Shown here in pieces: positions 1 through 54,441 of a stretch of 54,441 bases of DNA (the stretch's first letter is position 1; each line of letters begins with the position of its first letter). Location: positions 19,961 to 74,401 of the forward strand of contig NZ_BAAAYN010000003.1 of the NCBI RefSeq assembly GCF_039536245.1, given 5' to 3'. The stretch comes from Cryptosporangium minutisporangium (lineage in GTDB: Bacteria; Actinomycetota; Actinomycetes; Mycobacteriales; Cryptosporangiaceae). The notes beneath the pieces were generated by a model that saw only the letters and a list, made by a program, of their open reading frames with translations, was not told where the DNA came from and searched no databases. Made by a program: the position numbers and the translations under genes.

Positions 1-1
1 G

Positions 2-217
2 GCCGTCGCCGCAGCGGTGGCGGCGGAGCGGTGCCGCCGGGTCACCGCGTCCGCCCACCAGCTCGGTGGCGGCGACGGTTTCCACGCCGACCGGCCGCTG
101 CACCTCTGGTACCGCCGGGTCAAGGCCGCCGAGCCGGTGCTGGGCGGCCCGCGGTGGCACCGCGCGGTCGTGGCCTCGACGCTTCTCGACTCCCCCCGAT
201 CGGAAGGTTCCGGATGA
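2..217 (+). CDS. Acyl-CoA dehydrogenase, C-terminal end (partial)
   Basis: The window opens inside this gene, and about 71 residues remain before the TGA. The piece HQLGGGDGFHADRPLHLWYRR is the usual end of the acyl-CoA dehydrogenase C-terminal helical domain: the Q-x-x-G-G segment touches FAD, and the following H-x-W/L-Y-R-R is typical of FadE-like enzymes in steroid and terpenoid clusters. The stop overlaps the start of the next gene (ATGA), so it is co-transcribed and translationally coupled with the DUF35 and thiolase genes. Substrate and catalytic base lie outside the window. The family call is fairly safe; the specific reaction, alpha-beta desaturation of an acyl-CoA, comes from family knowledge. 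Confidence 0.75.
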   Translation, partial: AVAAAVAAERCRRVTASAHQLGGGDGFHADRPLHLWYRRVKAAEPVLGGPRWHRAVVASTLLDSPRSEGSG

Positions 218-618
218 CCACACCCACACAGATCCCGTTCGTGGATTTCCTCGAGCTCGGAGACGAACCCCATCTCCTCGCCGAGGAGTGCACGGAGTGC
301 GCGGCCCGCTACTTCGGCCGCCGCAACGCGTGCGCGAGCTGCGGCGCCCGGGACTTCCACCGCGTCCCGGTCGCGACGACCGGCGAGGTCCGCGCCTTCA
401 CGATCGTCACGTTTGCGGCGCCGGGTGTCCCGGTGCCGTTCGTCGCGGCGGTGGTGGACTGCGACGGCACCAGCGTGCGCACCAACCTGGTGGACGTCGA
501 GCCCGACGCGGATCACGTCCGCCTCGGCATGAAGGTAGCGCTGACGACGTACGCGACCGGCACCGACGAGGCCGGTGTCGAGGCAGTCAACTACGCCTTC
601 CGTCCCGTGGAGGGGTGA
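214..618 (+). CDS. DUF35 / OB-fold zinc-ribbon protein, partner of the downstream thiolase
   Basis: A 134-residue protein with a rubredoxin-like zinc ribbon (Cys26, Cys29, Cys40, Cys43: CTECA...CASCG) followed by an OB-fold (GEVRAFTIVTF onward). This is the DUF35 (ChsH2-C/OB-fold nucleic-acid-binding-like) family. Such proteins pair with SCP-x/Ltp2-like thiolases, either as an acyl-CoA binding subunit or in the aldolase complex of steroid side-chain degradation. The ATG at 214 overlaps the upstream stop (ATGA), and the gene ends just before the thiolase, so the pair is almost certainly made stoichiometrically. Whether it activates, tethers or only stabilises the thiolase cannot be told from sequence. 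Confidence 0.85.
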   Translation: MTTPTQIPFVDFLELGDEPHLLAEECTECAARYFGRRNACASCGARDFHRVPVATTGEVRAFTIVTFAAPGVPVPFVAAVVDCDGTSVRTNLVDVEPDADHVRLGMKVALTTYATGTDEAGVEAVNYAFRPVEG

Positions 619-623
619 ACGAC

Positions 624-1835
624 ATGGCAGAGGACCTCTGGATTCTCGGAATCCACATGACGAAGTTCGGCAAGCACCCGGACGAGGACCTGGTCGACCT
701 GGCGTCCGAGGCGGCGCTCGGCGCGCTGTCCGACGGCGGCGTGACGATGAAGGACATGGGGGTGCTCGCCGCAGGCAACCTGCTCGGGGGCGTCGGCAGC
801 ATCGGGCAGTTGCTGCAGAAGCAGATCGGTCAGACCGGCATCCCGGTCTACAACGTGCAGAACGCGTGCGCGACCGGCGCGACCGCGCTGCGGACCGTGT
901 GCATGGCGATCAAGGCCGGTGAGGCCGAGATGGGCCTCGCGGTCGGCGTCGAGAAACTGTCCGGCGCCGGGCTGCTCGGCGCGCGTCCGCGCAAGGACGA
1001 GAGTGGCGAGTGGACGCGGTCGGGGCGGCTCGGCGCGGTCGGCGGGGTCGACGGCCGGATCGGCACCGAGACGATGGCCGGGGTGTTCGCGCAGGTCGGC
1101 ATGGAATACACGCATAGGTACGGCGGCACTGTGTCTTCAGCCTTCGAGCTGTTCGCGCGGATCAGCGAGAAGAACCACGCCCACTCGACGTTGAACCCGC
1201 TCGCCGCGTACCAGAAGCGGATGAGCCTGGAGCAGATCATGGGCGACGTCATGATCGCCTACCCGAACACCCGGCCGATGTGCTCGGCGAACACCGACGG
1301 GGCCGCGGCGGCCGTGATCGTGGGCGACGCGGCGCTGCGGCGGTTGTCGCTCGAACAGCGGCGTCGCGCGGTGAAGATCGCGGCCTCGGTGCTCACCAGT
1401 GACCCGTGGACCGAGGCGTGCCAGGTGCTGCCGGACGTCAACACGCTGACCCGCGCCGCCGCGCGGCAGGCGTACGAGGCGGCCGGCGTCGGGCCGGGAG
1501 ACCTGGACCTGGTCGAGCTGCACGACTGTTTCGCGACCGCGGAGCTCGTGCACTACGACAACCTGATGCTCTGCGAGGAAGGCGGGGCGGTGGACTTCTT
1601 CGAGTCCGGCGCGCCCTGGCGGGACGGCTCGACGCCGGTGAACGTCTCCGGTGGGCTGCAGTCCAAGGGGCATCCGATCGCGGCGACCGGCATCGCGAAC
1701 GTCTGGGAGGTCGCGACCCACCTCCGCGGCGAGGCCGGGCAGCGGCAGATCGACGGAGCGCGGGTGGGACTGGCCCACGTCATCGGGCTCGGCTCCGCGT
1801 GCGGCGTCCACATCCTGGAGAAAGCCGCCGCGTGA
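624..1835 (+). CDS. Thiolase-fold lipid-transfer protein (SCP-x/Ltp2-like)
   Basis: 403 residues of thiolase fold. The nucleophilic cysteine is Cys82 in NACATGATAL. The usual NEAF box is replaced by HDCFA (about residues 300-304), as in SCP-x and Ltp-type enzymes, and SKGHPIAATG carries the histidine near residue 350; a last Cys lies near 393. Enzymes of this type cleave 3-oxoacyl-CoA thiolytically, or act as retro-aldolases together with a DUF35 partner (Ltp2 with ChsH2). The adjacent DUF35 gene fits either role. I chose ATG 624 because GGAGGGG lies 8 nt upstream. A GTG at 615, overlapping the previous stop, is the alternative and would add three residues. Confidence 0.88.
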   Translation: MAEDLWILGIHMTKFGKHPDEDLVDLASEAALGALSDGGVTMKDMGVLAAGNLLGGVGSIGQLLQKQIGQTGIPVYNVQNACATGATALRTVCMAIKAGEAEMGLAVGVEKLSGAGLLGARPRKDESGEWTRSGRLGAVGGVDGRIGTETMAGVFAQVGMEYTHRYGGTVSSAFELFARISEKNHAHSTLNPLAAYQKRMSLEQIMGDVMIAYPNTRPMCSANTDGAAAAVIVGDAALRRLSLEQRRRAVKIAASVLTSDPWTEACQVLPDVNTLTRAAARQAYEAAGVGPGDLDLVELHDCFATAELVHYDNLMLCEEGGAVDFFESGAPWRDGSTPVNVSGGLQSKGHPIAATGIANVWEVATHLRGEAGQRQIDGARVGLAHVIGLGSACGVHILEKAAA

Positions 1836-1841
1836 CGCACG

Positions 1842-1870
1842 CGGGCCCGGCCGCACCGCGGCCGGGCCCG
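1842..1870 (+). terminator. GC-rich hairpin after the thiolase operon
   Basis: Perfect 13-bp inverted repeat (CGGGCCCGGCCGC and its complement) around a 3-nt loop, starting 7 nt after the thiolase stop. No T-run follows, as is usual for actinobacterial terminators. It separates the first operon from the dioxygenase promoter region. Confidence 0.6.
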
Positions 1871-1900
1871 ACGCGACCCGCGCGTCGAGCGCCTACATCA

Positions 1901-1913
1901 TGTATAAAGTATC
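1901..1913 (+). promoter_or_regulatory. TGTATA-type motif, site 1 (upstream of TauD-like gene)
   Basis: TGTATAAAGTATC in an AT-rich island between the terminator hairpin and the dioxygenase start, 37 nt before the ATG. It shares TGTATA(A/T) and the following TA with sites upstream of other catabolic units in the window. It could be an operator, an extended -10 element, or both. Confidence 0.5.
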
Positions 1914-1937
1914 AATCACGCTAACACTGGAGGAGAC

Positions 1938-2738
1938 ATGGCGACTGCGACTGCTCTGAAGATCGAGCGCCGATCCGCCGCGCTCGGTGCGATCATCACC
2001 GGCGTCGAGCTGGCCGGTGGCGTCGACGACGCGACGCTGAAGGCGCTCCAGGACGCGTTCCTGCAATACCAGGTCATCTGCATCCGTGGTCAGCAGGCGA
2101 TGACGCCCGACGACCAGCTGGCGTTCGCCTCCCGCTGGGGAGAGGTGTCCGTGCACCCGTACGTGCCCAGCATCGAGGGCCACCCCGGCGTGATGAAGAT
2201 CCACGAGCCGACGCCGCTCACCCAGCGCTGGCACGCCGACACCACGCACGCGGAGAAGCCGCCGGCGCTGAGCATGCTGCTGGCCCGGGTGATTCCGGAG
2301 GTGGGCGGCGACACGATGTGGTCGAACGCCGCGCTGGTCTACGAGGACCTGTCGCCGGGCCTGCGGGCGACGCTGGACACGCTGCGCGCGGTCCACCAGG
2401 GGACGACGCTCGCCAACCAGGCCGGGCTGGACCGCACCGCGGTCACCCAGACGCACCCGGTGGCGCGGACCCACCCGATCACCGGGCGGAAGGCGCTGTT
2501 CGTCAACGCCGACTACACCACGCACATCGACGGGTGGACGCACGAGGAGAGCGCGCCGCTGCTGTCGTACCTGTACGCGCAGGTCGGGCGCCCCGAGTAC
2601 GTCTACCGGCACAAGTGGCGCGTCGGTGACCTGGTGATCTGGGACAACCGGTGCACGCAGCACGCGGTGGTCGGCGACACCGGTGGCGCCGAGCGCGTCC
2701 TGCACCGCGTGACCCTGCTCGGCGACCGCCCGGTCTGA
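1938..2738 (+). CDS. TauD/TfdA-family Fe(II)/2-oxoglutarate dioxygenase
   Basis: 266 residues with the whole jelly-roll. The iron-binding HxD is His99-x-Asp101 in WHADTTH, the distal histidine is near residue 242 in DNRCTQHAVVGD, and the 2-oxoglutarate-binding arginine lies in the C-terminal ERVLHRVTLLG. The family hydroxylates sulfonates, phenoxyacetates, carnitine-like acids and other carboxylates, with decarboxylation of 2-oxoglutarate. It stands alone between two strong hairpins with its own TGTATA site and a GGAGGAG ribosome site 5 nt before ATG. In a CoA-catabolic cluster it probably hydroxylates or opens the starting compound before CoA ligation; this is an inference. Confidence 0.88.
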   Translation: MATATALKIERRSAALGAIITGVELAGGVDDATLKALQDAFLQYQVICIRGQQAMTPDDQLAFASRWGEVSVHPYVPSIEGHPGVMKIHEPTPLTQRWHADTTHAEKPPALSMLLARVIPEVGGDTMWSNAALVYEDLSPGLRATLDTLRAVHQGTTLANQAGLDRTAVTQTHPVARTHPITGRKALFVNADYTTHIDGWTHEESAPLLSYLYAQVGRPEYVYRHKWRVGDLVIWDNRCTQHAVVGDTGGAERVLHRVTLLGDRPV

Positions 2739-2748
2739 CGGTTCCGGC

Positions 2749-2773
2749 CCCGGGCGCGCAGGGCGCGCCCGGG
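2749..2773. terminator. Bidirectional terminator between convergent genes
   Basis: Perfect 11-bp inverted repeat CCCGGGCGCGC with a 3-nt loop, in the 38-bp gap between the dioxygenase (+) and the SDR (-). Its position between convergent stops supports a terminator for both strands. Confidence 0.65.
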
Positions 2774-2776
2774 CCC

Positions 2777-3538
2777 TCACGCCTTGGGGCCGCCGGCGAC
2801 GTAGAGCACCTGGCCGGAGACGAAGCCCGCGGCCTCGCCGACGAAGAACGACACCGCGTGGGCGATGTCCTCCGGAACGCCGGCCCTGGCCACCGGGATC
2901 TGCGCCGCCCGCGCGGTGACGTACGCGTCCCAGTCCTGGCCGAGCCGCTCGGCCGTGGCCTTCGTCATCTCGGTCTGGATGAACCCGGGCGCGATGCTGT
3001 TCACCGTGATGCCGAACTTCCCCAGCTCGATCGCGAGGGTCTTGGTGAGGCCCTGGATCCCGGCCTTCGCCGCGGCGTAGTTCGCCTGGCCGCGGTTGCC
3101 CAGCGCGGACGTGCTCGACAGGTTGACGATCCGGCCCCAGCGGGCCGCGACCATGTGCGCCTGGACCGCCTTGGTCATCAGGAACGTGCCCCGCAAGTGC
3201 ACCGCGATCACCGCGTCCCAGTCGGACTCGCTCATCTTGAACAGCAGGTTGTCGCGGGTGATCCCGGCGTTGTTGACCAGCACCGTGGGTGCGCCCAGCG
3301 TCTCGGTCACCCGGGCGACGGCGGCCGCCACCGCTTCGGCGTCCGCGACGTCGGCGCCGACCGCGATCGACCGGCCACCGGCCGCGGAGATCGTGTCTGC
3401 GGTCTCCTTCGCGGCGGGCTCGTCCAGGTCGAGCCCGGCGACGGCGAGGCCGTCGGCGGCCAGACGAACGGCGGTCGCGGCGCCGATGCCCCGGGCAGCC
3501 CCGGTGACGATGGCGACCCGGGAAGCGGACGTGCTCAT
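2777..3538 (-). CDS. SDR-family 3-oxoacyl reductase (FabG-like)
   Basis: 253 residues of classical short-chain dehydrogenase. The cofactor motif TGAARGIG is at residues 12-19, NNAG at 89-92, the catalytic Ser near 142, and Tyr154-x-x-x-Lys158 in YAAAK. The tail KA after GGP matches FabG/PhaB lengths. An aspartate after beta-2 (LDLDEP) suggests NAD(H) rather than NADP(H). In this setting it probably oxidises a 3-hydroxyacyl-CoA or a ring alcohol to the ketone. It is divergent from the ligase gene at 3606, with a short AT-rich gap between. AGGAGAC precedes the start. The substrate is unknown. Confidence 0.88.
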   Translation of the reverse strand: MSTSASRVAIVTGAARGIGAATAVRLAADGLAVAGLDLDEPAAKETADTISAAGGRSIAVGADVADAEAVAAAVARVTETLGAPTVLVNNAGITRDNLLFKMSESDWDAVIAVHLRGTFLMTKAVQAHMVAARWGRIVNLSSTSALGNRGQANYAAAKAGIQGLTKTLAIELGKFGITVNSIAPGFIQTEMTKATAERLGQDWDAYVTARAAQIPVARAGVPEDIAHAVSFFVGEAAGFVSGQVLYVAGGPKA

Positions 3539-3570
3539 GCGGTCTCCTCCGGTCGAACGATCGCGCCTAC

Positions 3571-3585
3571 TATATATTGTCTACG
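3571..3585. promoter_or_regulatory. AT-rich divergent promoter/operator, site 2
   Basis: TATATATTGTCTACG lies in the 67-bp divergent gap between the SDR (-) and ligase (+). TGTCTA differs by one base from the TGTATA core seen elsewhere, so this is the weakest member of the family. Its place at a divergent catabolic promoter is the main support. Confidence 0.35.
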
Positions 3586-3605
3586 ACATCGACAGGAGCA
3601 CATCG

Positions 3606-5201
3606 ATGCTGGCCGCACTGCTGCTCGATCACCCGTTCCCCGACGACGAGCCGCTGCTGCACACGGCCGACCGGATGCTGACCGCCGGCGAGGCCCGCGC
3701 CGGGGTGACCGAGCTCGCCCAGCGGCTCCGAGCCGGCGACGTCCGGCCGGGCACCGCGGTCGCGGTCCGGCTGCCGAACAGCCCCGAGTCGGTGATCGCG
3801 ATGACCGCGATCTGGTCGGCCGGTGCCGTCTTCGTGCCGGTGAACGCCGCCGCTCCCGCCGCCGAGGCCGAGCGGGCGCTGGAGGCGGCGCGGCCGGCCG
3901 CGCTGGTGGAGCCCGCCCCGGACGGCGGTCTCCACGTGCGCCACCTGGACGGAGCGGTCCGGACCTACCCGGACGGCACAGCGTTCCTCACCTGGACGTC
4001 CGGCACGACCGGCACGCCGAAAGCCATCCTGCACACCCACGACGGGTACCTGGAGCTGCTCGACCGGGTGCTCGGTCCGCTGCGCGGCCGGGGCCCGTCG
4101 GGGCGGCCACCCTCCCCGAACCTCATTCCGGTGTCGCTCGCGCTCAACAGCGGTATCTACAACGCGCTGTTCGGTCTGCGTGCCGGCGCCGCGCTGGTGA
4201 TCATGGACCGGTTCCGGCCGCGCGAGTTCGCCGACCTGCTCGCCCGGTTCGGCATCCGCTCCACCGTGCTGCCCCCGGCCGCGATCGTGACGCTCAACGC
4301 GTCGGACGTGGAGGCGCTCTCGCCGCTGCGATACGTCCGGAGCATCACCGCGCCGCTCTCCCCGCTCCACGCGCGCCGGTTTACCGACCGGTTCGGCGCG
4401 TTCGTCCTGAACAGTTACGGCCAGGCCGAGGTCGGCGAGGTGATCGGCTGGACCGCCGCGGACGCGAAGGCGCATCCGGAGAAGGTCGGCGCCGCCGGGC
4501 GTCCGCTCCCGGGGGTGGCCGTGCGGATCGCGGCCCCGGAGGGCGAGATCGGCCCGCTGTGGGTGCGGCCGCCGCGGATGGCGTCCGGGTACGCGACCGG
4601 CGAGCAGCTCGCCGACCGGATCGACGCCGAGGGTTTCGTCGACACCGGTGACCTCGCCCGCGTCGACGCCGACGGGTTCGTCTGGATCGAAGGGCGGGCC
4701 GGCGACCTGATCAACCGCGGCGGCAACAAGGTGTTCCCCGAGCAGGTCGAGGAGGTCCTGCGGCTGAGCCCGGCGGTCGCCGAGGCCGCGGTGGTCGGCG
4801 CACCCGACGACCGGCTGGGCGAGGTGCCGGTGGCGTTCGTCGTCGACGCGCCGGGCGCTCCGCCCGCTCCCGACGAGGCGCTCGCCAAGCTGTGCCGGGA
4901 GCACCTGGTGGCGTACAAGGTGCCGGTGGCGTTCGTCGTCGACGCGCCGGGCGCTCCGCCCGCTCCCGACGAGGCGCTCGCCAAGCTGTGCCGGGAGCAC
5001 CTGGTGGCGTACAAGGTGCCGGTGGCGTTCGTCGTCGACGCGCCGGGCGCTCCGCCCGCTCCCGACGAGGCGCTCGCCAAGCTGTGCCGGGAGCACCTGG
5101 TGGCGTACAAGGTGCCGGTGGCGTTCCACCGCGTGGACGCCCTGCCCCGCACCGAGGTCGGCAAGCTGCGCCGGGGTGACCTCGTCCGGCGGCTCGCGTA
5201 A
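3606..5201 (+). CDS. Class I adenylate-forming acyl-CoA ligase with triplicated C-terminal segment
   Basis: 531 residues. AMP-binding motifs are complete: WTSGTTGTPKA (P-loop), NSYGQAEVGE, DTGDLARVDADG, the A8 hinge RAGDLINRGGNKVFPEQVEE, and PRTEVGKLRR with the C-terminal catalytic Lys. The family joins a carboxylic acid to CoA through an acyl-AMP. Without the repeat the protein would be about 467 residues, in the range of short ligases. Three identical 32-residue copies (VPVAFVVDAPGAPPAP...) sit inside the mobile C-terminal domain between A8 and the catalytic lysine, adding 64 residues. The domain could still close, but activity is doubtful. The start has AGGAG 8 nt upstream. Divergent from the SDR gene. 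Confidence 0.85.
   Translation: MLAALLLDHPFPDDEPLLHTADRMLTAGEARAGVTELAQRLRAGDVRPGTAVAVRLPNSPESVIAMTAIWSAGAVFVPVNAAAPAAEAERALEAARPAALVEPAPDGGLHVRHLDGAVRTYPDGTAFLTWTSGTTGTPKAILHTHDGYLELLDRVLGPLRGRGPSGRPPSPNLIPVSLALNSGIYNALFGLRAGAALVIMDRFRPREFADLLARFGIRSTVLPPAAIVTLNASDVEALSPLRYVRSITAPLSPLHARRFTDRFGAFVLNSYGQAEVGEVIGWTAADAKAHPEKVGAAGRPLPGVAVRIAAPEGEIGPLWVRPPRMASGYATGEQLADRIDAEGFVDTGDLARVDADGFVWIEGRAGDLINRGGNKVFPEQVEEVLRLSPAVAEAAVVGAPDDRLGEVPVAFVVDAPGAPPAPDEALAKLCREHLVAYKVPVAFVVDAPGAPPAPDEALAKLCREHLVAYKVPVAFVVDAPGAPPAPDEALAKLCREHLVAYKVPVAFHRVDALPRTEVGKLRRGDLVRRLA
4824..5126 (+). repeat. Exact tandem triplication, 96-bp unit, in frame
   Basis: Three identical 96-bp units (4824-4919, 4920-5015, 5016-5111) followed by 15 nt of a fourth (GTGCCGGTGGCGTTC). 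96 is divisible by three, so the frame is kept and each unit adds 32 residues. A single ancestral copy would be flanked by the same 15-bp direct repeat, which explains expansion by slippage. The lack of any mismatch implies a very recent event or an assembly error. Confidence 0.95.
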
Positions 5202-5341
5202 AATGCCGCAAACGGCGCATAGCGGCAGCAACCTCGCGTCAGTGCACGTGGATCACGTCAGAATTCGAGAAGCGCTGGTCTTTGCGGCCCAACTAGCGTG
5301 GCCACGGACGAGGTGACCGCCGCCGCACGGATGGAGACACG

Positions 5342-7741
<2,400 letters not shown>

Positions 7742-7876
7742 CCTGGATTCGCCGATGCGCCACGGAGTCGCCCGCTGCGGAGCGGCTTCGTGGCGCGTTC
7801 GGGCGCCCTTTGTGGCGTGGAGCGCCGTTCACATCATGATGACAAATGCGGGCGCAGTTGTTATATCGGTGCAGGA

Positions 7877-7904
7877 TTGACTTTTGTCGGTAAAGGTCTA
7901 TAAC
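7877..7904 (+). promoter_or_regulatory. Sigma70-type promoter of the secreted protein gene
   Basis: TTGACT (7877-7882) and TATAAC (7899-7904) with a 16-nt spacer, about 60 nt before the GTG start. A small hairpin (CGAGAC/GTCTCG, 7919-7936) and the ribosome site GAAGGAG (7951-7957) follow. This is the clearest consensus promoter in the window. Confidence 0.65.
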
Positions 7905-7962
7905 GGACACGCGTACCTCGAGACAGAAGCGTCTCGGGGCCCTTTCCCCCGAAGGAGTACGC

Positions 7963-8499
7963 GTGTTGTCTTCAACTCTCCGCAAGCGTCTCGCGACGGC
8001 CGTGACGTTAGGCGCCGCGGCCGGCGCCGTCCTGCTGGTCGGCGACCCCGCCCACGCCGACACCGTGACCGTCAACTACGCGTGTGAGACCCCGCTGTCC
8101 GGCACGCAGACCGGCGACGTCGAGGTCACGGTCACCGCACCGGCCACCGCGACGGTCGGCGAGACCGTCGAGATCACGGTGACGACCGGGCCGACTCCGG
8201 TCGTCGCGCCGATCGAGTTGGCGGCCGGGAGCGTGACCCCGAGCGCCGAAGGCATCGTCTCCGGAGCCCAGACCGGCACGGTGATCGTCACCGGACCACC
8301 GAACGCGGAGGCGATCCCGGCCGGATCGCCGGTGCAGCTGCCCCCGATGATCGGACAGCTGACGCTCACCACGGCCGGGCAGGTCGATCTGACGCCTGGC
8401 ACGGCCTCGGCGGTCGCGAGCACCATCTTCGGCACGTTCACGATCCCCTGTACACCGGCGTCGCCGCCCGGCGTCGCCGCATCCATTCAGGTGAGCTGA
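7963..8499 (+). CDS. Small secreted beta-rich protein of unknown function
   Basis: 178 residues. Residues 1-32 form a Sec signal: positively charged LRKR, hydrophobic run, then DPAHA before DTVTV. The mature part is rich in Val, Thr, Ala and Pro, suggests a beta-sandwich, and has two cysteines (YACETP near the N-terminus, TIPCTP near the C-terminus) that could form one disulfide. It resembles short actinobacterial exported domains of the DUF6801 kind, a recollection only. GTG 7963 is chosen from GAAGGAG 6 nt upstream; TTG 7966 is the alternative. It is monocistronic with its own strong promoter, so it may be abundant. Function unknown. Confidence 0.75.
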   Translation: MLSSTLRKRLATAVTLGAAAGAVLLVGDPAHADTVTVNYACETPLSGTQTGDVEVTVTAPATATVGETVEITVTTGPTPVVAPIELAAGSVTPSAEGIVSGAQTGTVIVTGPPNAEAIPAGSPVQLPPMIGQLTLTTAGQVDLTPGTASAVASTIFGTFTIPCTPASPPGVAASIQVS

Positions 8500-8506
8500 T
8501 CCCGGA

Positions 8507-8542
8507 CAGGTCCTAGGCCCGGGCGGCCGGGCCGAGGACCTG
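8507..8542. terminator. Strong hairpin at convergent gene ends
   Basis: 16-nt arms (CAGGTCCTAGGCCCGG and its near-complement, one mismatch) with a 4-nt loop. It starts 8 nt after the secreted-protein stop and runs into the last codons of the convergent acyl-CoA dehydrogenase, so it can serve both strands. Confidence 0.65.
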
Positions 8543-9670
8543 CCTGGCGATGATCACCTGCTGGATCTGGCTGGTTCCCTCGTAGATCCGGAACAGCCGG
8601 GCGTCGCGGTAGAACCGCTCGACCGCGACCCCTCGCATGTACCCGGCGCCGCCGTGCACCTGGACCGCGCGGTCGGCGACCCGGCCGACCATCTCCGAGC
8701 AGAAGTACTTCGCGGCGGCCGGCCCGGTGATCCGGTCGGTGCCGGCGTCGTAGGCGCGGGCGACGTCGAGCACGAGCGCGCGCCCGGCGTACTGGTCGGT
8801 CACCGAGTCGGCGATCAACCCCTGGACGAGCTGGAACCGGGCGATCGGCTTGCCCCCCGCGTTCCGGGAGCGGGCGAACTCGCACGCCTCGTCAACCAGC
8901 CGCGCGGCCATCCCGACGCAGAGCGCCGCGATGTGGATCCGGCCGTGCGCCAGACACTGCGCCGCGATGCGGAAGCCGTTGTTGAGGCCCGCGGCGCCGC
9001 CGACGACGGCGTCCGACGGGAGGATGACCTCGTCCAGGTGGACGTCCGCGGTGTGCGCGCCGAACTGGCCCATCTTCCGGTCCGGCGCGCCGACGGTGAG
9101 GCCGGGTGTGTCCGCCGGGACCAGGAACGCAGTGATGCCGCGGTTGCCCGGGGCGTCCGGGTCGGTGCGGGCGAACACCATGAACACGTCCGCGACCGGC
9201 GCGTTCGTGATGTACCGCTTGGACCCGTTCAGCACCCAGCGGTTGCCCTCGAGGCGGGCGCTGGTGGTGAGCGCCGACGGATCCGAACCGGCGTCGGCCT
9301 CGGTGAGCGCGAACGACGCGGTCACCTCACCGGACGCCAGCCGGGGGAGCCAGGACTTCTTCTGCTCCTCGGTGCCGCCCTCCAGCAGCACGTGCCCGGC
9401 GATCCCGTTGTTCGTGCCGAACAGCGACCGCAGCGCGGGCGTCGTCCAGCCGAGCTCGAACACCAGCTCGCACTCCTGGGCGACGGTCAGGCCGAGCCCG
9501 CCGTACTGCACGGGGATCGTGAAGCCGTAGAGGCCCATGTCCTTGCAGGCGGCGACGATCGCCTCCGGGACGGCGTCGGTCGTGTCGATCTGCTCTTCGC
9601 GGGGGACGACCTCGTTCCGCACGAACGTGCGCACCGCATCGACGATCGCGGTCAGGTCAGCAGAATCCAC
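8513..9670 (-). CDS. Acyl-CoA dehydrogenase
   Basis: 385 residues, full length. ASFALTEADAGSDPSAL is the FAD/substrate signature, VQVHGGAGYMR the C-terminal FAD contact, and RIYEGTSQIQ carries the catalytic base Glu364 in the usual medium/short-chain position. It introduces an alpha-beta double bond in an acyl-CoA and passes electrons to ETF. It is the last gene of a minus-strand operon: an acyl-CoA dehydrogenase small-type subunit, a CoA-transferase, then this gene, with a 3-bp gap to the CoA-transferase. Chain length or ring preference cannot be predicted. Confidence 0.92.
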   Translation of the reverse strand: MDSADLTAIVDAVRTFVRNEVVPREEQIDTTDAVPEAIVAACKDMGLYGFTIPVQYGGLGLTVAQECELVFELGWTTPALRSLFGTNNGIAGHVLLEGGTEEQKKSWLPRLASGEVTASFALTEADAGSDPSALTTSARLEGNRWVLNGSKRYITNAPVADVFMVFARTDPDAPGNRGITAFLVPADTPGLTVGAPDRKMGQFGAHTADVHLDEVILPSDAVVGGAAGLNNGFRIAAQCLAHGRIHIAALCVGMAARLVDEACEFARSRNAGGKPIARFQLVQGLIADSVTDQYAGRALVLDVARAYDAGTDRITGPAAAKYFCSEMVGRVADRAVQVHGGAGYMRGVAVERFYRDARLFRIYEGTSQIQQVIIARQVLGPAARA

Positions 9671-9673
9671 GAA

Positions 9674-10954
9674 TCAGTCCTCCGGGGTGCGGGCGCCGAG
9701 CACGCCGGCGGCGCGCAGGTCGGCGAGTTCGTGCGGGGTCAGGCCGAGCTCGGTGAGGACGGCGTCGGTGTGCGCGCCCAGTGCCGGGACCGGGCCCATC
9801 GGTGCGGTGTGGCCGGCGACGATCGCGGGTGGCAGCAGCGCGCGCACCGGTCCGGCGGGGGTGTCGACGTCGCGCCACCGATCCCGGGCGGCCAAGTGCG
9901 GGTGCTCGACGACCTCGCTCGGCGTCCGGTAGACCGAGTTGCCGATCCCGGCCGCGTCCGCCGCCGCCTGGACGTCGACCAGCGACCGTTTTCCGCACCA
10001 CTCGCCGAGCAGCGCGTCGAGTTCGGCGCGGTGCGCCACCCGGTCGGGGTTGTGCCGGTACCGCTCGTCCGTGACCAGGTCGGGGCGCCCGAGCAGGTCG
10101 GTGGCGAGCCGTGCCCACTCCGCGTCGTTGGTCGTCCCGAGCACCACCGTGCGGCCGTCCGCGGTGTGGTAGGCCCCGTACGGCGCGACCGCGGGCGAGC
10201 CCATGCCGACCGGCTGCTGGTCGACACCGGTCGCCGCGGTCCAGGTCAGGGGGTACCCCATCAGCTCGGTCATCGCGTCGAACATGCTCACCGCGAGCCG
10301 GGCGCCGACCCCGGTGGTGGCCCGCTCGGTGAGCGCGCCCAGCACCGCGATCGCCGCGTAGAGGCCGGTCACCCCGTCCGCGAACGGCGGCCCCGGCTTC
10401 GCCGGCGCGCCCGGCGTCCCGGTGATCGCGCAGACACCGGTCTCGGCCTGCACCAGCAGGTCGTACGCGCGTTTGCCGGAGAGCGGGCCTCCGGTGCCGT
10501 ACCCGGAGATCTCGACGCTCACCAGCCGCGGATGGTCCCGGTCCAGGTCGTCGGCGCCCAGCCCCAGCCGGGACACCGCACCCGGCGCGAGGTTCGAGAC
10601 CAGCACGTCCGCGGAGTCGAGCAGGCGATGCAGCACGGTCCGCCCGTCCGGGTGCCGGACGTCGAGCGCGACCGACTCCTTGCCCCGGTTGAGCCAGACG
10701 AAGTGCGCGGCGAGGCCTCCCACGACGTCGTCGAAGCCGCGGGTGAAGTCGCCACCCCGCGGGTTCTCCACCTTCAGGACGCGGGCGCCGAGGTCGCCGA
10801 GCGTCCGGGTGCAGAGCGGAGCGGACACCGCCTGCTCCAGCGCGACCACCGTGACGCCGGCCAGCGGCTGGCCCGGATTGACGCCGTGACGCGGTCCACG
10901 CGGGTCGTGGAGCACATCGGGGTGAGAATCCGCGTGCCGATCGTCAGAAGGCAT
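9674..10954 (-). CDS. Family III CoA-transferase (CaiB/BaiF-like)
   Basis: 426 residues. The N-terminal LAGVTVVALEQAVSAPLCTR and DLGARVLKVENPRGGDF, the NRGKESVALDVRHPDG segment and ISGYGTGGP are hallmarks of formyl-CoA/carnitine CoA-transferases. These move CoA between acids through an enzyme-bound aspartyl anhydride; the candidate Asp lies in the YDLLVQAETG region. The ATG at 10954 overlaps the upstream dehydrogenase by 11 bp. About 29 residues precede the family core, so a downstream GTG could be the true start. It probably activates the pathway acid or recycles CoA without ATP. Two similar genes occur at 22922 and 25785. Confidence 0.9.
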   Translation of the reverse strand: MPSDDRHADSHPDVLHDPRGPRHGVNPGQPLAGVTVVALEQAVSAPLCTRTLGDLGARVLKVENPRGGDFTRGFDDVVGGLAAHFVWLNRGKESVALDVRHPDGRTVLHRLLDSADVLVSNLAPGAVSRLGLGADDLDRDHPRLVSVEISGYGTGGPLSGKRAYDLLVQAETGVCAITGTPGAPAKPGPPFADGVTGLYAAIAVLGALTERATTGVGARLAVSMFDAMTELMGYPLTWTAATGVDQQPVGMGSPAVAPYGAYHTADGRTVVLGTTNDAEWARLATDLLGRPDLVTDERYRHNPDRVAHRAELDALLGEWCGKRSLVDVQAAADAAGIGNSVYRTPSEVVEHPHLAARDRWRDVDTPAGPVRALLPPAIVAGHTAPMGPVPALGAHTDAVLTELGLTPHELADLRAAGVLGARTPED

Positions 10955-12032
10955 GGTCGAGATGATCGCTGACGCGGGTCCAGTGCGTGGCCGCTGAGCC
11001 GAGAATCTCGTCGTCGGTGATCGCGCGCTTGTAGTAGAGGTGCGCCTCGTGCTCCCAGGTGAACCCGATGCCGCCGTGCAGCTGGATCGCGTCCGCGGCG
11101 ACCGCGGCCGCGGCTTCGGCGCAGTAGGCCTTCGCGAGCGCCGCGGCGACAGCCGGGTCCTCGTCCGCTTCGTGGGCCGCGGCCGCGTGCCGGGCCGCCG
11201 AGCGCGCCAGCTCGACCTTGATCAGCATGTCCGCGGCGCGCTGCTTGATCGCCTGGAACGAGCCGATCGGCCGCCCGAACTGGACCCGCTGCTTCGCGTA
11301 GGCGACCGTGACGTCGAGGCACTGCTGTGCGACGCCGACCAGCTCGGCGGCGAGCAGGACGCGGGCGGCGTCGAGGGCCGGCTCGAGACCGGTCGTGTCG
11401 GTGCCGACCCGGGTCGCGGGAGTGCGGAGGAGCTCGACGACGGCCTGGCGGCGGGTCAGGTCGAGGCTCATCAGCGGCGTCCGGGTGAGGCTCTCGTCGG
11501 CGTCCACCGCGAAGACGCCCGATCCGTCCGGGCCTTCCGCCACCACCAGGAGCAGACCGGCGGTCGCGCCGTCGACGACCCGCTCCACCCGGCCGCTGAG
11601 CCGCCACTCGTTCCACAGGTGCGGCTCGGCGGTGACGGCGGGTTCGCCGGCCGCCGCGTCGGGGAGCGCGACCGTCGCGGTGAGCGTCCCGGCGGCGATC
11701 GGCGGCAGCCAGCGCTTGGCTGCCTCGGCGTCACCGGTGGCGAGCAGCAGCGGTACCGCGAGCCCGACGGTGGAGAACAACGGTGCGCAGACCAGCGTCC
11801 GCCCGGCCGCCTCGAAGACGTCGGCGAGCGCCGGGAGCGGCAGCCCGAGGCCGCCGTACTCCGCGGGGACGCCGAGACCGGGAAGACCGGTCTCCCGTGC
11901 CCAGCGCCGCCAGGCCTCCGGGTCGTACCCGGCCGGGGTCGCCATCAGCTCCCGGATGCGGGACGGCGGGCAGGAGTCGGCGAACACGGTGGCGGCGAGT
12001 TCGCCGACGTCCGCACCGAAGGGCTCGTCCAT
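10944..12032 (-). CDS. Acyl-CoA dehydrogenase, small-subunit type
   Basis: 362 residues. The C-terminal FAD region is typical (RVQFGRPIGSFQAIKQ, IQLHGGIGFTWEHEAHLYYK), but the middle beta-domain is eroded and the usual W-x-T/S FAD signature is missing. This pattern is known for the partner subunits of heterotetrameric steroid acyl-CoA dehydrogenases (ChsE1-ChsE2, FadE28-FadE29 types), where only one subunit keeps each half site. Its partner could be the divergent gene at 12120. Reaction: desaturation of a CoA ester, probably of a ring or branched side chain. First gene of a three-gene minus operon. Confidence 0.85.
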   Translation of the reverse strand: MDEPFGADVGELAATVFADSCPPSRIRELMATPAGYDPEAWRRWARETGLPGLGVPAEYGGLGLPLPALADVFEAAGRTLVCAPLFSTVGLAVPLLLATGDAEAAKRWLPPIAAGTLTATVALPDAAAGEPAVTAEPHLWNEWRLSGRVERVVDGATAGLLLVVAEGPDGSGVFAVDADESLTRTPLMSLDLTRRQAVVELLRTPATRVGTDTTGLEPALDAARVLLAAELVGVAQQCLDVTVAYAKQRVQFGRPIGSFQAIKQRAADMLIKVELARSAARHAAAAHEADEDPAVAAALAKAYCAEAAAAVAADAIQLHGGIGFTWEHEAHLYYKRAITDDEILGSAATHWTRVSDHLDHAF

Positions 12033-12080
12033 GCACAGGCTCCACGTCTGTTGCTTTGAGGGCCAGCTGATGCATCAAGT

Positions 12081-12094
12081 ACTTTGTATAAAAT
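12081..12094. promoter_or_regulatory. TGTATA-type motif, site 3 (divergent dehydrogenases)
   Basis: ACTTTGTATAAAAT lies in the 87-bp divergent gap between two acyl-CoA dehydrogenases. It has the TGTATAAAA core and, on the left, GTACTTT, which is the complement of the AAAGTAC seen at site 4. A single site could control both directions. Confidence 0.5.
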
Positions 12095-12119
12095 CTAACA
12101 TGCGACTACCCTCCGGCTC

Positions 12120-13418
12120 ATGACTCCGCCACCGGAACTCGTGGCCTGCGCCACCCCGGACGAGGCCGTCGCGGCCGCGCTGGACTGGGTCCGCCGGAGC
12201 GCCCCGTCGTCCTGGGTGCGGGCGGCCGAGACGGGCGGTGCCTCCGCGGTCCGGCAGGTCCGCACCCCCGACGAGTACCGCACCTGGTACCCCACGCTCG
12301 CCGAGTCCGGTCTGGTGGTGCCGGCCTGGCCGGTTGCGTACGGCGGGCTGGACTGGGCACCGGCGATGGCGGCCGCCGCCGATCGAGCGCTGCGCCCGTA
12401 CCACCTGCCCCGGCTCAACCCCCTCGGCCTCAACCTCGCCGCCCCCGCGCTGTTCGCGCACGGCACCGAAGACCAGCGGCTGCGGTACCTGCCGCCGATC
12501 GTGCGCAACACCGAGGTCTGGTGCCAGCTGTTCAGCGAACCCGGGGCGGGCAGCGACCTGGCGTCGCTCTCCACCCGGGCGGTGCGCGACGGGGACCACT
12601 GGCGGATCACCGGGCAGAAGGTGTGGACGACGTGGGCGCACCTCGCCGACTACGCGGTCCTGCTCGCCCGCACCGACCCGGACGCGCCGAAACGGGCGGG
12701 CATCACGTACTTCCTGATCGCGCTCGACCAGCCGGGCGTCGAGATCCGGCCGCTGCGGCACCTCGGCGGGGAGATCGACTTCAACGAGGTGTTCCTCGCC
12801 GACGCGGTGGTGCCGGACGCCCAGCGGGTCGGCGCGGTGAACGACGGCTGGCGGGTCGCACGGGCGACGCTCTCCGGCGAGCGGCAGATGGTGTCCGGCT
12901 CCGGGTCCGGCGGGGTCGACCGGATCGGTGGCGCCGGCGCCGGGCGGCTGGTGCGTTTGGCCAAGGAGCGCGCGGCCGCGGTGCCCGGCACTGGCTGGGA
13001 CGACCCGCTGGTCCGCGCCGACGTCACCCGGCTCTGGGCCGAGGAACAGCTGCGCGCCTGGACCAACCAGCGGGTGCGGGCGACGGTCAAGGCCGGGCGG
13101 GCACCGGGGCCGGAGAGCTCGATCGGCAAGGTGCACGGCTCCGATCTCAACCAGCGGATCCAGGCCAGTGCGGCGGCGCTGCTCGGGCCGGGCCGGACGA
13201 CGTGGCGGGCCGCCGCGGACGCCTGGTCCGACGCCGTCGAGGCCTATCCGGACGGGATGCCGGCCGAGGTGCGGGGCGCGCTGCGCAGCCGGGCCAACAC
13301 GATCGAGGGCGGAACGACCGAGGTGAACAAGAACATCATCGCCGAGCGGGTCCTCGGGCTGCCGCGGGAGCCCGACCCGTGGGAGGGGAAGCCGTGGCGT
13401 GAGGTGCCTCGTGGCTGA
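12120..13418 (+). CDS. Acyl-CoA dehydrogenase, large-subunit type
   Basis: 432 residues, full length. WCQLFSEPGAGSDLASL is the FAD/substrate signature, QKVWTTWAHLADYAVLLAR the beta-domain, and IEGGTTEVNKNIIAERVLGLPRE the conserved C-terminus of FadE17/FadE26-like enzymes. The catalytic base is probably the Glu in IEGGTTE. These are often the FAD-binding half of heterotetramers, so the divergent small-type subunit (10944-12032) is a natural partner. It opens a plus-strand operon of five genes (to 18768) with overlapping stops and starts. It oxidises an acyl-CoA; the specific acyl group is unknown. Confidence 0.9.
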   Translation: MTPPPELVACATPDEAVAAALDWVRRSAPSSWVRAAETGGASAVRQVRTPDEYRTWYPTLAESGLVVPAWPVAYGGLDWAPAMAAAADRALRPYHLPRLNPLGLNLAAPALFAHGTEDQRLRYLPPIVRNTEVWCQLFSEPGAGSDLASLSTRAVRDGDHWRITGQKVWTTWAHLADYAVLLARTDPDAPKRAGITYFLIALDQPGVEIRPLRHLGGEIDFNEVFLADAVVPDAQRVGAVNDGWRVARATLSGERQMVSGSGSGGVDRIGGAGAGRLVRLAKERAAAVPGTGWDDPLVRADVTRLWAEEQLRAWTNQRVRATVKAGRAPGPESSIGKVHGSDLNQRIQASAAALLGPGRTTWRAAADAWSDAVEAYPDGMPAEVRGALRSRANTIEGGTTEVNKNIIAERVLGLPREPDPWEGKPWREVPRG

Positions 13419-15006
13419 GACCGTGTCGCCGCGCTCTGCTCTGACCTCGGCCTCCGCGGAGACCGGGGGTGCGCGGTTGTGGCGGGCGTTGCGGGAGGCC
13501 GGGGTGCGTGCCGTCTACGGCGACGCCGACCGCGGCCTGCCGGTGACCGCGCGGGTACCGGCGCGGCTGGCTCCGACGCTGGTCGCCGCGCACGAGCGGG
13601 TGCACCGGGACCGTGCGGCGTCGTGGGTGGACGGGGTACTGACGATCGGCGGAGCCGCGGCGGCGTCCGGGGTTCCCGGGTCCGCCGGGGTAACCGGGAC
13701 CTCCGGGGCTGCCGGGCCGTCCGGCGCGGCGGGCCCCGTGCTCGGCGGCGCGCCGGGCGGCTGGCAGGTCTTGCTCGACGAGCCGGACCGCGTGTCGGAT
13801 CTCGTCGCGATGGCGGCGCACGCGGCGGCCACCGGGCGCGGTGTCGCGCTCCGCGTCGACCTCGATCTCGACCGGCCCGCACCGGACCGCCGGGCCGTCA
13901 CGCCGGGCGCCGCTGCATCGGGCGCCGCTGCGTCGGTTGGCCCGATGCCCGCTGGCGCGGGCTCCGGGGGGCCGGACCCGGCCGGGGAGACGGAGGCGGC
14001 GCTCGCACTCCTGACGGCCGCGGAGCGGCCGGTCGTCCTCGTCGGACCCGGTGTGATCGCCGCCGGCGCAGTGCCCGGCCTGCACGCGTTCGCCACCGCC
14101 GGGCAAGTGGGCGTGCTGAACACCTGGGGCGCCAAGGGAGTCTTCACCTGGCAGAGCCCGCACCACTGGGCCACGATCGGCCTGCAGCGCGACGACTTCC
14201 GGCTGGCCGGGCTCGCCGACGCCGACCTGATCGTCGCCGTGGGCCTCGACCCGCACGAGTCGCCGGCCGCGTGCTGGCAGCTGGCGCCGCAGGTCACGAT
14301 CGACCCGGCGTCGCTGGGGACGCTCGCGCTCGCGTGGCGGCGCCCGCCCGGGCTCCCGGAGATGCCCCCGCTGCGGCACCGGCTGGCCGAGGCCACCCAG
14401 CGTGGGTGGACGGTCGAGGCGGGGCCGTTGCCGCCGTCTCGGGTGACCCGGACCTACGGCGAGCTCGCCGCCCGCGGTGGGTTGATCGCCGCCGACCCGG
14501 GAGTCGCCGGCTACTGGGTCGCCCGGACTGTCGGCACCACGGTGCTCGACAGCGTGATCGTCCCGGGCGGCCGCGTCCCGGCGGGTTTCGCGATCGCCGC
14601 GGCGCTGGTGGCCCGGATCGCGTCCCCGGCGCGCCCGGTCCTCGCGGTGCTCGACGACCCCGCGTCGGTCGCCGGGTCCGCGGGTTCGCCCGGGTCCGCC
14701 GGTTCGGCCGCGGTGGCCGCGGGTTCGGCCGCGGCCACCGGGGCGGCCGAGCGTATCGGGGAACTGGTCGAGCTCGCCGCCTCGCTGGGGCTGCCGGTGC
14801 CCGTCGAAGCCTGGTCGGACGACGGACCGGCGCCGGACGCCGTCGCGCACGCCGCACGCCTGCGGGACGCCGTCCACGGCGAGTCGCCGGTCGTCGCACC
14901 CCTGCGGACCGATCCGCACTGGCTGGCCCGGATGACCGACGTCGCCGGACCGGTCGTCGCGTGGAGCCAGATTCTTCCGGCGAACGAGGGGAGTACTCAT
15001 TCGTGA
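13411..15006 (+). CDS. Degenerate thiamine-diphosphate-enzyme homologue with low-complexity inserts
   Basis: 531 residues from GTG 13411, which overlaps the previous stop by 8 bp; a GTG at 13399 is also in frame. The middle part (ERPVVLVGPGVIAAGAV... through VGLDPHES) matches the central domain of acetolactate-synthase-like TPP enzymes. The N-terminal pyrimidine domain keeps a Glu in AAHERVHRDRAA. In the C-terminal PP domain the metal-binding GDG is replaced by LDDPAS, so cofactor binding is doubtful. Two Gly/Ala/Ser/Pro-rich stretches interrupt the fold (about residues 80-110 and 415-440), encoded by short GC-rich repeats. It may be an inactive or regulatory homologue, or a diverged enzyme. 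It lies in the catabolic operon. Confidence 0.65.
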   Translation: MAETVSPRSALTSASAETGGARLWRALREAGVRAVYGDADRGLPVTARVPARLAPTLVAAHERVHRDRAASWVDGVLTIGGAAAASGVPGSAGVTGTSGAAGPSGAAGPVLGGAPGGWQVLLDEPDRVSDLVAMAAHAAATGRGVALRVDLDLDRPAPDRRAVTPGAAASGAAASVGPMPAGAGSGGPDPAGETEAALALLTAAERPVVLVGPGVIAAGAVPGLHAFATAGQVGVLNTWGAKGVFTWQSPHHWATIGLQRDDFRLAGLADADLIVAVGLDPHESPAACWQLAPQVTIDPASLGTLALAWRRPPGLPEMPPLRHRLAEATQRGWTVEAGPLPPSRVTRTYGELAARGGLIAADPGVAGYWVARTVGTTVLDSVIVPGGRVPAGFAIAAALVARIASPARPVLAVLDDPASVAGSAGSPGSAGSAAVAAGSAAATGAAERIGELVELAASLGLPVPVEAWSDDGPAPDAVAHAARLRDAVHGESPVVAPLRTDPHWLARMTDVAGPVVAWSQILPANEGSTHS

Positions 15007-16265
15007 GCGGTACCAGCACCGGCGAACGAACGGCGCCGCGGATCACCGACGAGGCGATCGAGCGGTTACGCCGCCGGATCGGGATCCCGGTACCGAACCC
15101 TGCGCCACCGCACTACCGCGAGCCAGGCGTGGACGCGTTCCGCATCGTCGCGCAGGCCTACGGCGACGACAATCCGCTCTGGAGCGACCGGGACCACGGG
15201 GCGACGACGCGCTGGGGCGGGCCGATCGCACCGCCGCCGCTGGTCGGCGGCGACACGCTGGTCGGCGAGGACTCGGTCACCGGCATCCCGGAGGAGCACC
15301 GGGACCTGATGAAGGGCGATCCGCTGCGCGGCGTGCACGCGTTCTACGCGAGCAGCGCCCGGGAGTGGTGGGCGCCGCTCGAGCCGTACACGCGGGTCCG
15401 ACGCCGGGACGCGCTGGTCGGCGTGCACGACAAGCCGAGCGGCTTCGCCGGGCGAGCGGTGCACGAGTGGACCGGTCAGATGTTCGGCGCCGCGGACGGT
15501 CCGCTGCTCGCCGCGCAGTACAAGCTGATGATCCGCACCGAGCGCGAGAAGGCCCGCGAGCGGAAGAAGTACGCGCAGATCCAGCCCTACGTCTACACCG
15601 ACGCGGAGATCGACGACATCGAAGCCCAGGTCCTGGCCGAGCGGCGGCGTGGCGCCGAGCCGCGCTACTGGGAGGACGTCGCCGTCGGCGACGTGCTCGA
15701 CCCGCTGGTGAAGGGGCCGCTGACCGTCACCGACATGGTCTGCTGGCACGTCGGCATGGGCATGGGGCTCTACGCGATCCGCCCGCTGGAGCTCGCGGTC
15801 GTCAACCGGCGCCGGATCCCGCGCTTCTACCACCGCGACGAGCTCAACGTCCCGGACGTGATGCAGCGCGTCCACTGGGACCCCGAGTTCGCGCGCCGCT
15901 CGGGTAATCCGACGACGTTCGACTACGGCCGGATGCGCGAGACCTGGCTGATCCACGCCTGCACGAACTGGATGGGCGACGACTCCTGGCTGTGGAAGCT
16001 CGACTGCCGGTTCGAGGCGTTCAACTACGTCGGCGACACCCAGTGGGTCCGCGGCGAGGTTGTCCGGCACTACCTGGCCGAGGGCGGCCGGCCCGCGGTG
16101 GACGTCACCCTGCGAACCGTGAGCCAGCGGGACGTCGAGACCACCACCGGCTCGGCGACGATCCTGCTGCCGAGCCGTGAGCACGGACCGGTTCGCCTCC
16201 CCGACCCGCCCGGCACCGATCTGGAGGGCGCGATGGCGGCGATAGTGGATCGGTTCGCGTCATGA
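15003..16265 (+). CDS. MaoC-like double hot-dog acyl-CoA dehydratase (FAS1-like dehydratase domain)
   Basis: 420 residues from GTG 15003 (GTGA overlap with the previous stop). The N-terminal half is a FAS1-like dehydratase domain (FRIVAQAYGDDNPLWSDRDH, with WGGPIAPPP), and the C-terminal half repeats a hot-dog pattern (YWEDVAVGDVLDP, NPTTFDYGRMRETW). In such two-domain proteins one half keeps the Asp/His hydratase motif and the other is structural. The likely role is syn hydration of a 2-enoyl-CoA made by the dehydrogenase pair upstream. The ending overlaps the next gene (ATGA). Confidence 0.82.
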   Translation: MSGTSTGERTAPRITDEAIERLRRRIGIPVPNPAPPHYREPGVDAFRIVAQAYGDDNPLWSDRDHGATTRWGGPIAPPPLVGGDTLVGEDSVTGIPEEHRDLMKGDPLRGVHAFYASSAREWWAPLEPYTRVRRRDALVGVHDKPSGFAGRAVHEWTGQMFGAADGPLLAAQYKLMIRTEREKARERKKYAQIQPYVYTDAEIDDIEAQVLAERRRGAEPRYWEDVAVGDVLDPLVKGPLTVTDMVCWHVGMGMGLYAIRPLELAVVNRRRIPRFYHRDELNVPDVMQRVHWDPEFARRSGNPTTFDYGRMRETWLIHACTNWMGDDSWLWKLDCRFEAFNYVGDTQWVRGEVVRHYLAEGGRPAVDVTLRTVSQRDVETTTGSATILLPSREHGPVRLPDPPGTDLEGAMAAIVDRFAS

Positions 16266-17062
16266 GTGAAACCCCGGGTCTGGCCGTCGACCGGGACGGA
16301 ACGATCCTGCGGATCACGCTGAACCGTCCGGAGAAGCGCAACGCGATCGACGACACGATGGTCGCCGGCCTGATCGACCTGATCATCGGCGCGGGCAGCG
16401 ACGAGTCGGTGCGGGCGGTCCTGCTCGCCGGGGCCGGCGAGCACTTCTGCTCCGGTGCCGACATCATCGCCCGGAACGCAGGCGTCGACGGCCGGCCGCG
16501 GGTCGGCAGCATCCAGCGCCGCCTGCCCTGGCAGGCCCATCGGCTGGTGCCGGTGCTGCTGGAGACGCAGGTCCCGGTGGTCTGCGCGGTGCGGGGCTGG
16601 GCGGCGGGCATCGGCCTGTCGCTGGCGCTCGCCGCCGACGTCACGGTCGTCGCCGACGACGCGCGGCTCTGGGCGCCGTACGGTGCCCGCGGCTTCACCC
16701 CGGACGGCGGGATCACCTGGATGCTTCCGCGGCGCATCGGCGAGGTGCGGGCGCGCCGGATGCTGCTGCTCGGGGAGCGGGTGGACGGGGCGACCGCCGC
16801 CGAGTGGGGCCTGGTCGACCGGGCGGTCCCGGCCGCCGACGTCGACGCCGAGGCAGCCGGTCTCTCTGCGACGCTGGCCGACGGACCCACGGTGGCGCTC
16901 GGACTGGCGAAGTCGCTGCTGCACACCGGCCGGGCGGCGTCGCTCGAAGCGCACCTGCGGGACGAGGCGTTCGGTATGGAGCTCTCCTCCCGCAGCGAGG
17001 ACTTCCGGGAAGGGCTCGCCGCGTTCCGGGAGAAGCGCTCGCCGAAGTTCACCGGCCGATGA
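16262..17062 (+). CDS. Enoyl-CoA hydratase/isomerase family protein (crotonase fold)
   Basis: 266 residues. LNRPEKRNAIDDTM and GEHFCSGADI give the CoA site and oxyanion hole, and CAVRGWAAGIGLSLALAAD the second oxyanion glycine. Of the two hydratase glutamates, the first is replaced (APYGARGF), and the second appears as Asp in TPDGGITW. That suggests isomerase, hydrolase or ring-cleaving activity rather than plain hydration. It overlaps both neighbours by ATGA junctions, so it is tightly coupled within the operon. Confidence 0.88.
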   Translation: MSETPGLAVDRDGTILRITLNRPEKRNAIDDTMVAGLIDLIIGAGSDESVRAVLLAGAGEHFCSGADIIARNAGVDGRPRVGSIQRRLPWQAHRLVPVLLETQVPVVCAVRGWAAGIGLSLALAADVTVVADDARLWAPYGARGFTPDGGITWMLPRRIGEVRARRMLLLGERVDGATAAEWGLVDRAVPAADVDAEAAGLSATLADGPTVALGLAKSLLHTGRAASLEAHLRDEAFGMELSSRSEDFREGLAAFREKRSPKFTGR

Positions 17063-18768
17063 GCAGCCCGTACCGCGGGCTGCGGATCGAACGGCGCGGC
17101 CCGGTCGGCTGGCTGGTGTTCGACCGGCCGGACGTCGGCAACGCGATGGACGCCGGAATGCTCGACGACCTGCCTCGGGCCTGGGCCGAACTCGACGCCG
17201 ACCCGAGCGTCCGGGTCATCGTGAACACCGGGCGCGGACCGGCGTTCCAGACCGGTCTCGACGTCCGGCAGCTCGCGCGGGACCCCGCCGCGCTGCGCGA
17301 GCAGTCCCGGCGGACCAAACGCGCTGAACTGCGGTTGACCGGGTGGCACAACGGCGTCGGCAAGCCGGTGATCGCCGCGGTCAACGGCGTCTGCGCCGGG
17401 GGCGGCCTGCACTTCGTGGCCGACGCCGACTTAGTGCTCGCCGCGGAGTCGGCCACGTTCCTCGACCCGCACGTCTCGGTCGGCCAGGCGAGCGTGTACG
17501 AGCTGATCGGCCTGGCCCACCGCGGCGCTGTGGAGCCGGTGCTGCGGCTCGGACTGACCGGCCGGCACGAGCGGATGGACGCCGCCCGCGCGTACGCGCT
17601 GGGCATCGTCGGCCAGGTCGTTCCGGACGACGCCCTGGCCGAGACCGCCCAGGCCCTCGCCGAGACGATCGCGGACCGCCCCCCGGACGTGCTGCGCGCC
17701 ACCAAGCGGACGCTCTGGGCAGCGCTCGAAACCGGCCGCACCACCGCCCTCCGCGCCGCCGCGGGCCGCGCGGCGTCGGCCCGCGCGGCGACTTCTCCCG
17801 CCGAGGCCGGCACCGAGACCGCTTTCGCCGACGCCGCGGGGCCAACCAGCGCGGGCGGCCTACCGCCTGCGGCTGCGCTAGCGACCGCGGCGGCTGTGCC
17901 CCGTGACCGATTCGCCATCGAGAGGACCGCGATGACCGCGTTGTCAGAACCGTCGGAGACCTACCGCTACACCGACTTCGAGACGCTGCGGATCGAGCGC
18001 CGCGGGCCGGTCGGCTGGCTGCTGTTCAACCGGCCCGAGCGACTCAACGCGATGACGAACCAGATGCGCGACGAGCTCGCCATCGCCTGGGTCGAGCTCG
18101 ACCGCGATCCGGCAGTCCGGGTGATCGTCAACACCGGCGAAGGACGGGCGTTCCAGACCGGCGTCGACGTCGCGGAGATCGCGTCCGACGGCGTCGGCAT
18201 GGAGCGGTACCGGGCGTCGATGGAGAACTTCGACGTGCACTTCACCGCCTGGCACCAGCAGGTCGCCAAGCCGGTCATCGCGGCCGTCAACGGCGTCTGC
18301 GCCGGCGGCGGCTTCCACTTCGTCGCCGACGCCGACGTGGTCATCGCGGCCACCGACGCGCAGTTCACCGACCCGCACGTCTCGATCGGCCAGGTGGTCG
18401 CGATCGAGGCGATCGGGCTGCTGCGCAAGATGCCGTTCGAGCCGGTGATGCGGATGGCGCTCACCGGTCGCCACGAACGGATGTCGGCCGAACGCGCCTA
18501 CCAGCTCGGCATGGTCAGCCAGCTGGTGGAGCCCGACCAACTGCGGGACGCCGCACAGGAACTCGGCGAGCTGATCGCGCGGAACTCTCCGGTGGCGATG
18601 CGTGCCACGAAGCGCGCGCTGTGGGGGGCGTTGGAGACCGGCCTGACGGAGGCGTGCCGCGCGGGGGCCAAAGACCTGGTCAGCGTGTGGGGCCACCCGG
18701 ACCAGACCGAGGGCCCGGCGGCCTGGGCCGAGAAGCGCGAGGCGAAGTGGGCGCCACTGAGCGACTAA
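17059..18768 (+). CDS. Fused double crotonase (two tandem enoyl-CoA hydratase-like domains)
   Basis: One open frame of 569 residues holds two crotonase domains: residues 1-230 (IERRGPVGWLVFDRP, GPAFQTGLDV, NGVCAGGGLHFVADAD) and about 305-569 (IERRGPVGWLLFNRP, GRAFQTGVDV, NGVCAGGGFHFVADAD). They are clearly similar and derive from a tandem duplication. The roughly 60-residue linker is Ala/Pro/Ser-rich. Both domains have DPHVS where hydratases have the first catalytic Glu, so the chemistry is probably not simple hydration. An ATG at 17932 with AGAGGA upstream would start the second domain alone, so one fused and one short product are possible. ATG 17059 overlaps the upstream stop. Confidence 0.85.
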   Translation: MSSPYRGLRIERRGPVGWLVFDRPDVGNAMDAGMLDDLPRAWAELDADPSVRVIVNTGRGPAFQTGLDVRQLARDPAALREQSRRTKRAELRLTGWHNGVGKPVIAAVNGVCAGGGLHFVADADLVLAAESATFLDPHVSVGQASVYELIGLAHRGAVEPVLRLGLTGRHERMDAARAYALGIVGQVVPDDALAETAQALAETIADRPPDVLRATKRTLWAALETGRTTALRAAAGRAASARAATSPAEAGTETAFADAAGPTSAGGLPPAAALATAAAVPRDRFAIERTAMTALSEPSETYRYTDFETLRIERRGPVGWLLFNRPERLNAMTNQMRDELAIAWVELDRDPAVRVIVNTGEGRAFQTGVDVAEIASDGVGMERYRASMENFDVHFTAWHQQVAKPVIAAVNGVCAGGGFHFVADADVVIAATDAQFTDPHVSIGQVVAIEAIGLLRKMPFEPVMRMALTGRHERMSAERAYQLGMVSQLVEPDQLRDAAQELGELIARNSPVAMRATKRALWGALETGLTEACRAGAKDLVSVWGHPDQTEGPAAWAEKREAKWAPLSD

Positions 18769-18833
18769 CCCGCAACGCGCGTACCCGCGATGTGCGCTCC
18801 GGGCGGGCGTCCGGCGGGGGTGCTCGCCCAGCG

Positions 18834-19096
18834 GGCCGATTTCGCGAACATCAACCTCTGCGCGTGTCCGGAGAGGTTGGGTTCCCGAAAATCCACCTCT
18901 GCGGGCCGCGGCAGAGGTTGGTTTCCCGAAAACTCGCTCCCGCGAGCCGGGGGAGCGGTTGGGTTCCCGAAAATGCATCTCTGCGGGCCGCGGCAGAGGT
19001 TGGGTTCCCGAAAATGCATCTCTGCGGGCCGCGGCAGAGGTTGGTTTCCCGAAAACTCGCTCCCGCGAGCCGGGGGAGCGGTTGGGTTCCCGAAAA
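18834..19096. repeat. Array of seven 41-bp hairpin repeats
   Basis: Six near-identical boxes GGTTGGGTTCCCGAAAA (some GGTTGGTTTCCCGAAAA) start at 18875, 18916, 18957, 18998, 19039 and 19080, exactly 41 bp apart; a decayed seventh lies at 18834. Between boxes are 24-bp segments that form hairpins with the box edges: CCTCTGC/GCAGAGG in three units and CGCTCCC/GGGAGCG in two, so stem sequence changes while pairing is kept. 41 is not a multiple of three and all frames look non-coding. It fills most of the 549-bp gap between the fused crotonase and the FadD3-like gene. Confidence 0.9.
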
Positions 19097-19100
19097 GTCG

Positions 19101-19134
19101 CCCGAGGCCCGGCGCTCCACGCGCGTGCCTCGGG
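19101..19134 (+). terminator. Hairpin directly after the repeat array
   Basis: CCCGAGGC and GCCTCGGG, perfect 8-bp arms with an 18-nt loop, begin 4 nt after the last 41-bp box. It may be the terminator of the upstream operon. No T-run follows. Confidence 0.35.
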
Positions 19135-19150
19135 CCACGCCGCGCGCCTC

Positions 19151-19206
19151 GTGCCGCGTGCCCCGTGCCCCGTGCCGTGCCCCGTGCCGTGCCCCGTGCC
19201 GTGCAC
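19151..19206 (+). repeat. GTGCC/CCGTGCC short tandem repeats
   Basis: Irregular tandem repeats of GTGCC and CCCC units (period 6 to 12 bp) between the hairpin array and the promoter of the FadD3-like gene. No coding potential seen. Probably a slippage-prone simple repeat. Confidence 0.7.
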
Positions 19207-19291
19207 CCCGCGCCTCGAGTTTGCGTCCTTGCGCCTCGGCGCCGCGTCCTCGGCTGCTCGGTTCGTCTCTGCGCGGCTGGCGGATTGATAA

Positions 19292-19304
19292 TGTATAAAG
19301 TACA
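19292..19304 (+). promoter_or_regulatory. TGTATA-type motif, site 4 (upstream of FadD3-like gene)
   Basis: TGTATAAAGTACA, with TGTA/TACA half-sites 5 bp apart, lies 26 nt before the ATG. This is the best dyad of the 13-bp form. It overlaps a plausible -10 (TATAAAG), so a bound repressor would block initiation. Confidence 0.55.
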
Positions 19305-19317
19305 GAGGGAGGTGCTC

Positions 19318-20892
19318 ATGGACGCGGAGATCCCGTCGACGATTCCGGCCGCGCTTCGGCGTGCGGTGGCGCGGTGGCCGAACGAAGTCGCGGTGGTCGA
19401 GGCCGGCCGCCGCGTCACCTGGACCGAGCTGGCCGACCGCGCCACCGCGGTCGCCCGCGCGCTGATCGGCAGCGGGGTGAGCCCCGGCGACCGGGTCGGG
19501 CTGTGGGCGCCGAACTCCACCGAGTGGATCGTGGCCTCGATGGGCGTCTACGCGGCGGGCGCGATCCTGGCCCCGGTCAACACCCGCTTCACCGGTGCCG
19601 AGGGTGCGCAGGCGTTACGCACCGCCGGCGCCCGCACGCTGATCACCGTCACGGATTTTCTGGACACCGACTACGTCCAGGCGCTGGCTGTCGACCCCGA
19701 ACTTCTCGGTTCGCTCGACGTCGTCATCATGTCGGGAGAGCCCGGAAAGCACATCGGATGGGGCGAGTTCCTGGCCCGCGGAGCGGGCGTGGACCACACC
19801 GACGCGGAGCGGAACCTCACCGCAGACGACCCGTCCGACGTCATTTTCACGTCCGGCACCACCGGGCGTCCGAAGGGTGCGTTGCTCACGCACGGGGCGA
19901 GCACCCGCACCTACACGGCCTGGTCGGACGCGGTGGGTCTGCGGCACGGCGACCGGTACCTGGTCGTCTATCCGTTCTTCCATTGCGCGGGTCTCAAGTC
20001 GGCGGTGCTGGCGTGCGTCCTGCGCGGTGCCACGCTCGTGCCCTGCCCGGTGTTCGCGGTGGACACCGTGATGCGGCTGGTCCAGGAAGAGTGCGTCACG
20101 ATGCTGCCCGGGCCGCCGGCGCTCTACCAATCGTTGCTCAACGCGGATCTGAGCGGTTACGACCGGTCATCGCTGCGGCTCGCCGTCACCGGGGCGGCCG
20201 CCGTCCCGGTCGAGCTGGTCCGCCGGATGCGGGACGAGCTGGGCTTCGGATCGGTCGTGACGGCCTACGGGCTGACCGAGACGCACGGGACCGTGACCGC
20301 CTGCCGCTACGACGACCCTATCGAGGTCATCGCGAACACCAGCGGGCGCCCGATCCCCGGGATGGAGGTCCGGATCGTCGACCGCGACGGAACGGACATC
20401 GGGCCCGGTGAGCCGGGGGAGGTGCTCGCACGCGGGTTCGCGGTGATGCGCGGTTACTACGGCGATCCGGAGGCGACCGCGGCGGCGATCGACGCCGACG
20501 GGTGGTTGCGCACCGGCGACATCGGCGTGCTGGACGCGGCCGGCAACCTGCGGATCACCGACCGGATCAAGGACATGTTCATCGTCGGCGGTTTCAACGC
20601 CTACCCCGCCGAGATCGAGAACACGATGCTCGGCCACCCCGGCATCGCGGCGGTCGCGGTGGTCGGGGCACCGGACGAACGACTCGGTGAGGTCGGGTAC
20701 GCGTTCGTCGTTCCGCGCGTCGGTGTCGCGGTCTCGCCGGACGAGGTGCTCGGCTGGTGCCGCGGGCGGATGGCCAACTACAAGGTGCCGCGGTACGCCG
20801 AGGTCGTCGACGCGCTGCCGCTCAACCGCACCGGCAAGGTCGAGAAGATCCGGCTGCGCGCCCGGGCCGCGGCGGCCGTGGAGAAACCGTGA
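19318..20892 (+). CDS. FadD3-like acyl-CoA synthetase
   Basis: 524 residues, full-length class I adenylate-forming enzyme. VIFTSGTTGRPKGALLTH (P-loop), TAYGLTETHG, LRTGDIGVLDAAGNLRITDR, KDMFIVGGFNAYPAEIEN and NRTGKVEKIRL with the C-terminal catalytic lysine are all present. The A8 hinge with IKDMFIVGGFN and the overall length resemble FadD3, the ligase for the HIP propionate formed in steroid ring degradation, but residues cannot settle specificity. ATG 19318 has GGGAGG 5 nt upstream. It begins an operon with a NIPSNAP-like protein and an amidohydrolase, so ligation here probably feeds hydrolytic ring opening. Confidence 0.88.
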   Translation: MDAEIPSTIPAALRRAVARWPNEVAVVEAGRRVTWTELADRATAVARALIGSGVSPGDRVGLWAPNSTEWIVASMGVYAAGAILAPVNTRFTGAEGAQALRTAGARTLITVTDFLDTDYVQALAVDPELLGSLDVVIMSGEPGKHIGWGEFLARGAGVDHTDAERNLTADDPSDVIFTSGTTGRPKGALLTHGASTRTYTAWSDAVGLRHGDRYLVVYPFFHCAGLKSAVLACVLRGATLVPCPVFAVDTVMRLVQEECVTMLPGPPALYQSLLNADLSGYDRSSLRLAVTGAAAVPVELVRRMRDELGFGSVVTAYGLTETHGTVTACRYDDPIEVIANTSGRPIPGMEVRIVDRDGTDIGPGEPGEVLARGFAVMRGYYGDPEATAAAIDADGWLRTGDIGVLDAAGNLRITDRIKDMFIVGGFNAYPAEIENTMLGHPGIAAVAVVGAPDERLGEVGYAFVVPRVGVAVSPDEVLGWCRGRMANYKVPRYAEVVDALPLNRTGKVEKIRLRARAAAAVEKP

Positions 20893-21626
20893 ACGAGAAG
20901 ATCTACATCCACGAGTTCATCGACATCATCGGGCACAACCGCGCCAACTACATGCACCACATGACGGCGAACTGGAGCCCGATCGCCCAGGAAGAGCGTG
21001 ACCAGCTCTGCTACGGCGTCTGGGGCATCGTCGGGACGACCCGGGACTGGCCGTCCGTGCTCAACCTCTGGGAAGAGGACGGCTTCGACGGGATGGCTTC
21101 GTCGTTCCGGCACGAGTTGGGCAGTACGACGCTGCAGGATCCGAAGCTCGCGAAGTGGTGGGCCGAGGCGGCGAAGTTCCGGTCGCGCGGCGTCGACCGG
21201 CTGCTCGTCCCGGCGCCGTGGACCCGCACGATCGAGCAGCTGTGCGCGGACGGCGTCCGGGGTGAGACGTACGCCCACGAGCAGTTCACGACGACGCCGG
21301 GCGGCGCCCGTGACCTGCTCGAGCGAGCCGCCGGCGAGGGTGAGCCGCTGCTGAACGAGTTCGGTTGGCAACTCGCCGGCGCCTGGGAGACCGCGATGAC
21401 CGGCGACTCCGAGATCTTCCTGCTCTGGGCGATCCCGACCTGGGAGCACTGGGCTTCGGCCGAGAAGGCCGAGCGGGCCGATACGAAGCTCGGGCGGTGG
21501 CGCCGGTCGTTCTACCCGCGCACGACGTCCGCCCATCGGTTCCTGCTGGTCGACGCCGAGCTCAGCCCGTTCCGCACCGGGCGGCAGCCGACCAGGGCCG
21601 ACCGCCGCAGCGACTGGACCGAGTGA
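20889..21626 (+). CDS. Uncharacterised protein, possible tandem dimeric alpha/beta-barrel (NIPSNAP-like)
   Basis: 245 residues from GTG 20889, overlapping the ligase stop by GTGA. I do not recognise a catalytic motif. The pattern suggests two ferredoxin-like repeats: IYIHEFIDIIGHNRANYMHHM...VGTTRDWPSVLNLWEEDG and TYAHEQFTTTPGGARDLLER...IPTWEHWASAEKA. Both have a strand, a helix and a W-containing end, as in NIPSNAP/EthD-type barrels. Aromatic and His-rich beginnings hint at a pocket. Its place between a ligase and an amidohydrolase suggests a pathway step or chaperone for an unstable intermediate. Function unknown. Confidence 0.6.
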   Translation: MNEKIYIHEFIDIIGHNRANYMHHMTANWSPIAQEERDQLCYGVWGIVGTTRDWPSVLNLWEEDGFDGMASSFRHELGSTTLQDPKLAKWWAEAAKFRSRGVDRLLVPAPWTRTIEQLCADGVRGETYAHEQFTTTPGGARDLLERAAGEGEPLLNEFGWQLAGAWETAMTGDSEIFLLWAIPTWEHWASAEKAERADTKLGRWRRSFYPRTTSAHRFLLVDAELSPFRTGRQPTRADRRSDWTE

Positions 21627-21638
21627 AAGGAACGCACC

Positions 21639-22856
21639 ATGTACCCCGCAGTGGACACTGGTAACTCGCACATTCCCGGCATCGTCGACGTCGACGCCCA
21701 CGTGGTGGAGCCGGAGAACCTCTGGACGTCCCGGCTGCCCGCGAAGTACCGGGAGATCGGTCCGCACATCCGGTACCTACCGGGCGGAAAACCGAAGCTC
21801 GACGGCGGCATGTACATCGAGGAGCCCGGCATCGAGGGCCCGGACGTCGCCTGGTGGTTCTACGAGGACCACAAGTACTCGATCAAGCGGTTGATCGCCG
21901 CCGCCGGGTTCCCGGCGGACGAGATCACGATGGACGGCGTCACCTACGAGCAGATGCGGAAGGGCTGCTGGGACCCGGCGGAGCGGATCGCCGACAACGC
22001 CGCGAACGGCGTCGAGGCGCAGATGTGCTTCCCGAATTATCCGCGGTTCGCCGGTCAGATCTTCATGCGCGGCAAGGACAAGGACCTGTCGCTGCTCTGC
22101 GTACGGGCCTACAACGACTGGATGGTCGACGAGTGGTGCGGCGGGTCGTCCGGTCGGCTCATCCCGCTGTGCCTGGTGCCGCTCTGGGACGCCCAGCTGG
22201 CCGCCGAGGAGGTGCGGCGCAACGCCGCCCGGGGCGTCCGTGCCGTGGCGTTCAGCGAGATCCCGGCGTACCTGGGGCTGCCGAGCATCCACAGCGGGTA
22301 CTGGGACCCGTTCTTCGCCGCGTGCGAGGAGACCGGGACCGTCGTCTGCATGCACATCGGGTCGGGCACCAAGACGCCGAACACCTCCGGTGACGCTCCG
22401 GACGCGGTGGCGTCGACGATCATCTTCGGCAACTCGGTCGCGAGCCTGACCGACTTCCTGTTCTCCGGGATCCCGCACCGGTACCCGAACCTCAAGCTGA
22501 TGTACGCGGAGTGCCAGATCGGCTGGATCCCGTACCTGCTCGAGCGCGTCGACGACGTCTGGGAGACGCACAAGGGCTGGAGCAACTCGCAGCTCAACTG
22601 CCCCGAGCCGCCGTCCACGTACTACTACCGGCAGATCTACGCGTGCTTCTTCAAGGACCGCGTGGGCATCGACCTGATCGACAAGGTCGGCGTCGACAAC
22701 ATCCTGTTCGAGACCGACTACCCGCACCAGGACGGCACCTGGCCGGCGTCGATCAAGGCCGCCGAGGAGCAGTTCGGTCACTTGCCGGCCGAGCAGATCC
22801 GGAAGATCGCCCGGGGGAACGCGATCCGGCTGTTCGAACTGCCGCTCACTCCGTAA
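21639..22856 (+). CDS. Amidohydrolase-family metal-dependent hydrolase (ACMSD-like)
   Basis: 405 residues, TIM-barrel amidohydrolase_2 type. The metal-binding DxHxxEP is seen as VDVDAHVVEP near residue 20, a histidine in MHIGSG at the middle, and the final catalytic Asp in FETDYPHQDGTWP. The family includes decarboxylases and C-C hydrolases of ring-cleavage products. AAAGGA precedes ATG 21639. It ends the FadD3-like operon. Two other amidohydrolases of the family lie at 46416 and 47294, and all may act on the same type of substrate. Confidence 0.88.
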   Translation: MYPAVDTGNSHIPGIVDVDAHVVEPENLWTSRLPAKYREIGPHIRYLPGGKPKLDGGMYIEEPGIEGPDVAWWFYEDHKYSIKRLIAAAGFPADEITMDGVTYEQMRKGCWDPAERIADNAANGVEAQMCFPNYPRFAGQIFMRGKDKDLSLLCVRAYNDWMVDEWCGGSSGRLIPLCLVPLWDAQLAAEEVRRNAARGVRAVAFSEIPAYLGLPSIHSGYWDPFFAACEETGTVVCMHIGSGTKTPNTSGDAPDAVASTIIFGNSVASLTDFLFSGIPHRYPNLKLMYAECQIGWIPYLLERVDDVWETHKGWSNSQLNCPEPPSTYYYRQIYACFFKDRVGIDLIDKVGVDNILFETDYPHQDGTWPASIKAAEEQFGHLPAEQIRKIARGNAIRLFELPLTP

Positions 22857-22921
22857 GAGGGCGCACGGGCGGTGGCCGGCGACTCCGCTGGCTGCCGCCC
22901 GGCCCGGCCCGGCGACGCGCG

Positions 22922-24151
22922 TTACTCCGGGGGCAGCCCGACGACGCCTTCTGCGGCGAGGCCGGTGACGGTGGACCCGTCGAGGCCCAGCTCGTCGGTG
23001 AGCAGCTGGGCGGTGTGCTCGCCGAGGTACGGCGGGCGCTGGTCGGGTAGCTCGGGGACCGCGGAGAGCTTGACCGGATTGCCCGCCACCAGCACGGGCT
23101 GCTCGACACCGTCCGAGCGAGGGATCTCCACCAGCATGCGGCGCTTCGCGACGTGCGGGTCGGCCACCACGTCCTCGGCCCGGTAACACGGAGCCGCGAC
23201 CAGCCCGGCGTCGGCGAGGTGGCCGGCCGCGTCCCGCATACCGAAGCGGGCCGCCCACTCCTCGACCGCCGGGCGGATCGTGTCGGGCCAGTGGTCGTGC
23301 CAGCCCCAGCCGTCGGCGAACCGCTCGTCACCCAGCCACTCGTCGTGGCCGAGCAGACGGGCCAGCCGTTCGAATTGGTGCGGGCGGCTCACCTGGAGCA
23401 CGCACCAGCCGTCCTCGCAGCGGAACGACGTCAGCAGGTAGGGCACCCGCCGCTCGACGTCCGGCTCGGCGCGCAGCCCCATCGACCAGAAGTTCGTCAC
23501 GACGTCGGAGATCGAGAGCATCGAGTCCAGCATCGCGATGTCGACCAGCTGTCCTTTGCCGGTCCGCGTGCGGTGCGCGAGGGCGGCGAGCACTCCGATG
23601 ACGCCGAACAGCCCGGTGCCGGTGTCGCCCAGGCCGCCCATCGGGTTGAGGATCGGCGGCTGGTTCGGGCGCCGCGCGTACTCGTAGGCGCCGCACATCG
23701 CCTCGGCGACGCTCGCGTACGCGGGCCAGTGCGCATAAGGGGAGGCGCCTCGGCCGAACCCGCTGATGCTCAGGTACACCAGCCGCGGGTTCCGGGCGGC
23801 GAGCGCCTCGAAGCCGAAACCGAGCCGGTCGGCGCGGCCAGGGCCGAGGTTCTCCGCCAGCACGTCGAACCGCTCGGCGAGGCCCACGACGAGGTCTCGC
23901 CCGCGGGGGTCCTTGAGGTCGACGGCGATGCTGCGCTTGCCCGAGCCGTAGCGGAGGAACGTCGCACCGGCGCGACGCCCGGATCCGTCGATCATGGCCG
24001 GCTGGGCGGCCCGTCCGGACTCGCCGGAGAGCGGCTCCACCTTCACCACGTCCGCGCCGAGCCGGGCCAGCAGCTGGGTCGCGAACGGCACGGCCTGCAT
24101 CTGTTCGAGCGCGAGGACGCGGACACCCGCGAGGGGTAACGGCTCCGTCAT
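22922..24151 (-). CDS. Family III CoA-transferase (CaiB/BaiF-like)
   Basis: 409 residues. LAGVRVLALEQMQAVPFATQLLARLGADVVKVEP, LRYGSGKRSIAVDLKDPRGRDL, ISGFGRGASPYAHWPAYASV and the GQLVDIAMLDSM segment mark the family. The conserved Asp that forms the covalent acyl intermediate is expected near the LVDIAMLDS stretch. ATG 24151 is chosen because the longer reading upstream would begin with TTG inside the TGTATA motif. It is 18 bp downstream of the enoyl-CoA hydratase gene on the same strand, and convergent with the amidohydrolase at 22856. Confidence 0.9.
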   Translation of the reverse strand: MTEPLPLAGVRVLALEQMQAVPFATQLLARLGADVVKVEPLSGESGRAAQPAMIDGSGRRAGATFLRYGSGKRSIAVDLKDPRGRDLVVGLAERFDVLAENLGPGRADRLGFGFEALAARNPRLVYLSISGFGRGASPYAHWPAYASVAEAMCGAYEYARRPNQPPILNPMGGLGDTGTGLFGVIGVLAALAHRTRTGKGQLVDIAMLDSMLSISDVVTNFWSMGLRAEPDVERRVPYLLTSFRCEDGWCVLQVSRPHQFERLARLLGHDEWLGDERFADGWGWHDHWPDTIRPAVEEWAARFGMRDAAGHLADAGLVAAPCYRAEDVVADPHVAKRRMLVEIPRSDGVEQPVLVAGNPVKLSAVPELPDQRPPYLGEHTAQLLTDELGLDGSTVTGLAAEGVVGLPPE

Positions 24152-24152
24152 G

Positions 24153-24165
24153 AATAAAATATACA
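24153..24165 (-). promoter_or_regulatory. TGTATA-type motif, site 5 (between crotonase and CoA-transferase)
   Basis: TGTATATTTTATT on the minus strand, ending just before the ATG of the CoA-transferase (24151), in an 18-bp gap. It could be an internal promoter or operator. Being so close to the start codon it would give a nearly leaderless mRNA. Confidence 0.4.
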
Positions 24166-24169
24166 AGAT

Positions 24170-24940
24170 TTACCGACGCGAGCGGACCCGGTCGCGCAGG
24201 CGGGTCACGGTCTCCCGGAAGTACGGCTGCGCCACCGACCACTCCTGGGCGGCGAGTTCCACCGCGGCGGCGTCCGCCGGGTCGCTCAGCGCGCGGGACG
24301 CCCGGAGCGTCGCCTTCGCCAGGCGCACCAGCTCCGGTGACCGGCCGGCCACCCGCTCCGCGAACGCCGTGGCGAGCGCGGGGAGGTCGTCGTCCGGGAC
24401 GCAGCGCCAGGCCAGGCCCTTGGCGGCCGCCTCGGCGCCGGTGAGGCTGTCGCCGCAGAGCACCAGCGCGGCGGCGCCCTGCTCGCCGACGCGTTCCGCG
24501 AGCCGCCACAGGTGGCCGCCGCCCGGGTGGATGCCGACGTCGAGGAAGCGCGGGTCGAACCGGGCGCTCTCGCCGGCGAGCACGACGTCGCAGGCGAGCG
24601 GCAGGTTGACTCCGGCGCCGATGGCCGGCCCGCACACCGCCGCGATCGTCGGCACCGGGGCGTCGGCGAGCGCCGTGAAGCCGGCGTAGGAGGCCGCCAG
24701 CGGATGTGTCCGTTCGATCAGCCCGTCCAGCGAGCCGCCCGCGCAGAACACCGGCGGCTCGGCGTCGAGGACGAGTACTCGGGCGTCGTCGGCGAGGAGC
24801 GAGTGCACGGCCGCTGCGAGGTCGTCGCTGAGTTCGCGGCTCAGCGCGTTGCGGTGGTCCGGGTCGGCGAGCGTGATCCGGCCGATCGCCCCGTCCAGAC
24901 GGGCCTGGACGCGGCGAGTGGACGGTGCGGCGGACGTCAT
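24170..24940 (-). CDS. Enoyl-CoA hydratase/isomerase family protein
   Basis: 256 residues. LADPDHRNALSRELSDDLA, EPPVFCAGGSLDGLI and CGPAIGAGVNLPLACDVVLAG give the CoA site and oxyanion hole. In place of the first hydratase Glu there is Asp (FDPRFLDVGIHPGGG), so isomerase or lyase activity is possible. ATG 24940 is chosen from the strong GGAGG 7 nt upstream; a longer version from 24988 would have 16 more residues but a poor ribosome site. It is divergent from the GntR gene and first of a two-gene operon with the CoA-transferase. Confidence 0.87.
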   Translation of the reverse strand: MTSAAPSTRRVQARLDGAIGRITLADPDHRNALSRELSDDLAAAVHSLLADDARVLVLDAEPPVFCAGGSLDGLIERTHPLAASYAGFTALADAPVPTIAAVCGPAIGAGVNLPLACDVVLAGESARFDPRFLDVGIHPGGGHLWRLAERVGEQGAAALVLCGDSLTGAEAAAKGLAWRCVPDDDLPALATAFAERVAGRSPELVRLAKATLRASRALSDPADAAAVELAAQEWSVAQPYFRETVTRLRDRVRSRR

Positions 24941-24976
24941 GGTGAGCCTCCGGGCGGTCGGCGGCGAATGAGATAA

Positions 24977-24989
24977 TGTATATAACACT
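24977..24989. promoter_or_regulatory. TGTATA-type motif, site 6 (divergent crotonase/GntR gap)
   Basis: TGTATATAACACT, with the reverse reading TGTTATATACATT, lies in the 169-bp divergent gap between the enoyl-CoA hydratase (-) and the GntR regulator (+). A GntR operator for autoregulation is one natural reading. Confidence 0.5.
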
Positions 24990-25109
24990 CGCCGAGTCGA
25001 CTCCGCCGGGGCGCGCGCCGGTTTCTGCCTGGCTGTCCGTATACTTTCTGCAGGGTAGGGGCGCTACCGGCAGGCTCAGAGGAGGTCCGCGATCGTCACG
25101 CGAGCAGGG

Positions 25110-25796
25110 GTGAGTCAAGAGGTCGACTTCGTCGCCGACGAAGCCGGCGGTCTGTCCCGCCCGACCAGCGCACAGCAGGTGGCCGCCCACATTCGCCGGA
25201 TGATCTTCGAGCAGCGGCTGCGCGCGGGCGAGCGGGTCCCGCAGGACGAGATCGCCGCCGAGCTGCGGGTGAGCCGGGTACCGGTGCGGGAAGCGGTGAT
25301 CGCCCTCGACCGGGAGGGGTGGGTCACCTCGCGGCCGCACCTCGGCGCGTTCGTCAACGGGCTGGACGAGAACTCCGTTCGCGACCACTACGAGCTGCTG
25401 GGGCTGGCGTACGGCCTGGCCGCGCGGCGCGCGGTCGAGCGCGGGTCGGAGGACGGCGTCACGACGCTCGCGAACATCGCGAAGGAGCTGCAGGCCACCA
25501 ACGACGCGGACGCGTTCTCGGCGCTCAACACCGCGTTCCTGCGGCAGCTGCTGCTGATGGCCTCGTCGCGCCGGATCACCGCGGTCGCCCGGGTGATCAC
25601 GACGAACATCGTGCCGGGGAACTTCTTCGCCGAGGTCCCGGGCGCGATCCGGATCCACAAGCGCGGTTTGCGCGCGGTCGTCAAAGCGCTGCGGGCCGGC
25701 GACGGTCCCGGGGCAGAGGTGGCGTTCGTCGACACCCTCCGCGCCGAGGCCGACGGCGTCGTCTCCCTACTCGCCGACCGCGGCCTACTCTCGTAG
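25110..25796 (+). CDS. GntR-family regulator (FadR/FCD type)
   Basis: 228 residues. Residues 18-78 form the winged helix (AQQVAAHIRRMIFEQRLRAG..VPQDEIAAELRVSRVPVREAV), followed by an all-helical FCD-like effector domain. The usual FCD metal-binding histidines are not all evident, so the ligand may bind without a metal. FCD regulators commonly bind short AT-rich dyads of the TNGTNNNACNA kind, and the TGTATA site 6 is adjacent. It overlaps the convergent CoA-transferase by 12 bp. The start is GTG 25110; the AGGAGGT at 25080 is far (over 20 nt), so a rare upstream start cannot be excluded. Confidence 0.85.
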   Translation: MSQEVDFVADEAGGLSRPTSAQQVAAHIRRMIFEQRLRAGERVPQDEIAAELRVSRVPVREAVIALDREGWVTSRPHLGAFVNGLDENSVRDHYELLGLAYGLAARRAVERGSEDGVTTLANIAKELQATNDADAFSALNTAFLRQLLLMASSRRITAVARVITTNIVPGNFFAEVPGAIRIHKRGLRAVVKALRAGDGPGAEVAFVDTLRAEADGVVSLLADRGLLS

Positions 25797-27002
25797 GGCG
25801 GCGATTTCCGCGTCGGTGTAGCCGGCTACTTCGCGGAGGACGGCTTCGGTGTCGGCACCGAGGGTCGGCGCCTTCGTCGGCTCCGTCGCCGGCTCGTCCG
25901 GGAACCGGATCGGGCTCGGCATCATCTCGGTGCCGGTCCGGGCCGCGTCCGTCCACGGCATCCGCGCGGCGAACTGCGGGTCGTCGCCGACGGTCCGGGG
26001 CGTGTTGACCGGCGCGAGCGGCACGTTCGCCTGGACGCCCAGCTCCACCCACTCCCACGTGTCCCGCTGGGTGAACAGCTTCGTCAGCTCGCGCCGCAGC
26101 TCGACGTCGCCGGTCGCGTGGTTCGCGATCTCCTGCCGGTCGTTTTCGTCGATCAGGTCGGGCCGCTCGACCGCGGCGCAGAAGTTCCGCCAGAACGCGT
26201 TCTCGGACGCCATCAGCAGCACGTGCGCGTCCCGGGTCGCGTACACCTGGTACCGGACGCTCTCCCGCATCCCGCCGGTGCCCGGCGCCCGCCGTCGTAG
26301 CCCGTCGGCGGGGTTTCCGGTGACCTCGTCCTCGGGTCGCCGGTACGCCCGCCAGCCCTCGATTCGCAGCCAGTCGAACGCGGCGGCGGCGTCGGACTGG
26401 GCGACCTCCACCCGGCTGCCCACCCCGGTCTCCCGGGCCCGGAGCACCGCGGCGAGGATGCCGAGCGCGCCGTAGAGCGGCCCGGCGGTGATCCCGACCG
26501 AGGTGTGGTCGGGGATCGTCGGGAAGCCGTCGGCGTCCGGCTCGGGCGTGATCAGCCCGGCCCAGGTGTCGAACGCGATGCCGTGGCTGGCCAGATCGCG
26601 CAGCGGCCCGGAGGTCCCGAAGCCGCTGATCGTCGCGAAGACCAGCCGGGGGTTCGCCGCGCGCAGCGTCTCGTAGCCGAGCCCGCGCCGCTCCAGGCCG
26701 CCCGGCCGCATCGCCTCGACCACGACGTCCGAGCGCGCGGCGAGCGTCGTGAACGCGGCTGCGCCGGCCGGGGTGCGCAGGTCCAGCACGACGCTGCGTT
26801 TGCCGCGGTTCAGGTGCAAATGCATCAGCGAGACACCGTCGACGATCGGCCACGCCATGCCCCGGACGTAGTCCCCGCTCGGCGGCTCGACCTTGATCAC
26901 CTCGGCGCCGAGGTCGGCCAGGTGCGTGGTGACCGCGGCCGGACCAAGGATCGAGCACTCCAGGATCCGCAGGCCACGCAGCGGGGGAGGGGTTTGCGTC
27001 AT
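25785..27002 (-). CDS. Family III CoA-transferase (CaiB/BaiF-like)
   Basis: 405 residues. LRGLRILECSILGPAAVTTHLADLGAEVIKVEPP, NRGKRSVVLDLRTPAG, ISGFGTSGPLRD and VEVAQSDAAAAFDW are characteristic. The Asp in AQSDAAA is in the position of the catalytic aspartate. ATG 27002 is preferred (GAGGAGA 6 nt upstream) over the longer start at 27038. Its 3' end overlaps the convergent GntR gene. It differs clearly from the other two CoA-transferases in the middle region, so substrate partition among the three is likely. Confidence 0.9.
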   Translation of the reverse strand: MTQTPPPLRGLRILECSILGPAAVTTHLADLGAEVIKVEPPSGDYVRGMAWPIVDGVSLMHLHLNRGKRSVVLDLRTPAGAAAFTTLAARSDVVVEAMRPGGLERRGLGYETLRAANPRLVFATISGFGTSGPLRDLASHGIAFDTWAGLITPEPDADGFPTIPDHTSVGITAGPLYGALGILAAVLRARETGVGSRVEVAQSDAAAAFDWLRIEGWRAYRRPEDEVTGNPADGLRRRAPGTGGMRESVRYQVYATRDAHVLLMASENAFWRNFCAAVERPDLIDENDRQEIANHATGDVELRRELTKLFTQRDTWEWVELGVQANVPLAPVNTPRTVGDDPQFAARMPWTDAARTGTEMMPSPIRFPDEPATEPTKAPTLGADTEAVLREVAGYTDAEIAALRE

Positions 27003-27042
27003 GCGTTCTCCTCGGATTCCGCACGTGGCGGGTCGCAATCTG

Positions 27043-27055
27043 AGTACCTTATACA
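27043..27055 (-). promoter_or_regulatory. TGTATA-type motif, site 7 (upstream of CoA-transferase)
   Basis: TGTATAAGGTACT on the minus strand, 53 nt before the CoA-transferase start. It is almost identical to sites 1 and 4. It lies in the 309-bp divergent region (27003-27311) together with the KstR-type palindrome at 27095. Confidence 0.55.
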
Positions 27056-27094
27056 GTATCGATTACCGGAAGGCCGCTACCTGTTGACCAGGGG

Positions 27095-27108
27095 TAGAAC
27101 CGGTTCTA
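27095..27108. promoter_or_regulatory. Perfect KstR-type palindrome
   Basis: TAGAACCGGTTCTA is a perfect 14-bp palindrome that fits every fixed position of the mycobacterial KstR consensus TNNAACNNGTTNNA. It stands between the CoA-transferase (-) and the DUF3068 gene (+), 204 nt before the latter. The rest of the 309-bp gap shows short dyads such as CTGTGGTCACAG and GTGATCAC near 27130-27175, but no gene. Confidence 0.6.
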
Positions 27109-27311
27109 GTATTTCCGCCACGTTGTTCTGTGGTCACAGCCGTTGTCAGTTTCTGATTACGACCGTGATCACACCGGACATCCGTTCCGAGTGCCGGAGC
27201 CCGTAGCGCCCGGCGCCCGTGTCGCGCCGATTTGGCCGGCTCCCCGCACGTGCTCCTCCCGCCAGCTCCGCAGCTACGAATCTGGATCAACGGCGATCGG
27301 ATGGTGTCCCA

Positions 27312-28376
27312 ATGACTGCTGCTCCTGATCCGAGCCTGACGTCTGAGCGCGAATCGGCACCGGCGGCGCCCCCGCCGGTCCGTCCGGCGCCCGCGCCCGG
27401 CATCGGCACCGGCGAGCCACCCCGAAGCCGCCGCCTGCTCCGCTCCGCGCTTCTGGGTCTCGGAATCTTCCTCCTCGTGGTCGGCATCCTGTTGCCGCTC
27501 TACGTCTATCCACGGCTCGCCGTCCTCCCGGACGATCCGCAGACCGAACAGGTTCTGCAGGCGACGGGCGCGACCGTGCTCATGCCGGACGCGAAAGCGC
27601 CGGCCGGAGCGACGGTCCTCACCGGCGTCGACGTGACCGTCACGAATTTCGTCTCGAAGGCCCGGGACACCGACGGCTCCGACGACGACAGCGTCGTCTA
27701 CGACGTCGCGACCCAGATCGAGGTCGAGGGCCGCGGCATGCTCCAGGCCCGGGTCGAGCGCGTCTCGATCAACAAGAGCACGACCGAGTCCACCAACTGC
27801 TGCGGTGACCGCATCGTCACGGACCTGGAGAAGCCGGACGGGAAGGAACTGCGGCACGAGGGCTACTACACGTTCCCGTTCGACGTCCAGAAGGAGTCGT
27901 ACCAGATCTGGGACATCAACCTGGAGCGCGCGGTGACCGCCGAGTACATCGGGGAGTCCAGCCGTGACGGCATCGACGTCTACATGTTCCGCAAGGAAGC
28001 TCCGCTGCAGCGGATCGGGTCGCGAGAGCTGCCCGGCGGGCTCTTCGGCTCGAAGGAGCTGAACGTCGACGCGGAGGCCTGGTACGGCAGCACCCGGACC
28101 TACTGGATCGAGCCGAACTCCGGTGACGTGATCGGGATCCGCGAGGAGATCACCCAGCAGTACACGCACAACGGCCAGACGCTGGTCGCGTTCGAGGCCG
28201 ACCTGGAGAGCCCGCGCTCGTCCCAGGACCGGCTCGACCAGGCCGGGCAGGCCGCCGCGGTCCTGCCGTGGCTCCGCGGCCGCGCGACGGTGGTGCTCGT
28301 GCTGCTGGGCCTGCTGCTGTTCGTCGCCGCCTACCTGGTCGGGCGTCCGATCCGGCGTCGGAAGTCCGCGCACTGA
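27312..28376 (+). CDS. DUF3068 (PorA-family) membrane-anchored protein
   Basis: 354 residues: a disordered Pro-rich cytoplasmic start, TM helix about 43-66 (ALLGLGIFLLVVGILLPLYV), a large outside domain with Cys-Cys in STNCCGDRI, and a second TM about 323-343 followed by RPIRRRK. This is the actinobacterial DUF3068 family, often called porin PorA family; its function is not established, and the label porin is from annotation history. It is monocistronic and convergent with the TetR gene. The KstR-type palindrome upstream suggests control by lipid or steroid status. ATG 27312 was taken because the hydrophilic N-terminus starts there. Confidence 0.82.
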   Translation: MTAAPDPSLTSERESAPAAPPPVRPAPAPGIGTGEPPRSRRLLRSALLGLGIFLLVVGILLPLYVYPRLAVLPDDPQTEQVLQATGATVLMPDAKAPAGATVLTGVDVTVTNFVSKARDTDGSDDDSVVYDVATQIEVEGRGMLQARVERVSINKSTTESTNCCGDRIVTDLEKPDGKELRHEGYYTFPFDVQKESYQIWDINLERAVTAEYIGESSRDGIDVYMFRKEAPLQRIGSRELPGGLFGSKELNVDAEAWYGSTRTYWIEPNSGDVIGIREEITQQYTHNGQTLVAFEADLESPRSSQDRLDQAGQAAAVLPWLRGRATVVLVLLGLLLFVAAYLVGRPIRRRKSAH

Positions 28377-28404
28377 CGAAACTCCTGCGGCCGGGACGAC
28401 GGCC

Positions 28405-28983
28405 TCAGGCCTCGTCGACCTGCTCCTCCCGTAGCCGCGGGAGGAGCAGGTCGACGAACTCGTCGGCGAGCCGGTGGATCTCGTCGACGCTGCCGCCGCG
28501 GTAGATCGCGTGACTCAGGCGAGAAGTGATCAGCGCCCAGAGCATCGTCGCGGCGTCGTCGGCGGAGACCGCGCCCAGCACCGCCACCTCCGTGGCCAGC
28601 GACGCCCGCGCCGTCCGGCCGAACTCGGTCAGCAGCGCGTGCGCGTTCGGATCCGCGCTGCTCTGCAGCGTCACGTGGGCCCGGTAGAACTGCGGTCGGC
28701 GTTCGTAGGCGGCGATCACCTGATGGATGCGGGCCCGGAACCGGGCCTCCGGCGTGCCGTGGGCGTCCGGGGCGACCGCGACGGTTCCGGCCGCCCACTC
28801 CGCCAGCACCGCGGCGTAGAGGTGCTCCTTCGAGCTGAAGCACCGGTAGAGGGTGCCGAGCGCCACCCCGGCGCGTTGGGCGACGTCGCGCATCTGGATC
28901 GACTCGTACTCGTGCTCCTCCAGCGCCTCACGGGCGGCGAGGAGGATCCGGTCCCGCCGTTCCGTCTGCCACGTCGTCGTCAT
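28405..28983 (-). CDS. TetR-family regulator (KstR-like helix-turn-helix)
   Basis: 192 residues. The HTH region (RDRILLAAREALEEHEYESIQMRDVAQRAGVALGTLYRCFSSKEHLYAAVL, residues 10-60) is of the KstR type, with the recognition helix VALGTLYRCF. The C-terminal half is an all-helical ligand pocket, typical for acyl-CoA or steroid ligands. It is divergent from the MaoC-thiolase operon with site 8 between, so autoregulation and control of that operon are likely. The second TetR gene at 34805 is clearly related in the HTH and C-domain (over half the residues alike), so the two may share operators. ATG 28983 has GGAGG upstream. Confidence 0.9.
   Translation of the reverse strand: MTTTWQTERRDRILLAAREALEEHEYESIQMRDVAQRAGVALGTLYRCFSSKEHLYAAVLAEWAAGTVAVAPDAHGTPEARFRARIHQVIAAYERRPQFYRAHVTLQSSADPNAHALLTEFGRTARASLATEVAVLGAVSADDAATMLWALITSRLSHAIYRGGSVDEIHRLADEFVDLLLPRLREEQVDEA
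28414..28455. terminator. 18-bp perfect inverted repeat in the TetR 3' end
   Basis: Two 18-bp arms (GTCGACCTGCTCCTCCCG and its exact complement) with a 6-nt loop TAGCCG. The element lies inside the last codons of the TetR gene and 38 nt after the convergent DUF3068 stop. It may terminate both transcripts. There is no T-run. Confidence 0.6.
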
Positions 28984-29015
28984 GCAAGTACCTCCGGTCC
29001 CGGGCAGGTGCGTAT

Positions 29016-29028
29016 TGTATATTCTGTT
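29016..29028. promoter_or_regulatory. TGTATA-type motif, site 8 (divergent TetR/MaoC gap)
   Basis: TGTATATTCTGTT in the 96-bp divergent gap, 33 nt from the TetR start and 64 nt from the MaoC start. This placement makes the TetR protein a prime candidate for the factor that reads the motif. Confidence 0.5.
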
Positions 29029-29079
29029 TGCGCTGGCGGTCGGTACCGGGCCGACCGGCGACGGCGAAGGAGCCGACCG

Positions 29080-29529
29080 ATGCGGGTGTTCACGTCCCCC
29101 GACCAACTCGAACAAGCCGTCGGTGCCGATCTGGGCACCAGTGACTGGTTGTTGATCACGCAGGAGCGGATCGACCGGTTCGCTGACGCTACCGACGATC
29201 ACCAGTGGATCCACGTCGATCCGGTGCGAGCGCAGGCCGGGCCGTTCGGGGCGCCGATCGCCCACGGCTACCTGACCGCCGCGTTGCTCCCGGCGCTGAT
29301 GCGCCAGATCTTCCGGGTGGAGGCCCGAATGGCGGTCAACTACGGGCTCAACAAACTCCGGTTCCCCGCGCCGGTGCGGGTCGGCTCGTCGGTGCGCGCG
29401 GCGGTCCGGCTCGTCGAGGTGACGAAGGTGGCCGAGGCGGTCCAGGTCGTCTCCACGGCGACCGTCGAGATCCAGGGCGAGCCGAAACCCGCGGTCGTGG
29501 CCGAGACCGTCGGGCGGTTCTACCTGTGA
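29080..29529 (+). CDS. MaoC-family (R)-specific enoyl-CoA hydratase
   Basis: 149 residues, single hot-dog domain. The hydratase-2 motif is seen as FADATDDHQWIHVDPVRA then GPFGAPIAHGYLT: Asp and His of the catalytic dyad near residues 36 and 41. The enzyme adds water to 2-enoyl-CoA to give the (R)-3-hydroxyacyl-CoA. ATG 29080 has GAAGGAG 7 nt upstream. Its stop overlaps the thiolase start (GTGA), so hydration and thiolysis are coupled; a dehydrogenase for the intermediate step may be the SDR at 2777. Confidence 0.9.
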   Translation: MRVFTSPDQLEQAVGADLGTSDWLLITQERIDRFADATDDHQWIHVDPVRAQAGPFGAPIAHGYLTAALLPALMRQIFRVEARMAVNYGLNKLRFPAPVRVGSSVRAAVRLVEVTKVAEAVQVVSTATVEIQGEPKPAVVAETVGRFYL

Positions 29530-30755
29530 GCGCGGGTGCCCTACGCGACGCAGTGATCGTCGCGCCCGTACGGACGCCGGTCGGGCGGTACGGCGGGGTG
29601 CTGAAGGACGTGCCGGCCGCCGCACTGGGGGCCACGGTCATCCGCGCGCTGCTGGACCGGACCGGCCTGCCGGGGGACGCGGTCGACGACGTGATCTTCG
29701 GGCAGTGCTACCCGAGCGGGGAGGCCCCGGCGATCGGCCGGGTCGCCGCGCTGGACGCCGGGCTGCCGGTCGAGGCGGGCGGCGTGCAGGTCGACCGCCG
29801 GTGCGGCTCCGGGCTGCAGGCGGTGATCTGGGCCGCGATGCAGGTGCAGACCGGTGCCGCCGACGTCGTCCTGGCCGGTGGCGCGGAGAGCATGAGCCAG
29901 GTGGAGTTCTACTCACCCACCGCCCGCTGGGGCACCACCGCCGACCGGTTGGTGTTCCACGACCGGCTCGCCCGGGCCCGGGTGACCGCGGGCGGGGAGA
30001 ACTATCCGGTGCCCGGCGGGATGCTCGAGACGGCGGAGAACCTGCGCCGGGAGTACGCGATCTCCCGCCGGGAGCAGGACGAGTACGCGCTGCGCTCGCA
30101 CGAGCGGGCGGTGGCGGCGCAGAAGGACGGCCGGTTCGCCGACGAGATCGTCCCGGTGACGGTGACCGACCGGCGGGGGAACACCTCCGTCGTCGACACC
30201 GACGAGCACCCTCGTGCGGACACCTCGCTGGAGGGCCTCGGAAAGCTACGCCCGGTGCTCGGCCGCACCGACCCGGAGGCGACGGTGACGGCGGGTAACG
30301 CCAGCGGCCAGAACGACGGGGCCTCGGTCTGCGCGGTGATGACGCGGCAGAAGGCCGAGGAGTACGGTCTGCGGCCGCTGGCCCGGCTGGTGTCCTGGGC
30401 GGTGGCCGGCGTGCCGCCGGCGACGATGGGGATCGGGCCGGTCCCCGCGGTCGCGAAGACGCTCGGACGGGCCGGGGTGGGGCTGGCCGACGTCGACCTG
30501 ATCGAGCTCAACGAGGCGTTCGCCAGCCAAGTGCTGGCCTGCACGCGGGCCTGGAACTTCGGGGTGGGAGACTTCGAGCGGTTCAACGTCAACGGGTCCG
30601 GCATTTCGCTCGGGCACCCGGTCGGCGCCACCGGGGGACGCATCCTCGCCACGATGCTCGCCGAACTCGACCGGCGCGGGGACCGCTACGGGCTCGAAAC
30701 GATGTGCATCGGCGGTGGTCAGGGCCTGGCCGCGCTGTTCGAGCGGGTCGACTGA
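29526..30755 (+). CDS. Acetyl-CoA acyltransferase (thiolase)
   Basis: 409 residues, classical thiolase. Cys in DRRCGSGLQAV (about residue 95) is the nucleophile, NEAFA and GHPVGATG give the second catalytic site, and MCIGGGQG the general-base Cys. It cleaves a 3-oxoacyl-CoA with CoA to acetyl-CoA (or propionyl-CoA) and a shortened acyl-CoA. The enzyme is distinct from the SCP-x type at 624 and probably catalyses a normal beta-oxidation turn. It starts with GTG 29526 over the MaoC stop. A terminator hairpin follows at 30764. Confidence 0.92.
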   Translation: MSAGALRDAVIVAPVRTPVGRYGGVLKDVPAAALGATVIRALLDRTGLPGDAVDDVIFGQCYPSGEAPAIGRVAALDAGLPVEAGGVQVDRRCGSGLQAVIWAAMQVQTGAADVVLAGGAESMSQVEFYSPTARWGTTADRLVFHDRLARARVTAGGENYPVPGGMLETAENLRREYAISRREQDEYALRSHERAVAAQKDGRFADEIVPVTVTDRRGNTSVVDTDEHPRADTSLEGLGKLRPVLGRTDPEATVTAGNASGQNDGASVCAVMTRQKAEEYGLRPLARLVSWAVAGVPPATMGIGPVPAVAKTLGRAGVGLADVDLIELNEAFASQVLACTRAWNFGVGDFERFNVNGSGISLGHPVGATGGRILATMLAELDRRGDRYGLETMCIGGGQGLAALFERVD

Positions 30756-30763
30756 GCGCTCGC

Positions 30764-30780
30764 GCGTCCGATCCGGACGC
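30764..30780 (+). terminator. Hairpin after the thiolase operon
   Basis: GCGTCCG-ATC-CGGACGC followed by TCTGTTT; the T-rich end makes it the most classical intrinsic terminator of the window. Confidence 0.65.
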
Positions 30781-30940
30781 TCTGTTTCGGTCAGGCTACA
30801 TTTTGCCGAATCTGCATGAAGAAATTGAATTCTACTTATACTGGCCCGGTCCCGGTCTGTTACCGGCGATGCTTGAATAGCCAGTTCGGTAACGCTGACC
30901 TGTCGTGTGACTGGTGGGACAGCAGAGGGAGGAGGTGGGT

Positions 30941-32224
30941 GTGCGGATCGGCTTGCTCTCGTACCGCAGCAAGGCGCACTGCGGCGGCCAGGGGGTGTAT
31001 GTCCGGTACTTGAGTCGTGGTCTGGTGGAGTTGGGGCACGAGGTGGAGGTGTTCTCCGGCCAACCCTATCCGGAAGAGCTCGACCCACGGGTGCGACTTA
31101 CCGAGGTCCCCAGCCTCGACCTCTTCGGCGGGCCCGACTTCCCGCGTCGCGTCCGGTTACGTGACTTCCGTGACCGGTACGACGTTCTGGAGTACCTGAC
31201 CACCAAGACCGGCACGTTCGCCGAGCCGCTGGCGTTCAGCTATCGGGTTGCGCAGCTGATGCGGACGCGCGCGGCCGACTTCGACGTCCTGCACGACAAC
31301 CAGAGCCTCGGCTACGGCCTGCTGGCGCTGCGCCGCCGCGGAATTCCGCTGGTGGCGACGATCCACCACCCGATCAGCCGCGACCGCCGGGTCGAGCTGG
31401 ACGCCGCCCGGCTGTACAAGAAGTGGGGCGTGCTCCGCTGGTACGGCTTCGTGCGGATGCAGGCCCGGGTGGCCCGCCGCCTGCCGGTGCTCGTCGGGGT
31501 CTCGGACGTGGCGACCGCGGACACCATCGCGGACTTCCGGATCGATCCGTCCTCCTTCCGGGTCGTGCCGCTCGGCGTCGACACCGACGTGTTCCGCCCA
31601 GCCGGACCCCGGGTGCCGGGCCGCATCGTCGCGGTGGCCAGCGCCGACCGCCCGCTGAAGGGCGTCGCGCACCTGCTCGACGCCGTCGCCAAGCTGCGGG
31701 TCGACCACGACGTGGAGCTGCAGCTGGTCTCCACGCTGGAGCCGGGCGGTGCCACCGAACGGCGGATCGCCGAGCTGGGGATCGCTGACTGCGTGACGGT
31801 CCGTACCGGGCTTTCCGACGCCGACCTCGCAGCCCTGCTGGCGTCCGCCGAGGTGATGTGCGTCCCATCGCTCTACGAGGGGTTCTCGCTACCGACCGTC
31901 GAGGCGCTCGCCTGCGGTACCCCGGTGGTGGCCAGCCGTGCCGGTGCGTTGCCCGAGGTCGTCGGCGACGCCGGGGTGCTGGTCGAGCCGGGCGACGTCG
32001 GTGCGCTGGTCACCGCGGTCGACGGACTGCTGCGCTCGCCCGCCGAGCGGACACGGTTGAGCGCGGCCGGACGGGCTCGCGCGGAAGAACGGTTCAGCTG
32101 GATCTCGGTCGCGCGCGCGACGGTCGAGGCGTACCAGGACGCGATTACGGCGGCTGCGGCCGGTCCGGTGCCCCGGAAGACCGGCGCACCGGCGGCGGTC
32201 GGCTCGCTCGGGCAGGAGGGCTGA
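30941..32224 (+). CDS. Family 4 glycosyltransferase
   Basis: 427 residues from GTG 30941, with GGGAGGAGG just upstream; an earlier GTG at 30935 is possible. The N-terminal VRIGLLSYRS and GGQGVYVRYLSRGL form the first Rossmann half with the acceptor loop. The C-terminal half has VPLGVDTDVFRP, a K in RPLKGV, and the EX7E-like SLYEGFSLPTVEAL for nucleotide-sugar binding. It is a retaining GT-B enzyme, probably using GDP-mannose or UDP-sugar. It opens a four-gene operon with two methyltransferases and an alpha/alpha-barrel protein. The 185-bp upstream gap has an AT-rich island with TATACT at 30837. Confidence 0.88.
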   Translation: MRIGLLSYRSKAHCGGQGVYVRYLSRGLVELGHEVEVFSGQPYPEELDPRVRLTEVPSLDLFGGPDFPRRVRLRDFRDRYDVLEYLTTKTGTFAEPLAFSYRVAQLMRTRAADFDVLHDNQSLGYGLLALRRRGIPLVATIHHPISRDRRVELDAARLYKKWGVLRWYGFVRMQARVARRLPVLVGVSDVATADTIADFRIDPSSFRVVPLGVDTDVFRPAGPRVPGRIVAVASADRPLKGVAHLLDAVAKLRVDHDVELQLVSTLEPGGATERRIAELGIADCVTVRTGLSDADLAALLASAEVMCVPSLYEGFSLPTVEALACGTPVVASRAGALPEVVGDAGVLVEPGDVGALVTAVDGLLRSPAERTRLSAAGRARAEERFSWISVARATVEAYQDAITAAAAGPVPRKTGAPAAVGSLGQEG

Positions 32225-32225
32225 C

Positions 32226-34737
<2,512 letters not shown>

Positions 34738-34740
34738 TCG

Positions 34741-34789
34741 GTCACCGGGCACGAGGAGAACGATCCAGTACCGTTCTCCTCACGGTGAC
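34741..34789. promoter_or_regulatory. Long dyad between methyltransferase and TetR gene
   Basis: GAGGAGAACG (34753-34762) and CGTTCTCCTC (34772-34781) are perfect arms 9 bp apart, with outer arms GTCACCG and CGGTGAC. It starts 3 nt after a stop and ends 15 nt before the TetR ATG. It may be an operator for the TetR protein, a terminator of the operon, or both. Confidence 0.5.
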
Positions 34790-34804
34790 GAGGTAGGGCG
34801 GTCG

Positions 34805-35416
34805 ATGGCCACACAGGCGGGGGGTCTCCCCCTGGACGGGATGCCGGCCTGGCAGCGCGCCAGGCGGCAGCGCATCGTCGACGCCGCGCTCGCCGCGCTG
34901 GAGCGACACGAGTACGAGCAGATCCAGATCCGGGACGTCGCGCAGGCAGCCGACGTCGCGCTGGGCACGCTGTACCGGTACTTCTCGTCCAAGGAACACC
35001 TCTACGCCGCCGTGCTGCAGGAATGGGCGGCGCTCGGCCGGGCCGGCGCCACCCGCTCCCGGCGTCGCTCGGCCGAGGCCAGGCTCCGGTCCCGGATGCA
35101 CGGCGTGATCACGGCGTTCGAGCGCCAGCCGCAGTTCTACAAGGTGCACATGCTGCTGCAGAGCAGCTCGGATCCGAACGTCGTGGCGCTGATGGCGGAG
35201 TTCGCCGCGTCGGCCAGGGCGACGCTCGCCGAGGACCTCGCGGTGCTCGGCTCCGACCGGGCGCACGACGTCGCGACGATGCTCTGGTCGATCATCAACT
35301 CGATGCTGAGCCGCGCGATCCACCACGACGGCAGCATGACCGAGGTCTACCGCATCGCCGATCGATTCATCGACTTGCTGGCGCCCGAGCTCGCCGAGGC
35401 CGCGCTCACGCCGTGA
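34805..35416 (+). CDS. TetR-family regulator (paralogue of the one at 28405)
   Basis: 203 residues. The HTH (ARRQRIVDAALAALERHEYEQIQIRDVAQAADVALGTLYRYFSSKEHLYAAVLQEW) and the C-domain (RPQFYK/ERQPQFYKVHMLLQSSSDPNV, TMLWSIINSMLSRAIHH) closely resemble the first TetR gene, pointing to a duplication. ATG 34805 lies 15 nt after the long dyad, and GAGGTAGGG precedes it. It follows the glycosyltransferase operon on the same strand and is convergent with the NACHT remains. Its own targets may include the dyad and the catabolic genes. Confidence 0.9.
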   Translation: MATQAGGLPLDGMPAWQRARRQRIVDAALAALERHEYEQIQIRDVAQAADVALGTLYRYFSSKEHLYAAVLQEWAALGRAGATRSRRRSAEARLRSRMHGVITAFERQPQFYKVHMLLQSSSDPNVVALMAEFAASARATLAEDLAVLGSDRAHDVATMLWSIINSMLSRAIHHDGSMTEVYRIADRFIDLLAPELAEAALTP

Positions 35417-35429
35417 GCCGCGGCTCACG
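35412..35429. terminator. Perfect 18-bp palindrome across two convergent stops
   Basis: CGTGAGCCGCGGCTCACG is its own complement and contains the TetR stop (35414-35416) and the stop of the convergent ATPase remnant (35425-35427). As RNA it can fold only with a tight loop. Terminator or chance; the placement is notable. Confidence 0.35.
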
Positions 35430-36771
35430 ACGTGCCGTGGACGTCCGTGGTCGGCGAGGAGACGAGTAGTTCCTGCAGGCGGTAGTGGCTGAAGCGATAC
35501 GACGAGCCCGAGGTCCGCAGCACGCCCAGGCGCACCGCGTCGGCAAGGAACGCGGGTAGTCGGAACGGCAGATCGCCGCGGACCGCGAGAATGGCGCGCG
35601 TCAGCATCCACCGACCCCACGGGCCGGACCAGAACAGGGTCGCCAAGAAGCCGGCCACGCCGAAGGTCGGGACGACCTCGGCGCCGAACGCCAGCCAACT
35701 CGTCGTCAACAGTGCCAGCCCCGACGCGAGGAACAGGAACGACCGTCGGAGTGCGCGCCCGGGGCTTCGGGCGAGGAGGCTGGTCGCTCCGGTGGCGTTC
35801 GGTAGATCCGCGGCCGCCCAGAAGAACGAAACGACCGCCGCGGCACCCAGGCAACCACTGAACGTCTCCGCGAAGCCGTCGCCGTCCGGCACGAGCAGGA
35901 GGGATGGAGCGGCGGACAGCAGGCCGAGGGCGGCGGCCAGTAGTACGAGCGCCAACCTCGGGACGGCTCGCTCCAGTCGCCACCAGACGAACTCCGGGGT
36001 ACCGACGTCGTCCATCAGGCGAGCCAGCGTCTGGAGCCATCGGACCGGTCGGCCGGGGGCCCACTGGATTAGCCCCGCGGCCCGGGAGCGCGGATCCGGC
36101 GTGTACGCGGCCGGCAGGTAACGGCGCAGCAGGTGAGCCTCGAGGTCCGCCGGACGCCGCAACGCGGGATCGAGCAGCTCGCTCGGGTCCGAGCCGGGCG
36201 ACGCATAGGCGGTCCGGGCCAGCGCGAGCGTTTGCGGCACTGACAGGGTTCGGGCAAGGGCACCCGACGGCCGGCTGCGCAGAGCCGCGAAGACGGGCTC
36301 CCACGCGGATCCGTCGTTCGACCCGCGCAGGATCGCCACGATGTCGTCGACGTGCACGCGCTGGGTCCGGATCACCGCCACGCCGGTCAGCGGCGAACCG
36401 CGCCGAACGAGCCGCGAGTACTCGTGGCTCCGCAGCGTCGCCAGGATCGGCCGGTCGGCCGCGTCCTCGAACGCCTGGTAGGCGCGCCTCCGGTGCGCGA
36501 CCGCCACCTCGTCCAGTCCGTCCAGGACCGGGAGGATCCGGCGGTCCGCCAGCAGCCCTGGCGCCTCGTCGCCGACGAACGGGTAGGTCCGCCGGAGGTA
36601 GCCCTCCAACCAGTCGTCGAGCCCTTCGTCGTCCGGGTTCCAGGACGACGCCGGGACCAGGAGCGGCACCGGGTCGTCGGGCTCGCGCCGGGCGAGGAGG
36701 TCGAGGAGGAGACGAATCGCCGTGGTGGTCTTGCCGCTGCCTTGGGGCCCGACGATGACCGTCGGCGACGA
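35425..36771 (-). pseudogene. NACHT-type STAND ATPase, C-terminal part, lacking a start codon
   Basis: About 448 codons in one frame from a TGA at 36774 down to the stop. It contains a full Walker A (VIVGPQGSGKTTTAIRLL, about 36713-36766), LVPASSWNPDDEGLDDWLEGYL, the Walker B RRILPVLDGLDEV, sensor region ILATLRSHEYSRL and four or five hydrophobic segments at the C-terminus. NACHT ATPases act as signal-driven switches in defence or regulation. No ATG, GTG or TTG lies between the TGA and the Walker A, and the first GTG (36669) is after it, so the intact domain is made only if ribosomes shift from the upstream frame. It looks like a gene fused to its neighbour by a deletion. Confidence 0.7.
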
Positions 36772-37975
36772 TCAGACCGGCCGCGACCGGATCGGCGTCC
36801 GGACCCTCCAGCAGCCGTTCGACGAGCGGATCCGCCGGCTTTCCGCATCGCGCGAGCCGGAACAACGCCAGGCTCCGGCCGGCGGGATCACGAAGGCACT
36901 GCGGGAACTCCGCCGGGTCGAAGCTCTGGGTGCTCGGATCGGCCGCCAGGTACTCCGCCAGGCTCTGATGGACGAAGCCGACGTCTGTGCCGCGCAGGAC
37001 GCACAGCCCGCTGGCGATCAACTGGCTGCGCAGCATCCCGATCCAGCGGAACTCGGCGAGGTCGGCGAACCGGGCCTCCCGCTGCGTCCGGACCCACTCC
37101 CGGGCGACCTCGATCAGCCGGACGTCGCCGCCGTCGACCTGGGCGCAGGCGAGCGTGACCAGCAGCGCATCTAGGTGGTCGTCCAGCCATCGGGCGAACT
37201 CGTCCGTCGGCGGTTCGGCCGGGCGGCCGCGACGGAGGAGATCGACGAACTCGGTGCAGAGCTCCGCCCGCCCGGACGGCATTCGGCGGTCGCTGTCGGT
37301 CTCGTGGAGGAGTGCGGCCATGGTGGCCAGCAGCGGCACCCGCACGAGCGCGTCCAGTCGCGACTCGCGGACACGGGCGAGAAACCGCTCGACGTCCTGC
37401 CGCGGGTCCGCCAGGCCGTTCCCGGAGCGAACCGTGAACCAGTTGACCGCGAACTGCCGGACGTCCTGTGTGGTGAACCGGCGGATCTGGTACTGCTCGA
37501 CGCCCTGGACGACGGCGCCGTACGGTGCGCGTTTCACCCGCGTGGTCCGCCGGGCGACGAGCCACCATCCGGCGGATTCCCGCAGGATGTGATCCACCAT
37601 CGAGGACTTGCCGGACCCAGGTCCGCCGGCCACGACCACGTGGCGCGCTTCGCGAAGCATCTGGGGCACCGTCGAGATCCGGGTACCCGTCCGCTCGGGA
37701 GTATCGGTCAGCTGCTCGACGTAGATCGAGGCGAGGCCGGGGGGAGCGAGCGACCCGAAGACGTACCGCGGCTGTTCGGCCCTGGCCCGCTGGGCCTCGA
37801 GTAGCTCGCGGACCGCCGGCGGCAGGAGCTTCGGAGCGCGGGCGCGGCGGACCACGCCCCCGGCCAGCGCGAGCAGAGCGCCGAGGCCCAGTGCGAGCGC
37901 GGCCCAGCGCAGCGGTGTCCACCATCGCACGCCGAGTACCGCGCAGGCCGTCGCGGTGAGGGACAACCCGAGCAT
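36763..37975 (-). pseudogene. NACHT-type STAND ATPase, N-terminal part, Walker B lost and 3' frameshift
   Basis: From ATG 37975: a membrane segment near residues 5-45, FGSLAPPGLASIYVEQLTDTPE, Walker A VVAGGPGSGKSSMVDHIL, then a jump directly to QGVEQYQIRRFTTQDVRQFAVNWF, so the Walker B and sensor segments are missing. The end (VGFVHQSLAEYLAA, FPQCLRDPAGRSLALFRLARCGKPADP, LIVADG) is normal for the family. After LIVADG the frame runs into an unrelated shadow, while the +1 frame carries the second Walker A. The repeat ATCGTCG around the joint suggests a deletion between two related genes. I read this as a decaying locus. A longer TTG start at 37987 is possible. Confidence 0.65.
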
Positions 37976-38136
37976 CACCCGGAACAATCCCGTGCGCCGG
38001 GCGGCCGGGCCGGGGACGGAGCAGTGTGCCGATCACGTGCCGCCAGCGTGATCATGGCGATGAACGACAAAACGCCGAAAGTGGCCCCGACTATCGAGGC
38101 GACGCTGTCGCCGTTGTCGAGCCACGTCGGCTTCAT
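37975..38136 (-). CDS. Small membrane protein, N-terminal piece of the NACHT system
   Basis: 53 residues: MKPTWLDNGDSVASIVGATF, then GVLSFIAMITLAARDR. One transmembrane helix at about 11-33. The beginning matches the usual N-terminus of membrane-linked NACHT proteins (WLDxxDSVASIVGA), so it may be the real start of the ATPase, cut off by a frameshift. The TGA overlaps the ATG of the next gene (TGATG), so coupled translation is also possible. Too short for the supplied ORF calls, but supported by coding context. Confidence 0.5.
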   Translation of the reverse strand: MKPTWLDNGDSVASIVGATFGVLSFIAMITLAARDRHTAPSPARPPGARDCSG

Positions 38137-38537
38137 CCCGGCAGGCTAAGCGACCGCGGACGTCCAAGAGCAACTCCGACCCGCTCCAACCGTTCGGTGG
38201 AACCTGTTCCACCTTTCCGCCATCTGCTGTTGACTCGTGTGACGTGCGATAACTAGAGTCCGGTCCCAGTTCCGATCCCATCCTCACGCGATCGACGCGT
38301 GTCCGGGTTCGCAGACGCTCGTCGTGCCGAGGACCGCCGACCCGCTCCACTGCTCCACCAGTGCCCGGGCCACCCAGCACCCGGGCCAGCAGCACCCGGG
38401 CCACCTCTACCCGGTCCACCCCTCACCCGGTCCATGCTTTCTCCCGGGCCGTCGCGATCGGCCGGGGTGACCGAATCGCGCTCGGGGACGACGTCTGCCG
38501 ATGACCCGGGGCCCGTCGACCTGTCGGAAGGCTCGTC
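38137..38537. promoter_or_regulatory. 401-bp non-coding region before the permease gene
   Basis: It holds an 18-bp dyad GGTGGAAC-CT-GTTCCACC (38196-38213), a weak promoter TTGACT (38230) with TAGAGT 18 nt on (38254), and five direct copies of CCCGG(G/T)CCA (next entry). No convincing ORF on either strand. Confidence 0.45.
38364..38434 (+). repeat. Five direct repeats CCCGG(G/T)CCA, 15-16 bp apart
   Basis: Copies start at 38364, 38380, 38395, 38410 and 38426. They lie in the leader region of the permease gene. Two variants occur: CCCGGGCCA three times, CCCGGTCCA twice. May be a binding array or a simple slippage repeat. Confidence 0.75.
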
Positions 38538-40493
38538 ATGGCACCGACCTCGGCAGCGCCGCCGTCGCCCACCCGTTCGAGACCGTTCGTCGGTGGCCAG
38601 CTGCGCACCGGTCACCTCCTCATCTTCCTGCTCGTGACCCACACGCCGTTGACGGTGCTCTGGGGCGCGGTACCCGAGGCCTACCGGTCCGGGCAGGTCG
38701 AGGCGACGCCGCTGGTCTTCGCCTTCGCCGGCGTCATCCTCCTCGGATTCGTGTTCGGCTACAGCGGCCTGGCCAAACGGCTGCGACACCCGGGCGGCGT
38801 CTACGTCCAGGTGGCCCACGGCCTCGGCCGGCCGATCGGCATCGGCGCCGGGGCCGTGATCCTGGTCGCCTACATCGGACTCATGGCCGCTCTGTACAGC
38901 TTCTTCGCCGGCGTGCTCAACGGCCTGGCGCAGAGCCTGTTCGACGTCGAGGTCCCGATCGGAATCGGGATCGCGCTCTGCGCCCTGGCCGGAGCGTTGC
39001 TGAGCCGGCTCCGTGCCCGTCAGCTGGTCCCGATCTTCTCGGTCATCCTCGCGATCCAGCTGGTCACGGTGATCGTCACGATGGTCGCCGCGTTCTCCTC
39101 GCCCGCCGGTGGCACCGTGTCCTACCAGAGCCTCGAACCGGGCGGGCTGCTGACCGGCTCGTTCGGGGTCACGCTGGTCCTGGCGTTGATGGCGTCCGCC
39201 GGCACCGAGACCGCCGCCAACTACACCGCGGAACTGGCGAACCCGGTCCGATCGCTACCCCGGGCCACGTATCTGTCGTACGCCGTCACCACGGCCGTCG
39301 GGGTGGCCGGGGCGCTCGCGGTGAGCGCGCTCGTCGGGCCGACGAACGCCACCGCTATCGCTCAGCAGGCCGGTCCGGCGCTGTTCCCCGTGCTGGTCGC
39401 CCAGGTGGTCGGGGTGGAGCACGCGGTGATGGTGACCAACATCCTGATGGCGGTGCTGCTGACCGGGATCTTCGGCGCGACCGTAGGCCTGCAGGGCGCG
39501 CTGGTCCGGCAGCTGGCCGGACTCGCCAGGGACGGGGTGCTGCCCCCCGCGCTGATCCGCCCCAACGCCCGGGGCAGGCGCCCGATCCTGCTGAACATCG
39601 CGCACCCGCTCATCAGCGGGTTGGTGGCGCTGGTCTTCGCGGACGAGACGGGCGCCCTCAAGACGTGGGTGACGATCGGCGCCACGCTGGGCCTGTTCGG
39701 AATGCTGATGCTCGCCTCGTTGTCCGCCACCGTCTGGTTCCTCCGCGGTGAGGCGGACGAAGCGGGGTTCTTCGGCTGGGAAGGCCAGGTCGTCGCCGCC
39801 GCGTTCTCCGCGGTGACGTTGTTCCTCGTCGTCGTCTACGGGCTGACGCACGTGCCCGAGCTGGACACCAGCGATACGAGCGGCGCGACCTGGTTGGTGC
39901 TCGCGATGATCCTCGTGCCGTTCGTGCTGGCGGTGATCGCGGCGCTGATCATCCGGGAGACCCGGCCCGAGGTCTACGCGAGGATCGGCCGGAGCGATCC
40001 GTCCGAGTTCGAAGCCGAGGGCGCCCCGCCGGCTCCGGATCCGCGGCTTTCGGCCCGGCGCGTCCCGGCGCCACCGGTGCCGGCTCCGGCGCCGCCTCTC
40101 CCGGCCGGACCGTACGAGGCAGAGGCGCCGGCGAGGTGGCCGGCCGCGGTGGGGCCGTACCCGGGTGATCCGGAACGCGGGGGGCCGCACCGGGGCGTGC
40201 CGTCGGAGCGGTGGGCCGTCGGACCGCCGAGTCTCCCGGACGCTGCGGCCGAGCGGCCGTGGCGAGAGATTCCCCGGCAGCGGACTCCGCTGGACGCGTC
40301 CTGGTCGGACGGTCGGCGGTCCGGCGTCCCGTCGGCCCAGCCGTCGGGCTCCTCCCGCGCCGAAGAGCAGGGCTGGTGGGAGCAGCCACCCGAGCCCGGG
40401 CAAGACGGCGCCCCGGGCGCGACGCCGCAGCAGCAGCACTGGCAGCCGGACCACTACCGTCCGCCGGAGCCGTACCGGCCGCCGCCCGGCTGA
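38538..40493 (+). CDS. APC-superfamily amino acid/polyamine permease with long Pro-rich tail
   Basis: 651 residues. About 12 hydrophobic segments from residue 25 to 475, starting with GHLLIFLLVTHTPLTVLWGAV, and with ASAGTETAANYTAELANPVRSLPRA, a typical APC helix-6/7 loop. The family moves amino acids or amines with protons. After residue 480 there is a cytoplasmic tail of about 165 residues rich in Pro, Gly, Ala and Arg, with no known domain; this is unusual for APC carriers and may be a docking tail. ATG 38538 has GGAAGG upstream. It is convergent with the monooxygenase at 40507. No obvious link to the catabolic blocks. Confidence 0.88.
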   Translation: MAPTSAAPPSPTRSRPFVGGQLRTGHLLIFLLVTHTPLTVLWGAVPEAYRSGQVEATPLVFAFAGVILLGFVFGYSGLAKRLRHPGGVYVQVAHGLGRPIGIGAGAVILVAYIGLMAALYSFFAGVLNGLAQSLFDVEVPIGIGIALCALAGALLSRLRARQLVPIFSVILAIQLVTVIVTMVAAFSSPAGGTVSYQSLEPGGLLTGSFGVTLVLALMASAGTETAANYTAELANPVRSLPRATYLSYAVTTAVGVAGALAVSALVGPTNATAIAQQAGPALFPVLVAQVVGVEHAVMVTNILMAVLLTGIFGATVGLQGALVRQLAGLARDGVLPPALIRPNARGRRPILLNIAHPLISGLVALVFADETGALKTWVTIGATLGLFGMLMLASLSATVWFLRGEADEAGFFGWEGQVVAAAFSAVTLFLVVVYGLTHVPELDTSDTSGATWLVLAMILVPFVLAVIAALIIRETRPEVYARIGRSDPSEFEAEGAPPAPDPRLSARRVPAPPVPAPAPPLPAGPYEAEAPARWPAAVGPYPGDPERGGPHRGVPSERWAVGPPSLPDAAAERPWREIPRQRTPLDASWSDGRRSGVPSAQPSGSSRAEEQGWWEQPPEPGQDGAPGATPQQQHWQPDHYRPPEPYRPPPG

Positions 40494-40506
40494 CTCCGCC
40501 GGGCAG

Positions 40507-41802
40507 CTATCGGGTCGCGCGGTCGGGCCGGCTCGCCTCAGCGTTGCTGGCGGGCCGGCCCGCCGCCCCGTCGGGTGTCTGGTCCTGGCTCGCCTCGGGG
40601 CTGCTGGCGGGTCGGCTCGCCGCGTGATCCTGGATCGCCTTACCGATGGCCTGCGCGGTCTGGTCGCGCCACTGCTCGGACAAGCCGACCTGCCAGTCCT
40701 GCGACCCGAGCGGGCCGGCCGACGCGCCGGTGAAGTGCGGCATCACCTCCCGGGCGAACAGCTCGTAGCTGCGCCGGGTGGCCTCCCGGCCGGCGAAGTC
40801 GGCGGCCATCAGGAGGTACGCGCCGAACCCGCCGGACCGCTCCCAGAGCCGCTCGATCTGCGCGATCGCCATGTCCGGCGTTCCGCAGACGAACGAGCCG
40901 GTGGCGATGCCCTGCTCGATCCGGGCCTCCAGCGGGGAGTCGGGGTCGAGCGGGATCGGCAGTACCTTGGCCTGGTAGTTCTGCACATCCACCAGCCCGT
41001 ACCGCACGTCCTCGCGGGCCTGGGCCTCGGTGTCGGCGAGGTGCATCATCCCCATCAGCCGCCACTCGTCGCGCCGCATCACCTGACCGTGCTCGGCGGC
41101 CACCTCGTTGGCGGTCTGCCAGTGCGTGCTGAGCAGATCCGTGCCGCCCGGCTGGCTGGCGGCGATCGAGAGCAGCCCGGCGCCGAACCGTCCGGCCGTG
41201 CGCGGACCGGCGGGCGAGAACGTGGCGGCCACCGCGACCGGCAGCCCGGTGGGACGGTACGGACGCAGCTGCAGCACCGCGTCCCGGAGCGTGAACCAGT
41301 CGGTCTCCCTGGTGACCGGCTCGCGACCGTCGAGCAGCGCGACGATCGCGTCCAGGGCCTCCTCCATCATGGCTCGCTGCCGGTTGGTGTCGATGCCGAG
41401 CATGTGCGCGTCCGAGGCCAGCTGGCCGGGGCCGACGCCGAGCATCACCCGGCCGCGCGTCAGGTGGTCGAGCAGTACCAGCCGGTCCGCGACGTTCAGC
41501 GGGTGGTGGTAGGGCAGCGAGACGACGCCGGTCCCGAGCCGGATCTGCCGGGTGCGGGCCGCCGCCGCCGCGATGAACACCTCCGGCGAACCGATGATCT
41601 CCCAGCCTCCGGAGTGGTGCTCGCCGATCCACGCTTCGTCGAAGCCGAGCCGGTCCAGGTGCTCGACCAGCTCCAGGTCCTGCTCCAGCAGCAGCGTCGG
41701 ATTACGCCCGGCGCGGTGGAACGGGGCCAGGAAGATCCCGAACCGCAGCGGCGTGCGCCGGCCGGCCGCGACCTCGGTGGCGATCGTGCGGGGAAGCGTC
41801 AT
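40507..41802 (-). CDS. Luciferase-like (LLM class) flavin-dependent monooxygenase
   Basis: 431 residues. FGIFLAPFHRAGRNPTLLLEQDLELVEHLDRLGFDEAWIGEHH, GTGVVSLPYHHPLNVADRLV and GRVMLGVGPGQLASD define the bacterial-luciferase TIM barrel, close to limonene-monooxygenase-like enzymes. The flavin is FMNH2 from a partner reductase, or F420. The C-terminus has a 19-residue tandem duplication (AASRPASSPEAS / AAGRPASNAEAS). GAGGAGC precedes ATG 41802. Lies just downstream of the IclR gene on the same strand, separated by one of the inverted repeats; it could oxidise a terpene-like substrate. Confidence 0.88.
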   Translation of the reverse strand: MTLPRTIATEVAAGRRTPLRFGIFLAPFHRAGRNPTLLLEQDLELVEHLDRLGFDEAWIGEHHSGGWEIIGSPEVFIAAAAARTRQIRLGTGVVSLPYHHPLNVADRLVLLDHLTRGRVMLGVGPGQLASDAHMLGIDTNRQRAMMEEALDAIVALLDGREPVTRETDWFTLRDAVLQLRPYRPTGLPVAVAATFSPAGPRTAGRFGAGLLSIAASQPGGTDLLSTHWQTANEVAAEHGQVMRRDEWRLMGMMHLADTEAQAREDVRYGLVDVQNYQAKVLPIPLDPDSPLEARIEQGIATGSFVCGTPDMAIAQIERLWERSGGFGAYLLMAADFAGREATRRSYELFAREVMPHFTGASAGPLGSQDWQVGLSEQWRDQTAQAIGKAIQDHAASRPASSPEASQDQTPDGAAGRPASNAEASRPDRATR

Positions 41803-41857
41803 CGAGTTGCTCCTCAGCGAGCGGCGACGGGCCCGCAGAATTGCATCGTGTTCTAGT

Positions 41858-41886
41858 GCGAAGCAAGAGTCGCACTATGCGAACGG
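41858..41886. repeat. 29-bp inverted repeat, copy A (IclR gene 3' end / LLM promoter)
   Basis: This segment matches the reverse complement of 42869-42897 at 27 of 29 positions. It overlaps the last codons of the IclR gene and the upstream region of the LLM gene, and itself contains TAGTGCGA/TCGCACTA arms (41854-41877). A double IclR operator is the natural reading. Confidence 0.75.
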
Positions 41887-42858
41887 TGGGGGCCAACGGC
41901 CGCCGAGGCCGTGCGTCAGGGACTCCGCCGAGGCGCGTAGCCGGGTGCCGAGCGCGACGATCTCCGCGCCGGTCCGCAGCGGCACCCGGTGCCCTTCCCG
42001 GACGCAGAGCAGGCACAGCACCACGGCGACGCCGCCGGCGGCGTCGAACACCGGCGCGTTGACGACCGAGGCCCGGTACTGCCCGTCCGGCGAGATCGCG
42101 GTCGGCAGCGTCTCCGTGACGCCGAATGCCCGGCCGATCTCGGTCAGCACCCGCCGGAGGGCCGCCGCGTGCTCGGCGTTGCGCTGGTCGGCGTCGAAGT
42201 CGGCCACCAGCCGCCCCAGCCGCTCGCGCAGCTGGTCACCGACCTCCAGCGCCCAGCCCCGCTCCCGGATCGCCGCCAGCGCGGGGGCCAGCTCGCCGGC
42301 GGCGTCGGCCCGCTGCTCGGCGTCGAGCCGGTCCAGCCAGCGGTCGATCGTCTCCGGATCCGACCACGCCACCTGCACCGCCCCCAGCGGCGGACGCGGG
42401 GGGATCCGGTCGCCGGGCCGCAGTCCACGCGGGTGGCCCCGCCACCGCTGGCCGGTCGGAGCGGACGGTCGCCGGTCGTCGGCCGGGTCGGCGATCTCGC
42501 CGACCACCAGGTCGTCCTCCTCGCCGGGCACACCACCGGCGACCAGCGCGACGCAGACCAGGCCGGTCGCCGCGGCGAGATCGCGCACCACCGGACGGGC
42601 CGCGGTGAGCACCGGGTTGCCTTCGGCAGCGGCTCGGCCGGCCGCGACCAGCGCTGGGCCGAGCCGGTACGTGCGCGTCCCGGGATCGCGCAGCAGCCAC
42701 CCGCGCCGGGCCAGTGCGACGACCATCGGATGCACGGTGGGTTTGCCGAGACCGGCCGCCCGGGCGATGTCGGCGAGCGTGAACTCCTCGGTCGGCGCCG
42801 ACGCCAGCAGGTCGACCAGATCGATCAGCCGCTCGGTCTGCGGCGACGGCCTGCTCAC
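41875..42858 (-). CDS. IclR-family transcriptional regulator
   Basis: 327 residues from GTG 42858. The N-terminal winged helix is TERLIDLVDLLASAPTEEFTLADIARAAGLGKPTVHPMVVALARRGWL; the C-terminal effector domain ends with RASVVNAPVFDAAGGVAVVLCLL and GAEIVALGTRLRASAESLT, the IclR small-molecule pocket. The linker between is about 60 residues longer than usual (EEDDLVVGEIADPADDRRPSA...). IclR proteins are activators or repressors of catabolic operons and bind dyads near their own promoter; the flanking 29-bp inverted repeats fit this. Neighbours: LLM oxidase below, Zn alcohol dehydrogenase divergently above. Confidence 0.88.
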   Translation of the reverse strand: MSRPSPQTERLIDLVDLLASAPTEEFTLADIARAAGLGKPTVHPMVVALARRGWLLRDPGTRTYRLGPALVAAGRAAAEGNPVLTAARPVVRDLAAATGLVCVALVAGGVPGEEDDLVVGEIADPADDRRPSAPTGQRWRGHPRGLRPGDRIPPRPPLGAVQVAWSDPETIDRWLDRLDAEQRADAAGELAPALAAIRERGWALEVGDQLRERLGRLVADFDADQRNAEHAAALRRVLTEIGRAFGVTETLPTAISPDGQYRASVVNAPVFDAAGGVAVVLCLLCVREGHRVPLRTGAEIVALGTRLRASAESLTHGLGGRWPPPFA

Positions 42859-42868
42859 GGCCGTCCGG

Positions 42869-42897
42869 CCGTTCGCATACTGCGACTCTTGATTCGC
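42869..42897. repeat. 29-bp inverted repeat, copy B (IclR/dehydrogenase gap)
   Basis: Copy B starts 11 bp upstream of the IclR start codon and 120 bp before the divergent alcohol dehydrogenase. With copy A about 1 kb away in opposite orientation, looping by one regulator is possible. Confidence 0.75.
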
Positions 42898-43016
42898 CCC
42901 AGCCCCGATGCCACGCTGCCCGGCATGACAGGAGCGGCGGGCGGACGGCTCGCGGACCAGGCGTCTACGGTTCCCGGCCCCGCGAGCGGTGCCGTCGTCG
43001 ACGCCCGGCGCGGCTG

Positions 43017-44048
43017 ATGCGCGCCGCCCGCCTGCACGGCCCCCGTGACCTGCGGGTGGAGACCGTGCCGGACCCGGTGCCGGGCCCCGACGAGGTGCTG
43101 CTGCGGCCGCTCTACACCGGCCTGTGCGGCTCGGACCTGCACGTGTGGCACGGCGGCGCGGGCGCTGCCGACGGTGCGCCGATGGTGCTCGGACACGAGT
43201 TCTCCGCCGAGGTGGTCTCGGTCGGCCCGGCGGCCGGAGACGTCCGGCCCGGCACCCTGGTCACCGTCGAGCCGATGTGGACGTGCGGCGGGTGCGCGCC
43301 GTGCCGCCGCGGCGACTACCACCTGTGCCGAGCCATGCAGTGGCACGGGCTCTCCGCGCGGACCGGGGCGCTGGCCGATCGCACGGTGGTCCGCGCGAGC
43401 ATGGTGCACGTGCTGCCCGAGGGCGTCGACGCTCGGCAGGGAGCGCTGGTGGAGCCGATCGCGGTGGCTCATCACGCCGTCGCGCGGGCGAACCTGACCC
43501 CCGGTGGCTCCGCGCTGGTGATCGGCGCCGGGCCGATCGGCGTGGCGTGCGCTCTGGATCTGCTGGCCCGGGGCGTCCGGCGGATCGTGGTCTCGGAGCC
43601 GTCGCCGGTGCGGCGGGTAGCGGCGGCACGGGCGTTCGCGGCGGTCGGCGCGCCGGACGTCCTGGTGCTCGACCCGGGCGCCGACGACGTGCCGGACGCG
43701 GTCCGGGCCCTGACCGCCGGCGAGGGCACGGACGCCGTCCTCGACGCGGCCGGGGTCCAGGCCGCGTTCACGCTGGCGCTCGCGGCGGTGCGCCCGGGCG
43801 GCCGGGTGGTCACGGTCGCCGTCTACCTCGAGCCGGTGTCGTTCCATCCACTCACCACCTTCCTCGGGGAGGTCGACCTGGTCGCCTCCTGTGGCTACCG
43901 CGACGACTTCCCGGCCGTGCTCGACCTGGTGCGCGACGGACGGTTCCCGCTCACCGACCTGGTCCGGACCGTGCCGCTGGAGGCGGTCGGGGACGCGTTC
44001 GCGGAGCTGGAGGCAGGCACGGCGCTCAAGGTGCTGGTGCAGCTCTAA
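43017..44048 (+). CDS. Zinc-dependent medium-chain alcohol dehydrogenase
   Basis: 343 residues. Catalytic zinc ligands Cys37, His60 and Glu61 (LCGSDLH, VLGHEFS), structural zinc Cys90-x2-Cys93-x2-Cys96-x7-Cys104 (CGGCAPCRRGDYHLC), and cofactor motif VIGAGPIGVA. SEPSPVRR after beta-2 has Glu/Pro, suggesting NAD. The pattern resembles threonine/2,3-butanediol/sorbitol dehydrogenases. It is divergent from IclR and likely controlled by it. Its last codons overlap the convergent kinase-like gene by 4 bp. Probably oxidises the alcohol produced by the monooxygenase. Confidence 0.9.
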   Translation: MRAARLHGPRDLRVETVPDPVPGPDEVLLRPLYTGLCGSDLHVWHGGAGAADGAPMVLGHEFSAEVVSVGPAAGDVRPGTLVTVEPMWTCGGCAPCRRGDYHLCRAMQWHGLSARTGALADRTVVRASMVHVLPEGVDARQGALVEPIAVAHHAVARANLTPGGSALVIGAGPIGVACALDLLARGVRRIVVSEPSPVRRVAAARAFAAVGAPDVLVLDPGADDVPDAVRALTAGEGTDAVLDAAGVQAAFTLALAAVRPGGRVVTVAVYLEPVSFHPLTTFLGEVDLVASCGYRDDFPAVLDLVRDGRFPLTDLVRTVPLEAVGDAFAELEAGTALKVLVQL

Positions 44049-45145
44049 GCCGCCGCGGCGTCCAGCGTTCCGAGGTCGCGGATGGCCTGGCACGCCCGCG
44101 CGGTCATCGACAGGAACATCGCGTCGGCCGCCGGGCTCCGCTCCGCCGTCGCGTAGACGCAGCCGAGCACCGTGATCAGCGGAGCGTGCAGTACTCCGGT
44201 CCGGTACCCGGCCAGGCAGTCCTCGAGCGAGTAGCCCCGGACGCCGAGGCGGACCAGCTCCGCGTGGTACGCGGCGACGAGCTCGTTCTCGGTGGCCCGC
44301 CGGTCGTCGGCGCTCAGCGAGTTGGCGAGGAAGTACGCGACGTCGCGGCCGGGGTGCCCGACCGAGATCGTCTGCCAGTCCAGCGCGGCCACCTCCGGCC
44401 GGTCCGGGTGGAACATCAGGTTGTCGAGCCGGTAGTCGCCGTGGACGAGCGAGAACGGCGTCTGGTGCCGGCGCAGCCAGCCCTCGGTGAGCTCGGCGGC
44501 GGCGCGCAGCGTCTCGGCGTCGGCGGCGGGCAGGTCGGCCCCGAAGCGCTTCACGAACGTGTCGGTCGCGTCCCGGTGCAGTGCGCCGAGGAACGCGGCG
44601 CCCTCGGCGTCGGTCGGCTGCAGCCACTGCAGCCCGCCGGCCAGGAACGTGCTGTTCCAGAACGGGGCGTGCAGGCCGGCCAGGTTGACCACCGCGTGCC
44701 GCGCGCGCTCCGGGGAGCAGCCGGCGGCCTGACTGCCGGGCACGGACGGCGTCAGGTCCTCCAGCACGAGCGTGAACCGAGTGTGGTCCGGACTGATCGC
44801 CCCGTACCAGCAGCGCGGGACCCGGGCCTGGACGCGCTCGGCGAGCTGCCGGTAGAAGCCGACCTCCCAGGCGAAGCCCTGGCTGACCATGCTGCGGTCG
44901 GTACCGGTGGCCATCTTGACGACGACGCTCGACGGCGCCTCGCCGGACCCCTCCAGCACGACCCGGTAACTGGCGCCGATCTGCCCGGTGCCGATCCGCT
45001 GCGCCCTGGCGTCGCGCACCCGGACGTCCAGATCACTGCCGAGCCGGAGCACCCGGCTCAGCCACTCGGGGGTCAGGTCGGCGGGGTCGTCGGCGACGAG
45101 CGTCGGGTCGTCCTCGACCGGCAGCGGCAGCGGGGGTGTGCTCAC
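44045..45145 (-). CDS. Aminoglycoside-phosphotransferase-family (APH/ChoK-like) protein
   Basis: 366 residues from GTG 45145, overlapping the previous stop (GTGA). SSVVVKMATGTDRSM carries the lysine of the ATP site, LVHGDYRLDNLMFHPDRP is the Brenner motif with catalytic Asp, and ALDWQTISVGHPGRDVAYFL the metal-binding DFG-like Asp. In catabolic clusters of mycobacteria and relatives similar proteins (FadE36-like neighbours) may phosphorylate a hydroxylated substrate to drive dehydration. Antibiotic resistance is less likely in this context. It follows the F420-type oxidoreductase in one minus operon. Confidence 0.87.
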   Translation of the reverse strand: MSTPPLPLPVEDDPTLVADDPADLTPEWLSRVLRLGSDLDVRVRDARAQRIGTGQIGASYRVVLEGSGEAPSSVVVKMATGTDRSMVSQGFAWEVGFYRQLAERVQARVPRCWYGAISPDHTRFTLVLEDLTPSVPGSQAAGCSPERARHAVVNLAGLHAPFWNSTFLAGGLQWLQPTDAEGAAFLGALHRDATDTFVKRFGADLPAADAETLRAAAELTEGWLRRHQTPFSLVHGDYRLDNLMFHPDRPEVAALDWQTISVGHPGRDVAYFLANSLSADDRRATENELVAAYHAELVRLGVRGYSLEDCLAGYRTGVLHAPLITVLGCVYATAERSPAADAMFLSMTARACQAIRDLGTLDAAAA

Positions 45146-46230
45146 GCGACCCTCCCGGGGTTGGCGGGGTAGGTGGGCAGCGACGCCGGCCGGACCGCGC
45201 GGTAGGCCTTCACCACCGGCGCCAGCTCGGTGGGGGTCGCGCCGTGCAGGACCACCCCGGAGACACCGAGGGAGAATTGACGCGCGACCTCGGCCGCGCA
45301 CTGGTCGGGCGTGCCGGTGGCGGCCGCCGCGAGCCACTCGTCCGGGAGCAGCGTCGCGAGGTGCTCGAGCTGCTCGGTGGTGGCGCGGTCGTCGATGGCG
45401 CCGAGGAAGCTTTGCACCATCTCGTCGGCGCTGAACCGGGCCAGGACGGCCGGGTCCCAGTCGTTGATCGTGACCAGCGCGTCGCCGTAGCCCTGGAGGT
45501 AGGTGGCGAGGCGTCCGACGCTCTTCTTCAGCCGGACCTCGGCGGGGATGTGGTCGCCGATGGTGGCCAGCACCGACCAGACGCGGATCGTCGCCGGGTC
45601 GCGGCCGACCGACTCGGCGCCGCGGGCGATCGCGGCGAGCGCGGTCTCCAGCGCCCGGTCGGAGAAGTAGGTGTGCAGGACGACGCCGTCGGCGACGCGT
45701 CCGGCCAGCTCCAACGTCTTCGGGCCGATCGCCACCAGCAGGATCGGGATGTCGAAGTCGAAGTACGACTCCTGGTGCAGATAGGGATAGGAGCCGGCCG
45801 GGCCCTCGTGGCCGAAGATCGCCTCGCCCTTCCAGAGCCGGCGCATCAGGCCGGCGAAGTCCTCGATCTGCGCCGAGGTGACCTTGTTCAGCCCGATGGC
45901 CTGGAACCGCAGGTCGACACCGCGGCCGAGGCCGAGCGCGAACCGCCCGCCGGTCATCGTGTGCAGGGTGGTCGCGAGCGAGGCGGTGAGCAGGGGATGC
46001 CGGGTGTTGTGGTTGGTCGCGGCGGTGGCGAGGCCGAGCGTCTCGGACACCGCGCCCATCGCGCCGGCGATCGCACCCGCTTCCTTGAAGTTGTAGCGCT
46101 CGGAGATGAACGCCGCGCCGAGGCCGAGCGCTTCGGCGGCAGGCATCTCGCTGACGACATCCCGCGGGCTGCGCGTGTGCCCGGCGAGCGTGTAGAAGCC
46201 CAGCTCGGTCAGGTGTGGATCGCTACTCAC
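45142..46230 (-). CDS. LLM-class F420-dependent oxidoreductase
   Basis: 362 residues from GTG 46230. ELGFYTLAGHTRSPRDVVSEMPAAEALGLGAAFISERYNFKEAG, ATAATNHNTRHPLLTASLATTLHTMTGGRFALGLGRG and ILLVAIGPKTLELAGRVADGVVLHTY are typical for F420-dependent luciferase-like enzymes. They reduce or oxidise ketones, enones or alcohols with F420H2. First gene of a two-gene minus operon, with the kinase-like gene overlapping it. Divergent from the amidohydrolase block, with site 9 between. This supports the view that both directions belong to one pathway. Confidence 0.9.
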   Translation of the reverse strand: MSSDPHLTELGFYTLAGHTRSPRDVVSEMPAAEALGLGAAFISERYNFKEAGAIAGAMGAVSETLGLATAATNHNTRHPLLTASLATTLHTMTGGRFALGLGRGVDLRFQAIGLNKVTSAQIEDFAGLMRRLWKGEAIFGHEGPAGSYPYLHQESYFDFDIPILLVAIGPKTLELAGRVADGVVLHTYFSDRALETALAAIARGAESVGRDPATIRVWSVLATIGDHIPAEVRLKKSVGRLATYLQGYGDALVTINDWDPAVLARFSADEMVQSFLGAIDDRATTEQLEHLATLLPDEWLAAAATGTPDQCAAEVARQFSLGVSGVVLHGATPTELAPVVKAYRAVRPASLPTYPANPGRVA

Positions 46231-46255
46231 CGTTGAGCGCTCCCGCGTCTAAGAA

Positions 46256-46270
46256 TGTATGAAATATACA
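46256..46270. promoter_or_regulatory. TGTATA-type motif, site 9 (perfect TGTAT/ATACA dyad)
   Basis: TGTAT-GAAAT-ATACA, 15 bp, in the 185-bp divergent gap between the F420 oxidoreductase (-) and the amidohydrolase (+). Both half-sites are perfect. This site ties the second catabolic block to the first one. Confidence 0.55.
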
Positions 46271-46325
46271 ACCGACGCTAGTGCGCGCCGCGCGCACCGG
46301 TCAAGAGGGAGCGGCGTCGAGCGTC

Positions 46326-46354
46326 TTGACAGAACTAGAATTCTGTTTCAGAGT
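46326..46354 (+). promoter_or_regulatory. Promoter with a dyad in the spacer, upstream of the amidohydrolase
   Basis: TTGACA (46326-46331), 17 nt, CAGAGT (46349-46354). The spacer includes CAGAA-CTAGAA-TTCTG (46330-46345), with an AGAATTCT palindrome in it. It is about 60 nt before ATG 46416. The -35 is consensus, the -10 poor, so an activator may be needed or a repressor may sit in the spacer. Confidence 0.4.
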
Positions 46355-46415
46355 AGGGCCGGTTCGTCGGCGCGGCGCATCCGAGCCGATATCGCACGCG
46401 AAAGCGAGGGCCCGC

Positions 46416-47276
46416 ATGGCGTTTCCGGCCGGCGCTCCGGTCATCGACACGATGATCGGTTTCCCGCACGAGGGTTTCGCGCAGTACGACTTCATCCGGA
46501 AGCAGACGAAGGACGCCGACTCCAAAGAGCGCATGGAGTTCCCGGCGGAGTACATGTTCAAGAACGTCCCGAAGGACTTGCCGACGTCCGATCCGGTGGC
46601 GGTGACGCTGCACGAGATGGACCGGTTCAACATCGAGAAGGGCCTGGTGGGGGTCGGCGACGACACGTCGAGGCTCGCGCTGAAGAAACACCCCGACCGG
46701 TTCGTTCCGTCCGGCTCGATCGACGACCCGAACGACGTCGTCGGGAGCGTGCGGGCGATCAAGCGGGAGTACGAGGAGTTCGGGATCCGGGCGACGTCGG
46801 TGTTCCCGTCCGGGACGTTCCCCCAGGTGCCGATCGACGATCCGAAGATGTACCCGATCTACGCCACGTGTGTGGAGCTGGGTATCCCGATCTTCGTCTG
46901 CGCGGGCGTGCCGGGGCCGCGGCTGAAGTTCGCGCCGCAGGAGGTCTCCCGCATCGACACGGTGATGTTCGACTTCCCGGAGCTGGTGTTCGTCACCCGG
47001 CACGGGTGCGAGCCGTGGGAGCAGCTCGCGGTGAAGCTGATGCTCAAGTGGCCGAACCTGTACTACTCCACGTCGGCGTTCGCTCCGAAGTACTACCCGA
47101 AGGCCGTCGTCGACTTCGCGAACACACGGGGCGCGGACAAGGTCCTCTACGCCGGTTACTTCCCGATGGGCCTGTCGCTGGAGCGGATCTTCCGGGACAT
47201 GCCGCTCGTGCCGTTCAAGGACGAGGTCTGGCCGAAGTTCCTCTACGGCAACGCCGCCCGCCTCCTCGGGCTTTGA
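46416..47276 (+). CDS. Amidohydrolase-family protein (amidohydrolase_2)
   Basis: 286 residues. PVIDTMIGFPHEG replaces the common DxHxH at the start (DTM for DxH), so metal binding may be reduced. The barrel continues with GIRATSVFPSGTFPQVPIDDPKMYPIYATCVELGIPIFVCAGVPGP, FVTRHGCEPWEQ with His, and ends LYGNAARLLGL, typical of ACMSD-like hydrolases. ATG 46416 is chosen after GCGAGGGC; the longer frame upstream (to 46281) covers the promoter. It is followed closely by a second amidohydrolase, so the two may form a heteromer or act on consecutive intermediates. Confidence 0.85.
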   Translation: MAFPAGAPVIDTMIGFPHEGFAQYDFIRKQTKDADSKERMEFPAEYMFKNVPKDLPTSDPVAVTLHEMDRFNIEKGLVGVGDDTSRLALKKHPDRFVPSGSIDDPNDVVGSVRAIKREYEEFGIRATSVFPSGTFPQVPIDDPKMYPIYATCVELGIPIFVCAGVPGPRLKFAPQEVSRIDTVMFDFPELVFVTRHGCEPWEQLAVKLMLKWPNLYYSTSAFAPKYYPKAVVDFANTRGADKVLYAGYFPMGLSLERIFRDMPLVPFKDEVWPKFLYGNAARLLGL

Positions 47277-47293
47277 GAAGGAGAACACACATC

Positions 47294-48481
47294 ATGACCG
47301 AGCTGCCGTTCACGTTCTTCGACTGCGACAACCACTACTACGAGGCGCTGGACGCGTTCACCCGGCACATCGAGCCGGAGTACAAGAAGCGCACGATGCA
47401 GTGGGCGCAGATCAACGGGAAGACCCGCCTGCTGGTCGGCGGGAAGATCAACAAGTTCATCCCGAACCCGACGTTCGACCCGGTCGCGGCGCCCGGCGTG
47501 ATGGACGAGTACTTCCGCGGCCGGAACCCGAAGAGCGCGGACGTGAAGCAGCTCTTCGGTGAGCTGGAGCCGATCCGGGCGGAGTACCGGGACCGGGACG
47601 CGCGCATCGCCTGCATGGACCGCCAGGGCATGGAGGGCTGCATCATGCTGCCGACGCTCGGCGTCGGCATGGAGCAGGCGCTCATCGACGACCTGCCGGC
47701 GATGACCGCGGCGTTCCGAGCGTTCAACCGCTGGCTGGACGACGACTGGGGCTTCGCCTACCAGAACCGGATCTTCGCCGCTCCGTACATCACGCTGTCC
47801 GACCCGGACAACGCGGTGCGCGAGCTGGAGTGGGCCCTCGAGCGCGACGCGCGGTTCGTCGTCATGGTGGGCGGGCCGGTGATGACCGCGCTGGGTTCCC
47901 GCGCGCCCGGCGACAAGATGTTCGACGGGTTCTGGCAGCTGGCCAACGACTCCGGCATCACCGTGCTCTACCACGGTGGGGAGTCGCCCTACACGAAGTA
48001 CCTGAAGGACTGGGGTGAGAACGACTTCACCGAGGCGTTCCGCGCCAACGCGTTCCGCGGGCTGATCTCGGCCAACGCGCTGCAGGACACGATCGCCTCG
48101 CACCTGGCGCTCGGACTGTTCGCGCGGTTCCCGAACCTGCGGATGGCGTCGATCGAGGTCGGGTCGGACTGGGTGTTCCACCTGTTCGAGAAGCTCACCA
48201 AGTCCTTCGGCCAGGTGCCGCACCTCTACCCGGAGGACCCGCGGGAGACGTTCAAGCGTCACATCTGGGTCTCGCCGTTCTACGAGGACGAGCTGGCCAG
48301 CCTGCTGCGGCTGATGGGCGCCGAGCACATCCTGATGGGCTCGGACTACCCGCACGTCGAGGGCCTGGCCGAGCCGGCGTCCTACATCAAGGACCTCAAG
48401 AACTACGACTACAGCGACGAGGACTGCAAGGCCGTCATGCGGGACAACGGCCGGTTTCTGTCCGTCCGCCGTCCGGCCTGA
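47294..48481 (+). CDS. Amidohydrolase-family metal-dependent hydrolase
   Basis: 395 residues. FFDCDNHYYE is the N-terminal metal motif (DxDNHxxE in place of DxHxH), YHGGESPYTKY provides the middle His, and LMGSDYPHVEGLAEP the last catalytic Asp. The family does decarboxylation or hydrolytic C-C cleavage. GAAGGAG lies 11 nt before ATG 47294, 17 bp after the previous stop. The N-terminal variant DCDNHYYE is shared by many catabolic amidohydrolases in actinobacteria. Third amidohydrolase in the window. Confidence 0.88.
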   Translation: MTELPFTFFDCDNHYYEALDAFTRHIEPEYKKRTMQWAQINGKTRLLVGGKINKFIPNPTFDPVAAPGVMDEYFRGRNPKSADVKQLFGELEPIRAEYRDRDARIACMDRQGMEGCIMLPTLGVGMEQALIDDLPAMTAAFRAFNRWLDDDWGFAYQNRIFAAPYITLSDPDNAVRELEWALERDARFVVMVGGPVMTALGSRAPGDKMFDGFWQLANDSGITVLYHGGESPYTKYLKDWGENDFTEAFRANAFRGLISANALQDTIASHLALGLFARFPNLRMASIEVGSDWVFHLFEKLTKSFGQVPHLYPEDPRETFKRHIWVSPFYEDELASLLRLMGAEHILMGSDYPHVEGLAEPASYIKDLKNYDYSDEDCKAVMRDNGRFLSVRRPA

Positions 48482-48486
48482 GTACC

Positions 48487-48789
48487 GTGCGCCTCGCGAA
48501 AGCCAGCCTGGCCAACCTCCTTCTCGAGGAGGGCGACGAGGACCTCGCGGTCCTCGTCGCCCGATCCTCTCTCCCGGAGGAGATCGACGTCGAGCGCGAC
48601 GCCGACACGCTCGCCGCGATCGGTCTGACCGGCGACGAACTCCACGCCCTGCTCCCGACGCTCGAACGTTCCGGCGACGCCGGACCGCAGATCGAGCCCG
48701 ACGAGATGGCACAGCTGGAGCAGACGATCTCCGACCGCTGGGCGCACCTCGTCTCCGACTGGACCGGTTCGTCCCGCACGGAATCCTGA
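48487..48789 (+). CDS. Small acidic hypothetical protein
   Basis: 100 residues from GTG 48487, 5 bp after the amidohydrolase stop. No known motif is visible. The composition is acidic and Leu-rich, mostly helical (LAKASLANLLLEEGDEDLAVLVARSSLPEEIDVERDADTLAAIG), then LPTLERSGDAGPQIEPDEMAQLEQTISDRW. It is possibly a small helical partner of the neighbouring enzymes. The position inside the operon is the main support that it is real. Function unknown. Confidence 0.6.
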   Translation: MRLAKASLANLLLEEGDEDLAVLVARSSLPEEIDVERDADTLAAIGLTGDELHALLPTLERSGDAGPQIEPDEMAQLEQTISDRWAHLVSDWTGSSRTES

Positions 48790-48811
48790 CGCCACACCGC
48801 GAGGAGAGTTG

Positions 48812-49255
48812 ATGAGCAGCCAGGTCGAGGCGAACAAGCAGGTCGTGCAGGCGTTCTGGGACGCGCTGGCGGTGCGCGACTGGGACGGCATGAAAGCTCT
48901 GCTCACCGACGACGCGCACTACACCGACGTGGGCGGCCCCGGCCCGGGCGGTACCGGCCCGGACGCCGTCCTCGGCCGGCTCCGCGCCGGGCTCGAGCCG
49001 CTGGCCGAGTACCGGCACCAGCCCGGAGCCCGGATGATCGGCGAGGGCGACCTGGTCATGACCGAGCACGTCGAGCGGTGGGTCTTCAGCACCGGCGAGG
49101 AGTTCGACCACCCGTTCGTCTCGGTGACGCAGCTGCGCGACGGGAAGATCTGCCGCTGGCACGACTACTCGAACATCCAGAACATCATCGACAACGCACC
49201 GCAGTGGTGGATGGAGCACGTGATCAAGGAGTCGGAAGGCGCTCCCTGGGCCTGA
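48812..49255 (+). CDS. SnoaL/NTF2-like protein (limonene-epoxide-hydrolase-like fold)
   Basis: 147 residues. NKQVVQAFWDALAVRDWDGMKALLTDDAHYTDVG, VMTEHVERWVF and GKICRWHDYSNIQNIID match SnoaL-like polyketide cyclase/epoxide hydrolase folds (cone-shaped NTF2). Possible acid-base residues are Asp and His in TDDAHYTD and WHDYS. It may act on an epoxide or isomerise an enone in the pathway. GAGGAGA precedes ATG 48812; a TTG one codon earlier is in frame. Belongs to the amidohydrolase operon. Confidence 0.85.
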   Translation: MSSQVEANKQVVQAFWDALAVRDWDGMKALLTDDAHYTDVGGPGPGGTGPDAVLGRLRAGLEPLAEYRHQPGARMIGEGDLVMTEHVERWVFSTGEEFDHPFVSVTQLRDGKICRWHDYSNIQNIIDNAPQWWMEHVIKESEGAPWA

Positions 49256-49285
49256 CGTCCGCCCTGGCGCGTCACAATGGGGGGA

Positions 49286-50911
49286 ATGAGCGAGTTCGAC
49301 GTCGTCGTGGTGGGCGCCGGAACGGCGGGGTGCGTCCTCGCTGCCCGGCTGTCGGAGAACCCGGACCGCCGCGTGCTGCTGCTCGAGGCGGGCCCGGTCT
49401 TCGGCACGCCGGGTGCGTTCCCGGAGGAGCTGCTGCGCGTCTCGTCGCTCTCGGCGGTGCTGCCCGGCAACCCGTACAACTGGCCGCTCTCCGGCTACCT
49501 GACGCCGGACCTGCCGTGGACGATCCCGCGGGGCCGGGTGCTGGGCGGCTCCGGCGCGATGAACGGCGCGAACTTCGTCCGCGCGACCCGGGCGGACTTC
49601 GACGACTGGGTGGCGCTCGGCAACACTGCCTGGTCGTACGAAGCCTGCCTGCCGTTCTACCGCCGCGCCGAGAACGACCTCGACGTCGTCAGCGACCTGC
49701 ACGGCAGTGACGGCCCGCTACCGGTGCAGCGGGTGAAGGGCGAGGCGCTCAGCCCGCTGTCGGCCGCGTTCCTCGACGCGTGTCTGGCGGCCGGCTTCGC
49801 GGAGGAGAAGGACAAGAACGGCGACGAGAGGCCCGGCGTCGGCCTGATGCCCGGCAACTTCCTCGACGGCGTCCGGGTGAACACCGCGATCTCGCACCTC
49901 CTGCCGCACCTCGACCGGCCCAACCTCGTTCTGCGGGGAAGCACCGAGGTGACCGGGGTGGTGCTCGCCGGCGGCCGGGCGGTCGGCGTCCAGGTCGGGG
50001 CCGAAGTGATCCGGGCGGGGGAGGTCGTGCTCTCGGCCGGTGCGGTGAAGTCGCCGCACCTGCTGATGCTCTCCGGAATCGGGCCGGCCGACGCGCTCCG
50101 GGCGGCCGGGATCGACGTCGTGGCGGACCTACCGGGGGTCGGCCAGGACTGGTCGGACCACCCGGACGTGTACGTCGGCTTCACTCCGGCCGACGACGTT
50201 CCGTTCGACCCGGACACGCTCACCGCCCAGGTCGCGCTGAACCTCGACTCGGGCACCGATCCCGCCGGTGACCTGGAACTGCTGCTGTTCGTCATCCCGC
50301 TCGGCGCGATGATGACCGACACCGGCAGCGGCCGGACGTCGCTGCGCAAGGGAGCGTCGGACGTGCTGCGCCGGCCGCGGCGGACGTTCTCCGCCCTGCG
50401 CGGCGTCTCGCTGCGCCGCCTGGCCACCCAGCTGATCCGGCAGGGTGATGTGAACCTCATGGTCGCGCTCCAGCGTCCGGAGAGCCGCGGCCACCTGCGG
50501 CTGGTCTCCGCGGACCCCGCGGTCAGCCCGGAGCTGCACTTCGACTACCTGGAGCCGGCGGCCGACCGGGCCCGGCTGCGGACCGGCGTCCGGACGGCGG
50601 TGGAGCTGCTGCGGACCCGGCCGCTCGCCGATCGGGTCGCGTCGATCACCGCGCCGGACGCGCGGACGCTCGCCGACGACGCCGCGCTGGACGGGTGGCT
50701 GCGGACGTCGCTGAACTCCAACTTCCACCTCTCCGGGAGTGCCCGGATGGGGCCGGACACCGATCCCGGCGCGGTCGTCGACCAGACGCTCGCGGTGCGC
50801 GGCGTCGAAGGGCTGCGCGTCGTCGACACGTCGGTGCTCCCGGTCGTTCCCCGGCGCGGCACCAACGCCACCGCGGTGATGCTCGGCGAGCGCGGCGCGA
50901 CGCTCTTCTGA
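49286..50911 (+). CDS. GMC-family FAD oxidoreductase
   Basis: 541 residues. VVVVGAGTAGCVLAARLSEN is the FAD-binding GxGxxG, PRGRVLGGSGAMNG the GMC signature 1, GEVVLSAGAVKSPHLLMLSGIGP signature 2, and SNFHLSGSARMGPDTD with a catalytic His, followed by VVPRRGTNATAVMLGE at the end. The family oxidises alcohols (choline, long-chain or cyclic alcohols) with an electron acceptor. ATG 49286 is preferred since GGGGGG lies just before it; ATG 49277 would leave the ribosome site inside. Last gene of the second catabolic block. Confidence 0.9.
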   Translation: MSEFDVVVVGAGTAGCVLAARLSENPDRRVLLLEAGPVFGTPGAFPEELLRVSSLSAVLPGNPYNWPLSGYLTPDLPWTIPRGRVLGGSGAMNGANFVRATRADFDDWVALGNTAWSYEACLPFYRRAENDLDVVSDLHGSDGPLPVQRVKGEALSPLSAAFLDACLAAGFAEEKDKNGDERPGVGLMPGNFLDGVRVNTAISHLLPHLDRPNLVLRGSTEVTGVVLAGGRAVGVQVGAEVIRAGEVVLSAGAVKSPHLLMLSGIGPADALRAAGIDVVADLPGVGQDWSDHPDVYVGFTPADDVPFDPDTLTAQVALNLDSGTDPAGDLELLLFVIPLGAMMTDTGSGRTSLRKGASDVLRRPRRTFSALRGVSLRRLATQLIRQGDVNLMVALQRPESRGHLRLVSADPAVSPELHFDYLEPAADRARLRTGVRTAVELLRTRPLADRVASITAPDARTLADDAALDGWLRTSLNSNFHLSGSARMGPDTDPGAVVDQTLAVRGVEGLRVVDTSVLPVVPRRGTNATAVMLGERGATLF

Positions 50912-50981
50912 CCGGGGGGTGCTACCTCTCCCTCGGCTCGCCAGGCAACCTCCGTGCCGGACGGCCGGACCGCCGGTTACG

Positions 50982-51680
50982 GTGACCGACGTGTGTGCGG
51001 CCCTGGTGGTGCGAGGGGTGCGGAAGACGTTCGACCAGGACTCCGCCGCACCGGTTCCGGCGTTGCGCGGCGTGGACCTCACCGTCGAGCCGGGGGAGTT
51101 CGTCGCGGTCACCGGCCCGTCCGGCTGTGGCAAGTCGACGCTGGTGAACGTCATCGCGGGCCTGGACCGGCCGGACGACGGCGCCGTCGAGGTCGGCGGC
51201 GTCCGGGTCGACACGCTCGGCGCGGACGCCGCGGCGCGGTTCCGGCGGCGCCACGTCGGCCTGGTGTTCCAGTTCTTCGAGCTGCTCGACGGTGTGTCCG
51301 CGGCCGACAACGTGCGGCTGGCGGCGTTGCTGGGCGGCGTCGGCCGGAGACGTGCGGCGCAGCGGGCCGCGGAGCTGCTCGACCTGCTGGGGTTGCTGGA
51401 CAAGGCGGACGCCGCACCGGGGGAGTTGTCGGGCGGCCAGCGGCAGCGGCTGGCGATCGCCCGTGCCCTCGCCAACGAGCCGCCGGTGCTCCTGGCGGAC
51501 GAGCCCACCGGCGCGCTCGACTCGGCAGGCGCCGCGGAGGTGCTGGAGCTGCTCGCCCGGCTGAACGAGTCCGGACAGACGGTTCTCGTCGTCACCCACG
51601 ATCCGGCGGTCGCGGCCGCCGCCGGCCGGGTGGTGCGGATGCGGGACGGCTGCGTGGTCGCCGCCGGTGCACCCGCGTGA
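50982..51680 (+). CDS. ABC transporter ATP-binding protein (MacB/LolD type)
   Basis: 232 residues from GTG 50982; GTG 50991 is also in frame. LRGVDLTVEPGEFVAVTGPSGCGKSTLVNVIAGLDRPD has Walker A, LSGGQRQRLAIARAL the signature, LLADEPTGALDSAG Walker B and VVTHDPAVAAAAGRV the switch His. This is the class that pairs with FtsX-like permeases to export or to act as mechanotransmitters. The stop overlaps the histidine kinase start (GTGA), and the permease follows, so the three form one operon. Not related to the catabolic genes. Confidence 0.9.
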   Translation: MTDVCAALVVRGVRKTFDQDSAAPVPALRGVDLTVEPGEFVAVTGPSGCGKSTLVNVIAGLDRPDDGAVEVGGVRVDTLGADAAARFRRRHVGLVFQFFELLDGVSAADNVRLAALLGGVGRRRAAQRAAELLDLLGLLDKADAAPGELSGGQRQRLAIARALANEPPVLLADEPTGALDSAGAAEVLELLARLNESGQTVLVVTHDPAVAAAAGRVVRMRDGCVVAAGAPA

Positions 51681-53206
51681 GGTCCCGGATCGCGCTCCTG
51701 CTGGCCGGAGCCCTGTGGGGTGCGGTGGCGGGCGGCGGTGCGGTGGTGCTCCGCTGGGCGGAGTGGCTGCCCGCGCTGGTGGCGCCGCTCTGCCTGGCGA
51801 TCGGAGTCGGCGCCGGTCTGGTGGCGGGCTTCGTCCCGCTGGCGCGGCGGCACGCGCACGCGGCGCTCACCGCCGCGGCGTGGGTCGCGGCGATCGGCGC
51901 GGCCGCGGCGCTCGGACCCGTGGTCGCCCTGCTGGTGCTGGGCCGACTCCCGGAGGCACGGGAGAGCCGGGTCGGTGCCGCGGTCGGCGTGGGGATGCTC
52001 GCCGTCGCCGCGGTCGCCCCGGTTCTTCTCCGCTCGGCCCGGCGGGCCGCCGGGCGTCTGGCCCGGGGCGGCAGGCACACCACCGACGCGGTGCTCGACC
52101 GATTCGTGACCCAGGCCTCGGCCGGTGTCGCGGTGGAGCACCTGCTGCGGGAGCTGGCCGTCGCGGTGCGCCGCCGGTGGCGCGCGTCCGAGGTCGAGAT
52201 CTGGACCGGCGACGGTGGTGCGCTGGACCTCCTCGTCCGCGTTCCGGGCGCGGGAGCGGCGCCGCCGGACACGCTGGCGGTCGAGGCGGTCGAGCGCCTC
52301 CGGCGAGTCGGCGTGGTCGGCCCCGGATGGCTGCGGACCTGGGTTCCGGACCTGCTCGCCCGGGCGCCCGCCGCGCAGGTGCGGGTGGCGCCCGCTCGGC
52401 ACGGTGAGCACCTGCTCGCGCTGGTGGTGCTGCGGCGCGCCCGCGACCAGGAGCGGTTCTCGCCCGCCGACGACCGCGCGCTGGCCGAGACGGCCCGGCG
52501 GCTCGGCGCCGCGCTCCACAACCATCAGGTCGACAGCCGGCTCCAGCAGACGCTGCGCGACCTGCGCCGCTCCAACGCCGAACTGCGCGCGTCCCGGTCG
52601 CGCCTGGTCTCGACCGCCGACGCCGAACGGCGGCGGATCGAACGCGACCTGCACGACGGCGCCCAGCAGCACCTGGTGTCGCTCGCCGTCGGGCTCGGAC
52701 TGCTCCGCGAGGTCGGGACGACAGACGGCCCGGATTCGCTGCTCGACCAGCTCGACCAGCTGGCGGTACGGGCCTTGGAGGACCTGCGCGACCTCGCCCA
52801 CGGCGTCTACCCGGCGCTGCTCCGGGACGCCGGCCTCGCGCAGGCCCTGCCGGGCGCCGTCGAGCGCAGCGGGCTCCGCGCCGACCTGGACTGTGTTCCG
52901 GACCGGTTCCCGCTGGAGATCGAGGCGGCGCTCTACTTCTGCTGCCTGGAGGCGCTGCAGAACGTCACCAAGCACGCGTCCGGTGCGGCGGTCACGATCC
53001 GGCTGCGGCGTGAGCCGGGGGGAGTACTGGTCCTGGAGGTGTCCGACGACGGCCCGGGATTCGACCCGGCCGCGGTTCCCCCGGGGTCCGGACTGCAGAA
53101 CATGACCGACCGGGTCGGCGCGGTCGGGGGCGAGGTGGAGGTCCGGTCGGGCCCCGGCGCCGGTACCACCGTGGCGGCCCGGGTCCCGGTCGGCGAGGCG
53201 GGCTGA
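51677..53206 (+). CDS. Sensor histidine kinase (HisKA_3/NarL type)
   Basis: 509 residues. N-terminal membrane helices (LLLAGALWGAVAGGGAVVL and three more to about residue 120), a GAF-like middle part (residues 140-290), the dimerisation helix with phospho-His326 in ERRRIERDLHDGAQQHL, and the ATPase motifs EALQNVTKHA, DDGPGFDP and GSGLQNMTDRV. It would phosphorylate a NarL-type response regulator, not found in the window, perhaps after the permease. GTG 51677 overlaps the ATPase stop. An ABC ATPase upstream and FtsX permease downstream suggest envelope-stress or peptide-antibiotic sensing. Confidence 0.9.
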   Translation: MRSRIALLLAGALWGAVAGGGAVVLRWAEWLPALVAPLCLAIGVGAGLVAGFVPLARRHAHAALTAAAWVAAIGAAAALGPVVALLVLGRLPEARESRVGAAVGVGMLAVAAVAPVLLRSARRAAGRLARGGRHTTDAVLDRFVTQASAGVAVEHLLRELAVAVRRRWRASEVEIWTGDGGALDLLVRVPGAGAAPPDTLAVEAVERLRRVGVVGPGWLRTWVPDLLARAPAAQVRVAPARHGEHLLALVVLRRARDQERFSPADDRALAETARRLGAALHNHQVDSRLQQTLRDLRRSNAELRASRSRLVSTADAERRRIERDLHDGAQQHLVSLAVGLGLLREVGTTDGPDSLLDQLDQLAVRALEDLRDLAHGVYPALLRDAGLAQALPGAVERSGLRADLDCVPDRFPLEIEAALYFCCLEALQNVTKHASGAAVTIRLRREPGGVLVLEVSDDGPGFDPAAVPPGSGLQNMTDRVGAVGGEVEVRSGPGAGTTVAARVPVGEAG

Positions 53207-54441
53207 GTGTCCTGGGCGGCGATCGCGCTGGTGGCGCGCGCGGAGTGGCGTCGCCGCCGGGCGGCCCTGCTCGCGCTGGGACTGCTGATCGGGCTCGCCG
53301 GCGGGCTGGTCGTGGCCGGCGCGGTGGTGACCGAGCGGACCACCTCCGCGTACCCCCGGCTGGTCGAGGCCGTTCACCGCGACGACGCCCGGGTGTTCGT
53401 CCCCGCCGACCGGAAAGAGCTGAGCACGGCCGTCGGCGCACTGCCCGGCGTCCGCACGTCGTGGACGGCGCGGATGTGGGTCGGCGAGATCGTGATGGCC
53501 GGGCAGAACCTCACCTACTCGACGGTCACCGGCCCGATGGGGACCCCGTCGCCGGGCCTGGTGACGCCGGTGGTCGTGCGCGGCCGCGCGCCGGACCCGG
53601 CGGCGATCGGCGAGGTGCTGCTCTCCGAGCGGTACGCCGAGTTCCTGCACGCCTCGGTGGGGACCGGGTTCACGCTCCGGATGCTGACGCTCGACCAGTT
53701 CAACCGGTTCGCCACCGGGTTCGGCGAACCGGCCGGCCCGGCGGTGCCGCTGCGCGTCGTCGGCATCGCCCGGATGCCGACCTGGGGGACGTACACCTCG
53801 CACGTCCTCACCACCCCGGCGTTCGCGGCGCGCTACGGCGAGGCGGAGCTGAGCCGGATCTCCTACGTCCGGCTCGGTCCGTCGACCACCGACCGGCAGG
53901 CGTTCGCGGCCGCGGTCGATCGGCTCCTCCGCAGCCAGCCGGAGCGCCCCGGCCAGGCCGCCGCCGAGGCGGTGTACCCGGCCGAGTCCGAGGACGCCGT
54001 GGTCCGGCCGGCGCGCCGGGCGACCAGGGCGGGGTTGCTACTCGCCGACGCCGCGGCCGCCGCCGACGTGCTGCTCGTCGTCGCCCAGGCGTTGACGCGG
54101 CACCACGCCGGCTCGGCCCGGGCGCAGCGCGTCGAGGCGATGCTCGGCCTGACCTTTCCGGAGCGCGTTCTGGCGAGGCTCGCTCCGGTCGGCGCGACCG
54201 TGGTGGTCGCCACCGGAGCGGCGCTGGCCTGCGGTGTCGCGGCGGGCCTCGTCGAGCCGGTGGGAGGGCTCGACGAACTCGAACCGCAGCCGGGCTTCCG
54301 CGCCGACTGGGTGACCGCCGGTCTGGGCGCCGCCGTCACCGGCCTGGCCACGATCGTTCTGGCTGCCGGAGCGGCGGCGCTCAGACCGGCGGTCACCCAG
54401 TCGGCGCGGAAGCCCGGCTGCGGTTCGAGTTCGTCGAGCCC
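53207..54441 (+). CDS. FtsX-family ABC transporter permease (partial, runs off the window end)
   Basis: About 411 codons from GTG 53207, directly after the kinase stop; no stop is reached. The start (MSWAAIALVARAEWRRRRAALLALGLLIGLAGGLVVAGAVV) is the first membrane helix with a charged loop, followed by a large outside domain of MacB_PCD style (LVEAVHRDDARVFVPADRKEL..., VVRGRAPDPAAIGEVLLSERYAEFL) and then two more hydrophobic segments near the window end (PVGATVVVATGAALACGVAAG and TGLATIVLAAGAA). It would pair with the ATPase at 50982. The ABC-kinase-permease order is common in actinobacteria for antimicrobial peptide response. Confidence 0.82.
   Translation, partial: MSWAAIALVARAEWRRRRAALLALGLLIGLAGGLVVAGAVVTERTTSAYPRLVEAVHRDDARVFVPADRKELSTAVGALPGVRTSWTARMWVGEIVMAGQNLTYSTVTGPMGTPSPGLVTPVVVRGRAPDPAAIGEVLLSERYAEFLHASVGTGFTLRMLTLDQFNRFATGFGEPAGPAVPLRVVGIARMPTWGTYTSHVLTTPAFAARYGEAELSRISYVRLGPSTTDRQAFAAAVDRLLRSQPERPGQAAAEAVYPAESEDAVVRPARRATRAGLLLADAAAAADVLLVVAQALTRHHAGSARAQRVEAMLGLTFPERVLARLAPVGATVVVATGAALACGVAAGLVEPVGGLDELEPQPGFRADWVTAGLGAAVTGLATIVLAAGAAALRPAVTQSARKPGCGSSSSS

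Follow-up and report, generated by a model that had tools for sequence, protein, structure and literature searches.

Dispersed 41-bp box-and-hairpin repeats at gene 3' ends in Cryptosporangium minutisporangium

In the accessible part of their description, REP/BIME elements are short palindromes present in many copies; they are mostly extragenic and located chiefly between unidirectional and convergent genes, and many of their units are oppositely oriented or reiterated in tandem (PMC3733652). Another type of bacterial intergenic repeat is found in Neisseria, where dRS3 is a 20-bp inverted repeat, ATTCCC(N8)GGGAAT, and the RS parts measure 30-160 bp, again according to the accessible part of the source (PMC3898611).

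Here we describe a tandem array in a stretch of 54,441 nucleotides (the window) from Cryptosporangium minutisporangium, and the repeat family to which it belongs. As far as the accessible text defines REP/BIME, the family is similar to it: its members are multi-copy extragenic palindromes between tandem or convergent genes. It also resembles the neisserial mosaic elements (dRS3/RS), in that a short conserved box is combined with longer repeats in intergenic arrays, as the accessible part of that source describes them (PMC3898611). However, there are differences to both. A GTAG/CGTC tag at the stem foot is found in 0 of 69 family units (stem-flanking columns, either strand), the genome is without RAYT (PF01797), and the family has a 10-bp box common to adjacent units and a tandem phasing of about 41 bp. 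Since tag and RAYT are missing, the family is not filed in the GTAG/CGTC REP superfamilies. Compared with NIME/dRS3, as far as these are described in the accessible text, the box is only 10 bp, TTCCCGAAAA, and without 6-bp terminal inverted repeats, while the spacer is 31 bp and hairpin-forming. Our best reading is that the family is a new extragenic palindromic repeat, REP/BIME-like. Among the literature matches listed for the box 9-mer, in a collection that mostly leaves subscription papers outside its coverage, none concerned bacterial repeats.

The coordinates of the array and its surroundings are given in Table 1. Seven boxes, one of them degenerate, and six hairpin spacers follow each other in exact 41-bp steps (TRF score 276); the boxes start at 18841 (the degenerate one), 18882, 18923, 18964, 19005, 19046 and 19087. 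The seven-unit array of the original prediction is therefore real, strictly speaking as seven boxes and six spacers, and the 7-bp stems that it named, CCTCTGC/GCAGAGG and CGCTCCC/GGGAGCG, are present as described. The predicted 17-bp box does recur at 41 bp, but the 17-mer GGTTGGGTTCCCGAAAA has only four exact occurrences, i.e. it is exact in part of the units only, and the unvarying core is the 10-bp box. The array was said not to be CRISPR, which fits: its spacers are related hairpins, partly identical and not unique.

Table 1. Features of the array, its neighbours and the loci of the second family. Positions are those of the window unless a locus (L) or contig (C) handle is given.
Feature	Position	Strand	Basis or remark
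41-bp tandem array, seven boxes and six hairpin spacers	18841..19096	+	repeat and box analysis
Unit 1: degenerate box TTCGCGAACA and AACCTCT/AGAGGTT hairpin	18841..18881	+	
Unit 2: stem ACCTCTGC/GCAGAGGT	18882..18922	+	
Unit 3: alternative stem CGCTCCC/GGGAGCG	18923..18963	+	
Unit 4: stem ATCTCTGC/GCAGAGGT, one G-T pair	18964..19004	+	
Unit 5: near-copy of units 2 and 4	19005..19045	+	within 123-bp block duplication
Unit 6: identical to unit 3	19046..19086	+	
Closing box TTCCCGAAAA	19087..19096	+	
Upstream gene, two enoyl-CoA hydratase domains	17059..18768	+	
Downstream gene, AMP-binding ligase	19312..20892	+	
AT-rich motif GATAATGTATAAAGTAC ahead of ligase gene	19287..19303	+	core kept in two congeners (G002, G003)
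32-bp family locus	L147:1208-1775 (C11:41208-41775)		
32-bp family locus	C12:10419-11008		
32-bp family locus	C43:191978-192313		
32-bp family locus	C17:338369-338668		

TRF also reports a 123-bp period with 98% match over 18872-19096, and a three-unit block is duplicated within the array. Because one CGCTCCC unit is an identical copy of the other, covariation inside the array corresponds to about one independent change; the stem types of the array mostly derive from one duplicated 123-bp block. Unit 1 and its left flank have a counterpart on another contig (C23:298258-298328), with about 92% identity over 71 bp, which shows copying between loci. Five stretches, namely four of the 41-nt units and the final 51 nt, were folded as single-stranded DNA and gave z of -2.8, -2.3, -3.3, -0.4 and -2.0, and the RNA fold of 18769-19120 has a z of -4.2. 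A search of 18700-19400 against Rfam gave nothing at the gathering score (the top score was 21.6 bits, with a cut-off of 70). The U-tract terminator pattern is matched at the array zero times on the + strand and twice on the - strand.

The stop codon of the upstream gene lies 72 bp ahead of the array; both enoyl-CoA hydratase stretches of this gene are in a single 569-aa frame. On the other side, the AT-rich motif is found four times in the window when up to 3 mismatches are allowed (1896, 19287, 24972 and 27044), where none is expected, and its 14-base core has three matches within 2 mismatches in a 2.45-Mb sample of the genome, all of them in the window. It is likely an operator or promoter of the gene cluster or of the next transcription unit, and read in this way it means that the array would lie between two transcription units, behind the end of the first and ahead of the start of the second. 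Directly 3' of the array there is a GC-rich CGTGCCCCGTGC tandem repeat (19146-19204), located in a stretch that cannot be aligned to congeners.

The window array is one locus of a dispersed repeat family. Counts were made in 12 contig pieces (2,454,441 of 9,231,419 bases); these contigs had shown matches, so the densities may be too high, and gene positions come from a simple codon-usage caller. The exact box 9-mer TTCCCGAAA is found 104 times in this sample, against 2 in the reversed control, and the copies form 49 clusters, 19 of which consist of a single exact box. Among the 9-mers with 40 or more occurrences in a 1.25-Mb sample it is the most over-represented one, with 66 occurrences where an order-3 Markov model expects 1.5. 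Counting boxes spaced exactly 41 bp apart, with up to 2 mismatches allowed, gives 93 pairs in this genome and 0 in the reversed control. A DNA search detected at least 38 places at E <=0.001 when 40 of 101 candidates were scored, and a covariance model built from 58 units has at least 100 matches. The 48 arrays identified when boxes may have up to 2 mismatches contain 112 units, of which 69 are 41 bp long, 19 are 40, 14 are 42, 7 are 39 and 3 are 43 bp. In the intergenic TRF rows of the sample, period 41 occurs 18 times and periods 40 and 42 once each.

This dispersal is relevant for another alternative, that the array is a local slippage product with no wider meaning. The 123-bp period at 98% match is what slippage would leave, and the block duplication shows that recent slippage or duplication is partly true locally. 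However, it does not explain a dispersed 3'-end family with at least 100 model matches; the slippage-only reading is thereby refuted and retains practically no probability. The lack of other copies, which the original prediction had named as the observation that would count against it, is thus not what is seen in the genome.

The basic unit consists of a hairpin, for which the consensus is ACCTCT..AGAGGT, and of the 10-bp box on its 3' side. The right arm, GAGGTGGTC, precedes the box, and where another unit comes next the left arm CCACCTC follows it. Fuller elements have the form box-hairpin-box, with the boxes either inverted, giving a palindrome of about 50 bp, or direct, and it is the direct-box elements that make up tandem arrays sharing boxes every 41 bp. 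Inverted neighbouring exact boxes read outward in 7 of 7 cases (a looser count has one exception), and several of the inverted elements form almost perfect palindromes about 50 bp long. In the BLAST pairs listed at a cut of 85% and 50 bp, inverted elements from different loci share 85-92% identity over 52-62 bp; several of these alignments stop at the box edges.

The box is better conserved than any other part of the unit, the stem included. The stem shows signs of being maintained. In 58 non-redundant units 72.1% of the 580 spacer-stem cells are paired, compared with 67.9% after shuffling, and the covariation score is 0.250 compared with 0.195; for neither quantity is the observed value reached in any of 500 shuffles. 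Sliding the columns by 1-3 positions gives scores of 0.097-0.165. Two of five covariation measures fail to exceed the shuffles; there is no excess of pairs in which both sides have changed (8 in the 58 units, 244 of 500 shuffles as high) or of pair types (20, 174 of 500 as high). A separate test on the 58 units gave a p-value of 0.0015 for the stem, with two pairs below 0.01 (columns 16-33 and 19-30, zero-based). The stem is kept as a stem, although modestly, and many units look decayed. The covariance-model search and covariation test that had been proposed for the array thus return matches in its own genome and a modestly covarying stem. Selection on pairing, earlier read from the compensatory changes within the array, is supported by the covariation of the family and not by that of the window array. 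A hairpin formed across the box, and not within the spacer, was also considered and rejected: four classes of 146 boxes show no pairing excess (z -2.0 to 1.3).

The family is confined to gene 3' ends. Of the 49 clusters, 26 are in tandem gaps, 19 in convergent gaps and none in divergent gaps, while one is in a called gene and three are near contig starts without a gene pair. Divergent gaps of at least 50 bp make up 385 of 1295 gaps and 34% of the intergenic bases, and the chance of finding no divergent cluster among 45 is 8.6e-9 by bases and 1.3e-7 by gap number. For the 45 intergenic clusters the median distance to the nearest 3' end is 56 bp. Further, a box is found within 150 nt of 45 out of 999 3' ends. 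Relative to the tandem genes the orientation of the boxes is mixed (36 same, 22 opposite).

At ordinary 3' ends of this genome, folding is strongest about 24-36 nt past the stop. In the 26 array-bearing ends that have 28-110 nt before the first box, this stretch outfolds most ordinary ends (the fraction of ordinary ends at least as strong has a median of 0.115), indicating that a resident hairpin often precedes the array. In 13 of the 45 box-bearing ends there are fewer than 28 nt before the box, and here the array is the first hairpin. As in intrinsic terminators, the hairpin of the family comes soon past the stop codon. In contrast to these, it is tandem, boxed, without a U-tract in one orientation and often behind another hairpin: when the 9 nt after the stem are taken with the consensus box, at least 5 T are seen in + sense in none of 69 units, but in - sense in 20 of 69.

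We find it probable that these are lineage-specific extragenic palindromic repeats, REP/BIME-like, in helically phased arrays at gene or transcript ends, with a putative terminator or 3'-protection role. The hairpins would act in RNA at transcript ends, as additional terminators that are indifferent to orientation and poor in U-tracts, or as 3' protection, often behind a resident terminator, and in this way they may insulate the next promoter. Copies would spread between loci and grow in place by block duplication. It should be noted that the role at RNA ends is weakened by the absent U-tract in + sense, the mixed orientation and the frequent resident hairpin.

It is possible, and in our ranking close behind the best explanation, that the repeats are selfish or neutral: they would spread, duplicate and survive where they are least harmful, just behind terminators, and box and stem would be kept for copying and not for the host. 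The resident hairpin that is often ahead of the array agrees with this, as do the longer gaps at array-bearing ends (median 214 vs 146 bp), the similar palindromes at different loci, the failure to find the family in three congeners and a second array family with the same habit (see below). What speaks against selfish spread is that diverged units keep paired stems above shuffles, and that the genome has no Y1 (RAYT-type) transposase: PF01797 gave no match in it at E up to 0.001, while 5 of 14 control genomes were positive. A REP mobilised by RAYT was rejected on this ground. An autonomous element with the boxes as terminal repeats around a gene was rejected as well: in the 2.45-Mb sample there are three places where inverted boxes are separated by more than 150 but no more than 5000 bp, none of them encloses a called gene, and two of the three hold arrays of the second, 32-bp family.

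The exact spacing had led to the proposal of protein sites on one face of the helix. A putative DNA-binding protein would then recognise the box every four helical turns, forming a boundary or a supercoil sink at the ends of transcription units; the gyrase sites in BIMEs provide a model for this. The period is consistent with such phasing, as all units are 39-43 bp and 69 of 112 exactly 41 bp. The stronger conservation of the box than of the stem, the period of 32 bp (about three turns) in the second family, and the fact that clusters are more common in convergent than in tandem gaps (19/178 vs 26/732) point in the same direction. However, a convergent gap has two 3' ends, and counted per end the rates are close (19/356 vs 26/732). 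Further, 19 of the 49 clusters have no second exact box, a linear site needs no covarying stem, and no binding protein was found. We therefore regard a phased protein array as unlikely.

Next, we turn to other genomes. Conserved pairing, which the original prediction sought also in relatives, is kept within the family of this genome, but the covariance model matched 0 of 60 other genomes of the order, the three congeners included, in a search with stricter filters that scored 97 of 1,420-20,474 candidates per genome and so may miss weak members. Box pairs at the exact spacing are absent from the three congeners. Among the genomes searched the family is, judging by sequence matches, restricted to one lineage.

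The orthologous flanks are about 79-88% identical in two congeners, G002 and G003. At the window locus the stretch that does not align is 80 bp in G002 and 33 bp in G003, while in this genome it measures 516 and 581 bp, respectively. A second array locus has 16 and 18 bp in the two congeners, compared with 196 and 224 bp in this genome, and for a third one the values are 20 and 52 bp, compared with 413 and 475 bp. At an adjoining gap without the family it is the congeners that are longer (457 and 837 bp, compared with 164 bp), and the size of a gap is thus no proof by itself. At the three array loci a plain strong hairpin is present in G002 in all three and in G003 in one. The gaps of the congeners do not align with those of this genome, which makes a target duplication unreadable. 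A REP-like family has here spread in one lineage without the usual transposase, and congeners with short orthologous gaps permit a direct test of an effect on transcription against mere persistence at gene ends.

A second array family is present in the same genome. Its box, GTGGTTGTCG = (G)TGGTTGTCG(C), has a period of 32 bp. In the sample TGGTTGTCG occurs 107 times, compared with 20 for the reversed sequence, and 33 neighbouring pairs of the same orientation are exactly 32 bp apart. Of its 12 clusters with at least two boxes, 6 are in tandem and 4 in convergent gaps, 2 are unassigned and none is divergent; for 5 of the 12, a first-family box is found no more than 300 bp away. Pairs with at most 2 mismatches number 226 in this genome and 0 in the three congeners, while three of the other 37 genomes searched have one pair each. 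With 18 non-redundant units, covariation in the spacer does not reach significance, the best z being 1.5.

That two unrelated families share one habit suggests a common process in the lineage, and a second family close to whole helical turns makes the origin of phased repeats testable. A bolder idea, to which we give little credence, is that a novel, RAYT-free machinery of this lineage makes and amplifies box-hairpin units of whole turns (41 and 32 bp) at transcript ends, where they would be used as phased DNA/RNA boundary elements between transcription units.

Beyond the congeners, boxes at 41 bp are found as two pairs each in G014 and G016 and as one pair in G144. In G014 and G016, both of the order, the 41-bp repeats are short and their box is TTCCCGGAAA-like (L037, L038, L040, L041), and the covariance model has no match in these two genomes. 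No pairs of TTTTCCSGGAAAA are present in a sample of 296 genomes of the phylum, which did not include G014 and G016. A scan of genome contigs for TTCCCGAAA-N32-TTCCCGAAA gave at least 117 stretches; among the 80 that were listed about 60 are Bacteroidota by title, and 28 come from one Mediterranea MAG. Many of the 18 loci viewed are true tandem arrays of about 41 bp and a few are two boxes only. All 20 genomes searched via such loci match, having been chosen for them. In the phylum of G439, a genome chosen for its matches, 19 of 198 genomes match, against five with matches in the reversed control, and seven of these matches are one alike, coding-looking sequence. A family shared with other phyla was rejected: the matches there are taken as chance or convergent, and no homology is claimed.

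A few other repeats were seen. The tandem arrays of about 41 bp in Bacteroidota that also contain TTCCCGAAA include L194, L215 and L209 (the Mediterranea MAG) as well as L185, L220 and L235, and the units of the MAG have a AAAGCCCGGGCTTTTTT-type hairpin that resembles a classic terminator. Further dispersed intergenic repeats of the C. minutisporangium genome are located at L107:5009-5128 and 7325-7453, which are matched in all three congeners, and at L107:17710-17811, with a match in G002. Finally, the window contains a perfect 96-bp repeat in 3.2 copies (4822-5126), within a called gene.
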